Origin: Anaspis maculata
Taxonomy: Eukaryota; Arthropoda; Insecta; Coleoptera; Scraptiidae
Assembly: GCA_949128115.1 (NCBI GenBank)
Contig: OX421966.1
Span: forward strand, 36,287,042-36,351,041
Direction of reading: 5' to 3'
Length of the DNA stretch: 64,000 nt
Notes under the pieces: generated by a model
What the model saw: the letters and a program-made list of their open reading frames with translations, nothing else
What the model was told of the DNA's origin: nothing
Database searches by the model: none
Shown here: one piece after another, positions 1 to 64,000 of the stretch
How the letters are laid out: each line of letters opens with the position of its first letter
Numbering within the stretch: position 1 is the stretch's first letter
Position numbers and translations under genes: made by a program

Positions 1-354
1 TCTGGTGTTGTGGTGGTCGGGGAGCTTTGTTTCATAAAAATGCGAGGTGCCGCTATATGGCCCTAAGAGGCGCAATATTTATTTATATTCGCGTGTTTGT
101 TGTGTTTAACATTGCTCGACTCGGCTTGAGTATTCATGTGTACATCTACCATCGATGCTCTCTTGGCGACGGTGTTGCTTTACGTGGAATTCTGTTGATT
201 CCCTCGCATGCCTGATGCCTTGAAATATAGCATCTGCGGAATGCCTTTGATAGATGGCGCCGCTTGGAGGACTCACATATTAGGAGTCCTCTTGGGTGTA
301 TATTACCATGAGTTCTCTGACTGCCACGGCATCGGATGGTTGAGCTGATCACGC

Positions 355-402
355 CTGCGCACTGATGAGCCCCCAGTAGGGGCGAAACACGTGTCTGTGC
401 AG
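355..402 (+). ncRNA. Hammerhead ribozyme, type I, minimal stem III (copy 1)
   Basis: All core elements are present: CTGATGA at 362-368, stem II GCCCC (369-373) with GGGGC (379-383) around loop CAGTA, then GAA (384-386). Stem III is two base pairs, AC (387-388) with GT (393-394), closed by an ACGT tetraloop. The cleavage triplet is GTC, so cleavage is predicted after C395. Stem I is CTGCGCA (355-361) with TGTGCAG (396-402), seven pairs including one G-U. A two-bp stem III is typical of retroelement-associated hammerheads, which often act better as dimers. No cleavage was measured; the call rests on the fold. Confidence 0.9.
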
Positions 403-772
403 TTGTTCGGTTCGATCGTCTGGTGTTGTGGTGGTCGGGGAGCTTTGTTTCATAAAAATGCGAGGTGCCGCTATATGGCCCTAAGAGGCGCAATATTTAT
501 TTATATTCGCGTGTTTGTTGTGTTTAACATTGCTCGACTCGGCTTGAGTATTCATGTGTACATCTACCATCGATGCTCTCTTGGCGACGGTGTTGCTTTA
601 CGTGGAATTCTGTTGATTCCCTCGCATGCCTGATGCCTTGAAATATAGCATCTGCGGAATGCCTTTGATAGATGGCGCCGCTTGGAGGACTCACATATTA
701 GGAGTCCTCTTGGGTGTATATTACCATGAGTTCTCTGACTGCCACGGCATCGGATGGTTGAGCTGATCACGC

Positions 773-820
773 CTGCGCACTGATGAGCCCCCAGTAGGGG
801 CGAAACACGTGTCTGTGCAG
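773..820 (+). ncRNA. Hammerhead ribozyme (copy 2)
   Basis: Same sequence and fold as the copy at 355-402, displaced by exactly 418 bases. Predicted cleavage is after C813, so cleavage here and at copy 1 would free a 418-nt RNA (396-813). Confidence 0.9.
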
Positions 821-1190
821 TTGTTCGGTTCGATCGTCTGGTGTTGTGGTGGTCGGGGAGCTTTGTTTCATAAAAATGCGAGGTGCCGCTATATGGCCCT
901 AAGAGGCGCAATATTTATTTATATTCGCGTGTTTGTTGTGTTTAACATTGCTCTACTCGGCTTGAGTATTCATGTGTACATCTACCATCGATGCTCTCTT
1001 GGCGACGGTGTTGCTTTACGTGGAATTCTGTTGATTCCCTCGCATGCCTGATGCCTTGAAATATAGCATCTGCGGAATGCCTTTGATAGATGGCGCCGCT
1101 TGGAGGACTCACATATTAGGAGTCCTCTTGGGTGTATATTACCATGAGTTCTCTGACTGCCACGGCATCGGATGGTTGAGCTGATCACGC

Positions 1191-1238
1191 CTGCGCACTG
1201 ATGAGCCCCCAGTAGGGGCGAAACACGTGTCTGTGCAG
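1191..1238 (+). ncRNA. Hammerhead ribozyme (copy 3)
   Basis: Same sequence and fold, displaced by a further 418 bases, with cleavage predicted after C1231. It lies only 50 bases before the array is interrupted at 1288. Confidence 0.9.
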
Positions 1239-1287
1239 TTGTTCGGTTCGATCGTCTGGTGTTGTGGTGGTCGGGGAGCTTTGTTTC

Positions 1288-2526
1288 ACATTATAGTTCG
1301 ATGTATCATATCCCCTTGATACCATTTTGGCACAAAAAGTGTCCATCGTTGTTGAAGGGGAGTAGTGGGGGGGCGAAGCTCTGCAAGTGGTCCATTTTGT
1401 TTTTCTGGCCATGTAACACCGATCCCGACAAGTTTGGTATCTTTTCCGACTAAATTCAATCTCCTGAACTCGTATCCGATGTGTAAATTTGAATGAAAAC
1501 AAGTTTGAACAAGTTAACTTGGGAAAACTTGTTTTTTCTTTGACATTTCTGACGAATTTTTTTTTTTACTCTTGGAGGTGTTCATTTCCAGAAAATTTTC
1601 AGGGACCATTGAATTGAAGTGTGTTCTCCACATAAATCATCCACTCGATGTATAATTTTGTTCCTCGAGTTTAAAAAATCGATTTGAACTTGAGCCGGCA
1701 CGGCGCGTCGTCTACTACTGACCAGAACACTACAGCATGCACCTTTAAATGAAAACACCTCAAACTGTTGAAAAAATAACAACTCATCTTTGAAAATTGG
1801 AGGATCTGTGGAGAATTGAATTTCCTATAACATAAACAAAATCGCCATGAATCGCACTGCAGAGTTTTGAGTTATTCAAGTGGAGAGGTAACAGTTCATA
1901 GAGTATGAATCCTGTCAAAGTGTTATCGTCCTCCTCGAATAACTCAAAATTCTGCATTGTGATTCATGGCGATTTTGTTCATGTTATAGGGAATTCAGTT
2001 CTGCACAAGTCCTCCATATTTCAAAGGTGAGTTATTATTTCTTCAATAGTTTGAGGTGTTTCCATTTAAAGGTGCATGCTGTAAAGTTCTGGTCAGTAGT
2101 AGACGACGCGCCGTGCCGACTCAAGTTAAAATCGATTTTTTAAACTCGAGAAACAAAATTATGCATCGAGTGGATGATTTTTGTGGAAAATACACTTCAA
2201 TTTAATGGTCCCTGAAAACTTTCCCAAAATGAACGCCTCCAACAGTAAAACAAAAATTCGTCAAAATTGTCAAAGAAAAAACAAGTTTTCTCAAGTTAAC
2301 TGGTTCAAACTTGTTTTTATCCGAATTTACACATCGAATATGAGTTCAGGAGATTGAATTTAGTCGGAAAAGATACCAAACTTGTCGTGATCGGTTCTAC
2401 ATGGCCAAAAAAACAAAATGGACCACCTAGCAGAGCTTCGCCCCCCCACTACTCCCCTTCAACAATGATGGACAATTTTTGTGCCAAAATAGTATCAATG
2501 GAATATGATACGTCGAACTATAATGT
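1288..2526. mobile_element. 1.24-kb palindromic (foldback) element
   Basis: Termini ACATTATAGTTCGA and TCGAACTATAATGT are inverted, and the two arms (about 1288-1890 and 1935-2526) can be followed as imperfect inverted copies almost to the centre. The centre repeats the pair AGAGTTTTGAGTTATTC / GAATAACTCAAAATTCT. No coding sequence is visible; ORFs on either strand mirror each other. It begins exactly where the 418-bp hammerhead repeat is cut off, so it probably inserted into or recombined with the array. No convincing target duplication was found. A non-autonomous DNA transposon is the best guess. Confidence 0.75.
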
Positions 2527-2584
2527 ATTCGCATCCAATGGATTGACGGGTTCCATCCCCTCCATTTTTATCTGCAATTTTTTA

Positions 2585-2603
2585 CCCCCCCCCCCCCCCC
2601 CCC
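2585..2603 (+). repeat. Poly-C tract (19 C)
   Basis: Uninterrupted run of 19 cytosines just beyond the palindrome; G-quadruplex potential on the minus strand. Length may be unstable in reads. Confidence 0.9.
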
Positions 2604-2775
2604 TCCAATAATTCAAAACCCCCGGGTGCGATTTTTGGCGATTTTGGATATGTTGTAGAGCACTCAATTTTGAACAAAATATCAAATATTCAGGACGTCC
2701 ATATTTTTTCCGAGGTTGAAATCTATCTTTCTTGTACTATAAAGTAAACACCATTGTGTAGGGAACGAGATGAAA

Positions 2776-2905
2776 GTATATTATTCAACAAGCGGGTAAT
2801 GATTGCTTCTTACTCATGAGGATGCAGTTTGCCGACACGAGCCTTGGCGAGTGTCGTAAAGCATCCGAATGAGTAATAGCCATTACCCGCGAGTAAAATA
2901 CTATG
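2776..2905. repeat. Imperfect hairpin repeat with CGGGTAATG / CATTACCCG arms
   Basis: Stepwise inverted matches: CGGGTAATG with CATTACCCG, TACTCAT with ATGAGTA, GGATGC with GCATCC, CGACAC with GTGTCG. A small foldback or MITE relic; no target duplication identified. Confidence 0.6.
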
Positions 2906-3660
2906 CTTTATCCAGTTTAATTGAAAAATGCAGGCATGTATGCGCGTGATAATGCGTACATTATTCAATAGGATTGGATAAACAATTTTACAGTTTCTTT
3001 GCGGTTCTCCGGAAAATACAGATACCAGCTCAATTACCAACCGCACAACGACGACTGTAGACGACAAACTGTAGAAAGAATAAGACAATGATGGGTACTT
3101 TTCGCAACCGGTAACGTTGGTGACTCTAAATAAAAAGTTGAATATAAAGTACCTACCCCTCGACCTACCCTAACCTACATTTAGTTAATTGGAATGTGTG
3201 CTGAATGCAAGGACGCGTCGTGTGTTGCATAAGACGTAAAATTTAGACGATGGTGCCGACGACCCCATGGATGTTGGTGGTCATCAAAGATTCCTACCCT
3301 GCTTGTGTTGAAACACACAAGGATTCGACAAAATTTCTGCTATAGTTTAGTAGAAGAAAACCTCCACCGGCGTCGGTGTTGTGCCTTGGAAGCGGAAACA
3401 GGCCGATATTGAACAAATGTGCTCATAAAATTACCAGGCATATGTATGTACTGAGTTTCATTATGGACACAAGTACCTAATTGAAGTTGGGCCAAGACAA
3501 TTCGTCCTAATTTAATCTCAAACAGAACCACATTCCAATCAACTTGTGGGAATGGCGGAAAAGCGAAAATTTTCTTGGTTAGGAAGGTGCTTGATATTGC
3601 TTAAATCTTTTTTTTAATAATAAAGCAGTTAGTATCATCAAGCTATACTGCACTACTCTC
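2906..3660. other. No gene seen
   Basis: Ordinary AT-rich sequence. Short ORFs of 60-90 codons on the minus strand show no recognisable domain or codon bias. Confidence 0.5.
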
Positions 3661-3663
3661 TGA

Positions 3664-3898
3664 TGCCCGTATTCATAGTCGTTGTCAAGTGCACCTTGTT
3701 CAAGTATCACCTTTTATCGAGCTGTAACTCAAGTACGATTTCTGTTTCATGGACATATTTTTGGCTATTCCCGTGAAATAGTATTCCTTGAGGAAAGCCA
3801 ATGTTACGTCTATGAAACAGAATTCGTACTTGAGTTACAGCTTGATTTAAAGTGGTACTTGAACAAGGTGCACTTGACAACGACTATGAATACGGGCA
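3664..3898. mobile_element. Palindromic MITE, TGA target duplication
   Basis: Arms of about 85 bp start TGCCCGTATTCATAGTCG and end with the reverse complement CTATGAATACGGGCA. The element is flanked by TGA on both sides (3661-3663, 3899-3901). A 3-bp TNA duplication is typical of PIF/Harbinger-type elements. The 110-codon ORF across it is a by-product of the palindrome. Confidence 0.75.
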
Positions 3899-4095
3899 TG
3901 AATGGAGTCAACTCTCTAACTACCTTATTCTGCCAAGCAAAATTAAACACACTGCTCGTAATGTGTGTGAACATACTAAGAAAGGCTGAGGTGTTCTTTT
4001 CTTCGGGAAATTAGAATTGAGTGAAAATTTAAATTAAGTAGAGTAATGCGTAGAATTTGATTCTCGGGTGTTTCTCTTATTTATTTTTATAAGTG

Positions 4096-4138
4096 ATTTA
4101 TCCACTGATAATGTAATTATCATTATCAGTGGATAAAT
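4096..4138. repeat. Perfect 18-bp inverted repeat hairpin
   Basis: ATTTATCCACTGATAATG (4096-4113) and its exact reverse complement (4121-4138) are separated by 7 bases. A second, overlapping inverted pair GTAATTATCA / TGATAATTAC uses the loop and right flank, so two alternative hairpins compete. Confidence 0.8.
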
Positions 4139-4477
4139 GATAATTACATGAATAAGGGTAATTTCAAATGGGCTTATGAAGAGAATGTGTATGTATTTCA
4201 AATTTTCAAAAATTTATATTTTTTTCACAATTTTCAATTTTTTCTCGAAGAACACCGTTTCTCTGACCACCCAGATTTATCAATACTAATATGTTTTCAT
4301 ATATTTCAATTTTTTCTCGAAAAACACCGTTATTTTCTGACCAAGCCTGCTTGTGGCTGTTGTTATGCTTGAGCATCTAACAAGCGAGCGGTACACCGAG
4401 TTATCGCAAAAAAATCAAGAATCCCATCAAAAACCAGTCTTTCAAATTTTGATTGCTTCCAAAATATAAAAAATGAT

Positions 4478-4575
4478 TCGGCGAGTCGCAGGAATCGAAC
4501 TCGAACCTGCTGGACACACGCCACGCGCAGGTAAGGTCGGAGGTGGCGTCTCTCACCATCAAGCTATCAGGGTAT
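4478..4575 (-). repeat. tRNA-like SINE head (degenerate)
   Basis: Read on the minus strand it has an A-box-like TAGCTTGATGG and a B-box-like GAGTTCGATTCC in the correct order and spacing for a pol III promoter. It does not fold as a clean tRNA. Body and tail limits are unclear. Confidence 0.45.
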
Positions 4576-4822
4576 TTTCGTCAGCCGGCCAAAACCGTCA
4601 TTAATAAAAGACACGAACAATTTCTTTTATCCTTTGAAGAGCAATAGTGGCCCAAGGCCCCGACTACCAGCCGGGAAAGGTACGTTCTGGTCATCAGCAA
4701 GTGTATGGGACTTGATTTATTAAGAACGTCTCCTTGTGAGAAATATGGAAATCCAATAATAAAATTAGTGATATTTCAACCGTCATTTTGACATTTTAGT
4801 ATGTTAACTTGATTCAAAGTAG

Positions 4823-5348
4823 TGTTACGAGCGGCGATCTCGTACATATTGGTAAACACTCGATGTTTCTGGATCTTTCCATCATTAGATCGCAGTGTAG
4901 AAGTCTGGAGCGATCTGGTGCATTCCAGAGCGTTTGTGTATGTGAAACTGAAGGTAGACTTCAATGCTCGATCAAGAAAGATCTGTCCATTTTGGCGGAG
5001 GCGCCGCTCGTAGCCCAGCAGAATTATACGGGTAAAGTGTACGATTATTCAGGAATGATCTAGAAACCGCATATGCCAGACCACCATGGAATTTGCTGGA
5101 AGTAGACAGAAAGCTCGAGAACATTTTTCGGAGGCCTTATATAAATAAGGCATCAGCCGGCAGCTCGCGGCAGTATTGAATTGGAATGCGAGCGGATAGC
5201 GAGCGATAACAAGCGAAGTACCTGCGATATAATTTCAAGTGGATAATTGTTGGCGCTATTTATTGTAGTAGTACGCAGAAATAAACAGTGTGTGTTTTAA
5301 ATCGATCGTCTCAATTATATTCGAACCCGTACGCGAGATATCGTAACA
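4823..5348 (+). mobile_element. Solo LTR, probably Ty3/Gypsy type
   Basis: 526 bp bounded by TGTTACGA and TCGTAACA, an 8-bp perfect terminal inversion of TG...CA type. Inside are a TATA box (TTATATAAATAAGG near 5138) and an AATAAA signal near 5280, in the order expected of an LTR. Flanking bases GTAG (4819-4822) and GTAT (5349-5352) are a 4-bp duplication with one mismatch. No internal region or second LTR is adjacent, so a full element has probably collapsed by LTR-LTR recombination. The same TGTTACGA start occurs in the decayed Gypsy element near 19 kb. Confidence 0.7.
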
Positions 5349-6617
5349 GTATTAAGGTGTATTGGATGGGGCTGGTGCAGCTCAAGATTTCTGAGTAGAC
5401 CCCCATTTAATCTTTTGTGGTCACATTTGCATTGCTACCAAAGAATTATTCTGCTTTATAAGTGTAGGTGGGAATTTCATTTATAACTTTACAATTACTA
5501 TTGTTGAAAGGAAATTAGGCAGGGTTTTTATTTTTATACATCTCACCGCTAGGCTTAGGCCTTCGATAAGGTTATATAAACATGTCAAACCCATACTTTC
5601 GGTTGAGAGGACATGACTGAGGGCAGTCCTGTAGGTGCGAATTATTGTTGGTTTGCTTGTGAATCAGAGTTGGAGTGGTATTGAAAGCCGGTTTTTCGAA
5701 ATTGTGATTGAATCGTCGTTTAAATTCGTATTGTTTCGTGATCCGGATGAACTGTGCGTTATAATAACCGCACGGCTATAACGCACAGGTTGGGTAGGTT
5801 GACGTAATTGACAACTTTCGGGCCTACTATAGCGTGTGAAAAGGGTCACTTTCATAGGTGGTCGTAGGAAAACAATATTTTTGCTGATGACTGACTGCAC
5901 CAATATTCTCAGAATGCTTATTTTGTTCTACTTATTAAAACGGTCCATAGGCACAGAGCTGTAAGTGACAAAATTCAAACTGGAGATAACGACGCGCGAG
6001 TAAGACACATCTGCACAATTATATTGGTGGAGGTGCCGATGCCGTTTTTCGAGAGCTTGTACCGTATAGTCATTAAAATCTTCAATAAGGGGTGATTCAG
6101 ACTCATAAAATTCTGATGAAATGTCATCGAGTTCTCAAGTTGTGCCATCAATTTGAAAAATATGGACGTTAACTACCGAACTCAAAACATTCATGATCGA
6201 GTCATATTCCCGTTATGGAATTTATCAAAATGGACAATGGATGCAAGTACTCAAGGTTGTCAAGTATGATCGAATTCCGGCAAAAACAAGTTCCCAGATT
6301 TTATAATCTTGGAGAATGATGTTTTCACGACGATTTGAAGAACTGTAGACCGGCAATGGGACGGATTTGACCCTAACCCACGAACTTCCCCTAACCTGAC
6401 TACTTTCTTTTTCCTCACCTAACAAAACACGATATCAAACACACCAACAATCCAAAATCTTGAAGATCTGAGGCAACGCATTACTGAAGACTGCGGTAAC
6501 ATCACGCCCCACATCTCCTCCAAGAACACGCTTAAAAACATGAAACGACGAATTCAGTTATGTTTTATGTTTGCAAGAAAATAGGGCTATTTTGATAATT
6601 TCCGTAATCATTAACAA
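5349..6617. other. No gene seen; one small hairpin
   Basis: Apart from a 12-bp-arm hairpin at 5752-5788 I see nothing coding or repetitive here. Confidence 0.5.
5752..5788. repeat. 12-bp inverted repeat hairpin
   Basis: CTGTGCGTTATA and TATAACGCACAG are exact reverse complements around a 13-base spacer. Confidence 0.7.
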
Positions 6618-6629
6618 TTTCTGTTTCCT

Positions 6630-6821
6630 AATTTTTTTATTTTGATTGATTTATTTTACAAGGCAACATTCAGCTATTAGCTAGCTGCTCTACCATGCAA
6701 CCTCGGGGACAGCACAAAATATCGATGGATGTAGCGGGATTCGAACCTACACGGCGCAGCGCAAGTGGCTTGGCTTGCTATCGCCTATAATACCACTCGG
6801 CCACCAACGGCACCGCTCCGG
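6630..6821 (-). repeat. tRNA-derived SINE with 12-bp target duplication
   Basis: The minus strand begins with a type II tRNA-like head: A box TGGCCGAGTGG, a long variable region and B box GGTTCGAATCC. It is followed by about 90 bp of body and an A-rich tail (plus-strand T-rich 6630-6658). It is flanked by TTTCTGTTTCCT (6618-6629) and TTTCTGTTTTCT (6822-6833), a 12-bp duplication with one mismatch. The head suggests a tRNA-Ser or tRNA-Leu ancestor. Confidence 0.7.
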
Positions 6822-7001
6822 TTTCTGTTTTCTGTTTTGACTTTTGAGTTTTCAATTATTACTGACACTTTCATTTGGGGATTGTCTCGAATATGAATTC
6901 GTAGCAATATTGATATTATTTGTAAGCAATGTTTCAGTCCAAAATTTGGTAGCGATAAATTGAGTCGTTGGGTGTACGACAGGGACAGGGGTTGGACACA
7001 T

Positions 7002-7155
7002 GAGGCGCTTACGAAAACCCTGATCTGTGTGATCTGGATCAAAAAAATTACCCAAATCCATCAGTAGTCCCAAATATACAAAACAGAGTACTGGATTGGT
7101 GACGTAAGTGATCTGGATCTTGGGTCACACAGATTAGGGTTTTCGTAAGCACCTC
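7002..7155. mobile_element. Small palindromic MITE
   Basis: Inverted arms of about 35 bp carrying CTTACGAAAACCCT and AGGGTTTTCGTAAG, with GATCTGTGTGA-like sequence inside each. No clear target duplication. Confidence 0.6.
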
Positions 7156-10100
7156 TAGCTACGCTCTTCGACTTACGTTTTTCAGACATTCAGAAACTAA
7201 AACCATCTGATAATTCTTGTAGTACTGTTTTAATGTTCCAAATTATAAAAATTCAGCCTTGTTTTTTATTATACAGCACAAATATTCAGTGAATTGCCCT
7301 ATATTCGAGTCTGTATCATTTCTATTCCGCTATTCACCTGTAGTACCTATAGTACCCATTAGTTCAGTGTTGTCCATGCAGTCCATAACTGGAGATATTT
7401 TCTACCTACGAGTATTCGAACATACCGCATACGAGGACGTGGAAATGGGGCACTTTGGGCTAAATTCTCTCGAAACGAAGGTAGGTAACTACAATAATAA
7501 TAAACGATATTCTAAACATTTTGAATCAATAAAAATTACTGATTTCCCAATTCCAGTCAAGTTGGAAGTTTGGTCCTTGTGCCACTCGATATAGTGGCAC
7601 CGCACAATTAAACCAGCATAATGCATGAATACACACACCATCATGAAGCCGAAGTAGTACATAACATTTAAAACATTAAAATTAAACTATGCAGCCAAAT
7701 GATATGGCCTTGGTGCATTTAGTGACCTCAATTCGATGCATTGCACTTTTCGGGGGATATTCGTCGTTCACTTTCTGCACGTCGTCAGGCTCGGAGCAGC
7801 TCATTCGGCTTGAGGGTTTTCGGCTAGCGGGCCACCGGGCCAGACAGGGACGGAGAGCTGAAATGCTAAGCCCACCACCGTACCACGTGTCCACTGACTG
7901 GCTCGGGTAACGCCTAAATCGGTCCGCTTGCACTACTCGTTAATTTTATTCGTTATTTTATTTTGATAGTCGAATGCATTGTGCCGTGTCCTAGTATTTA
8001 AGGTCAACGAAATCCTGTTTGCATTTGGCACGTACGAGGACCGAACCAGCGAATACGACCACCACCGCGCGCTCTGTCTGTTTTGTTTTACCACCAACAC
8101 AACATCATCAACCCAGCGGCAGAGAGTGCCAAATTGCATGTGCAAGGAAGCCCACAAAAACGAATATTATTTTGTTTTGAAATTATCATCTACCACTTTC
8201 GTGATGGAAGCACATTTGGAGAAGAAAGAATTCATTCAAAGGGATGCAGACAAGGAGGCGTGAATTTGGAACTGCTCGTTATATCCTAGTCACGATACTA
8301 CACTCAAACACTATTGTTTCACTGGTTTTTGGCAATTAATTATTATGCAAATAGAGTAAAACGGAGCGAGAATGTCTGGCAATATTCTATGCTACTAACA
8401 GTGTCAAAAATTCTAGCCAATTAGCCGTGGGAACTCTCATCGCGAGTTACCCACTGGTGCCTACGATCCCTGTACTTGGTACAAAATATACTCAAGAAAT
8501 GACTTACAACCCCGCTTGGCCTACGCAGAGCCCCCAATTATTATAATATGTGTGAAACGCGTGCGTGTTTGTGTTTAAGCCTATTTTACATGACCGTCTA
8601 GGCAAAAACGTTCCTCAATTTGGTAGAGTGCGCTATTTTGCAGTTATACCATATTTATCTGCTTATCTACAAAATATTCGAGCCATCGGGATGATTTATG
8701 TTCAAAATTTATACACAAAAAGAAAAGCTCTTTATTCGTTCAACATATTACCTAATCTGCTCATTTGTATAAAAACCAATGACATAAAAACCATTTCACA
8801 AATATAAATCAGGTGGCTACCTACTATATACACTATACTAAACAGGTCAAGGAAATGACCATCATACGCATTGAAAATCATTTAGATTTCGTAAACTATA
8901 CATATTGCACCACTTTCTTCAAGTCTCAATAATTGTAATATGGTGCTGCATCTTACATACATTTTGAATAATTAAAACAAACGATTCATCACTGCACTAT
9001 GACATATTTATTATTAATATTTCTGTAGTTACATCACTCAAACACCTTTGCCAAATTAAATCTCGTTTGACATGGTTCACTCGAATTTATCAGTAAAATT
9101 GTAAATACACACAATTTATATTCGACATCAACATTCAAAGCGCCACTTCGATCTTTATAAAATGAATTAAACTGATTAATGCGATGTCTGTTCGCATACG
9201 CAGGCACAAAATGATTGATTTGAATTTCTCTATGTAACATTAAATTGAATGGCAATTAATAAAACTGCGGCGTTCTGTGAAAAAGGGTGGTTTAGACTTT
9301 TGAAAAAAAAGCAAAGTGTGAATGGGATTTGAGAGCAGCCGAGAGAACAGTTTAAAATAATGTGGGAATGAAGGAGGTCGGCTGTAGCCTGTAGCCCCGC
9401 ATCCCCACTCCAAACAAGGCTCCAAATATTTATTTTTCATGATTTCCACAACTGAATGGATATTCGAAGTAGGAAACTCGGGATTTAATCTGGCGCCACA
9501 GCTAGGATAGTGACCTTCTCAACTTCAGTAATAACGTTGACTTGAAAACTATAAAAATTTCAACAAATATCCATTGGCGTATTTGTCAGGGAGTAAATGA
9601 GCCCACTTGAGTTTAACCACCTACCAACAACTGACCATTTGATCAATGTTGATGAACTTTGATAAGTTACTTCACGAACTATCAAGTTTTACAGTACCAA
9701 ACACATTGTACCGTCTCTAGTTCCAAAAGAGCCCCTCATTGGTACTGGATTTATGCAGAAACCGGAACGGAATGTCACTTTTCCTCCCAAAAGAAGCCAC
9801 GACTAACCTGACTTGGTAGGATATTTTTAATGATGATATGATTCGAACAATCATCTGCCGTTTTTTCGACTATTACACCAAAATAAAATCCAAGATGGCG
9901 GCCAAGCAAGTGAAAACAGGTAACTGTCTTCTAGTTCTTGAGTATTAAGCTGAGAAATTTACACCAGTTAGGATTATATTGGTATAACGTCAGAATATAC
10001 CCAATATTATTATACCTTCTCATCTTCGAAATCTTCGAATTTTTAACAAAAACATTTTCACAAGAAAAATCAGTTTTCCAAGGTTTCTCTTGAATAGTCC

Positions 10101-11924
10101 AATTTTTTTTTCAAACAGTTTGCTGAACCTTCATTGTCGTGAAATCACGAGCACGTATGGTCATGGTGATTTTCATGACTTTCCCTCTTTTGATTGTTGG
10201 GCCAACATTGTTTATCTTTAGCATATTTTTCACCCTCTCCCGCTGTTTTTTCGTATATGTCCACCATCGCGATCCTTGTTCGTCATGATCTGGAAAATAG
10301 TTTGATATAAACCACTATTCTCTACCTTCAAGTTGCAGATGGGAGATGGGCCTCAAAAAATGAACATAAGAAAACCCACTAAAAAGCTCAAAATCTTTCA
10401 AAAACTCTTCAAAAACACTTGGTGGAATTTTCTTCATTTTTTTCTTCGAAAATGGCCGCCACTGTCAATCCTGGAAACTGAGTTTTCCAAGCTACGGGGC
10501 AAATCGACAATTTTCGTTTCAGTAAGGAGGTCTGTGCAGAAGGATTTGCCTGTGCTTCAATTTGCAGTATTGTTCTGATTATTTCGTCGTACCGCTTCCA
10601 CTATTCATTGAACTGCACCATGTCTATAACTAATAAACCTTGCAATAACTTGAAAGCCTTGCAATTTTTTCATCAACAAATTAACAATATCCACGTGCAA
10701 TAAAAATTGTTTTTATCACCTAGGTATAGGTGTATGCTTCTCGGTAGAAGTCATTAAAAAATTGAAAATCCGGCAATTGATTATTATCATCCACTAATTT
10801 TAAGTAAGTATAGATACATTGATACATACTACCTACCAAGCTATTGTCTTTATGAAATATAATTATGTTTTAGTGTGATTCGCATTTCCGCAGTCCGAAG
10901 ACTCATCATTTTATTACCTGCAATAATTTTATTCATCAATTATTATTATTGAGAAAATGTTTGTTGTCAACGACGGAAACGCCATTCAATAAGTAGGAAT
11001 TTTGAAATGAAAAAATAGTGTCTGTACTTATTGTATTTCTACCTAAGAACAATAGTAGATAGTTACCTACCTAACGTCGAAACTGTTGCGTTGAAATGTG
11101 AATGTGGTGCTAAATATAAACCCAGAATGAGTTTAAAATAGTTCAACGCACTAATCGACGGATCGTGTAACCTAGACCTAGGCCAAAACCATAACCTAGA
11201 CATTTATTGCAGGCGTTCCAACTGTGTCCATTATTACTTTGTCATGCTTAGTCACACCACTATTCACACGTGAGTTTGGGTGGATGGTGAGTTCATGAAC
11301 AAGATTCAATTCTATTTATCTCATCCAACTCAAATGAGATTGAACACGGATTTAATTGAAAGTTGATAGTATTCAGGTACTTCTGGGGATTTTGCAACAG
11401 TTCAACAATCTCTACAGAGGACGGCAGCGCTCGCTGGGCTTCCAGTTTCGCTGGTCTCGACTGTCCCTTACGGTGAAAGATTAGGAATGCTGATGGGATT
11501 AACATCTGTTTGAAAAAGGCGGCTAACTCGGCGGCAAGGTTACATAACTTACACCTGTAAGGTCCGATGGCTTCTCTGTGGCAATAAACGATCTTTTCGG
11601 GTTGAACGGGTCACAGCTTCAAGTTTACGAGAGAGAAGCTCAAGACATTTCTGTTCGCCAAAATTTTTAGTCAACTCGTTCAAGAACCGCTTCGACAGCC
11701 TACTGGGGGCTGATGGTTTTTGCCCCATCCGATCCTTAGAATCATCCATTATCTCACAAAATAGGACAAACTTCATCTGTCCTTATTTTTCAGTAATAAT
11801 AGTTATGATAATTAGCTTCCAACTTTTCAATAAATATCATATTAAATAGGTACTACAGAAACTTGACCTGTCAGTTGTCCTAGCAGCGTTCTGTCAGATC
11901 CACAATTTTAATTTTATATACATA
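7156..11924. other. No gene seen
   Basis: Nearly 5 kb of AT-rich DNA. ORFs up to about 110 codons (for example 7259-7594) show no signal peptide, domain or codon pattern that I recognise. No tandem repeats or long palindromes were noticed. Confidence 0.45.
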
Positions 11925-13223
11925 TACCTATTGGCGAAAATCAGCAGCCACCAGAAGGCGCTGAACGCAATCAAACATGGTGGTCCAAGGGGCCTTGACA
12001 AATAGGTACCCAGCGCACAGCCCAGCGCAGTAGCGCAGTAGCACTCGACAGTTGACAGTACCTACTCCAAATCATAAAAATATTGACAGTTTTGACAGTT
12101 GAAAAATGATTAAATTTTTTGTCTTCCTTGTTTTCCTGGTTTTCCACATCGTCGTGAATGTGAGCGAGCGAGTGTTGTAGTTTGACTTGAATTACTGCGT
12201 TAGTATACGCCGATGGATACAATGCACAATGCAGCCGCAAAAGCCGATACGTAAGTTGGTGAAATGCTGGCCGAAAAATGCAATCTCTGAATGCTTATTT
12301 TACATTTCAGGTGTTGAGTTGTGTGAGCCCCTTGCACACAAGGTGGAAATACTAAGCCCCCACAAGACAAGGCATAGGTACAACAGGACGCATCACGAAA
12401 ATCAGCCAACAATGATCGTTTAGGCCAGAAAGATAAACATTCTTTTGAAGTAATCGTACGACTCATACATTGACTGTAAAGTAAAATTTCAGTAGCTAAT
12501 AAGCATTTACCGCTGTCTATAATAATAAAAATCATAGTTTATCAATAATAATTGAGTATTCTTCAATAATGGCATCATCGGTTGATGTTAGTGTTTCTAC
12601 AACAGAAAATATTTTTCTATCGATTAAGTTGTTCTAAATCTGAACTGATGAGGCGAGTGACGGATTCTGATTTGCAGGCCAGGTCTCTTCTCTCAATACC
12701 GCTGGCGCTGATCTCCAGGCTCTCCGGCTGCTCTCACTGGCTTATCGGAGATGGCTTCACGAGTTCACGACACTGTTCTAACAACTGGTCCACAGAACCT
12801 CATCTCCAAATGGCTTTCAATGATCCATTTATGAGACATAACAAAGCACAAGAGTCTCACAGTCGCAGTGAGCCCCAGTCACCCCACACACGATTAAATG
12901 ACCTGCCTCAATCACTTCTTCGCACTTCGTCGAGAGGGGGCTGATTTGGTCACCAAGATGACCATAAATATTGGGCAAATGAATCTGTATTATCGGCATT
13001 TTTTAAAACAAAAATAAGTTAGAGATATTGCAACGAAATTCCATTCCCAACGAACCCCCAGTTCTTGGCCCACTGTTGCGATTTCACTGACAGCTATCAC
13101 TGTTGACAGCTGTTGTGATGTAAATGCGCACTGCGTTTACTACCTATTTGTCAAGGCCCCTTGGGCCACCATGTTTTATTGCGTACAGCGCCACCACGCG
13201 GAAAAGATTTTCGCCAATAGGTA
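11925..13223. mobile_element. Element with ~95-bp terminal inverted repeats, TA flanks
   Basis: Left end TACCTATTGGCGAAAATC and right end GATTTTCGCCAATAGGTA are inverted. The similarity continues inward for about 95 bp, sharing AACATGGTGG and GGGGCCTTGACAAATAGG in inverted form. The interior of about 1.1 kb is unique and is not palindromic, unlike the foldbacks elsewhere in the window. TA on both sides would fit a mariner-like target duplication. Interior ORFs (for example 12582-12944) show no transposase signature, so it looks non-autonomous. Confidence 0.6.
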
Positions 13224-14453
13224 GATCTGTTATCCCTAAACGAAGTGTCATTCCAAAGATGTACCATTGTCAAGCCAGTGTCATTTATTTGTTTGGCGTT
13301 ATCCTCGGCGTTATCTCTTGGGAGCAACATTTCGATCACTTTTCTCCATGAAACTGTCACTCGTGGAAGGAAACAATACCTACTCAACTTTTCTGACTGA
13401 CCTTGAATTGTAACAACAATACAGAACATCTAACACCGCAAGGTCAAGATTGAACCATTTTAAATTTGGTACTGAATGCTGAGCTCAATCGATGTCATGT
13501 TGACGCTTAACACCAGAGCACTTTTCGAATTTACACCTATTCACCTTTTTGGCGGCCAAAAAAAATTTTAGGACAGTTTAGAGAAATGCTTCAAGAGAAC
13601 CAGACAAATTATAATGATAATAATTGAAAGAATCTTCAATTTTTGGGAATATAGGAGAGATCAGTGGCTGAGACTCGACCTCTTTTATCTTAAATTATAA
13701 AAGGCTCCACTATAAAATTGCGCTGCTTCTGTCGCTGCTCTCTTCGCCGCTCTCATCGTTTATCGCAACTTCAACATAAACGCACCCTTAGTGAGGTTTG
13801 TAAGGAGCTTTCTCACATCACCCTGTGGGTCGCAGCTGGCGAATATCTTTCTGAAACTGAATCAAGTTTGAAGAATATCACCGGTTGCGCGTCTCTGGAA
13901 TGTTCAGTGAACAATTCAACTTTTATGATTTTAATTTCAACCTCAAAATTCATAGGTTCGCCCCTCTGTTCGCCTACCTAATTCAATTATTTTGTGTGCC
14001 GGTGCATGTGAAACTTCATTAGCACAAAATTGCACATTTTAAATATTCATTTTCCACGAAAGCTTGACTCCTTTCAAATGCACACACTATAATACACCCA
14101 TTGCATATAACGAGCAAAAAAGATAACAATAATAGGTGATTCAAACCGGCGTGAATTGCAGTTGAATCTGAATAATAACAATTAAAACATCATCACCAAA
14201 TAATCATGTCTAAAACAGCGATAATTATCACCAGTTCATGAATATGCAACGCAACCGCCAACCACTTGCTACTAAAGGATACGTTTACGCTCTTGTGCTA
14301 GTGTGAGCGCGGCTAATGAAAAATCAATTGTTTGAAAATCTGCATTTCAGCGGTATAATCCACGTCAAGGTATAGGTACCTACCTACACAAGCTTTTTCG
14401 GGTCATTTTTTAGAATAAGGTCAAAAACTTTTTTTAAAACCAAGGCAATAAAA
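13224..14453. other. No gene seen
   Basis: Unremarkable AT-rich sequence without a supported feature. Confidence 0.45.
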
Positions 14454-17438
14454 TACAGGGTGATCCATAATTAGACGGAAATAATCAATTAATGTATCAA
14501 GGCAGAAGACTGCTGCTTCTTAGCGGCAGTAAGAATCATCAGTAAGAACTGATGCTTAAAATTTTTTTCCTAATTTTTCTAGTTTTGATTTTTCCCTATT
14601 TTTTTTTTTTGTCGTCCAACATTACACTTTTCACCTCAGAAGGTAACAGTAGCACTATTTTTGACATGTACTTCCGGATTATAACGTAAAAAAGAAGAAA
14701 ATCTAATAAAATGAAGAGAACACTAAAATTTCCTCCAGGTTCGAAAGACCGTAACTTCTAGATTACGTCCAAAATGAAATAGAATTCCAGTACCGTATCC
14801 ACACTAAAAGGGTTGAGGGTGGTTTAGGAAATTCGAAATTATCTCTTACAAAAGAGAATTTTATTACTTTCAATTTGATGTTTCACGAGGTAGCTGACGC
14901 TATCTGAAATTTTAAAGTAGGGTAGAGTGGCGGCGAAAGAGTTGAAAATAGAAATTGGGCAACACGTTTCTTGGATATCATCCTCAAAATAAAAATCGAC
15001 CTGTTTTTGCAGAAAAATCTATTTCTCAAGAATCGGGAGTCAACAGGGGAAAACTTTCTTCTAATTAACAATAAGAGGATTTTGACTAGAGTTGAGGGGT
15101 GATTAAAAAAGAATGACAAAGAGAGAATTTCATTACCTTCAATTTGAAGTATCATCACAAGATAGGTGAGGCAATTATGGAAATTTAAAGTTGGTTAAGG
15201 TGGGGGCAGAAGGATCAAAGATAAAAATTTAGCAATAGATGTTCTAGATGTCCCCCTTGAAATAAAAATCGACCTGTATCGCAGTTTTTTTCTTTGGAAA
15301 AAAAAATTGGTGGTCAGAAATCTGGGGTGGGAAGTTTAAAAATGAACACCCTATCCCTGTATATGTATAACTTCCAAGTGACGTTGCGAAACTCCAAAAA
15401 ACTAAAGTTTATTTTATACATTTCATGCCTGTAAATCTTTAATTCAAGTTCGTAGGTGGACTCAACTTTTGTCACTAGATTGAGTTCTTTTTTGTTGATA
15501 AATTATTGTTGAACGATAGCACGTCTGATTTTCCTGAATCGTAATTAGTCGCTGGGCGACGAGCGAGAGTGTCTTGCAATATATCTGTGTATTCTTAAAT
15601 TGAAAAATTGCAGTTCGTTAGTTCGTAGCTGGCGCAAAGACGTCGTATTTGGCTATTGATATTATTCAAGTTGCATATATCTTGAATCTGTCATACTTTG
15701 TTAGCTTATTCAAGCATTCATACTTATGCTACATTTCCAATGAGAACGCCGAAACTTTCCCGAGCTTTTCTTACGTGAACGAACCTCCGGCTAACACACT
15801 CGATAGAATTGGCAGAATAACCAATAACAACTTGCCTTTCGCAAACCTCTGCAAGTTCAAGCTCTGCTCATAAACCCTTTCCGGAACCGTGTGTTTGTGT
15901 TATTTCCTCAACACTGCCAAGATATAATGCATGAATAATTCAAGATGAGCGCGGTTTCGCAACTTTCGAAACTCTTTCAGGTGCTTCAGTAATCAGCCAG
16001 AGATGGATTAATTTCGTCTCCTCCCTCTTTTCGAATTAAACTTTAATGAAATCCCCCAACGCCGGTGGCTCTCAAGTTCATCATAAAAAAAAGTTCCGCA
16101 AACCGTTCGCACGGTATCAAAAACATAATTAATTATCCACCTCCGAACCGAGAATTACTGTCGAAATTCTGGCGGTAGTCTTTACCGTTGATCGTTATCG
16201 CATTTTCATATTTTTCTTCAATTAGGTAACTATGACTAGTATGAGGATAAGGAAGTATACCTACATAGAATTGCCATAGAGGCACCTTGGTAATATTTTA
16301 AATATTACTATATTCGCGGTAGAAAAAGCACCACCCTTTATATTTCAAAAAGCTCATTTTTCTAAAATTAGTTTTTTTTTCAAGACTCGCCTATTGTCAT
16401 TGTAGGTATCTACTAATCATAATTCATTCCTATTATATACGCCATTACGATTGGGAAAATTTTCAGATACTTTTATTGACACGAAAACCGATAATTATAA
16501 ATAAATTTTCAACATTAGCTTCCCTTTTTTTTACGCCAAAGCTCATTCGCCAAAAAAAAAAAATAATAGCTAGCTTTCTCTGATAGGCGCGTTTGGTCAG
16601 TCATTTACCCACTTTATTCTGAAAATGAAACATTTATTTGTACTCTGCAGCTGCTACCTACTGCTACTGATTAAAAAGCAAGCTTTGTCTACTTTCTGTA
16701 TTTCGAGTTAGTAAAAAGGTGCATCAAGACACAATGATGAATATTTTCACAAAGAGGTATGATGTTCAATTACGATTTTTGTGTAGCGATAAATTATTAC
16801 TCACTCGTGGAAGTTCTTATAGGCAACCAGTAAAACCTCGCTGTTACTTTCTTGCATTATTTATCTTTGCTTTGTGGCCAAGCCAGATCCAAACTCCTGA
16901 AACTTTGAAAGCTCATTTCTGAAGCTCAAAATGCAAGACCACCCAACAACCATAACAATAACCGAAGACCGACTATAACAGTTATTTCTGCTAGTACTAA
17001 ATTATTACTACATATTTCTGGATGCTGTTTGTTCCCTACCTTATCACTGTTGAGAAGATGCGAATGCAGGGGTTTGTTGATGGAGTCTTGGGATCCTTTT
17101 CGATGTATGCCATCATACTTGGAGTTTTCTTTCTGCTGCTTATATCTTGTCCAAAGTATCCTGAAAATTGATTGTTATTAGGTCCTGAATCCTAAATCAG
17201 TCCAGAATAATCCATTTCAATTTAATGTAATGATAAAAACACGAGAGTCAAGTTCTTTCTGGTGTAGGCCACAAGATCCTCCAGCGTGACACAACGTGAC
17301 AGTTTCTGTCCCTTAATGGTCATATAAATGAGGTGGCAATTCTGTGAAATTTTAAAATCCACCTACTTGAGCTCTTTTCAGACAACAGTTGTGTAGCAAA
17401 AATCGAAGGTGGGGTTTATTTTAGAAAATCACCCTGTA
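14454..17438. mobile_element. Possible TACAGGGTGAT-ended element (weak)
   Basis: TACAGGGTGAT at 14454 and ATCACCCTGTA ending at 17438 form an 11-bp inverted pair identical to the termini of the foldbacks elsewhere in the window. The similarity does not extend inward, so these may be unrelated solitary ends. Apart from the diverged duplication at 14845-15300 I see nothing in the interval. Confidence 0.2.
14845..15300 (+). repeat. Diverged tandem duplication (~265-bp period)
   Basis: Sequence at about 14855-15020 recurs at about 15120-15285 in the same orientation. Shared landmarks include TTTCAATTTGA / CTTCAATTTGA and AAATAAAAATCGACCTGT in both copies. Non-coding. Confidence 0.55.
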
Positions 17439-18589
17439 CAAAAATGACCAGACAATACACAACGGTCCAGCACATCGTAGTCCATTCAAATACCCCCACT
17501 CGCACTGTTGAAATATTTGTGCTTGCGCTTGAAATCTAGGAGATTATACGGACCGCATTTTATTGTTGCATGAAGGAGTGAAAGAGCCAACTCCCTCGCC
17601 AACTCCCAACCTAAGTCATACGTTCATCATCCAGCATTCGGCATTATATCCATCCAGCAACTCCCGCGGGAATTATGTAGATCGCGTATGTCGTGCGAAT
17701 TGTGTACGAGGGTCGAGCATAGTGAGTGAGTGCTTGATCAGGCATGAGTGAGAATGGAATCAGCTGTTTGATTCTCCAAATGCTGGCTGATGACCATGAT
17801 TCAATGAATAATGCATACGCACCTTATTCCAAATGCTGTGAGCAACGAAATAACTAACGGAATTAACGTGGCAAAACAGGCTAGGAACAATGTTTGCAGA
17901 TCGTTGAGACCTGCAACAAAAAAGTAGTTGTCAAAGTTATAATTGGAAGTTATGAAAGTTGAACAGAATCGTTATTCCACACGCATACATACAAGTACCT
18001 ATTATTTTAATAATGGTATCTTTGAAAAGAGTCATTCTCAAACTTTGTGTTACTCCCGTTGTGCAGATAACATAACGTCTATATAGGTACCTCGCAACAA
18101 TAATTTCCTGATGATGGTAGCCAGACAGCTATACCGGAACACGTGCCCAGACTTCAAGACAAAATTATGCTTGGAAGAGCCTGAACCATATACCGTGTAC
18201 CATACCTAGTAGAAGAACATGTGATGTGTTATAAAGTATGACCGGGAAGTTGCGGCCGTGGCGGAAGTTTCCACCAACACCGCCACCACAGATGAACCCA
18301 ATTTGTCGGTCGGAAGTCGTGAGCGCAATGCTAAGACTCCCTCCGGTTAACTTGCCGGGAGTTAACGAATTTACGGTGTGATGATCATGCAGAGACGCTT
18401 CGAAAAACGATATATTCAGCAGCACCAGTAGCTGGCGAGTTTTCAGTTTCTCCAAGAAGTCCAAGGTCGCCAGACGCACAAGAAACTCCAACTTTAATAG
18501 GTGCCACGAGTCCACGACTAGCCTTCTCCTCACAGTACACACGTCGCCGTCGCGGGAAAATATAACGTACCTACCACCTATTGCCGCAT
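17439..18589. other. No supported gene; one GC-rich patch
   Basis: The stretch around 18240-18560 is GC-richer and carries a 125-codon open frame on the minus strand with no recognisable domain. I do not call it a gene. Confidence 0.4.
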
Positions 18590-19087
18590 AACATTACAGG
18601 CTTGGGTGTCAACAACTTCTAGCACAAACCCCGAAACTCCGTTAATTAGCGACCATCGAGGCGAGGAGACGTTGCACAAACTCATTGTGACAACATTTAC
18701 AACATTAGGCTGTCAACTAATTTCAACAGATTCTGTGGCACTAAACATCGCACTTGGATATCGATCCACTTAACTTCGCTGCTGTTTCCACTGTCGCTGT
18801 GAATTCAACTCTGACCTGCTCACTGTCGCTCTTTCTTACATACTCGCGTCTTCCATTCAAGAATATCCCAGCTTCTTCTTGAAAGGCCTTGAAGGTTCAC
18901 GTCACTTCCACTGTCGTTCCGGTATATTCCAGCATTGGCCGGCAATCCATTCGGGAGAACTCTAGGAAAGTTCATCGGCTTCGCGCATATTCTAACAAAC
19001 TCTCGATGCACGGCTTACTCTGCTCATTGATTGTGCAGGTGTGTGTCTTATTCGCGCGTCATGATCTTCGGCGAGCTTCGTAACAGT
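18590..19087 (-). mobile_element. 3' LTR of decayed Gypsy element (minus strand)
   Basis: On the minus strand the LTR starts TGTTACGAAGC, directly after a purine tract AAAAGGGGGCAC. This is the expected polypurine-tract/LTR junction downstream of the pol relic next to it. The far end (about 18590) is approximate because no clean TCGTAACA terminus is left. Its first eight bases match the solo LTR at 4823, so the two may belong to related families. Confidence 0.55.
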
Positions 19088-19099
19088 GCCCCCTTTTAA

Positions 19100-19650
19100 G
19101 CCTGTTCGTCCCACTTCGTTATTTCCCCAAATCTATGTTCCCCAGTACCGTGCTGGTCGGTCCAGGAGAGTGATCAACTTACATCTTGACTATAGGGGCT
19201 ATTCGGATTCGGTACACGACGTCGTAGATTCTCTTTAGCAAGGTGTATGGTCCCTCCCATACAAATGGAGCTTCCCAATCTTGCGTTGGGGATTGTACAG
19301 CCACACAAGGTCACCTGCTTGAGTCACCTCCAGAGTTGGCCTTCAAGTTGTATCGCGTTTTCATCCGGTCGATCGAAGTACAAATCCGTCGTCGTCGTAC
19401 TATTTCGTGTACATTGCCCATTCGTTGTCTTGAGTTTTGAGTCACAGCTCCACAGACGTACTCTGGAAAAGTTCTTGCGTAATCCTTAGGTCTGCAAAAT
19501 CGCAAGCCACAAGAAAGACGAAGTTCGCGGCCAAAAACAAGTGGCGGAGATTTTCCGCTTGTATCGTCGACGCGACGGCAGCACGATAAGCCATAAGGAA
19601 TAGGTGTAGGTGACAATCCCAGTCTTGCTGATATATATGTATGTTCATCG
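19100..19650 (-). pseudogene. Ty3/Gypsy pol relic (integrase C-terminus)
   Basis: Minus-strand fragments in different frames fit the end of Gypsy integrase. One frame near 19560-19648 reads QQDWDCHLHLFLMAYRAAV. A second near 19300-19600 has FGRELRL and later DRMKTRYNLKAN. A third downstream reads GDLVWLYNPQRKIGKL and a WEGPYTLLKRIYDVVYRI module (GPY/F type). Frameshifts between them make the gene non-functional. The order and the adjoining LTR support one decayed element whose 5' part is missing. Confidence 0.75.
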
Positions 19651-20740
19651 ATGACCTACGACAGGTATTTTAGTCTTTTTTTGTTTGATACACTTATAAC
19701 TGTCCTAGTTTTATCTATTGCCACATTTCTTGTATTTGGGCTCCTAAGCCTGTTGCCATTTGCATATTCAAACGCCATTTAATCGGGACTATCGTGATGT
19801 CATACAGAACTTTGTCTACTTATGTCGATGAAGGTGCTTTGTGGTTTTTTCAAGAATAAATCGTTTTGAATCGAAAGCAACTGTCACAAGGGAGAAGTGG
19901 ACCCAATAATATTTGACAAAATTCTGAGACGGAGCCGAGAAATTTTGTCTAAAATAATATTTGGGTCTACTTTCCGAGTGACTGATAGTGTTGTTCGAGG
20001 AGTTTGAAACAGTTGACCCAAATCAAATACATATAAATGAATAGAGATAGAAATTAAGCACAAATGATTAACAAATGATCAACTAACATCCATGAATTGA
20101 TCAACGCCCATCTGAAGAAAACACAATTATTGTCTTTTGAGATTCAGCTTTTATTCTCAATCTACAATTATTATTGTCAATAACCTCAATACTTCTGGAA
20201 ACAAAGCTCAATGGCTACCTTATCCATTCTCAGAATTCAGTAGCTGGCTCAACGCCTTATACCATTAGCCACAAGAGGACTTCAACCTCGACTTCAACTT
20301 TCTGACGATTGTTTTCGAGTTGCCGTATCTTTACACCTAGAGTGCCCTTTACGTGTCCCACATGAATGCGTCTGCGATCGAAGCGATGTTGATCGCCAGT
20401 TGATCGAAAAAGACTTCATGGTTTATCATGTAAGATAAGATAAGATAAATTTTATTGATTGTCAAGGCGCATAACAACATGTCCAAAACTGTATAACAAC
20501 ATAATTGCATAACAACAAAATCCGCAAGTAGAATCTCGCGCCATTATTACTGGAAGGATCTGATTTGCCGTGAGAACTCCGATCCGCCAACATCCCTTCG
20601 ACCATGGATCCAAAAGGCTGTTATCGAACTGACGGAAAGAAATCAGATGGCATGTTTTTCATATCATGGAACAGAGACAAACCTATTTTCTGGGGTTTTA
20701 CTTGCATAGATACCGAGAGATAGACCTTTTCACATGACGA
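19651..20740. other. No gene seen; GATAA repeat
   Basis: Only a short (GATAA)n run near 20435-20455, of the kind found at retroelement tails, stands out. Confidence 0.5.
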
Positions 20741-20811
20741 TCTCCAACAGTGTACAATGTACATACATACTCTCTCGGGCACTTCATGGGCGGACGCTCT
20801 GGTCTGAATAC

Positions 20812-20861
20812 CTCTGCGCTGACGAGTCCCCTAATAAGGGACGAAACACCTGTATGTGGGG
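20812..20861 (+). ncRNA. Hammerhead ribozyme motif, second family
   Basis: CTGACGA (20819-20825), stem II GTCCC (20826-20830) with GGGAC (20838-20842), then GAA (20843-20845). Stem III is AC (20846-20847) with GT (20852-20853) around ACCT, giving cleavage triplet GTA. Stem I pairs CTCTGCG (20812-20818) with TGTGGGG (20855-20861): seven pairs, four of them G-U wobbles, so weaker than the array copies. It is a single copy, not tandem. The sequence differs from the 418-bp family, so this is a separate retrozyme-like or retroelement lineage, perhaps decaying. Confidence 0.65.
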
Positions 20862-20887
20862 TACCTAATCTCTGGAGAAAATTTACA

Positions 20888-20912
20888 AATAATAATAATA
20901 ATAATAATAATT
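20888..20912 (+). repeat. (AAT)n microsatellite
   Basis: About eight AAT units just downstream of the hammerhead motif; possibly a retroelement tail. Confidence 0.85.
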
Positions 20913-23900
20913 TATTTACAACGTATGTTACATGATATTAACATAATAGATGACTCTGGTAAATGGTATAATATTAACACAATTGTAAATAAATTGGGGT
21001 AAGCGCTAAGTCAAGGACTTGTGCGCGGTTTTTAGACTTAACAATTACCTCTAATAATGTTCTGATGGAATGCCGAGGTCGTCCCCTTCAGAGTCGCATA
21101 AAGCGGAGCTTGTTTTTGCCTCTCTAACAAGGACTTCCCACCAGCAAACAGAACAAAAGCGAAACAGAAGGACACTGGTTCCTCAGTGATACCCAAGAGA
21201 ACTGAGAAACAAACGAAAAACCCAAATGAAAAAGAAAAAAAAAATTAAAGGAGAAGAATATAAAAGTGTAGCTGAAGATGTTAGTTCCATTATAAGATTG
21301 GTGGTAGATCAATGATTTTAAATAGGTAGTTATTTGAGAAGAAATGATTCAAATTTTCTCTCATCTTACGAAAGCGGTTGGTAAACCAGCGTATTGTGGC
21401 CACGGCTCAACTTTCGCTGTCACAAAAATAAATAAAATAGGTAGCGGCAAATATTGTATATCTACCTCCGAGGAATGTGCTCGGTTCTGCTTCATCTTCT
21501 ATGTAATATCCTGTTCCGTTGTAGAACAGTTCCTTAATTGACTTCTGGCTTTGATTATTTAGTGCTGTGGCTATGGCCGTCCCAAGGTCGATCTTCCGAG
21601 TCGTCGGATCCCCCCAAGGACCGGAAGAGTTCGTCGGAGGGGCCGCCGGGAAGCTGGCTTCAGTTGATGTCCTGGCAGCGGTCATTCTAGGGATGGTGGG
21701 AGCGCTGCTTGAACTTTTTGTGTTTCTTCATGGAAATATTCGCAGCACCTGTAACGAACAGAGCATTAGTACTGTATTGGTCAGAAAAATAAACTTATTG
21801 CGTCAGGGTGTTTCAAATCGTGGAAATATTCTGATATGGTTAAAGTTATTAAACTAGAAATTTATCATCCCGGTGATGGACACAGCGGGAAAGCAGCAGT
21901 GGCAGCAAACATTTGCTGCTTAATTTCACTTGCCTCATTGCCTCATTGTATACAAGACGAGAGATATAAATTTCCAGGCGTGTCCCTGAGTTCAGCAGCT
22001 CCCGATTTATTCCAAGGATCATTTATCTTGGACAGCTAAGAAAGCTGCCTGGATTAAAGACATCATTTCCATCGCAAATGATATACTTTTGAATTCTATA
22101 GGTATCTAAGGTACGTGCACGTATTGTTTTGTGAGATTTGTGTCAAGACCTAGGTATCTATGTTGATTAGTGGAAATTCGGGAAAAGATCCTTTTTATTT
22201 GGAATAATAATTAGAGGATTTTGTACGGGCTCCACCAAGGCGATAAATTTACTTGGCAACTATTAATGACCGTTTGACTTGAACGAGATTTTTTGCGCTA
22301 CGCAACTGAACTGGCAGGGGTAAAGTGATGGCATTCTTGTTCAACGACGCCACATCCACTTAGATATCCAAGGAGGAATGTACGGCAGACAAAGAAACAA
22401 TTAAAACTATTTTCCCGAATCTCCTCTGATTAAACGAAGTTGGAAAGTCGTAAACCAAACAGAAATCGACTTTCTACTCATTGGTCATTACTTCAAAGAC
22501 GAAATCTGGGTCAACCATGCGCTTGTTGGCCTCAGTATTTGGATGAACCGGACATCAAACATCCAGGCACCACATTGCGACTCGTTGATTCCAGCCGATG
22601 GTCTGGGAGGGTTGCAATCGGTACCAAAGCGAGGCCTACATTTTATCAACTCCCCCCAATAAATCCAGGATCCAGAGTCGGAAGGCGACAGACTGGCTGT
22701 ACAGCAAGACAAAAACAAAAGAAGGGAACTAGAGAAAACGGATACGACAAAGAAGAAGTGAAAAATACGAGGATCGAATGGAAGGAAAGTCAAGTCTACA
22801 ACATTCCAAGACGACCTAGGTAGAAACTGCTGAACGATCGGGAACAGAAGACTCCGCAGCATAATAATTATGTAATATGCATCTATTATTTTATCCATCC
22901 AGATAATAATAATTATGTTCGTGTTGTGACATCCGACCAGATTATAAACTAGCTGGTCATCAATATAATCACTTGCAGGCTGCGCTGGCAATATACGAAA
23001 TGTTCCGAGTAAACAAACACAAAATCAATAAACCTGCATTGTGAAACAACAACAAAGTCTCGAGAGGTGTTTGCATGGTCTCGCCCAAAATGCAAAAGCA
23101 AGGGTCAATAACAGTCCTTCCTTCTTCCGGTCGCAAAACGCGCATTTGTGACTCCCATGAGTGTGGTGTACATCCACTGAATTACTGAGTATAACAACTT
23201 AATTAGAGAGTTCAGCGGCAACGATTTGAAAGTGCAGCGCTGTTGTTCCATACACGTTTGTTTTGACAGAACAACAAAGTTGACACATATGATAACCTCG
23301 AAATATTGTGAAGTTCTTCTTACGGTAGTGATCGTGCGATCAAATGGACTCTTGATTTAGGCAGGCTGTGCCCTAGCCAAACACAGCTTATGTTACCAGG
23401 GGTTATGACACCAGAATGACCTCAAAGAGAAAGAGCTAATCAAAAACAACTTTTTAGTTCTTCAGCACCATCTTATTGATGTGGAGGAGCGAGCGGCGGC
23501 CTGCAGACCTCGTAAACTCAGTATGGATATCAGGACCCAAAACTGTATCCGACTACAGCTTTTCGACTCTCTGCGACATTTGCAAGGTAGGACCTGCTTA
23601 TTACCTGGACTGAGTTACTGGTTTGAGTACGTTCACAGCTAGTTCAATAATGTGTGCTTGTGCTGTGCTGATGTGCTGTGCTGCTTGTGGATGTAAGGGC
23701 TTTTGGTGCGTTTATAATATCTTCCTGAATACCGTGAAAGTCGTATTTCGTATCAACACCCGCTTCCGCTCAACCTAAATTGACTGTTTTCGATGTTTTG
23801 TTCTTGCACATGCGTCATCGGGTTTTTACCGTCCAAGCAGGTTGTACGGTACCTTTTGTTGAGGTGACATGTTAATTGGTTTTGACTTTTTTGCTTTGAG

Positions 23901-24690
23901 ATGATTTGATGTTACTTGTCAGGGTAGGGGCCGGGACTGCCATAGCGAATAGGTTTGATTGGTTGCAACTTAGTCGCTTGCGACTCGCGTAACGAGGCAC
24001 ATGTCAGCTTTTCGCCTGATTCTGACTAGTGCATACGGCTCTCAGTTGTTTTTTTTAGAAGGGGTAGAGCTAGGCGTGGGTTCCCAGCTAATTAGGGTTT
24101 GACACAATTTATTAAGAAAGTGTCAACCAAGGTGCTTCTCCCTGAAGCAAAATAAATAAACCAAAAAACACTAGAGTTACGGTGTGGACAGTGTTCGCAC
24201 TGCGTGTGTAGTGAGCGGTGGTAGTAAGAAAATAGACTAAGTTTTAGGAGTACTTGATGGTGATTTTTATAGAGTTGAAACGCAGATATCGCAGAGATGT
24301 GGTGCATCATAAAATGAATCTGATTCAAATAAAGAAAGTTTCGTTGCAGATCCGGATCTACATGCACACCGTGGCCGTCACCGTTAGCTGAGGCTAGCAT
24401 CCACTTGAGCACCGGGAACGGAAATGCGGCCACGACCTACAGCCGGGACATTTAGCGAAGATGTCGGAGTCAGTTGCCCTCCGGAAAAAAAACAGAACGT
24501 CCAAGTTTGCGGGGTGCTGCACGGAGCTACCTTTTAGTGCCGTAGAAAAAGTGAATGGTACCAGCTTAGGCCGTTCTAGACTCTGGCACCCTCCCTCAAA
24601 GAAATAGAAATTTGAGATTTTGGTTTCACCGGGTGAGAGGCTGAACAATTAGGCTTATTTAGTTTGATCCCAAAGGACATAAATAGAGCG
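20913..24690. other. No supported gene
   Basis: Several GC-richer patches (21560-21740, 22440-22830) have open frames on both strands, up to 167 codons. None shows a domain, and neighbouring frames look equally plausible. No long repeat was noticed. Confidence 0.4.
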
Positions 24691-24702
24691 GCTCTGATAC
24701 CG
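24691..24702 (-). promoter_or_regulatory. Copia-type tRNA-Met primer-binding-site-like motif
   Basis: The minus strand reads CGGTATCAGAGC, matching 11 of 12 bases of the TGGTATCAGAGC motif used by many Copia elements. No LTR pair or Copia domains could be confirmed on either side. It may be a relic or chance. Confidence 0.3.
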
Positions 24703-25799
24703 ATTTATTATTGTTTAAGAGTCGCGATTTACATGAAATGTATTGTTGTTTACATTGAATTAAAAAAAAACAATCAACGGGGACGACTGCGGACCCCTTT
24801 TTTGAAAATAACTTGCATTTCAGCACTTTCACTTGGCACAGATAAATCGTTCCCTCTTATCGGTTTTCCTCTGACTTCTCTTTTTTCCTGTCACAATTCC
24901 TCATCTCTTCACCGACATTTTTCCACGCACCAATGTTTAAATAAATTCAATCGCCTAAATTGTACAAGGTGTTTTGAAGTGAAGGTAATCCTGATGTTAT
25001 TATTGAATAAACGATTTGTTAAAATGAACCGTTAGCTTTTGTGGGTTAGGTTCTCTTATAGGGTCCTCGGACACGGAATACGCACCTACACAACTCCACA
25101 ATTTTGTAGTTGTATTGTAGTGTGCTGTTTAGTATGCCCTGTCTGCAATTGTGTCTTCGGTCTTTGTATTTTGAGTGTCTGTGTGAGTGTGTTTACTAAT
25201 TTTGCTTGCCATTAATACCGAAAATATTGGTGAGTTTATGTCATTCATTTTGTCACATATTTGAGAGTCCTTTGCTCCAAGAAATACTCGGGGGTTTCTT
25301 TGCCGGGTTCTTCCACTAAGTGCTCTTTTACCCGAATCCGACACTCCCCTTTTTCTTTGACTTGACAGTTTGACATATATACCTATTTTGTTGTGTTGTT
25401 TTCAAATCATTTTTATTGTTTTTGTTCATTTTGTCCATTCTGTCAGACACATGTTAGGTGTTTCGCGAAAAGAATCATAAAAGACTAATTTTTCACTTCT
25501 TTTGCTTTGAGTAAACGTAACTTTCTGTGCAATGAGCGTGTTTCATTGAAGCTCACCTTCTTCCATCTCGGGTCGTTCCACTCTAGAACAAAATCTGGCA
25601 CAACGAAGGGCTAAGACGATCACAGGCCAAACACAGAAAATGTCAGGGGGAGTGGGGGGAGCCGTACCATCACAGTACGTAACAGCGTTGTTTTATAATC
25701 AACACGTTGCAAACCTTAAAAACCTTTTTTGAAACCAACGGTCTGAGTCGCCCTTTTTACCTTATTTTAAAGGAAGCCACGATCTTTCAATTCCGCTTA
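24703..25799. other. No gene seen
   Basis: AT-rich; no feature supported beyond the motif just upstream. Confidence 0.45.
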
Positions 25800-26454
25800 T
25801 ACAGGGTGTTTGCAAACTTGGGGTAGAAAATTGAACAGCAGGTAGGAAAATACTACAAAAGTGCCAGAAAATACTGAAAAAAATGTATTATTTTTATTTT
25901 TGGAAACATGGAGGGTCGAAAGGTGGTCCTTCGACCCCTTCTATTCTCGTTATTTTGAAAGAATTTTGCAAACTCTTTTCATCAGATCAAAAAGCAAATA
26001 TTTTGAACCTTTGAATATGTTTTGTATTTTGGGTTTAGTGTACAGGGTGAGTCATGAATCCTAAAAATCTATTTTTCCTCGAAAAGGCCCGTGAAAAATT
26101 CCAGAGGTTATAAAACTTATGTAGAGCAACAAATAACACAAATAGTTCCCATAAGAAATTTTCTGCGTGCATTTTGGAGGAAAATTGGATTTTCAGGATT
26201 TACGATTCACCCTGTATAGTAAATAAAATTACAAAACACATTCAAAGATCCAAAAACATTGCTTTGTGGTCTATTCAAAAGAATTTACTAAAATCTTTCA
26301 AAATAACAAAAATAGGGGTCGAAGAGCCACCTTTTGACCCTCCATATTTTCAAAAATAAAAGCGCTATATTTTTTCTTACTTTTTTCTGATCTTTTTGAA
26401 GCATCTCTTCAACTACGGTTCAATTTTCTACCCCAAATTTGCAAGCACCCTGTA
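25800..26454. mobile_element. TACAGGGTG foldback element
   Basis: Ends TACAGGGTGTTTGCAAAC and the inverted partner TTTGCAAGCACCCTGTA. The arms match inward for over 200 bp, including GGGGTAGAAAATTGAAC and its inverse, and GTCGAAAGGTGG-like sequence. If the outer TA is the target duplication, the true end is CAGGGTG and the element is mariner-like. It contains a second element of the same terminal type. Confidence 0.75.
26041..26216. mobile_element. Nested TACAGGGTG foldback
   Basis: Ends TACAGGGTGAGTCATGAATCC and GGATTTACGATTCACCCTGTA. A 176-bp palindrome sits at the centre of the larger one. Confidence 0.7.
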
Positions 26455-27969
26455 TTTCAGACACTAAGCTTGGGAAAATGGGATTATGGGACAACAGTCA
26501 ACACTGCTATCTACGATTAGCTTTGCCTAAAGTCTCCCCTTGACCACTACAATTGACGGCTAGGTTTTGCGGTCCACTACCTGCAAGGGACTAGAGAGCA
26601 GAAGGCTAATCAGCGCCGTACTCGTAGGTACTAGCAACCCCATCAAACCGGCATGAAAAAATAATCGCAACATTTTAAATTCGCTCTGTATTTGCCGCTG
26701 CATAGGCACCTACGCATCTGGAGTGCACACAGCAAAATAGCCCAGAGATTAAAAGCTTCCGCGGCCCTATTTTCCCATCCTCTCTGTTCCTTGTATTTAT
26801 GTCTTTCGACGCTTTCTCTGCATGGCGGTGATTAAGTAGTAATTAAAACATCAAAGCGAGAGAGGACTTCCGTGAAAAATCTGCGGCTCGTGGAAAAACT
26901 GCGCCGCCTCCGAGCGCCCGCTCTCGTTCCACCGTCTCGTAGGCGACGGCGTAAATTTTCTCAACAACACACCACCATCACCGGCTAGAATAAATGGCCG
27001 GTTGACCGGACAATTTTTTGTCTGTCCCTGTCCCCGCAATTCCGAGAGAGGGCTAATGGCATTTTGTAATCGTTTCTTTGAAGCAAGACTAGCAAAGGAG
27101 GAATCTGTGAAAACAGAGAGGCGAAACGGTCGTAAAAAGTAGGCACCTATCATCAAGTTTTTAGGCATAGTAAAAACCGCGGGAGAAAATTAAGTAGCTT
27201 TTGATCTAGGGATTCTACGAGCAGGGTCTCTCCCGGGCGTCATTAAACACGAAATGTATCGAATTTGCATACCTTTACCCTTCACCCTATTACCGAAAAG
27301 TGGAATGTGACGACGGCGATGGGAAAGGCAAAGGCGAAATTTTGCCTGTCTAAATTTTGCGGTAGACAGAAGTGAGCCACAAGAGAAAGGTTAGCTAACT
27401 CAACATAATGCTGATGGTTTTACCGGTAGCAGAAATTAGCAAATTTTCTGTCCGGGCGCAATAATTGAATTTAAACCCTAGGTATTCTAGCAAAAGTGGA
27501 TGTAAATTCGTCATTGTTTGCACACAATCATGCTGCACGACAATAATGAAATTATACATGACTTCCTTTCAATTTTCACATTAGATATGCAGGTAATCTG
27601 CCTATTGTTTTATTACCTCCGATAAGTGAATGCCTGTGATTGAACGATATCCCTGTAATCAGAAGTAGCACTAGACGGTCCTGTGTTCTGGAGCTCATCC
27701 CGCGCGCTTCTATAATCCCAGATAACTCGCTATTATCTAGTGGTCTTTGCGCCTATCCACCCATCCGTCTTATCATCGATTCATCTAACTTCAGACGCAA
27801 ATTGTCGCATCGCCTACTTCACTACATTACTTTCTAAAATTGACGATAGGTAAGAAAACTTTGACTTGAACTACCGTTATCGCCTATCCTCTTGAACTTT
27901 TCATCAAGTCAGTATTAGTCACCACATCAAGATCTATTTTGAATGAAACTTGAAACCTATACCCAGGTC
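26455..27969. other. No gene seen
   Basis: A GC-richer patch at 26870-27160 has a minus-strand open frame of 105 codons with no recognisable domain. Otherwise plain. Confidence 0.4.
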
Positions 27970-27972
27970 TCA

Positions 27973-28101
27973 TAGCTGTATTACACTACACAATTTCTTG
28001 TACAATCTGTCAGTTTAACAATCAAGTACATTGTTTTTTGACACTATTTTGGCAGATTGTTCAAGAAATTGTACAAGAAATTGTGTAGTGTAATACAGCT
28101 A
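27973..28101. mobile_element. Palindromic MITE, TCA target duplication
   Basis: Arms of about 38 bp begin TAGCTGTATTACACTACAC and end with the inverse. TCA flanks both sides (27970-27972, 28102-28104). Confidence 0.75.
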
Positions 28102-28104
28102 TCA

Positions 28105-29037
28105 TACATTTTCATGATTTTTAGCTTGGTCCCTCTGTTTGGAATTATTGGAAATGATCTGATTTCAGTCCGGGTAATTATTATGTTGACATTCCTATGT
28201 ACCTGCCAAATTTTTTGTTGAAGTCAAATGGGTGAAATAAATGAATTTGAACTGAAAGATGGTGAAGAATTCGCTCCAACCTTGAATAAATCTAGTTTAC
28301 CTAAATACATGAAAATTTGGATACCTCATCTGTCCAGATCTGAATGGCGTACCACATACCTAACTTTCTTAAAATCACAAAAACCTCTCTTGACTGCTGA
28401 GCGGATTGAAAAGTCGTTTGACTCAACGTGTGGTTAGACAACGATAACAAAAAGTTGATATAATTTCCGACCAAGATCCACCTTCTGAATTCAATTCAGT
28501 TGAAATTTAAATAGCATCAAATGAAAAAAGTTGACTAAAAAGCAACTTGTTTTTTCTTTACCGTTCTTTTTTTCTTCCTTCCAAGAGGGATTTGTACATG
28601 GCTACAGAGTATCTATTTTTACCTGTGATAGTACACTTCACCAAAATTCGAAATTGGAGTCTATCCGAGTGTAATGAAGCTGATATAGTTAGGCGACCCA
28701 CTAAGAATATATTTCAAAATGGAGTAAGCTTTTTCGACCTATTCTGTATCTCCAAAATGATGAGATCCGTTGAAAGTGAAACAATAATTGGAGCCATTCA
28801 AAATCTCGGGCGTCATCGGTTTATCCGCAGGGTATCTACCATTGTACAAATTTTCGGCCTTCTGAAATAAGAGGAGCAATGTTCAATTTTAATTTGGGCG
28901 TCTCCTTGGGCGTCGAATTGAATTAAATCACCATAATTATGGTACGATGCTGTAAGCAATATTTTATAAGTACCATGAGTAAAATAGGCCAAGTGATCAG
29001 GAAAAATATACGATTATGAGTTAGTTAATATTTGTAT
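28105..29037. other. No supported gene
   Basis: Plus-strand ORFs at 28228-28437 and 28547-28870 lack recognisable domains. They could be exons, but nothing supports that. Confidence 0.4.
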
Positions 29038-29043
29038 TTTATT
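29038..29043 (-). terminator. Polyadenylation signal of the antimicrobial peptide gene
   Basis: TTTATT on the plus strand reads AATAAA on the minus strand, 106 bases downstream of the stop codon. Confidence 0.5.
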
Positions 29044-29149
29044 TGTTGAATTTCTCAAATCAAAAAGTAATTGAATCCAAAGTATTCGTGGTGATTTGAA
29101 ATATTCACGGCACTGTAGGTAGTCATAATTTGGTTCGCTTTTGAATCCA

Positions 29150-29503
29150 TCACCATTTAAATGAACCTCCTATGCTGATAGCAGGTTTACCTTTATCGTG
29201 TCCACTCACGACTTGAGATACACCTGCGTGAATTTCGTGATTTTCGCCTTTTTGTCCGACATCAACTGAAACCTTTACGTTTCCATCCTGGTCACGTTCA
29301 AGATTCGGCTCCACCACTACATCTCTTTTGAAGCGAGCCACTCCATCAGCATAGTATCCGTCAAAATTGGCAGCCCTTTTATTGGGGCGAAGTCGAGCAG
29401 CTTCCTCATGAACAACGTTTTTATTTTCAACAAGAAACTGTGGAACAGCCGAAATCAAGACCACCGCTGAAGCAGCAACCAGGAGGATCGTGAGAAATTG
29501 CAT
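29150..29503 (-). CDS. Coleoptericin-like secreted antimicrobial peptide precursor
   Basis: 117-residue preproprotein. Residues 1-19 (MQFLTILLVAASAVVLISA) are a signal peptide. Two basic processing sites follow, RPNKR and RFKR, the second just before a 57-residue mature region starting DVVVEPNLER. That region has the landmarks of the coleoptericin branch of glycine-rich insect antimicrobial peptides: a PxLxRDxxGN opening, QKGxxHxxxAG in the middle and KxKPxxSIGGSFKW at the end. It would be secreted into haemolymph and act on bacteria, mainly Gram-negative in this family. The ATG at 29503 is preferred over 29566: it places the signal sequence first and directly follows a splice-acceptor-like tract (TTTTTTCCGCAG), suggesting a 5'-UTR intron. 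A GGGGAAATTA motif at 29745-29754 resembles a Rel/NF-kB site only weakly. The family call is from memory of its consensus. Confidence 0.8.
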   Translation of the reverse strand: MQFLTILLVAASAVVLISAVPQFLVENKNVVHEEAARLRPNKRAANFDGYYADGVARFKRDVVVEPNLERDQDGNVKVSVDVGQKGENHEIHAGVSQVVSGHDKGKPAISIGGSFKW

Positions 29504-29647
29504 CTGCGGAAAAAAGCGTTGGAAGTTGAAAGTTAAAAAATTGTAACTTCGTATAATGATTATCATTCAATAATAATGAATGTTTTTAAATCTACTGTCA
29601 TTGTGCAGTTTGGGACTCAGTAGGGATACCTATCTGAAATTTGCTTA

Positions 29648-30080
29648 TGCCCGATTGCATGAAGGTGGTATCAAATTTTGGTTTGATACTAAACACAGGA
29701 TCAAATTTTTGAAGTGGAATAAAATGAAAAGCCAGTGACTTCAAGGGGAAATTATGATGGAAATACAAAATATGGCTCCAAGCGATTGATTAGATATCAA
29801 AACCCAGGTGAGACAGCCTTTATTTTGACTTGTAGAACACGTTCCACCGAAACTGTCAGATCTTTTTTTTGTAATAAAAAATAAGCGACAAGTGCGTGTT
29901 ACCCAAACTTTGTTTCTGTACACAAATAATCGTAAGATGTCATATTTTGTATTCCCATCATGTTATTTTGTTGAAGTTATTGAGATTTGCATTTTGTTTT
30001 ACGTTTAAACCTCGGTTTGCATTTTGATCCTCTGTTTGATACCGAACTAAAATTTTATACCACGTTTGTGCAATCGGGCA
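29648..30080. mobile_element. Palindromic MITE with TTA target duplication, upstream of the peptide gene
   Basis: Arms start TGCCCGATTGCA and end with the inverse TGCAATCGGGCA. They match inward for about 65 bp, both carrying GGATCAAA. TTA flanks both sides (29645-29647, 30081-30083). It lies 145 bp upstream of the peptide start codon and shares the TGCCCG terminus with the element at 3664. Confidence 0.75.
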
Positions 30081-30083
30081 TTA

Positions 30084-30712
30084 GAGACTCTGATTGAATC
30101 AGAATCAGGTGATTCCACTGATTCCGATGGATCATCAACGCTCATCGCTTTAGAATTTTGGAATAAAAAAAAATAAAGGACTAGGACTGCTTCTGCCAGG
30201 CCTTGTGACTTAAATAACTTTTTTCTCAATATCCGATAGTAATAAGTAACTTGAAAATGTAAATTTGTTTTAAGTTGACTAATCGTCCTCGAATGCGATA
30301 GGTCTCAAGCCAAAATTAATAAAATTACTAGCGAGAGAATAAACTCGGCCTTGTACCGTGAATATGGAACTATTGAATATGGCTCCCAACAAAACATCGT
30401 TCAACTAATTAGAGGTTTCAATATGGCGGCGGAACCACAAAATCCAGCTCGCATATAAAAATATCTAAACGAGACAAAAATGAGCTCCGAATTTCTTGAA
30501 AGATATTCCACTAATAAGATAATGTAAATGTTCAAGGCAGCAAGTGAAGAGTTGGACATGCACATATAATATTTATTGTTAGACGGTTGATAGTTGATCG
30601 ATCGTCCTAAAAAAAATGCAATAAGCGTAAAGCCAAAATATTCATTTAAGATTTGATTCGATTAGCGAAAAACAAAGTCGATATACTGATACAATAATTT
30701 GGAAGATATAAC
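30084..30712. other. No gene seen
   Basis: AT-rich sequence with no supported feature. Confidence 0.45.
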
Positions 30713-30827
30713 GAGTGATCGAATAAATTTCTCCTCAAGTCGGCTATGATTCTTGAAAATCTGGCCCAAAAACCGGGCTACCAAAGAGACCGAGGCCTAC
30801 TTTGAGGAGAAATTGATTCGATCACTC
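30713..30827. mobile_element. Small palindromic MITE
   Basis: Arms GAGTGATCGAATAAATTTCT and the near-exact inverse AGAAATTGATTCGATCACTC, each about 28 bp, around 60 bp of unique sequence. Confidence 0.65.
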
Positions 30828-31156
30828 TTTAGACTTAGTATTATTCGTTGGAGACTTTGACTACTTCGACTCGGGGATAAGCCACAGAACTAGAGCAAAC
30901 GCATATACAATTGGGGGAAGGTCCCTTCGATAGTTTGCTAGATTCATAAACGGAACTAGGTACTGGACTTTTTCAAAGCAATGACATAAAACTTGGAGCA
31001 TATTTGTTCCTGAAAGTGAACAATCGTCAAGCCAAAATAGATAAATATTCAATCATCTAATCATCAAGATAAAAAACCAACTTGATAAGTTAAATCGCTT
31101 GGAAGATGTTGGAGATTCACGCAGAAACAGATAAACGACAGACGAATGACATTTTA
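30828..31156. other. No gene seen
   Basis: Nothing supported. Confidence 0.45.
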
Positions 31157-33135
31157 TACAGGGTGTCCCGTGTTTAATCGCAAAGATTATGCCAGTCGAT
31201 AGAACATCGGAAAAGAATGAGACATGCATATAAAAATTTTGTTCAAAAACCCGTAATAACGGAGATACAGCTCTTCAAAGTTGGAAAACAAATACAGTTC
31301 TTTTCACCTAACTTTCATACTGTTCAACCGATTTGCGTCCAATTTCCTACACATATTCACTAACCATATGCCTATAAACCTCGGTCAACGCATTTGGTGA
31401 GAACAGCCCCATGGCGTAGATAGGGGTGGTTGCGCCTCTTTTATCATCCCTAATTTTTTCCCTACTGCAAATTCTCCAAAATCTGTACCATTTTCGAGTT
31501 GTTCAATTAATTTTCAGCTAAAAGTTGCTCTTGCAAAATTTCGATAGGAGGCTTACTTTTCGAGATAATTCAGTTTGAAGATTTCTGATCAATCTTGCAA
31601 CAAAATTTGCTTCAAATTTGCATTGCTACATCATTGGAGATAATCAGTTCTAAATTCACACAAGTGATGTTGAGATCATCAAGTATCATAACGTAAGAAC
31701 GATTTTGATCTGAACAATCCAGTGGCGTAGAATCAGGGGGTTTTCTATCTCACATCCACTTATCTGCTACACCACTGAATTTTTTTGAAATTATTATTTT
31801 TTTGAATTTGTCTTTCGATTCAGAAAGAAAAGTTGCTCTTGTGAAATTTTGATTGAAGACCTCGTTTTCGAGTTATTCAAATGTCAAAGTTTGAGATCAA
31901 TAAAAAAAACCGTAAAATTCGATTCTCTGCTATTTAGAAGCAGATAGGTACATGACTGGAGAACAAAAATAATTATTATTGTAACATACATTGACTGACA
32001 TGCAATTTTGTCTTCCATCCCGGCTTCTTTACCGCTAATGAATTTTTTTTCCTAGTTCAACTTTCTTCAAAATTGATGAACTGTAAAATCAAGGTAATTG
32101 TAGGTATGAACTCACACAACGTGAGTAAAATCAAAAGAAAGTGGTACATTAATCAACATGAATAATTGAAAACAAGATTGAATCAAGGGTTTGCTGTTTT
32201 CCTTGATATGCCAGCCATTTTTCCGACTCAGAACTTTAAAGTTTGAATAACTCGAAAACGAAGCCTCCAATCAAAGTTTAACGGGAGCAACTTTTTTTTT
32301 GGATCAAACGACAAATTCAAAAAAAATATTGATTTTGAAAAATATCCAGTGGTGTAGCAGATATGTGAATGTAAGTAAGGAAGCCCCCTAATTCCACGCC
32401 ACTGGATTGTTTTGATCAAAATCGATCTTACGTTTATGATACTTGATGATCTCAACATCACTTGTGTGAATTTGGAACTGATTATAGGTGCGCTCAGTCA
32501 GCTTATTTAGCCGCAAGTTTTAATTTTAGTCGTAAGCGCTGCATCGCTCATTGGCTGGTCTGAGGAGGCTGGTTCATAAGAGCCAATGGGCGTTTTTGCG
32601 CTTGCGACTAAAATTAAAGCTTGCGGCTAAATAAGCTGACTGAACGCAGCTTATCTCCAATAATGTAGCAATGCAAATTTTTAGAAACTAAAATTATGAG
32701 AAGTTGCAAGATTTACTAGGAATCTTCAAACTAAATTATCTCAAAAAGTATGCCTCCTATCGAAATTTTGCAGGAGCAACTTTTCGCCCAAGATTGGATG
32801 AACAACTCGAGAATGGTACTGATTTTGAAAAATTTGTTGTGGGGAAAAAAATAAGGATGATTGGAGGGGCGCAACCACCCCTTTCTACGCTATGGGGCTG
32901 TTCTGACCAAATGTGTTATTCGAGGTTCATAGACATTTGTTCAGTGAATACGTGTAAGAAATTTGACGCGAATCGGTTGACCAGAATAAAAGATAGGTGA
33001 AAAGAACTGTATTTGTTTTTCAACTTTGATGAGCTGTGTGTGTTTTTGAACGAAATTTTCATATGCATATCTCATTCTTTTCTGATGCTCTATCGACTGG
33101 CAAAATCTTTGCGATTAAACACGGGACACCCTGTA
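31157..33135. mobile_element. Large TACAGGGTG foldback element (2.0 kb)
   Basis: Ends TACAGGGTGTCCCGTGTTTA and its inverse. The arms (about 31157-31830 and 32290-33135) are imperfect inverted copies along their whole length, with shared landmarks such as AGTTGCTCTTGCAAAATTTC versus its inverse and CCAGTGGCGTAGAATCAGGG versus its inverse. No transposase is present. TA flanks each end. The right arm is interrupted by a 165-bp element, which makes the two arms unequal. Confidence 0.8.
32486..32650. mobile_element. MITE nested in the right arm, TTAT duplication
   Basis: Inverted arms carry CAGTCAGCTTATTTAGCCGC and the reverse complement. The uninterrupted left arm supplies the pre-insertion site (reading GATTATCTCC on this strand), so the insertion point and the TTAT duplication (32482-32485, 32651-32654) are visible directly. 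Confidence 0.8.
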
Positions 33136-33195
33136 TTTTTGTCCTATATCGGAATGACTACTCAGAAGAAGCTAGTTTTCTTTGAAGTTTGCATC

Positions 33196-33525
33196 TCAAG
33201 GACGGAGTAATATTGGTAAAATAAGCGTTGCGAAATCAATCCCGTGGGTTTATTCCTCAACAGAATCTTACCATTTAGGTCTCTTCTGAAAGCTACAAAA
33301 ATGTACTTTGGTTTGAGCCCATTGGCCTCACCATTAACTTTCTCAAAAACCAAAAACCAAACAAATCATGTTTCGATTTTGGAAATGCCAGCAGGCTTAA
33401 ACCAAAGTAGGTAGATCCTCGTAGCTCTGGATTGATACCTAAATGGTGAGATTCTTTCAAGGAATGAACCCACAGGGATTGATTCCGCAACACTTATTTA
33501 ACCATCAATTCAACTCCGTCCTTAA
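33196..33525. repeat. Inverted repeat pair, plus a third direct copy at 33588-33725
   Basis: The unit contains GACGGAGT, then AAATAAGCGTTGCGAAATCAA, a stretch with ACCATTTAGGTC, and CTTTGGTTTGAGCCC. It occurs inverted at 33196-33310, directly at 33375-33525, and directly again at 33588-33725. Three copies of one repeat; no coding sequence. Confidence 0.7.
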
Positions 33526-33725
33526 GGACGGGATATAGAAAAAAAGATGAATTTTGACATTTGAAAAAAATATTTTTGGATTTTGGAAATGCCAATGGGC
33601 TCAAACCAAAGTACATCCTTGTAGCTTTCGAAACAGACCAAAATGGTAAGAATCCGTCAAGGAATAAACCCACACGGATTGATTTCGCAACGCTTATTTT
33701 ACCAATTCAACACCGTCCTTAGGCC

Positions 33726-34239
33726 TAAATACCCTTTATATAGCGGTAGCAGTAGGTGTGCTTACCTTGAAAATATTGTTCACCTTTGGATCAAGTTGTC
33801 AACTTCAAACTGATTTTGTGAATGGGCCTATGCAGGTCTTTTATAGTCGAGAAGTGAGATGAAAAGGTAGAAATAACGCAAAAGAATCGGTGATAAAAGC
33901 AAAAAAAAAACTTTGAAATTGTGAATTACCTACCTTCTTCGTGAATCCGTGATGTGCTAATACACCTTATCTCCTTTCTACCTTGAAATTTTCACGCAGA
34001 ATTGGTATTATTATCTCAACACAATAATTACACAATAATAGGAAAATATTGCGGTTTAAGTTTTCCGTTTTTCATCCTGCACGAACCTTTCTTCTTGTTC
34101 CTGCAATCTTCAATCTTATTACTTTGAACGTTACTAACAATGAAGATTCCAGCGTCCTCAAGGACGTCATTTCCCAGTATATTTTTTTCTGTCGTGACCC
34201 TCAACTAAACCTGTCTGCCGAAAAAAGTGAAAAAAATAA
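33726..34239. other. No gene seen
   Basis: AT-rich, no supported feature. Confidence 0.45.
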
Positions 34240-35630
34240 GGGGAAACTAAACTGCTGGACAACGAAGTTGTGTCGGTATCGGAAAAATGGTTCGACCTTG
34301 GAGGCCAATATTTCCCGATTGCCGATTGCGATTTCCATTTTGTTTCTTGCGTTAACTAGCTTAATTTTTCCGTAACTCATCCTTTAATAGTGAGTGTTGA
34401 GAAACTTCATGCTAACTTTCTACAGGATGATACGTAAAATGGTGCAAAATTGCAATGACTTCATCGTACCTCCATTTAAAAAAAATATTTTTTCAATATT
34501 CCAATACAAAAATCATGAAGTGTGGTCTTATCTCAAAACCGATTTAGATTCATCCAGATTGGAACTCCAACATTGAAGATATAAATTTTTATGTTGGATG
34601 TTGCAGATTTGCGAAACTCAGGCATAGCACAAGCACAAAAAGTAGGGGCTTTACTTCACTCGGAAACTGGAGTTTTACATCGTTATCATGTTCAGGGGCT
34701 TGAACTTACAAATTAAACATGTTCTACTTCTAAAATTCTGATGAAATTCTGACAAAATTCAACGTACGAAAAACAAGCAGTGACAACCACTTGAAAAAGT
34801 GCCCCCTGCTTGACCCCACACTGAATATTCCGGTTGTGTTGAGAGTAAAATTGTCCTGGACTGTTGTACTAACAATCTTGCTCAATGCCAACATCCATTC
34901 ATCAAAAGTGACTTAAAACCCAGTCGGTAGCACGGTGAGCTCGGCCCCGCTTTCAAAGGCGAAGGTCCCGGGTTCAAATCCGCACTGGGCCAGATGAACT
35001 TTTTCACGCGTTTCCTAGTACTGGGGCATCTACCATCGTGCGGTGATGCCCCGAGAAAAGTGATGAAACGAGAAAGTCATCGAAACAAAACCACACTGAC
35101 TAAGCCTCACTGTTCCAAAAATGTCTTCGTTGTTATCGTCAATACTGTTATCGTTACTGAAAAACCTCCACAGAAAAACCTGCTGATAACCTGGTAGTTG
35201 TTGCAGGGCAAAAGAAAAAGAAAAAAAGTGACTTAATCTCGCGTGCCAACAAGGCAAATCTGTGACATTCAATATAAAAATTCATATTTTCAATGTAAAA
35301 CTTCCAATCTGGGTAATTTCAAAACCGTTTCGAGATAAGACACCACACTTTATGATTTTTGTATAAGAATACATAAAATAAATTTTTTTGACAAATGGGA
35401 GTACGATGAAGTCGGTGCAATTTTGGAGCATTTTACGTATCACCCGGTAAAAATTTCACATGAAGTTTCTTGACATTCACTTTTACAGGATAGGTTACGG
35501 AAGCACCAGGCTACTCAACACAACAAACAAAATGGAAATCGCATTCGGCAATCGGAAGTTATTGGTTCTCAAACTCCAACAAAGTCCGTTAACGTTAACT
35601 TGTACAGCATATTTGTATTTAAAACCCGAA
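34240..35630. mobile_element. Foldback element interrupted by a SINE
   Basis: Inverted landmarks: GATGATACGTAAAATG near 34426 versus CATTTTACGTATCACC near 35440; CGATTTCCATTTTGTTT near 34328 versus AACAAAATGGAAATCG near 35525; ATCATGAAGTGTGG versus CCACACTTTATGAT. Outer limits are approximate because similarity fades. The SINE lies in the space between the arms. Confidence 0.65.
34917..35224 (+). repeat. SINE family A, tRNA-derived, with 12-bp target duplication
   Basis: The tRNA-like head has A box GGTAGCACGGTGAGC and B box GGTTCAAATCC. It is followed from 34990 by a middle domain (CTAGTAC, ATCTACCATCGTGCGGTGAT, GAAACGAGAAAGTCATCG) and an A-rich GAAAAAG tail. An exact AAAGTGACTTAA flanks it (34905-34916, 35225-35236). 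It is the same family as 58147-58492. Confidence 0.85.
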
Positions 35631-35882
35631 ATAGGGAAAGTCTGGAGAAATGGAGTGAAGATTTTAAACTGTGAAACCTGTAAAAGATTACTCTATCGAG
35701 CACCACAAGCGCTTTCAGAATCGGGCAATTTTTTCTCAAGATATCCTCATTTGAACCGAGGCAAAATTTTGGGGTGGTCTACTTCAATCTTGGCCCAGTT
35801 CAGTTAGGTATATTGCTGGTGTAATTATTAGTTTGATCACTTTCAAGGCGTTGTTCGAGTGGTTTTGGAGATGATTATTTTG
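35631..35882. other. Spacer before the Gypsy element
   Basis: Nothing supported. Confidence 0.4.
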
Positions 35883-35886
35883 GTTT

Positions 35887-36159
35887 TGTTAACAATTCGG
35901 GCCCAAGCCGGCCCTGTACTCACAACCGATCGGGTCGCATCCATACCCCACCCAGAGTCCATACGGGAGAGAGCACCTGCGCAATCGAGAAGGCGGCAAG
36001 CGGAGAGTATGGAGAATAAACGTGGTCGATGTATCGTGTCATTGTATTTTTCATGAATTTTATGAAATCTGAAAAGTTTCGCTAGTAAACCTTGTTAATT
36101 TGAATCTTTCGTTGCTTTTCCCACGAGCCATAGTTATCCCGCTCACATCAGAGTTAATA
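35887..36159 (+). repeat. 5' LTR (273 bp)
   Basis: Runs TGTTAAC to GTTAATA, imperfect terminal inversion. It carries an AATAAA signal at 36015-36020. Compared with the 3' LTR I count three substitutions and one 2-bp insertion (CCATAG versus CCAG). The first TGG after it, a possible primer-binding-site start, is at 36169; I could not assign a tRNA. Confidence 0.92.
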
Positions 36160-36248
36160 TTTCAGAAGTGGGATGATTGAAAGGCACGAAATTTTCAGAT
36201 TTTTGCAGGTGAGGTTGGGAAAACCAAGGATTTGTTCAATTTTACTGA

Positions 36249-38417
36249 AATGGCCGAAGACGGAACGAGACCTGGAGTTGTGCTCGTCAGCAGAGCGCGC
36301 GGGGAATCCATCAAGGAAGCGATCACGAGGACGTCGATGATGTCGAGTCTGTGCATAGCTGCGAGGATGGCGCGAGGCGTGACGGAGCACGAGGTGGAGC
36401 CGGTGGTAATTTCGGTGGATCGGAGAGCAATCCGCAGATGGACATGATGATGCGAATGATGTACACAATGGAAATGAATCGAGCAGCTAGCGAAAAGAAC
36501 GTGTTGGGGTTGATTGAAGCTATTGCTGCAAGAAGGAACGAAGAACCACAGGCAAGGTACCATGTTATGCCTGATCTCAGCAAGTCAATTGGTACTTTCA
36601 ATGGCGAGTTTGGCCAAGTGGCTGGGACCTGGATCGACAAGCTGAAGAATACGGCAATTTTGCACTCGTGGCTCGACGAATTTACGATGCAGACTGCAGA
36701 TATGAATTTGACCGGACCTGCAATTGATTGGTATCAAGCGAAGCGGTCAGAAATGAGAACGTGGCAGCAATTTGAGCAGGCCTTTCGGAAAACGTTCTGT
36801 GTGAAACAGAGCTTGACCGAATCATGGCAGAGGATGACCAAGCGAGTTCAGGAAGTAGGGGAAAGCGCTGCGAATTATTTCCTTGCCAAGAACAAAATGT
36901 GTAAAGTTCTGAAACTTAGTTTTGATGAAGTTAAAGAACAGATTTTGCGAGGGTTGCGTGACCGAGCATTGGTCCAAAGCTTGTTGGGCAAAGCTCATAG
37001 AGATGAGGACGAGTTACTTCACGACATTGTATCCTTTTCGAGTATTTTAGGGTCTGACGAGAAAGCGAAGAAAAATGTGCCGACCACGCAAATGAAAAGC
37101 ATTGCCAATACGAAGAATGCACAGAAACCTTCACGAGACACGTCGTCTGTGAAATGTTGGAATTGTTTGGCGAAAGGGCACTATTCCTCTGCATGTCAAA
37201 AACCTAAAGCTCGAAAATGTTATAGATGTGGAAGCGACACTCATGTGTTGAAAGATTGTCCAGTCAAGGTGGAAGAAAAAGGCGTGAAGAAAGAAGTCAA
37301 CGTAATTACGTCAGCTCCTATTGAGAAGTATTTGCGAAAAGTCTCTGTAAATTTGGTCGAACTTCAAGCAATGGTTGATTGCGGTTCAGCAGTATGTACA
37401 GTGAGAGAGTCTATCGCAAAGAAAAGTAAATGGGTTGTCGAGGAAAAAGCGATGGAACTTTGTGGTTTTGGAAATGCGAAGGTCAAGTGTGAGAAGGTTA
37501 CCTATGCGAACGTTAAGGTGGATGGAGTCGAGTTGGAAGATGTTCCTACCTGGATTGTACCAGACGAAGTTCAATCTGTTGACGCGATAATTGGAAGATC
37601 TTTTACAGAAAATAGTCAGGTGGTATATTTCAAGTTCGACGACAATTTATTTTTTGTAGATAAGGAAAGTTTTGAACAAGAATTTCCTGGAATCGATTCG
37701 AGATGCAAATCACTGAAGGTGCGATCTGCTGAGACGGCAAAGGTGCCAGCAGAGTCCACGATGTTTATTGCCAGCATGGTTGATGGGCAAGAAGTCACTA
37801 CTCCAGTGATGAATTACAGTATGGTTGCCAAGACTGTAAAGGAGGGTGATGTTGTGGCCAGAGTCAATTCTGTGTGTGAAGGCAATATGGATGATTGTGT
37901 TCCGGAACGAATAACGGAGGAGATGTTGAACGTTTCCATGGAATTGTCGCCGAAGGAGCGTAACGATCTATTGACTTTGTGTAACGCATATCGGTCGTGT
38001 TCTGCTTTCAGTCTATCCGAGTTGGGCTGTGCCAGAAGCTATGAGATGACGATACGGGACACTAATATTCCGGTAAGGTCGAAGCCTTATAAAGCCACGC
38101 TGAAGGAGCGCGAGACAATTGCCAACATTGTCAAAGAGTGGAAAGCAAATGGAATTGTCACTGAAACGAAAAGCGAGTATGCCAGCCCTGTGATATTAGT
38201 CAGGAAGAAAACTAGTGAGCCCAGACTAGTAGTTGACTATAGAAGGTTGAACAAACAAACGGCCAAGGTACCTTATCCCATACCCACTTTGGACGAGCAC
38301 TTCGAGCGTTTGAATGGCTGTAAAATGTTTACAACATTAGATTTGGCTCATGGGTACCTGCAGATACCATTATCTGAGGGTAGTAAACCGAAAACTGGTT
38401 TCATAACACCAGATTAA
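36249..38417 (+). pseudogene. Gag, protease and N-terminal RT of the Gypsy element
   Basis: One long frame is open from 36249 to a TAA at 38415. Counted from 36351: a retrotransposon Gag region at about 75-230, zinc knuckles C-x2-C-x4-H-x4-C at 269 and 290, a protease motif VDCGSA with the aspartate at 343 (DCG, not the usual DTG/DSG) and a flap-side IIGRSF, then RT with LVVDYRRLN near 629 and TLDLAHGY. The start is unclear. The frame has no ATG until 36438, while a likely start ATG at 36250 is in another frame, overlapping the TGA that closes this one upstream, so a frame change near the start is probable. The TAA falls inside RT just before the conserved FGL block. Confidence 0.85.
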
Positions 38418-38669
38418 ACAGGACAGTTCGAAAGAACAACTTTTGGTCTTGTAAATTCACCGTATGAATTTTGTAGGGTGATACAATCTGTTCTAGGACC
38501 TTTGAGACATAAAGTTTGTACTTCTTATATCGATGACTTGCTCATTGGAGCTTCTACATGGCCGGAGATGATGTCCAGGTTGAAAGATGTTTTTCAAGCT
38601 TTGCAAGATGGAGGCTTGACGTTAAAACTTAAGAAGTGTGTATTAGTGTATTTGAACTTCCTGAAGTAG
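38418..38669 (+). pseudogene. RT catalytic segment after the premature stop
   Basis: Same frame as the gag-RT segment. It contains TTFGLVNSP and the RT catalytic box YIDDLL, so the stop at 38415 splits RT between its palm motifs. It ends at a TAG at 38667; the homologous continuation (EVEFLGY) is in another frame, indicating an indel around 38635-38665. Confidence 0.85.
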
Positions 38670-40306
38670 AGTTCTTGGGCTATGTCATAAATGAAAACGG
38701 CATGAAACCTGGTCCCCAGAAGGTTTCAGCTGTGAAGGAGTTCGATGTTCCAAAGAATGTTCATGATGTCAGGAGGTTTTTGGGCCTTACGGGCTATTTC
38801 AGGCGTTTTGTGAAAAATTATGCCACACGGGCAAGACCCTTGAGCAATCTATTGAAAAAAGAAAGTGCATTCAGATGGGAACATGAGCAAGAGGCGAGTT
38901 TTCAAGATTTGAAGAGAACGTTGTGTGAAGAACCGGTACAAAAATTGTACGACCCGAAAGCAAATAGAACCGAATTGCATACTGATGCTTCGAGTACGGG
39001 ATTGGCTGGAGTTTTGCTTCAGGAGGCAGATGATGGCAAGCTACACCCAGTGTATTATGTGTCGAAAAAAACGACGGAAGTGGAAGCCAAGTATCACTCG
39101 ACAAAGCTGGAGCTCATGGCAGTGGTTTGGGCTATAGAGCGGTTGAGAAGCTTGCTACTTGGAATTAAGTTTGTCGTGGTGACAGATTGCCAAGCGATTG
39201 TCTTTCTGAATGCAGGAAAAACGAAGAACGCGCAGCTGACACGATGGTTTGACTTGTTGCAGGAATACGATTTGGAAATGAAACATCGAAAGGGAGTTGA
39301 AATGTCGCACGTTGATGCTTTGTCGCGAAGTCCAGTAGGAAAAGCATGCGACACTTTGGACGAAATTCACGAGAAGCTGGAAGTGTTGAATTTGGTTGAT
39401 GAAGATGACTATGTGACGATGATTCAGTATGGAGATCCGCAGATACGAGAGATTATCGAAATTTTCAAAAAAGAAGAAAACGACAGAAGCGCTAACGAAA
39501 GGCAGAGAATTTCAGGGTATGATTTTGATCGATCTCGAGTTTGGAAGATAGAAGTTGAGAATGGTAAACGAAGGAAACTTTATGTACTCCCGAAGAGCGC
39601 GAGAAAAAGTATCGTAATCAAATGTCATGATTTGCATGGACATTTTGGGGTTGATCGAACTGTTGCGAAAATAAGGGAAAGGTATTGGTTTTCAGGAATG
39701 AGGAATTATGTAAAACGTCATATTCAAGCTTGCATCGAATGCCTAATGTGCAAAATTCCAGGAGGTAAGCGACCGGGAGAATTGCATCCATTGGAATGTC
39801 CGAGAAGACCTTTTGAAAGAATCCATATGGACCACGTTGGTCCTTTCCAGAAAACGCAGTTTGAGAACATGTACATAATGGTTGTGATCTGTGCGTTGAC
39901 AAAATATGTTACCTTGTATCCAGTTGAGACGACAAAGGCTCAAGAGGTGATCGAGAAAACGCACTCATTTGTGAATAGGTACGGCGTGCCGAAGGTGATA
40001 ATCACAGACAGAGGAACGGGTTTTACATCCCAGGATTTTGAATCATACTGTCAACGATTGGGAACGAAGCATGTTTTGATTTCATCAAGATGGCCTCAAG
40101 CAAACGGTCAAGTAGAGCGTGTAATGAAGACTTTGGTACCGACAATAATGACATGTATTGATGCCGAGGACGAATGGGACGTGAAGATTCCTGAAGTTGA
40201 GAGAAATTTGAATACGGTTATCAATAAAACGACTGGAAAAACCCCGTTTCAAGTGCTGCACGGATATCTGCCAGTTTTCAAAGATGGAATTGTGGTTGAC
40301 CATTGA
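38636..40306 (+). pseudogene. RT end, RNase H and integrase of the Gypsy element
   Basis: 556 codons counted from 38636 (a GTG, not a real start). The RT connection has FLGLTGYFRRF near 48-58. RNase H has acidic residues D117, E159, D184 and D227. The integrase zinc-binding part has H331/H336 and C366/C369, and the catalytic core has D399, D458 and E494, with exactly 35 residues between the last two (DD35E). The domain ends at a TGA that lies inside the integrase C-terminal region. The catalytic residues are intact even though the frame is broken on both sides. Confidence 0.9.
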
Positions 40307-40649
40307 CCGAGATGAAGAATGGGTGCCACCAGAAGAAATTCAAGATGAAGTCCGAAATAACATAAAGCGTGAGCAAGTAAAAATGAAGAAAAGATATGAT
40401 GCAAAGCATTATCAGGGCTTGAAGTATGATGTGGGCGATGTAGTTGTGATGAGAAACTATGTTGTAGGCGGCACCGGCCTACCCACAAAATTGCAGTTGA
40501 AGTATCGAGGTCCTTTGGTAGTTGTGGAAGTTTTGCCTAGTGACACATACCGGGTCGCTAGTGTTGGTGATGAAGGTCGCCGATTCATGACAACAGCAAA
40601 TGTGTCGCAGCTGAAGTTGTACATTGTACAAGCCCCACGAAGACGATGA
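40284..40649 (+). pseudogene. Integrase C-terminal GPY/F module
   Basis: Overlaps the preceding segment in another frame. It carries KKRYDAKHY, VGDVVVMRN and KYRGPLVVVEVLPSDTYRV, the GPY/F-type module of Gypsy integrases. It stops at 40647-40649 while an acidic continuation is open in yet another frame, so a further indel near 40630 is likely. Confidence 0.8.
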
Positions 40650-41001
40650 CGAATCCGAAGAAGAAGAAGATGTCGAATCTGAAGGTGACCATGATCTGGA
40701 GGACGTTTGCGAAGATCCGGAAGAAATTGAAAGCCAGTCGGACCAAACGCAAGAAGTGGAGGCACAGGCAGCTCATCCGAGGGCAAGGACCAGAAAAGCA
40801 CCAGCACACCTGTCCGATTATGTGTGCACGGTTAACATGGGAGTTAACCAAGTCAGGAGGGCCGAAAATGTTAACAATTCGGGCCCAAGCCGGCCCTGTA
40901 CTCACAACCGATCGGGTCGCATCCATACCCCACCCAGAGTCCATACGGGAGAGAGCACCTGCGCAATCGAGAAGGCGGCAAGCAGAGAGTATGGAGAATA
41001 A
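40635..41001 (+). pseudogene. Acidic Pol C-terminal tail, reading into the 3' LTR
   Basis: A frame rich in Asp/Glu (HEDDDESEEEEDVESEGDHD) followed by RTRKAPAHLSDYVC, a typical end of Gypsy Pol. It continues past the LTR start at 40869 and stops inside the LTR at 40999-41001. Confidence 0.6.
40855..40868 (+). promoter_or_regulatory. Polypurine tract of the Gypsy element
   Basis: AGGAGGGCCGAAAA directly precedes the 3' LTR; plus-strand priming site, interrupted by two C residues. Confidence 0.65.
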
Positions 41002-41139
41002 ACGTGGTTGATGTATCGTGTCATTGTATTTTTCATGAATTTTATGTAATCTGAAAAGTTTCGCTAGTAAACCTTGTTAATTTGAATCTTTCGTTGCTTT
41101 TCCCACGAGCCAGTTATCCCGCTCACATCAGAGTTAATA
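40869..41139 (+). repeat. 3' LTR (271 bp)
   Basis: Direct copy of 35887-36159 with three substitutions and a 2-bp deletion. Followed at once by GTTT, the target duplication. Confidence 0.92.
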
Positions 41140-41143
41140 GTTT

Positions 41144-41285
41144 ACAAAATGAAAAGTTAATGTTAACGGTTTAACGTTAACTTCCGTTACATTTTAAATC
41201 AATTAACTGATTAACGATAACGAAGTTAACTTGTTTGTTAACGATTTAACGTTTTTAACGAAGTTAATTTTTTCGTTAACGGTGC
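41144..41285. repeat. GTTAAC-rich low-complexity stretch
   Basis: GTTAACG and its inverse recur many times on both strands. Non-coding, immediately next to the 3' LTR. Confidence 0.6.
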
Positions 41286-41545
41286 CTACCTTTGGACTTT
41301 GGCAACATATTGTACATTTTGAAAGTTCAATTTTCGGAAAATTGGATCTTATCAATGCCTGCGATTTTTTTCGTTTTGTTTTGGGGGGGGATACAGGTTT
41401 AGCCAAGGGTCACGACAGAAAAGTGTATCTATGTCTCTTTCGCACTGCTGATGGTAGTCTGTAGTCTGTAGTCTGTCCTCGAGTCTGTCCCCTGTTAAGG
41501 AGGGGGTTTGAAATGAACTGAAGAAGTGCGTAACGATATTTTTTC
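41286..41545. other. No gene; short AGTCTGT repeat
   Basis: Three tandem AGTCTGT units near 41455-41478; nothing else. Confidence 0.5.
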
Positions 41546-41620
41546 ACTACTAGCCGTGAAGTACATCATTATTAACCTGTTCCTCAACTGGGATGGCGAT
41601 TTTCAAGTAGTAAAAAAAAT

Positions 41621-41742
41621 TCTATATAAACCACGGTCGAGAAAATTATTATAGCTTCAGCGCCTTATATCCCTCAGCTGCGCTTCGGGATCTAAACTGG
41701 CGCTTCAGCTATAATAATACTTTCTCAACCTTGGTATATAAT
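41621..41742. repeat. Structured hairpin element, copy 1
   Basis: Three nested stems: TATATAAACC...GGTATATA outermost, then TTATTATAGC with GCTATAATAA, then CCCTC-AGC-TGC-GCT-TCGGG at the tip. The copy at 42536 has the same architecture with different tip bases. A CACTACTAGCYGTGAAG repeat flanks this copy on both sides (near 41550 and 41755). Confidence 0.65.
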
Positions 41743-41829
41743 ATACTATTTTTCACTACTAGCTGTGAAGTATGCCATTATTGACCTGTTTAGAGGTCGT
41801 GAAGTGAAATTTCACAACCTCTTGTAAAA

Positions 41830-41930
41830 TCAGATAGGCCGGGCATATTATTAACCGCTTCGTCCGATTAACGCACACAATCAAACAGGCCGTGCATATT
41901 ATCAACCGCTTCGTATGATTGACGTTTGGC
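41830..41930 (+). repeat. 53-bp direct duplication
   Basis: GGCATATTATTAACCGCTTCG and GTGCATATTATCAACCGCTTC recur about 53 bp apart, each followed by a GATTAACG/GATTGACG end. Confidence 0.65.
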
Positions 41931-42535
41931 GACTTGGCGTTTGAATCTCTCAAATTTTGGACAACGGCAGCTCATTTACACGAAAAGGTCGAGAAATTGT
42001 TTGACCGGGTCTTATTTAATGAAGAACTTGATGTGGTGTACGGTATATGGGTGTACGTGAATTTGGTTGGTTTTGTGAAAAAGCAGCTAAAGTCCGAATG
42101 GTCAGTTGGTCAGTACAACATATAACCTCACATTATTTACTTTTTTGGAATTATTCCCAATTACCTGTGTTCACTTCTCGATCAGCACACATATCATTTA
42201 CAATCTGTTATTGTTAGAGTATGCAGTTTTCTCAAAAGGGACCAGTTCTTGAAAGTTGCATACGTTTTCATGTACCTAAATCGTTTTTGGTTTTTTATTT
42301 TGCTGACAGAAGTCATTGGTGACCTTATCTGCTGCCTCGCACAATTCGAAAGGTGTCTCGCGACCATCATTCATTGTCATCATCACCCCGTCGAATAGTA
42401 TTTGAAGTTGAAAACTTTCAAAATGCTCGAAAAGTCTACTTGTTATTAATTGACATCTACAATAACTGCAGAGCTTTTTTTGTAAAATTTTGGAACTTCG
42501 CAAATCGGATCTGCTTTGCTAGTAGTGAAAAAAAT
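41931..42535. other. No gene seen
   Basis: AT-rich spacer between the two hairpin elements. A GCTAGTAGTGAAAAA near 42517 is the inverse of the CACTACTAGC flank of copy 1. Confidence 0.45.
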
Positions 42536-42660
42536 CGTATATAAACCGCGCTTGAGAAGGCTATTATAGCCTTCGCACGTATCTCCCTCGCCGCTACGCG
42601 GCTCGGGATTTAAACGGTGCTCACGCTATAATAGCTCACTTCTCAACCTTGGTATATAAT
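42536..42660. repeat. Structured hairpin element, copy 2
   Basis: Same nested stems as the copy at 41621 (TATATAAACC...GGTATATA; CTATTATAGCC with GCTATAATAG), in the same orientation. The tip is CCCTC-GCCGC-TAC-GCGGC-TCGGG, a different but still paired helix. Confidence 0.65.
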
Positions 42661-42939
42661 ATACTAATTCTGTGGCTTGAATGGAAAAAAGGACCAAGAA
42701 ACGCAAACAAGTGAGTATGCCTTCACGTGCGTGAGTCTCAGTAGCGCATTTTCTCAAAGAGGCATATTGTGAACGTAAAGAAATTTGGTTGAAGGAGAAA
42801 CACCATTCCTTGCCCACTTTCTTCATTTGAAACTCATTGTGATATTTTGTTATCAGAATGGGGTACTTGCCAACTAAATAGATTTGAATGAAAATTCTTT
42901 CACTCATCAATATTTTTTTGTTTGAGGGCGGGAGCTGGG

Positions 42940-44340
42940 AGCGGCGACTAATCAAAAGTGGCCTATCTCTTCCCATTTTCAGTCAGCTATCTATATAGCG
43001 GAACAATTAGATCGCCATGTCTTCAAGGTTATGTTTTACATTTATCTCTTACTTTGAGGGCGGCGTGTGGGAGCGGCAGAGTTTGGCAAAGATATTTTTC
43101 CACAGTTTGAGTTGGGAGTTTCTGAATGTTTGAGGTAACATTAAAATGTAAATCAGTGGAAATTATTGGAAGTTGCACTTTTTTTCTTTTGGGGGTGGAA
43201 GTTGGAGGCGGCGTCATATCAAAAGTAGCCTATTCTTTCCCATTTTTAGTAAGCTATCTATATAGCGAAAGAATTAGATCGTTATGTCTTCGAGTTTATG
43301 TTTTTCATTCATCTCTCACTTTGATGGCAGCGTATGGGGGCGGCAGCATTCGGCAAAGTAACTGTTGCACAGTTTGAGTTGGAAGTTACTAAATGTAAGG
43401 GAAATATGACAATTAGTGAAAATTGTGAAAGTTGCATTTTTTGCTTGGAGGCGGCAGCTGGAGGCGGCGGCTAATTAAAGTGGCCTATCTTTTTCCAATT
43501 TCAGTCAGCTATCAATATAGTGAAAGAATTAGATCGCTATGTCTTCAGGTTCATGTTTTTCATTTATCTCTTACTTTGGGGGCGGCGTGTGGGAGCGGCA
43601 GCGTTCGGCTGAGCAAATGTTGCACAATTTGAGTTGGCAGTTCCTAAATGTTAAAGGGAACATCTTAATCAGTAACATTTGTGAAAGTTGCACTTTTTAT
43701 CGTTTGGGGGCGGAATCTGGGGGCAGCGACTAACCAAAAGTAGCCTATCCTTTCCCATTTTTAGTCAGCTATTTATATACCGATAGAATCAGATCGCTAT
43801 GTCTTCGGGTTTATGTTTTTCATCCATCTCTCACTTTGATGGCAGCGTATGGGGGCGGCAGCATTCGGCAAAGTAACTGTTGCACAGTTTGAGTTGGAAG
43901 TTACTAAATGTAAGGGAAATATGCCAATCAGTGAAAATTGTGAAAGTTGCATTTTTTTACTTGGAGGCGGCAGCTGGAGGCGGCGGCTAATTAAAAGTGG
44001 CCTATCTTTTTCCAATTTCAGTCAGCTATTAATATAGTGAAAGAATTAGATCGTTATGTCTTCAGGTTCATGTTTTTCATTTATCTTTTACTTTGGGGGC
44101 GGCGTGTGGGAGCGGCAGCGTTCGGCTGAGCAAATGTTGCACAATTTGAGTTGGCAGTTCCTAAATGTTGAAGGGAACATCTCAATCAGTAACATTTGTG
44201 AAAGTTGCACTTTTTATCGTTTGGGGGCGGAATCTGGGGGCGGCGACTAACCAAAAGTAGCCTATCCTTTCCCATTTTTAGTCAGCTATTTATATACCGA
44301 AAGAATCAGATCGCTATGTCTTCGGGTTCATGTTTTTCAT
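42940..44340 (+). repeat. G-rich tandem array, ~260-bp units with 517-bp higher-order period
   Basis: The marker GCC-TAT-(T/C)-CTTTCC...CAGCTAT recurs at 42961, 43228, 43483, 43743, 44000 and 44260, giving unit lengths of 255-267 bp. Units alternate between two types (one with GGGGGCGGCGTGTGGGAGCGG, one with GATGGCAGCGTATGGGGGCGG). The pair starting at 43483 is repeated almost exactly at 44000, a 517-bp higher-order unit. Recurrent open frames of about 65 codons are by-products. No gene. Confidence 0.8.
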
Positions 44341-46203
44341 TTTAAAGTGCTTGGGGGCGGTTTTTAGCAGTTTTTTCATGTTGGCGGCGCATATTGAAGA
44401 CGGAATGTTTGTTGGCTTACGTTTATAAGTGGCAACTATGTATTATTCAAAAAATGAGAACACTAGAGCATCAGGTCTGGTAGAAAGTGCAATATTATGT
44501 TATTTCAAGTTTATCGGGGGCGGTTTTCTCTATGTTGGCGGCGCAATATGGACATCCAATATAGCCTAGCCCTCCTTTGGGAGTGGCAGCTATGTAACAG
44601 CGAAAAAATTAGAAAGCTAGGTCGTCTAGTTTGGGAGGAGTTCGATGAACGGACGGACGACCGGACGGACGGACGGACAAAGCGGTTGCAATAGCGATTT
44701 TCATCAAGATGGAAAATGCGCTAAAAAACTGGTTGTGAGAATGGCAGTTGAAATTATTTTTTCTCAAGCATTTTCTTATTTTGGCGCATCCTTCAGAAAC
44801 TTCAATATTCACTTTTCAAAAGCTATACGACTACCAAGTTACTAGCTACCACATTGGCCTTTCGCAGGCTTGATTTTTCGAACGTTTGGATTTGGCCAAG
44901 CAACGAATTCGAATGGTTGCAAAGGCAATAGTTCAAGAGTGCATGTTTCAAAACGTTGTTCGAGTTGTTTGTAATACGACTTGAAATTCGAACGATCTCG
45001 AGAATCGGGCCCCTGGCCCTGACAGCGATCTCAAGAATCGGGCCCCTGACAGTCCGCTGGTTATCCGACTGACAGTTCTAGGCCGTTACAGTGAACTTGT
45101 TTTTAACATGATCCGGTATTCGGTTGTAGTGAAACTACTAACTAGGCAGAAAACCTAGCCACCTACTCTGCTGTCGTCCTGTTTTTGTGCTGAATACATT
45201 TTTTGTTTTGTCTACTTTTTAAACCTTCTCTCTACTCTGTTGATTACCATAGCATAAATTATTATTATTATTATTTGAGCTGTACAAGTGCCATAATAAT
45301 AGGTAGTAGGTGGTACATACTTCACCTGAATGCGACATCACAAATCCAAAAACAATGATTTTCCCTCGCACACGACATGCCCGAACTCATGATTAAATGA
45401 TTGATTAGAAGTACACGCTTCATCAATCAGCGCCTGTCGGGGCTACAATCAAGACATATTGCTCTCGAATGATTTTCGAGGATTAAATTCGCGTTTAATA
45501 CCCTGCAGGATTTTTCCATCACATCTCATCGGCCTTAGTTTTGTTCAGCATTGTAGGTTATACCTACCATTATAATCGTCGACGATTTTTCGATTCGAAC
45601 TGAGGGAATTTGACAATGGCAGACAAGGTCTTCAGCCCGTGTAACAAAAATTTCGATTCATTTCGATTTTGTTACCTCAATTCTTCAATTTTCAAATCAT
45701 TATAGAATCGTTTTTTTTTATCGTAGGACGGTTCCAAAAAACATAATTGTACTCGCATAAAAATCTCTATATCCATATCCAGGGCTGTTCCATTTGGAAA
45801 TCAGAAGTTGATTTCTTAAGAGCGAGCAACTCTATAATCCAAAATGCAAGGAATAGCAAAAGTTTTCCTAGATATCCCATGAAAATCTCAAAACAATTCA
45901 ATAAGAAAAATGTCTGGACTTTCCGAAAAACACACGGTAGCTGATTGTATAGCTCTAAGTAAGTACGACATATCAACTGAGTTGAAACATATATGGAGAA
46001 ATCCACCACTGTCAGACTTCCCGACCCGAAACTAATACCGGTTTAGGTCCAGACTTTTTCGGAAATGTTCTCGTTAGACGCTTTACACTTCGAAGTGCTT
46101 GCCTATAATTTCCTCGTTTAGCCTGACTCTCTCCTCTCTCCTACCTCCTACCTCCTCTTCCGCGAATCTTCATTTTATAATTCACTCTACAGTCTACACG
46201 CCA
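44341..46203. other. No gene; short GGAC and CGATCTC repeats
   Basis: G-rich satellite-like sequence continues to about 44640, then a (GGAC)n run at 44648-44679. Near 44990-45055 a 23-bp motif (CGATCTC-R-AGAATCGGG...) occurs twice. The rest is plain. Confidence 0.5.
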
Positions 46204-48285
46204 TACAGGGTGATTCATGAGTGACCTCACATAGGCTAATGGCAGATACAGGACTTCGAGGCAAGTCATGATCTCCAGAAGAAATTGTGTTTTCTCCATT
46301 TGTTACGAAGATACAGTGTGTTTCGTGTGAAACTTTGGTCAGCGATATTTCTGAAACAGCTAAAGATATTTTGTTGAAATTTACCAATAATATTTCTCTG
46401 TGGAAACTTATCCAGGAGCCATACCGAGTAAGTCAAAATTCAAGGCCAGGTTAGAAAAAATGTGTTCCTTTAGTTATTTGATTGAAAAGTACATTTTTAG
46501 ACCGCTTTTCAGAGAAACTCTTTTATCGAATTTGAAAAGCTAAGGAAAAATGCTTCAAGAATCACTCTTGAATTTAGATGGCACACCTAAACCGTTTCGA
46601 CAATAAAATTAAAAGTAAAATTTGTGGGTAAGTTTCCATTTTTGACCGGACATAATAAGACTCATTGTTTGATTGAATTCATTCAAATTCATTCTTTAGC
46701 TTGTCACTGTGGAATAGAAGGGCTTGGTTGGAAGAAAAATTCTATAGCCGAAAATTTTTTTACGACCAAATCGAGTCTCATTTTGTTTCACTCTCGTATT
46801 TGTCATTAAAAAAATGGTCGGCTCCGGAATTTTTCTCTCAACCAAGCCCTTCTATCTAACAGAGGCAAAGCAAAAAATGAATTTGAATGAATTCAATCAA
46901 ACAATAGTCTTTTTCGAGCGAGTAACCGTTCATGACCGGTTACACACTTGGTTATAGAATTGGACGTTTGAGCGAGGATTGGTTATAAGCGGTAAAGGAA
47001 GTGCCGCCATTTTGATATCATCACCGGTTATACATTTCACAACCTGGTCATGAGGCTGGTTATTGTTATGGTGGGAGAACAAATTGTGGCGGCAACAGAT
47101 TTGAATTTGAAACAAGCAGCGGTCCAGAATTTCTAAACGTGAAACGTACCTAACCCAACCTCAAAAACTTGACAACTCGACTTGGCGACGAGAAGAATCG
47201 AAAACGATGGACTCGTCTGCGATGGACGCACAAGAACATCGGGTGATCCAGATGTCCGATGGCCGCCTGATGGTGGCTTAATCCTGAAAGTACTTGTCAT
47301 ACCTCCTATTTATATAGTAGAAATATGAATAGTTGATTTTCAATTCAATTCAATACAACTATTTATTGTTCCTTCGGTATTACACCATGAACAAGAAAAC
47401 AAACAGGATTTCATCGAAATTGTATGTGCGATGTGATCACGATACACGTGTGATCCACAAAATTCGTAATCAAGGCCCTGATTGGGGCCCACCCGGGTGA
47501 CTTCGGAAACGAGATGTTCATCGATTCAAGTGACTGGATTGGCTGGATGACTGAATTTTTCACCTTCAAAGCTACCCTAGATTACGAATGGTTCAAGTAC
47601 ACGGTATGTAACAGAGACAAGTACAAGTACGTAACTATTTGAAGCCATCAGTCCCTCTTTTCCCGCCAAATGCTGATAACCAAAGTTATAACCGCAACGT
47701 TTTAGCGAGAAATGTTAGATGTCAAAAAAATTACAGTATCTGTCAATCTAATGTCAACCGCTTATAACCAACCGGTTACAAAGAGTTACTCGCTCGAAAA
47801 AGACTAATGAGTCGATTATGTCCGGTTGAAAATGGCAGCTTACCCAGAAATTTTACTTTCAATTTCATTACCGAAACGGTTCAGGTGTGCCACCTAAATT
47901 TAAGAGTGATTCTTGAAACATTTTTCCTTAGTTTTCCGAATCCGATAGAAGCTTTTTAGAGAAGCGGTCAAAAAATGTACTTTTTTATCAAATAACAAAA
48001 GGGCACCTTTTTTATAGCCCGGCCCTGGATTTTGACTTGACCGCTACGGATTCTGAATAAGTTCCAACACAGAAATAGCACTGGTAAATTTCAACAAAGT
48101 ATCTCAAGTCGTTTCAGAAATATCGCTTATCGAAGTTTCCGATGAAGTTTTATACGAAACACATAAAACACCCTGTATCTTCGTAACCAATGGAGAAAAC
48201 AAAATTTCTTCTGTGGATCCTGACTCGCCTTGAAGACCTCGATCTCCCATTAGCCTATGTAAGGTCACTCATGAATCACCCTGTA
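46204..48285. mobile_element. Large TACAGGGTG foldback element (2.1 kb)
   Basis: Ends TACAGGGTGATTCATGAGTG and its inverse CACTCATGAATCACCCTGTA, flanked by TA. The arms match inward through CCTAAACCGTTTC / GAAACGGTTCAGG, a GTCCGG motif, then GAGCGAGTAAC and its inverse to about 47000 and 47700. The centre is unique, with no transposase. A 240-bp element interrupts the left arm. Confidence 0.8.
46665..46904. mobile_element. Palindromic element nested in the left arm
   Basis: Arms TTGTTTGATTGAATTCATTC and the inverse, plus inner AGAAGGGCTTGGTTG and its inverse. The uninterrupted right arm reads GACTCATTAGTC on the reverse strand, so this segment is an insertion. The exact target duplication is ambiguous. 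Confidence 0.75.
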
Positions 48286-48287
48286 TA

Positions 48288-49236
48288 GTGCGGGCGCTAA
48301 GAGCCAAAATCGCGATGAACCTTGCAAATGGTGATGAAAGCATGAAATTCGGTACACATACTCAAAATGAGCCCCTCTTTCAGATAAGAGGTGGAGCCAC
48401 GCCAAATTTTCATCGGAAGGGGGCTCGGGGGGCTCCTGAAAGTTCAAGGTGCTACCTTGGCTAGGACTCCCACTAAATCGCTTATCACGTCATTTTAATA
48501 ATTAAAGAGGAAACTTACGAATATATCGTGAACATTGACGGCGTTTATCGCCTTGTCCCAGGAATTTTTCATTATAAAAAAAATAAGTTCTTCGGCAGAT
48601 CACAAAAATTGGTTTTATTTTATTTTCACATGCAAAGACATACAGTGTTTCAGGACTTATTCCACGTTCAATCGCACGCGGTACTTCCAAAGAACGGTTC
48701 AGGGTATGTTTTGCTGGGAGGAATTCAATTCAGTAATTTCGATTCAGAACATTGAAAAAATTTTGTTTGAACTTAGTGTTGAAAATAGCTTACTCTTTGG
48801 AATGCCCCTCTTCAAGAATATACACCATGAAAATTTTGACTCCACAAACGAATTCAGAGGATACGAATTTGTGGGTCATCAACGTGTTGCACATCTCCAT
48901 ATTAATTCCTTGTGGGTGAAAATAAAATAAAACCAATTTTTGTGATCTGCCGAAGAACTTTTTTTTTTCATAATGAAAAATTCCCGGGACAAGGCGATGA
49001 ACGCAATTTTTACGATATTATCATAAGTTTCCTCTTTAATTATTAAAACGACGTGATAAGCGATTTAGTGGGAGTCCTAGCACCTTGAACTTTTAGGAAA
49101 CCCCCGAGCCCCCTTCCGATGAAAATTCGGCGTGGCTCCATCTCTTATCTGAAAGAGGGGCTCATTCTGAGCATGTGTACCGAATTTCATGCTTTTATCA
49201 CCATTTGCAAGGTTCATTCACCTAGTGCCCCCACAC
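48288..49236. mobile_element. Foldback element abutting the previous one
   Basis: Arms of about 330 bp: CGATGAACCTTGCAAATGG versus CCATTTGCAAGGTTCAT, CTGAAAGAGGGGCTCATT-type landmarks, AAATCGCTTATCACGTC versus GACGTGATAAGCGATTT, and TTCTTCGGCAGATCACA versus its inverse. The centre (about 48630-48920) is unique. It starts within 3 bp of the preceding foldback. ORFs across it are mirror by-products. Confidence 0.75.
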
Positions 49237-52200
49237 ACTGCGTATTGGCGTCTCTGGGCTTTTCTTTTTATGTGAAAACTGAGCACACACAAAAGCAACG
49301 AAATTTTATTTGCTCCATTATTAACTATTCTGTTGATTTGGCAGGGGATTCAGTCAGTTTTTTTTTTGTTAGATATTTTTATGGATGCCCAGAATTAGCG
49401 GGACGCTTTTTGTTTTTTTTTTCCAAGTCCGTCAACCTAACGACGCCATTTTTTTGCTCCGAGTCGTAATACAAGAAAGGAAGCGAACGAGCGTAACTGA
49501 ATTATATTTTTCTCCGCTGATTCTCCGAGGAAAACTTGCAGCTTCTCTTGATAGAATTAATTTCTAATAAAAGCCTAATCCAATCAAGGTTGATATTCGC
49601 CTTAAATCAAATTACCATAATTATTGTGTCACAAACAAATGAAAATCAAAGTAATTTTGTGCGCCGCGAAAAAGAAAAATAATTCATGCTTAATTTCGTC
49701 ATGTCAGAGGCAGCATTTAGAGGATAGCTATGCGGCCAAGGATGAAAGCTCTTTATTAAATATTTCCCGAGGAAATTTTTCTTCATTACGTTCCACTCCA
49801 GCAACTAAGTTATTTAGTTCCATGTAATAGCTAAAATTTACTAGGTCTAGGTTCTAGCTTCTAGCGAGTTTATACGGAGGCACCACTGGCATTATAATAG
49901 AAGTAGAAAATGCACGACACTGACACTACGTTATTTACTGCTGATGCTGGCGTGGTGCTTGTAGATGCAGTCACGCACGTGCAATTCAGAATCACTCTGA
50001 CGAAGCCCCTTCCCCTTGTGCATCTTAACAGTTTACATAGGTGGGTACTTGGGTAGTCGCAAAATTGTAGATTTAATATGACACAAACTGTGACGTAGGT
50101 ACAACAATAACAATACTGTAAACAGAACCTCGGTAATATTCTTGAATACAACGCAACGCAGCGAAAGTGAAGAGCCATTTGCCAGGCAGAGACGCCCTGT
50201 GTACCTACCCTTATTAATGAGCGGTTGATTATGATTAGTTGGCTCTTTTCTACGAAAAAGTCTATTAAGCCTACCTCCTCAAAAACGTGATCACCCTGTA
50301 TACACACAGCCAGACATCACTCTTATCTGGAAATGGTCTGAATCGTCCTGGGGACCTTAAAACAAGTATACCTTATCCGTCTCATATCTGATTTTTTTCT
50401 TGCATTATACAATATTTTTTCTTCTATGTTGATGGGGACCGGGAATGGAAAAAAATCAGTAGTTGTAAAAAAATAATTATCTCGATTCCTTGAGTTTCTG
50501 ACAATTAAAAAAAATACTAAAACCTCCTCAATATACACTTGAATAATGTAATTTGTTATTTGTTCTATGAAGTTCTTCAGCGCAGAAATCTAACCTAGAT
50601 CTGCTTGTCTGAAATCTCCAATGAAAAGACGGAGAATCAATAGACATTACATTATTTCACCTACACAAAACTGTACAAAGCCATTTATTTTCTCGAAGCA
50701 TTCTCTCATGTCAAGAGTCTGAAAAGGAGGCCTCGCTTCGCACTACACCAGGCTATACACACCCGCCAGGCCAAATCGATGGAGATCGGAAACTTTCACC
50801 TTCGTCGCACCTCTACCACTCCACTATTAATTAAATGATTCCACTGCCAACCCCTTCAGTGTAAACCCAACGTAGTGGTAACGAGGGTAGAGCCGGGAGG
50901 AACGCCGAGAGGGGTCGTTTCGGGGGCGCTCCGAAGCCCGGTGTCCCCACACACAAGCACCTATGGGGATTGCACACCATGCGAGTCCCCTAACAGTAAA
51001 GAGGTTGAGTGCTGGCTGGCTGCGAGGACCGGATTTGCAGCCGAGTTGGAAGTTACGGGTTTTTCGAGCTCAATGGATGTAATTTCGAATTCATTCGGGT
51101 GATGGTCGGAAAGGAAGGGTAAACTGATTGTGCAATTGAAGAGAGAGGCATACATGCATAAATCTCCGCCGACTTCTATGTGATTACGTCGGCGTCGGCA
51201 CTAAAAAAACAGGTAGAGAGTTTGGTCAGTATAATGCAGAGGCCAGCATGTCCAATAGGGTGATTGCATGTGATTGCATGAAATTCGTTCACCTGATCAC
51301 CGGCAGGCAGCGCAAGGATCGAGTTATGTTTTGACATTTGTTAGGGAATTGCATCGGGGCAATAGACAAGTATCGGAGCACATAACAGGTGTAAGGCAAT
51401 GTTAGAATGATTAGAAATCACAATCTCGATCTCGTAAACGCCGAACAAACCAGTATGTGAACAAAACACGTAAAAATGACAGTATTTAGTGAGGTTAGTC
51501 CGGTTGACGTTGACTCGCATGGATGAAACCTGACATATGACAATGACACTATTGACATTTTGCCATAAACTCCCTCTACATGCAATCGCCCTACTGTCCA
51601 CTATTCTGAGCGGATTCATACAGTGTCACTTCAAAGACTGAGCACAATTATTGTCCTTTGCTTAGAAGTATACTTACGTTTCAACTAAATTGTTGATGTT
51701 GACCAGTAGATATCAACAGCATTCTAAACAATGTTCTAAACCTAGCTGTCAAGTATCAAGTGTCAAGTATCAACAGAATTCACAGAAGACTTGTCGAGAA
51801 GACAAGAGAGGAAGTCCATTTTCCATACCAGCTTTGGAGCGGGTCGTTTTCTGATATAAGTAAATAGTGAAGTAATAGAAGGACTTTATTCTGTTGTCAG
51901 TTTGCGATTCATTTCTGATTACCACATACGTATTTATAATGATTACACATGTTAGTTTCAACCAATCAGGACAGATGAACTGGGTCTAAGCTACTCGCTT
52001 CAAGCTATCAATAAGAAGTGTAAAAAAAAATCACACCTGCCACTGATAAAATCGAACTGATGTATTAACAGTGTCGGACTCAAATAGTTCTTTTGGTATA
52101 GTTCCAGCCTGAAATGTCCCCAGTTTTGCTGGTTAAAAAACCAGCCTTCGTCAACTGAACATTGTTTTCACCTCATTTTGAGCCGAATTCCAGCAGCGTG

Positions 52201-52786
52201 GGCCTTCCCTCGATTGGGTCCTGTCACTCTTGTCCACCACTCTCTCTCCTCCACCTGTCATATTCATATGACAAGCACAAAGTGATAATATGCCTCTACC
52301 GAAATGTCACCAGTGTAAACTACCCACGAGAGCTACCACTGCCAGCAGTGTCCAAAACAGCTGATTCTTTTATATCCGTGTAGATACCTACCTGAATAAC
52401 TAACACAGAGCCAAATTACAACCAAAATAGATGAGCAACAGTTTAAATATTGTCCAAGGAAGCCGGCCATTTTAATTCACTATTCCACCAATAACCAATA
52501 GAAAGCTGACTTGCCCTTGGTAGTTCCATCATAATATGAACCATTGCAGCGCAGTAGGCATCAAGGCATTCATGTGATAATCAGCGGAATATAACTCGTG
52601 CCTTGTGTTTACTTCGAGTTAGTGAATGTTTTAAATTCCTCACACAACTATAAATCACTCAGGAAGTAGACCTAATTATATCTTGGAAAAAAATCGGTGA
52701 TGATTTTTGGATTTTGGTCAGACAATATTGGGCCTACTTTTCTCCCGTGAATGACAGCCGTTTTCGGGTAATTACTATACATAGAA
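49237..52786. other. No supported gene
   Basis: Mostly plain AT-rich sequence with a GC-richer patch at 50870-51100. A solitary TCACCCTGTA at about 50285-50300 matches the foldback terminus, without a partner. Confidence 0.4.
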
Positions 52787-52880
52787 GTGATAATAACTAA
52801 TCTGAATCCCACTGTCAATGGCAACGGTATAAATTGGAGTGATAATAACTAATCTGAATCTCACTGTCAATGGCAACGGT
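52787..52880 (+). repeat. 52-bp period tandem duplication
   Basis: GTGATAATAACTAATCTGAA and the following CACTGTCAATGGCAACGGT occur at 52787 and again at 52839, with one base difference. Confidence 0.85.
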
Positions 52881-54729
52881 TCATCCTCCTTCTACGGAGT
52901 CGTGCATTCAACGTTATAACCAGCACTCGCTATCGCTTGGCCAATATTATCGTGAAAATCTGAGCTTATGTGACATTACTTCTGAAAAAAATTTCAGGCT
53001 AATGTTGCAGTTCTCACATCACCATAAGGGACACAGCAAGCGATGATGCCTTGCCAAAATCATCATCAGTGTCAGAAATGTCACCGGTGGTGGTTCTTAT
53101 AAGTTTTCACTTGACGTTTATTATAGGAATGGTTAGTTGTTATTATAATTATTATTATTATTAGTGTAAAATAACGGTGAGCAATGAGCGATCGACCTGC
53201 CAAATTTTTTAGAGGTCAGTAATGGAACTAATGGATGATAGATTAATCAAGCACTTCTTGCCTATTCTTCAAGTGAACGCCAACCAACGCAGAACAATGC
53301 AAGAAGTTTCCGATGAAACAAAAGGAACAATCTGTCAATCCAAAAAACTGATGAGCAAATCCTTCTTGCAACTTTCAAAATATTTCGTGAACAAATTACC
53401 ATCACTTACACTCTCAACCCCAATCACATTCACCGCGAGCTGTCAAAAGCACTAATGCAACTTTCGACAGATTTGAAACGTCAATTGCTGCTTATTGGTT
53501 GTCCAGGGGTGGGACTGTTTGTCGCTATCGACAGTCGCTTCTAAGCAATAGTCGCTAAGCGAAGCATAGGGAATTCACATGTATCTGTTCAAGGTCAGGT
53601 ACAAAGCGACTGTTGACAAAGAACACGGAGTCCCACCCCAGATCATTAATCGTTATTGGATGAGTCTCTTTGCGTGTTGACATTTTATATGATGATTGAT
53701 GATCATAGACCATCACCCTTGGACTACCATCACCAGCTCAGTTTATTTCAAATTGGTGGTAAGAAGCCGTCTCTGGAATCAGCCTAAAACACTAAAAGGG
53801 AGCGATGAAGAGAATGTCGTTGTAGGCAACCAGGATTAAAGAAGGAGCAGGCAAAGGAGACGACACGTGACCAGCAAACATAAATTGTCTGCGAACGTCG
53901 GTCGCAGTGTAGGAAAAACTCGTAAACTATGTTCATAAGTGAATGAAAAAGGTTGTCGACGAAATGTTTAATTGCTGGTGGAAAACACCAGAATCGTGCC
54001 GGCGCGAATTTGAATCGGAATTATATAGAAGTTTGCCGCACACTCATCATTTTGAGCCTCTCATTTGACCGAAAGCAAGCGCACTGCCCTCTGGAAGGTG
54101 CTGAGAGATTTTTTGTGATAATTAATCAAGTGTGTGGGGTGTCGCGCATTTCGAATACAATTAGGTAACGAAACAAAGACGTCACCGGGTTTCTCCTACC
54201 CTCAGCTCGCAGCTCCCAAGCTCCGAGGAGTCAACTTAAGGATGGCTAGCTAATTGCGCGTTCTCAATTAACTAGAGGAAAATTGGAATTTCGCGTCCGT
54301 AATCTCAACCTTCATAGAAATTGTGTGCTGCCTGAAGTAGGGCATGCAGTTTTCAATGGAAATGCCGGCGTTGACAGGCACTTCCGGTTAGGCCCAGAAG
54401 TTGGGGTCAAGTTCCGCGTTTCACGTACAAGTTCCTTAGTATGTAATATTCGTTAACGACTTAGAGGTATGGTATGGGAGTCTGTGGTATGGGTAAGCTA
54501 CGCTGCATAAAATACAGAAATCAATGATTCTGAAATTTACGCGGCGAATCGGTGCGGTGAGTATGCTTTACACAAAATAAAGTCGACAATATGTTTGAAG
54601 ATCAATTCTTTTAACTTTGGCCAACTCGGTGATCAGGCCTGGAATTAGTTGGTTTCGTAGTGTCTCCTCCAATTTAAAAGGAATTCAACGTATTATCACG
54701 AAGGAATACGGATATTTCACCGACAACCA
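52881..54729. other. No gene seen
   Basis: Nothing supported. Confidence 0.45.
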
Positions 54730-54900
54730 ACTCACCTACCGGACATTGAACCGTCACCCAACTCACCGAATCGCCGATCACCAGCAGGTCAACTCACCGA
54801 CTCGTAGGTTCACCGACGAAATATTTTACCGACTTGCCGATTCTCCTGCAGGATAAAGTCCACCGACTGGACATTTCACCGACTCGCAGATTCACCGACA
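54730..54900 (+). repeat. TCACCGACT-type minisatellite
   Basis: Loosely repeated TCACCGACTCG / TTCACCGAC units, degenerate in spacing. Confidence 0.6.
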
Positions 54901-54954
54901 AGACTCACTTGAGCATTCTCAATTTTTTCCTCACCAGATGAGGAGCTGATTTTT

Positions 54955-55196
54955 TATTCATCCATCCTCCTTCTTTTCAGACCCACAAAATAAAGAGTTC
55001 ATCTTTGACTCAAGTATCATTCTCCTTTTTAGATCAACCAGATAAAGAATTGCTTTTTTACTCAGGAGTCATTATTCTTTTCAGACCCATAAGGAGCCTA
55101 TTTTTGACTCAAGCGCCCTTCTTCTTTTTAGATCGACCAGATAATAAGTGTAAATTCGACTTGAATATCATCCTTCTTGTCAGGCCCACCAGGTAA
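54955..55196 (+). repeat. Degenerate ~60-bp tandem repeats
   Basis: Four to five units sharing TTCTTTTYAGAYC, CCAGATAA and TTTTTGACTCAAG. Confidence 0.65.
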
Positions 55197-55267
55197 GGCT
55201 TCAATTTTCAATTCTAGTAGTCTCCTTCTCTAACGGCGACTCGGGTCAATTGTCCTCTCGGTAGAAC

Positions 55268-56028
55268 ATAGTACTGTGGCGCTTTTCTTGAGGAAACAGG
55301 ACGAAATTAAACTTTTATTTTTATTATAGTCGTACAATGCAATGTTTCGCCCTAATTTAGGGCTTCATCAGGCTAAAAATGAACATACAGATCAACAATC
55401 ACAAACAAGATGTGGAAGGGCTTTACTTACTAAAATACAAAATTGCAAAGTCAGAGGCATAATATGGAGATAGAGACGAGACCAATGCACATAATTTGGC
55501 CGAGGTGTACTAGCCGTGTGGTCGTTTTTTATTATAAAAAGCAAAATAAGATACGAGTTTTTACTCTCTTTCTCCTCACACAATGTCCCTTCCAACATAT
55601 AACAATTGAAAACAATCAATACATCTGATTCCAAGACGTCGATGGGGTTGGTTGTTAATTGTTCCTGTCTTGAAATCAGATGTATTGATTTTTTTAATTG
55701 TTATATGTTGGAAGGGACAATTATGTGAGGAGAGAGAGTAAAAACTCGTATCTTTTCTCGCTTTTTATAATAAAAAACGACCACACGGCTAGTACACCTC
55801 GGTCAAATTATGTGCATTGGTCTCGTCTCTATCTCCATATTATGCCTCTGACTTTGCAATTTTGTATTTTGGTAAGCCCTTCCACATCTTGTTTGTGATT
55901 GTTAATCTGTATGTTCATTTCTAGCCTGATGAAGCCCCAAATTAGGGCGAAACGTTGTATTATACGACTATAATAAAAAAAAGTTCAATTTCGTCCTGTT
56001 TCCTCAAGAAAAGCGCCACAATACTATA
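55268..56028. mobile_element. Foldback with hammerhead-like motif in each arm
   Basis: Inverted arms of about 365 bp (55268-55640, 55665-56028) meet at a ~25-bp centre. Each arm carries CTGATGA-A-GCCC...GGGC-GAAAC (minus strand 55344-55372, plus strand 55926-55953), the core and stem II of a hammerhead with one extra A before stem II. Flanks do not pair as stem I, so activity is doubtful. Such motifs occur in Penelope-like elements, but no reverse transcriptase is present here. Arms also share GGCGCTTTTCTTGAGGAAAC and its inverse. Confidence 0.7.
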
Positions 56029-56713
56029 CATAAAGAAGGACAAAGAAACCGATCAAAATTAATCTCGGTAGAACGCATCACAGAATGTCACGCCAATTAT
56101 GACATTTCGCTGCAACTTTGTTATTTATCTCAGCTCTCTGCTCTTTTTGAAGGTCACAATTGCGCTAAGACTCGATCGATCTGAGAAGAATCACCGATTT
56201 TTTATTCGACAGGCCGGGTACGCCCGGAGGGCGGTTACTTCCGGCCCCACCACCGATCTTTGATTCGACAACAACTTGGGACACGAAAAAGTTGTGTACA
56301 TAGACCTCGACAGGTACGCCCGAAGGGAGATCCTACCACCGATTTTTGATTCAACAACAACTTGGGATTCATTCGGTAGGAAACTGTGAATTTTCTTCAT
56401 TCCTTACAGGAAATTCAGGATGTTTGGAGACCCCAGACACGGAAAAACTTGTAACTCAGTAACTGTACGTCCGAATCCTGATTGGTTGGTGCGAGGGTTG
56501 GTGTCACAAAATTGATCATAAATTTTTGCATGTTATCATACCAATTCCATATTCATCGAACCTCGAATTTTCCGGGAAAAAAATACAGGCAAGAAACTGT
56601 TTTCCACGTTTGACGTTTGAGCCGTGGAATGTACAGGGTCGATGTGGAAACATGAAACCTTCACCAAAAAAAATAGAGTATTTTTTCCGCATCCGCCAAC
56701 GCTAAACACGACC
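56029..56713. other. No gene; short direct repeats
   Basis: ACCACCGATCTTTGATTCGA / ACCACCGATTTTTGATTCAA recur within 56245-56350. A block with GAAACTGTGAATTTTCTTC at 56380 is repeated near 57209. Confidence 0.5.
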
Positions 56714-56871
56714 TGTGGTGGAACACTTGATAGTAGGCGATCTCGACAATTTCCCCTTTTCCCTCTGCACCCTTCACCCTGATTTCCTTTTTCTCCTCTG
56801 CACCTCTCACCCTTTCGAAAAGGGGGAATTGTCGAGATCGACAACTGTCGAATGTTCGTGGTTCCACCACT
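56714..56871. mobile_element. Small palindromic repeat
   Basis: Arms of about 55 bp: TGGTGGAAC with GTTCCACCA, and GATCTCGACAATTTCCCCTT with its near inverse. Confidence 0.65.
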
Positions 56872-57266
56872 GGTTATGTTACACCATTTTCCGGGACTCA
56901 TTTTCAAGTAAAAATTGGGGTGAAAATGCAAAATGTGAGAAGGTACTCGCCAATGGAGGAAATTGTGAATTTTGTTGAAATTTGCATTTTCCCAACAAAA
57001 ATGAAATTGCCAGTTCAGAAATTCCATTCTAAGCGATTTCGTATCATTCGTTCAGTTTTTGGATTTTCCATGGAAAAGTGGAAATTCAATTTTCCATCAT
57101 TTTCCACTTTTTTTCTGATTGACCCTAGTGACCTATGAGCACTACGTAGAACACAACAGTTCATGACGAAAACCGTTTACGAACATTTCCCAACGTTGTT
57201 CGGCGGAAAACTGTGAATTTTCTTCAATCCATAAGAAAAAATTCAGGCTGTTTGGAGACCTCAATC
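56872..57266. other. No gene seen
   Basis: Nothing supported beyond the direct repeat noted for the preceding stretch. Confidence 0.45.
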
Positions 57267-57599
57267 GGGCCGATAGCGCAGCGGACACCGCGGACTCCGT
57301 CTTTGGAAGCAATTCCAAGGATCGTGCGTTCGAATCCGGCTCGAACCAGGTGGAAATTTTCAAGCGCCCTCTAGTACCTTGGCGTGTACTACCGTGCAGT
57401 AACGTCAAGGGAAAAAGGATGGAACGAGAAGGACACCGAAAAAAGGGTGCCAAGTAATAACCTAGCTGTTGATGCGTTTATAAAATGATAGGTGGTGGTG
57501 TTAATCACCCGGCGCCGCTGCCAGAGTACTGAGGCGGCGCTATGAAAATACTGCCAGTGACTACACGGATACCCGTCCATCGCAAAAAAAGAAAGAAAA
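57267..57599 (+). repeat. SINE family B, tRNA-derived
   Basis: Head GGGCCGATAGCGCAGCGGAC with B box GCGTTCGAATCC, unrelated to the family A head. From 57346 comes a middle domain that aligns over about 100 bp with SINE A (CTAGTAC, CTACCGTGC, GAACGAGAAGGACACCG). A GC-rich 3' part and an A/GAAAG tail follow. No clean target duplication seen. Confidence 0.7.
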
Positions 57600-57775
57600 T
57601 TGTCATGTTCATAGATCTTAGCAGTGAAAGGAAGCTGAATGTTGACGGTATACTGTGCAATGTACTGATTTTTTGTGGGTTCCTAGAGAAATTCAGTGAA
57701 TTTTCCAAATTTTTTAAAATCAAAATCATGAGTATTATCAATTTCTAATCTCCTGATTTTATTGCACATTTAGAC

Positions 57776-57930
57776 GGCCCCGTAGCACAGGTGGTCGTGC
57801 ATCAGCCTATAGTACGGTTACTACGGTTGGTCCTAGGTTTGATTCCTAGTCATGTCTGGGTGTTTTGTGTTGTCCACATTTTGCGTTAATTAGGGTTTGT
57901 TCAAATGTACTGAATAAAATAAACGCAAAT
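57776..57930 (+). repeat. SINE family D, tRNA-derived, short
   Basis: Head GGCCCCGTAGCACAGGTGG (A box) with B box GGTTTGATTCC and a short body ending in AATAAAATAAA. It has no middle domain like families A and B. Confidence 0.6.
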
Positions 57931-58146
57931 AACTCCTATGGCGTTGAAGAACCCGATAAGAGGAAAAACAAACTTTTCAATCCACGTTTAGCCACCTTCC
58001 CCGATCTCTCTGTTGAAGGATTATGAAGAAATGGACGTTTCACCATTTGCACATTCTCAGGTCAAGTAATTTTCAAATTTTTCAAGAATTTTAGAATATT
58101 TTGAATTTTTTTGGGAAATAAAATTTCTCCCCAAGAAAGTCGCATT

Positions 58147-58492
58147 TCTTTTCATTTGCCCTGCATCACATCAACTACTTGGTTATTAGCAGGATTTTTT
58201 GTGGGGGTTTTTCAGCAACGATATAATAATGACGATAACGCGAAGTACTGTAGAATTTACATTCTTGGATCGGTGGTGGATTTATCAGTGGGGTTTTGTT
58301 TCGATGGCTTTCCCGTTTCATCTTTCTCCCCGAGGCATCACCGCATGATAGTAGATGCCCAAGTATACCATCCCAGTTGAGATTCCAGTACTAGGGAACG
58401 CGTGAAAAAATCAATCTGGCCCAGTGCGGATTTGAACCCGCGACCTTCGCCTTTGAAAGCGAGGCCGAGCTCACCGTGCTACCGGCTGGGTT
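58147..58492 (-). repeat. SINE family A (minus strand) with 10-bp target duplication
   Basis: Same head, middle domain and GCAGGGCAAA...GAAAAG tail as the SINE at 34917, read on the minus strand. Exact AAGTCGCATT flanks it (58137-58146, 58493-58502). Confidence 0.85.
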
Positions 58493-58850
58493 AAGTCGCA
58501 TTCCTACCCATCAAGAAGTGTAGGTATTAGGTCATGCCGTCCGCCCGCGAAATTTGAATCGAATGTCAATAATGCACTGTGGCAACGTGGAATAATTATT
58601 ACTGCACTGCAGTGTTGCTTGAGGTTCTTCAATGAATTCTAGTACCTACACGGATTCTTTTTTTCAAATCCCAAAATTTAAAATGCAATAAATTCCAACG
58701 CTTCTTGGTTAGGTATAACGGTGTTAAAACTCACGAACAAATGCAAATGCGAGCATAAATGCTTTCCGTCCCAAGAAAACCGCATGATTTGGGGCACGAT
58801 CATCATATCTAGGAGGAATGACTTCTACTTGGTTCATCTTTATTCCGTTA

Positions 58851-60105
58851 TAGACCGTGAGCTAGCGGCCTTTGAGATGTCATTTCTGACCGCATCATAC
58901 TTCTTGTGGTGATAGCCACCCACATGGTAATTGCTGAAACGCCAGTCTGCCTCCCCAAAGCGAGTCGTCTTGGGAGCTGCCAGTTGTCAAGAGTCCCCAA
59001 AAAAAAAAAAACAATTTTGCACCGTTGAGCCAATCGACTTGAAATTTGGTATACAGACAGGGTCTTGCTGTCAAATGAGCTGATTAGTTTTTGGCTGCCA
59101 TCTGTCAAGTGGAAGTGCCATTGTCAAAAAATGACAAGTTTTATTTCACAAAACTTGACTTGCAAGATGTTATTTGAAAGCCCTGAAAAAACTGTATTCA
59201 GGACAGTTGAAAGTATCCCTCCAACTCTTATTCGTCAGTAATTACTTGTGTCTTCTACTACGAGCACGTCTCCGGTCTTTCGGCTGATATTAATTACGGA
59301 ATGTGCAATTGCGTTTTGGAAATATAGCCGCCGGAAAACCACGTCACATTTGAAAATAGGCCTACATAACACCCATTCACCCAATCCAATCTACTTTTGA
59401 TGTCAGTTGGAATTTTTCGAAAAAAGTTAATTCCCGAGCAGGAAAGACCATCTGAGTTGAGTTCTACACTAAACGTGAGTCGTCCTGGTCAGAATCCGGT
59501 TGAGCGGCCCTCTCGGGTGACAACGACCAGGAGCAAATTTAAAAATTCGTAACGCCTTGTTGGGAAATGGTGGAAAACTCCAACTGCAGATTTATTTACA
59601 TTATTTTAGTTTGTTGCTTTATGCCAAATTTGATCTCAGTCTATCAGATCAGATTTTGAAGAATAAAATGTCAAAGTTTTGAACTTTGATATTTTTTTAT
59701 TACTGACGAATAAGAATTGGATGGATAACTTTCAACTGTCCTGAATACAGTTTTTTCCCCGGTTTTTTCAGGGCTTTCAAATAACATATTGCAAGTCAAG
59801 TTTTGTGAAATAAAACTTCTGTCATTTTTTGACAATAACACTTCCACTTGACGGATGGCAGCCAAAAACTAATCAGCTCACTTGACAGCAAGACCCTGTC
59901 TGTATACCAAATTTCAAGTCGATGGGCTCAACGGTGCAAAATTGGATTTTTTGGGGGGACTTTTGACAACTGGCAGCCCCCGAGACGACTCGCTTTGGGG
60001 AGGCAGACTGGCGTTTCAGTAACTACCATGTGGGTGGCTATCACCACAAGAAGTATGGTGCGGTCAGAAATGACATGATCTCAAAGGCCGCTAGCTCACA
60101 GTCTA
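58851..60105. mobile_element. Foldback element, TAGACYGTGAGC termini
   Basis: Ends TAGACCGTGAGCTAGCGG and CCGCTAGCTCACAGTCTA; arms of about 400 bp match closely (CTTGACAGCAAGACCCTGTC, AATCGACTTGAAATTTGGTA and inverses). TA at each end may be the target duplication. The centre, about 59260-59680, is unique and non-coding. Confidence 0.8.
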
Positions 60106-62189
60106 TTATGTGTCGATTATGTTTGCATGTTGCTCGAAATTCCACGTTGTCAGGTCACGACATTCTAGACTAGCTACTCATTCTGTATCACTTATTAGGT
60201 AGGTACACCATCCTACCAAATACTGCCGCCGAAAAAAGTAAACGGCTTTTATGTAAACAGATGAAGGGTCCTCCCTAGAAGTCTACCATAAGCTTCTTAC
60301 TAGAGCAACTATAGAAAGCATTGCATCCTTTTCACACCTTTGTGCAAGAGTCCAAATTAAAAATGTCTTTTCCAGGTTCGTGCAGCACATAACACTGCAA
60401 CATGACAACGTGAAGAATCGCAGAAATTTGTTTTTTAAACAGTCTAACCGTTTACTTTTCGTCAACGCATTGGTCCAGTGGTCCAGTGGTCCTATATACC
60501 ACAACAACAATTAATATCAACAATCAACCGTCCAAATTCCGCTGTCGGTGTCAACAGATCTTAACAATACAGGTATAGGAACGTGATATGTACCTACCTA
60601 CCTACTTAAATCGAAGTTGAACTAGAAAGTGTACGAAAACAAGTACCTACAAGTCGACAATAATCACGACTCACCTTTCGTACGGTGGTGCAATTCCGCG
60701 TGTACGTGCGGTGTGTGGCTGTATATACAGTGCCTGGAATTCCGGATCTCCTCGCTTTAGCCCCACATAATATCGCACCGGGAAACGGCAAGCTCGCTCC
60801 GATTTGCAAAATAAAAACACCGCGACGACGACGATAAAGATGACGACGGGGGGTCACTTCCCATGGCAATGCCGGCACTGCCGGAAAAAGTTACTCCACG
60901 TCTTCTGGGGTTGTTGATGATCCGTTGGTGCGTTGCCGATTAGCCGCCGCGACCTGGTGCATCGTACCGTCGCGAACTACGTCGAAGGGTTAGTTCAGTT
61001 TCTGGTTCGGAACTCGGGATACTCGGGAGAGAGAGTCTGTGTCTCCTCTCTGTCGACACACCTCTGGATGCTGTGGACGACTGCGACGCCGCATTACTCC
61101 ATTGATTCCGAGGGGGTACAACACACACGCAGGGGCGGACAAAAGGATTTTCGGCAGCGGCAGAGGCGGACGGAGAAGAAAGGACCCTCGTAAAATGCGG
61201 GTGACTAAAGGCTTATTGCTGTTATATACCCTCCTACAGTCTACACAACACTTTTTTCCATGGAATCGAACTTGATGTTAACCACGCCGTAACTTTTTGA
61301 GGGAAAGTGAGGTCAGTGAGGCTTGTGACCCGTGATGATCGACTGACAAGACAAGGAAGGAGCTTGTCATTCCTCATAATATTTCCGCAAACGGTGTTTG
61401 GTAAAATTGAAAAAATTGCTGCTGAACAGGCAATAAAAAATATTCACTTCTTAGCGGGCAACATCTCCAAGAATGCTGTTAATGAAAGTTAAACGCCATA
61501 AATGAGTTCAATGGGTACAAGTTATTAGAAAACAACCAAAATACATGTTGCCATGTTTCCATTGAGGCAAAAATAATAAAAATGTACGGGGGTTTAACAG
61601 GTCTTTTTGCCCCTTATTCAAGACATCCTTTACCTTTGCGCAGATGTGGAGGAATCAGCACAACTCGTTTTTGGGCGGAAACTCAGTGGTAGATACTTAC
61701 TGATCTAACGAAGAGTTTGGCACCTCAAAAGCTTTGGTCGGAATTTTTTCTATCCAGAATGACCTACCGCCTGGCCTAAGTAGCGGCCTTAGGGTAGGGC
61801 GAGACGGGCGAACGCTCGGGGCGCCAGCTCATAGGGGCGGAAAAATCGCGGTTGAAATTAAAAAAAAAATGATGATTTACAAAATAAACAAAACGACTTG
61901 CCAGCAGCGATTACCGAATGTGCTTTTGTGAAAGCACAAAAAACTCCATTACTGCAAGAAAAATGCTTCATTTGTTCTCGCTTCGCTCGCGGACCCAAGT
62001 TAGGGGCGGCGTTTTCGAATTCTTGCCCGGGGCGCCAAAATTGCAAAGGCCGGCACTGGGCCCAACTGTGGTTTTTTTTCCAAGCTTGGAATGGACAATA
62101 ATATCCGGCTTATTATTTTGCACCGCCTGCTTGCAGAACTATTATTCTTAGTACCTATCTACCTATTACAATATATAATCGAAAGTAGG
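60106..62189. other. No supported gene; CpG-richer patch 60650-61200
   Basis: The GC/CpG-rich segment could be a promoter or 5' exon, but open frames on both strands conflict and show no domain. TACC microsatellite at about 60592-60606. Confidence 0.4.
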
Positions 62190-62942
62190 TACAGGGTGTT
62201 CACGCGAGATGGATACCCCCCCCATAAAAAACTTCCCCTTTGCGAGAATTTGAAAAAGAAAAAACTTTCTTGGAACAATTTTTGCCGTAGTTTCTGAATA
62301 TGTCAAGTACAATTTTCTACTTCGTCTCATATACAGGGTGTCGCAATTTTATTTATTTTTTCCCAAAACACTCTGTCTTTCATCATCACAATCGATGCAT
62401 ATTGTTATCCTGATTAGAAACATGCAATGAACTTCTAGATTTTTTGAAAAAAAAATTGAAAAATTTACAATGCCATCTCTGAAAACATCTACTTTTTGAG
62501 AATGATGAACCCATTTCAGAATTCAAATATGTCCAGGATATTCTATTTCACTGTTAAATGACATGGAATGACATAAAATGACTAAACAAATATTCGGGAC
62601 ATATTTTATTCCTGAAATGAATCGATCTTTCCAAAAAAAAAAATATTTTTTTGAGGTCCCACCGTGAATTTTCAAAATTTTTTCAGAAAAATTTTGAGAA
62701 GTGTCATGCATATTTGTAATCACGATAACAATGTGCCTCGATTGTGGTGATGAAATACAAAGTGTTTCGGGAAAATTCCAAAAAAATTGCGACACCCTGT
62801 ATATGGAACGAAATAGAGAATTATACTTGACATATTTGGAAACTACGGTAAGAATTGTTTCAGGAAAGTTTTTCCTTTCTTGAATTATCTTGAAGGGGAA
62901 GTTTTTTATGGGGGGGTATCCGTCTCGCGTGAACACCCTGTA
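62190..62942. mobile_element. TACAGGGTG foldback element (753 bp)
   Basis: Ends TACAGGGTGTTCACGCGAGA and its inverse; arms share GGATACCCCCCC, AACTTCCCCTT and AAACTTTCTTG in inverted form. TA flanks. Contains another element of the same type. Confidence 0.8.
62332..62801. mobile_element. Nested TACAGGGTG foldback (470 bp)
   Basis: Ends TACAGGGTGTCGCAATTTT and AAATTGCGACACCCTGTA. Arms of about 100 bp share ATCACAATCGATGCATATTG and its near inverse. Confidence 0.8.
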
Positions 62943-63059
62943 CATCCTATAGTAAAATGCAAGTGATTCGAGTAAAAAAATACTATATTCAACTCAACAT
63001 TTCAAAAATCTCAAACTTTCACATCAGTACCTGGAATGAACCATGGAAAACAAATATAT

Positions 63060-64000
63060 TCAAGGGAATTTGAAAGGTCTAGAACACCCACGACGAGGTA
63101 GTGTTTGTGCAGCCTGATCCTGCGCGCTCATTTCCAGAATATCATCTTCAAGAGTTCGATCTTCAAAAATTGGCGGTCCTTCAGTCACGTACCTGCGAAT
63201 CGACGAAACTAATCGACTCGATCCAGCGGTACGTTCAAACGGATCTGTGTTCGACTGAGAAAAATCATAAGCCGATGGATCTTTATCGGATGAATTCAGA
63301 AACTTTTCAAAACTCTTCGAATTCTTGTCACTAAAAATCTCTAGGTTAACGTTCCCGGTCGGTCTAGCCGGCATCTTCTTGGGCTTCTCGGGCTCTGCCG
63401 GTATAAATTCCATCTGTTCCCCAGGTCCTGTCCTCCGGTAAATTCCCAAGTGCTTGGCAAACCTGATTTGATTGACCGACGGTCTGTTCACTATGGTTTG
63501 GAAATATCTCTCGTAATCTTCGCTGGACATATCTCGGCCAAAGTATCGTTGGTCTTGCCGCTGGAAATCCTCCTGGATTTCGCGTTTCGTCAGTTTCTTC
63601 GGAGGGACAAAAAGACCTCTCTTGAACGTGCCCAGCGAAGGGCGCTGTCTGCGGAAGTTCTTTGGTGGGTATCTGAAGGAAGCGTTAGCTTCGCTTCTTT
63701 GACTTTCGGCTTGACCTGTTAACGGCATTGATTCCAAAGTTTCGTCAGACGTACGGACAATACGGCTAGAAGTGGCGAAGTTCGATTGGTCGACGATCAT
63801 CGTCGAGTTGTAATGAAGATTTGCAGAAGAATTTGCAACGGACGAAGCAGGCGGCGGCATTCCGAGATTAGTTGTTGTCTCGTTGCTTCGGTCCTGGTCT
63901 GAGTTCGACGAATTGTTTCTCATGAACCTTTGCTCTGTGGTTGTAGTTTCGTAACCAAATACAGTCATTTCATTGGTGATGGTTTTTGAGCTGTTTTGCT
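63060..64000 (-). CDS. Unrecognised protein, 3' part, runs off the window edge
   Basis: A single frame is open from the right edge to a TGA at 63060. The first ATG inside the window is at 63968 (302 codons), but the frame stays open above it, so the gene probably starts outside. The N-terminal half is Ser/Thr/Asn-rich and looks disordered. The middle is charged (PKNFRRQRPSLGTFKRG, then LTKREIQEDFQRQDQRYFG and EDYERYFQTIVNRPSVNQIR), followed by a Lys/Pro-rich stretch (AEPEKPKKMPARPTG) and SRLVSSIRRYVTEGPPIFED near the C-terminus. No signal peptide, membrane segment or known domain. Length, composition and absence of stops set it apart from background ORFs, but I cannot name it. No AATAAA is obvious just downstream. 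Confidence 0.6.
   Translation of the reverse strand, partial: QNSSKTITNEMTVFGYETTTTEQRFMRNNSSNSDQDRSNETTTNLGMPPPASSVANSSANLHYNSTMIVDQSNFATSSRIVRTSDETLESMPLTGQAESQRSEANASFRYPPKNFRRQRPSLGTFKRGLFVPPKKLTKREIQEDFQRQDQRYFGRDMSSEDYERYFQTIVNRPSVNQIRFAKHLGIYRRTGPGEQMEFIPAEPEKPKKMPARPTGNVNLEIFSDKNSKSFEKFLNSSDKDPSAYDFSQSNTDPFERTAGSSRLVSSIRRYVTEGPPIFEDRTLEDDILEMSAQDQAAQTLPRRGCSRPFKFP

Follow-up and report, generated by a model that had tools for sequence, protein, structure and literature searches.

Animal retrozymes are short tandem repeats with type I hammerhead ribozymes that yield circular RNA, and according to PMC7229834 Penelope-like elements are strong candidate helpers, the template being a properly primed circular RNA. 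The return of retrozyme circles to DNA, and the enzyme responsible for it, have so far had the standing of a proposal. In the part of PMC4918200 that describes them, the repeats of Nematostella carry 15-bp duplications.

The array analysed here, which begins a 64,000-nucleotide stretch of Anaspis maculata DNA (contig OX421966.1, positions 36,287,042 to 36,351,041; hereafter the window), is most probably a non-autonomous non-LTR animal retrozyme. Retrozymes of this kind are already described in PMC4918200 and PMC7229834, in line with the original prediction, which had noted that retrozymes are known in animals. As in the description of non-LTR animal retrozymes in PMC7229834, each unit has a type I hammerhead and a highly paired RNA, the tandem repeats fall within 150-450 bp with a GC content below 50% (here 418 bp and 49.3%), the target duplications are longer than 4 bp (here 11-15 bp in 35 of 39 loci), and Penelope-like elements occur in the same genome. 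The unit of 418 nt is slightly above the 170-400 nt stated there for retrozyme RNAs. Unlike the retrozymes of that paper's main text, which makes no mention of an inverted or head-to-head arrangement, 29 of the 39 loci studied here are head-to-head and have two fixed start sites. Within a limited literature search, no description of inverted arrays or of two start sites was found in the portions covered of PMC7229834, PMC4918200, PMC7761336, PMC11722881 and PMC6155905.

A tandem hammerhead array at the start of the window

Tandem Repeats Finder (TRF) places a repeat with a period of 418, 3.1 copies and a 99% match at 1-1288, which bears out the predicted tandem 418-bp array. At window 1-1287 (plus strand) the array comprises three complete 418-bp units plus part of another; units 1 and 2 are identical and unit 3 differs by one base, so the three were rightly called almost identical. 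The predicted limits of 1 to 1288 stood in part: base 1 is not the beginning of the array, which is clipped there by the window and continues outside, while its end is indeed at 1287 or 1288, the last retrozyme base being ambiguous because A1288 is common to the unit and to the target duplication at 1288-1299. Unit positions are counted from window position 396 (c1), which directly follows the predicted cut.

A complete type I hammerhead had been predicted in every full unit, and all three were recovered both by eye and with a descriptor, on the plus strand at 355-402, 773-820 and 1191-1238, with predicted cuts after C395, C813 and C1231, respectively. In unit 1 the core consists of CTGATGA (362-368) and GAAA (384-387), stem II is GCCCC/GGGGC with loop CAGTA, stem III is an A-U and a C-G pair with loop ACGT, stem I is CTGCGCA/TGTGCAG (7 bp including one G-U), and the cleavage triplet is GTC, with C395 as its last base. 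The Rfam model Hammerhead_1 gives 25.6 bits at each of the three (E 0.064), which is below its curated threshold of 34 bits. The full descriptor matched at four places on the plus strand of the window and at none on the minus strand, against one match in 60 shuffles searched on both strands. No minus-strand ribozyme of the retrozyme was found with the descriptor and Rfam on both window strands, and the sole match of a hammerhead core search on the minus strand lies at 55345, in a foldback described below.

The longest frame in the repeat region, 116 aa from stop to stop, is on the minus strand, and the unit has no frame long enough for a protein with reverse transcriptase (RT) and GIY-YIG domains; we therefore rejected the idea that the unit is itself a Penelope-like element. 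Folded as a circle, the plus strand of the unit reaches −164.7 kcal/mol versus −128.4 kcal/mol in 60 shuffles (z = −6.2), with 2 of 25 control stretches from the window giving a still lower z, and the minus strand gives z = −1.65 (60 shuffles).

Two positions in the unit, which we call A and B, recur as outer ends of insertions. Site A (...AGCTTTGTTTCAT, 440-453, plus strand) lies at unit position 57-58, with a primed-end mode of 58, and is the true right end of the window array at 1287/1288. Site B (...GTTTGTTGTGTTTA, 513-527, plus strand) lies at unit position 130-132, with a mode of 131. In the predicted fold, the unpairedness of A is at the 99.5th percentile and that of B at the 76th, which is not unusual.

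Outer ends and arms of the insertions

The genome search for further arrays proposed with the original prediction was run with one unit against 758 Mb in 50 contigs; of 1544 candidates, the best-scoring 40 contained 222 matches. Among the matches listed we grouped 39 places, which were then fetched and unit-mapped; because they come from the best-scoring candidates, these loci are skewed to young, close copies. Twenty-nine of the 39 mapped loci are head-to-head, the minus arm preceding the plus arm. One of them is L060, whose plus arm is the window array and whose minus arm lies outside the window; unit mapping places the two arms at 1599-2105 (minus) and 2110-4830 (plus) in locus coordinates.

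The outer ends that can be explained by the start of a cDNA number 68, and with bins defined after inspection of the data, 32 of them fall at c55-65 (A), 34 at c121-139 (B) and 2 elsewhere. The two-armed loci (n = 29) comprise 15 with A on the left and B on the right, 12 with B on the left and A on the right, and 2 with an odd end; none of the 29 is A/A or B/B. In the one-armed loci (n = 10), the single end is A in 4 and B in 6. The inner junctions behave differently from these fixed outer ends, as their 58 coordinates, taken from BLAST pieces, reveal no departure from uniformity (KS p = 0.27). Filler lengths at the inner junctions are unreliable, because the apparent filler of L032, L059 and L063 is unit sequence at the border of a piece. 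Arms are longer than one unit in 58 of 69 cases (two of these by 2 bases only) and reach 12.4 units, the longest measuring 5176 bp. In L048, about 750 bp of foreign sequence (2733-3480) separates two minus-strand stretches of a long retrozyme array, and is perhaps a nested insertion.

Target duplications and overhang matches

Of the 39 loci, 35 lie between direct target duplications of 11-15 bp; the duplications are at least 10 bp in 36 loci and exactly 12 bp in 21, and in a control with mispaired flanks a score of at least 11 was reached in 0.2% of 2000 trials. The loci L044 (8), L045 (5) and L065 (4) are without a clear duplication. No pair of 200-bp left flanks from the 39 loci matches at E 1e-10, so the loci look like separate insertions. 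For the window array, the right copy of a 12-bp duplication, ACATTATAGTTC, is at 1288-1299 (plus strand), and the left copy is outside the window, in L060. The host of this insertion is a palindromic repeat of more than 1 kb (window 1300-2577), with arms about 88% alike, and its other arm provides a natural empty site, with a single copy of ACATTATAGTTC at 2515-2526 on the minus strand.

The duplicated flank adjoins the insert at either side, which implies a cut with 3' overhangs about 12 nt long. We compared the overhangs with the RNA copy adjoining each start site in 26 of the 27 loci with one A and one B end, leaving out L045, which has no clear duplication. The summed match is 46 at B versus 22 in shuffled data, and 31 at A versus 11, with neither value reached in any of 5000 shuffles; of the 26 loci, 4 at B and 6 at A had matches that could not be placed, and these contribute zero to the sums. 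The way duplications are measured could itself inflate microhomology, and the control for this, restricted to the 16 loci with duplications of at most 12 bp, gave 25 versus 11.1 at B (0 of 5000 shuffles) and 21 versus 9.6 at A (7 of 5000).

Agreement between the two arms

To compare the arms of each locus we used 11 polymorphic unit positions, with gaps excluded. The minus and plus arms have the same allele in 250 of 251 cells, whereas arms shuffled between loci agree with a mean of 0.71 and a maximum of 0.85 (2000 shuffles). Mixed alleles occur in only 4 of the 360 locus-by-site cells. Copies differ from the majority of their own locus by 0.13%, which indicates that the insertions are young; this low divergence and the dispersal of the loci support the recent amplification that had been suggested. 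As judged from these alignments, the uniformity and length of the arms are most simply accounted for by several turns round one circular RNA, and gene conversion between arms could later raise their agreement.

Of the 147 copies that cover the whole hammerhead stretch, 134 have it without any change. The mean minor frequency is 0.0012 in the hammerhead stretch and 0.0037 in the B stretch, as compared with 0.0068 for the whole unit, while the stretch at site A (c45-65) is more variable, at 0.037.

Paired ends in a Penelope-like family and in a third family

A genome search for GIY-YIG domains gave 29 matches, with 150 of 378 candidates scored, and one of these matches, L070, was read. It contains a frame of 848 aa from stop to stop, with a GIY-YIG domain at 26.7 bits (cut-off 22.6) and an RVT_1 match at 23.7 bits (E 4.3e-5), the latter below the Pfam cut-off of 29.6. 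It is well established that this pair of RT and GIY-YIG domains marks a Penelope-like element; such elements also have a hammerhead motif in their pseudo-LTR. The L070 insertion is head-to-head, both arms exceed one period of 2828 nt, and the outer ends fall at nucleotides 112 and 162 of the repeated end. The target duplication, read by eye, is 13 bp with one mismatch, and the hammerhead motif is degenerate.

A genome search with the repeated end of L070 returned 44 matches, of which 36 end at 149-162, 4 at 107-112, and 4 reach the end of the query. Each of the 4 short-ended matches faces a long-ended copy, so that with L070 itself two different ends are present in 5 of 5 classable pairs, a count made among the matches listed, where the partners of most other long-ended copies are absent. 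Seven further loci of the family fit this pattern (C7:54574467, C2:81677252, C4:2392538, C4:3502371, C5:92946875, C7:50020828 and C6:9661115), one arm ending at 150-152 and the other at 2938-2940; the latter arms are counted as short-ended as far as seen, because the query ends there. A divergent locus, C5:4961381-4965211 (89-91% identity), may be a counterexample to paired ends, since both of its arms stop at 2932 and the long end is unseen. With the whole element as query, our reading of 71 matches gives at least 15 head-to-head pairs. The retrozyme and L070 have no sequence similarity (best E 3.5), and a link by sequence between them was rejected on this ground.

A third family is represented within the window by a head-to-head foldback at 55268-56062, whose outer ends are 35 nt apart and which is flanked by a 12-bp target duplication, TCTCGGTAGAAC, with copies at 55256-55267 and 56063-56074 (plus strand). 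Each arm has a hammerhead-like core, at 55345-55371 in the minus arm, with an extra A in the core and no stem I seen by eye, and at 55926-55952 in the plus arm. From these cores and the architecture we take the family as putatively of the Penelope type, no protein having been seen. The best 40 genome matches of a 183-base end query all reach 178-183, an outcome of the design, 183 being the last base of the query. Another 5 partners have their ends at 141-155, in each case opposite a long-ended copy. Including the window foldback, the two ends differ in 6 of 6 pairs classed among the matches listed, a list that is incomplete, since the foldback's own minus arm is missing from it.

With the final A of GAAA as the reference point, the A and B ends of the retrozyme are 65 and 139 nt away; the corresponding values are about 68 and 109 nt for the L070 family and 75 and 110 nt for the third family.

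Discussion

We consider it likely, reading the process back from its genomic products, that a retrozyme circle is copied from A and B by a Penelope-like enzyme and that the cDNAs are then joined. Array transcripts would self-cleave at the hammerhead, releasing a 418-nt RNA that would be circularised. A Penelope-like RT, together with its GIY-YIG nuclease, would cut both strands of the target, leaving 12-nt 3' overhangs, and the two overhangs would prime at different sites, A and B, of a single circle. The RT may travel round the template several times, producing tandem copies, and the two cDNAs would be joined end to end at a random position. The suggestion in the original prediction that circular RNA is copied back into DNA fits the dispersed loci, their target duplications and the single template indicated for both arms. 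The inverted, two-ended form of the insertion and its likeness to Penelope-like elements were not visible to that prediction.

The hammerhead could instead be a passenger in ordinary satellite DNA, spread by unequal exchange or by excised DNA circles. The units are tandem and near-identical, and newts and cave crickets have satellites with hammerheads, according to the passages on them in PMC2837043 and PMC7229834. This reading is nonetheless hardly credible, and we rejected it on the target duplications, found in 35 of 39 loci at unrelated sites, and on the fixed outer ends; the inverted arms and the existence of an empty site also speak against it. It is similarly very improbable that the arrays derive, as DNA copies, from an infectious circular RNA of the viroid-like or delta-like kind. 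Such agents replicate from RNA to RNA, and they often have ribozymes on both strands or a delta-like protein. The rod-like fold and the length of 418 nt recall them, but no hammerhead was found on the minus strand, whose fold is ordinary, the numerous young insertions bear the signature of a retroelement, and a search of IMG/VR for the exact hammerhead pattern found 0 stretches.

The same twin-primed insertion might also use a linear template, either a multimer or monomers between which the RT jumps. A uniform source array would give uniform multimers, and the 4 mixed cells of 360 could be read in this way; yet a multimer with intact hammerheads, as in the 134 exact copies, would be expected to cut itself, and arms of up to 12.4 units with the same sequence on both sides come most simply from one circle, which makes a linear template unlikely. 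The helper, in turn, could be another non-LTR element (LINE) rather than a Penelope-like one. In LINE-1 twin priming, both target ends prime on one RNA and its 5' part is inverted, much as proposed here, and the retrozyme is without sequence similarity to L070. The second priming site of LINE-1 varies, whereas the start sites of the retrozyme are fixed and differ in 27 of 27 classed loci. The one Penelope-like family compared and the third family match the retrozyme in duplication length, in paired fixed ends and, roughly, in the distance to the hammerhead motif, so that a LINE helper is also a minor prospect.

The probable helper, a Penelope-like enzyme, is linked to the retrozyme through common architecture, given the lack of sequence similarity. 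Both are head-to-head, with paired start sites and copying past one unit, and the duplications of about 12-13 bp in Penelope-like elements are near those of the retrozyme. They differ in that Penelope-like elements encode protein, and the hammerhead is degenerate in L070 but full in the retrozyme, which has no such protein. More tentatively, and with slightly less than even confidence, we suggest a Penelope-type mode of paired-primer insertion, in which one complex would hold a circular RNA and two start sites, roughly spaced downstream of the hammerhead, would each take a 12-nt overhang. Retrozymes would parasitise exactly that mode, and the hammerhead would have two roles, in circle formation and in marking the start sites.

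In 1997 Evgen'ev and others reportedly described Penelope with terminal repeats that are either direct or inverse, so inverted Penelope elements as such are probably no novelty. What may be new are the paired fixed ends, the rule of one template per locus and the match with the retrozyme. The paired fixed ends, the common duplication length and the one-template rule provide genomic evidence for the proposal of a Penelope helper. They also give an exact prediction for biochemistry, namely that copying starts at unit positions 57-58 and 131 on the circle, and the paired-end signature can be sought in mussels, corals and salamanders.

Other features of the window

The fourth place matched by the hammerhead descriptor is an isolated type I hammerhead at 20812-20864 (plus strand), with CTGACGA, stem II GTCCC/GGGAC, a GTA site and a stem I containing several G-U pairs; Rfam gives it 16.1 bits (cut-off 34). 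It is perhaps a relic of a different retrozyme family, and this isolated hammerhead at 20819 suggests that other hammerhead repeats are, or were formerly, present in the genome. A second tandem array at 42913-44342 has a period of 260, 5.5 copies and a 79% match, with repeated motifs resembling GGGGGCGGC; the descriptor finds no hammerhead in it. Further large inverted repeats, 80-90% alike, are present at 31156-33136, 46203-48286, 48315-49217 and 58850-60106.

The window also contains LTR retrotransposon-like frames at 36249-40649, where gag, aspartyl protease, RT, RNase H and integrase are distributed across two long frames, which are those covered by the domain scan, and a third, shorter frame is also present. 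A coleoptericin-like antimicrobial peptide gene, which points to a beetle as the source, lies at 29150-29566 on the minus strand (PF06286, E 1.5e-5, 25.6 bits, cut-off 25).
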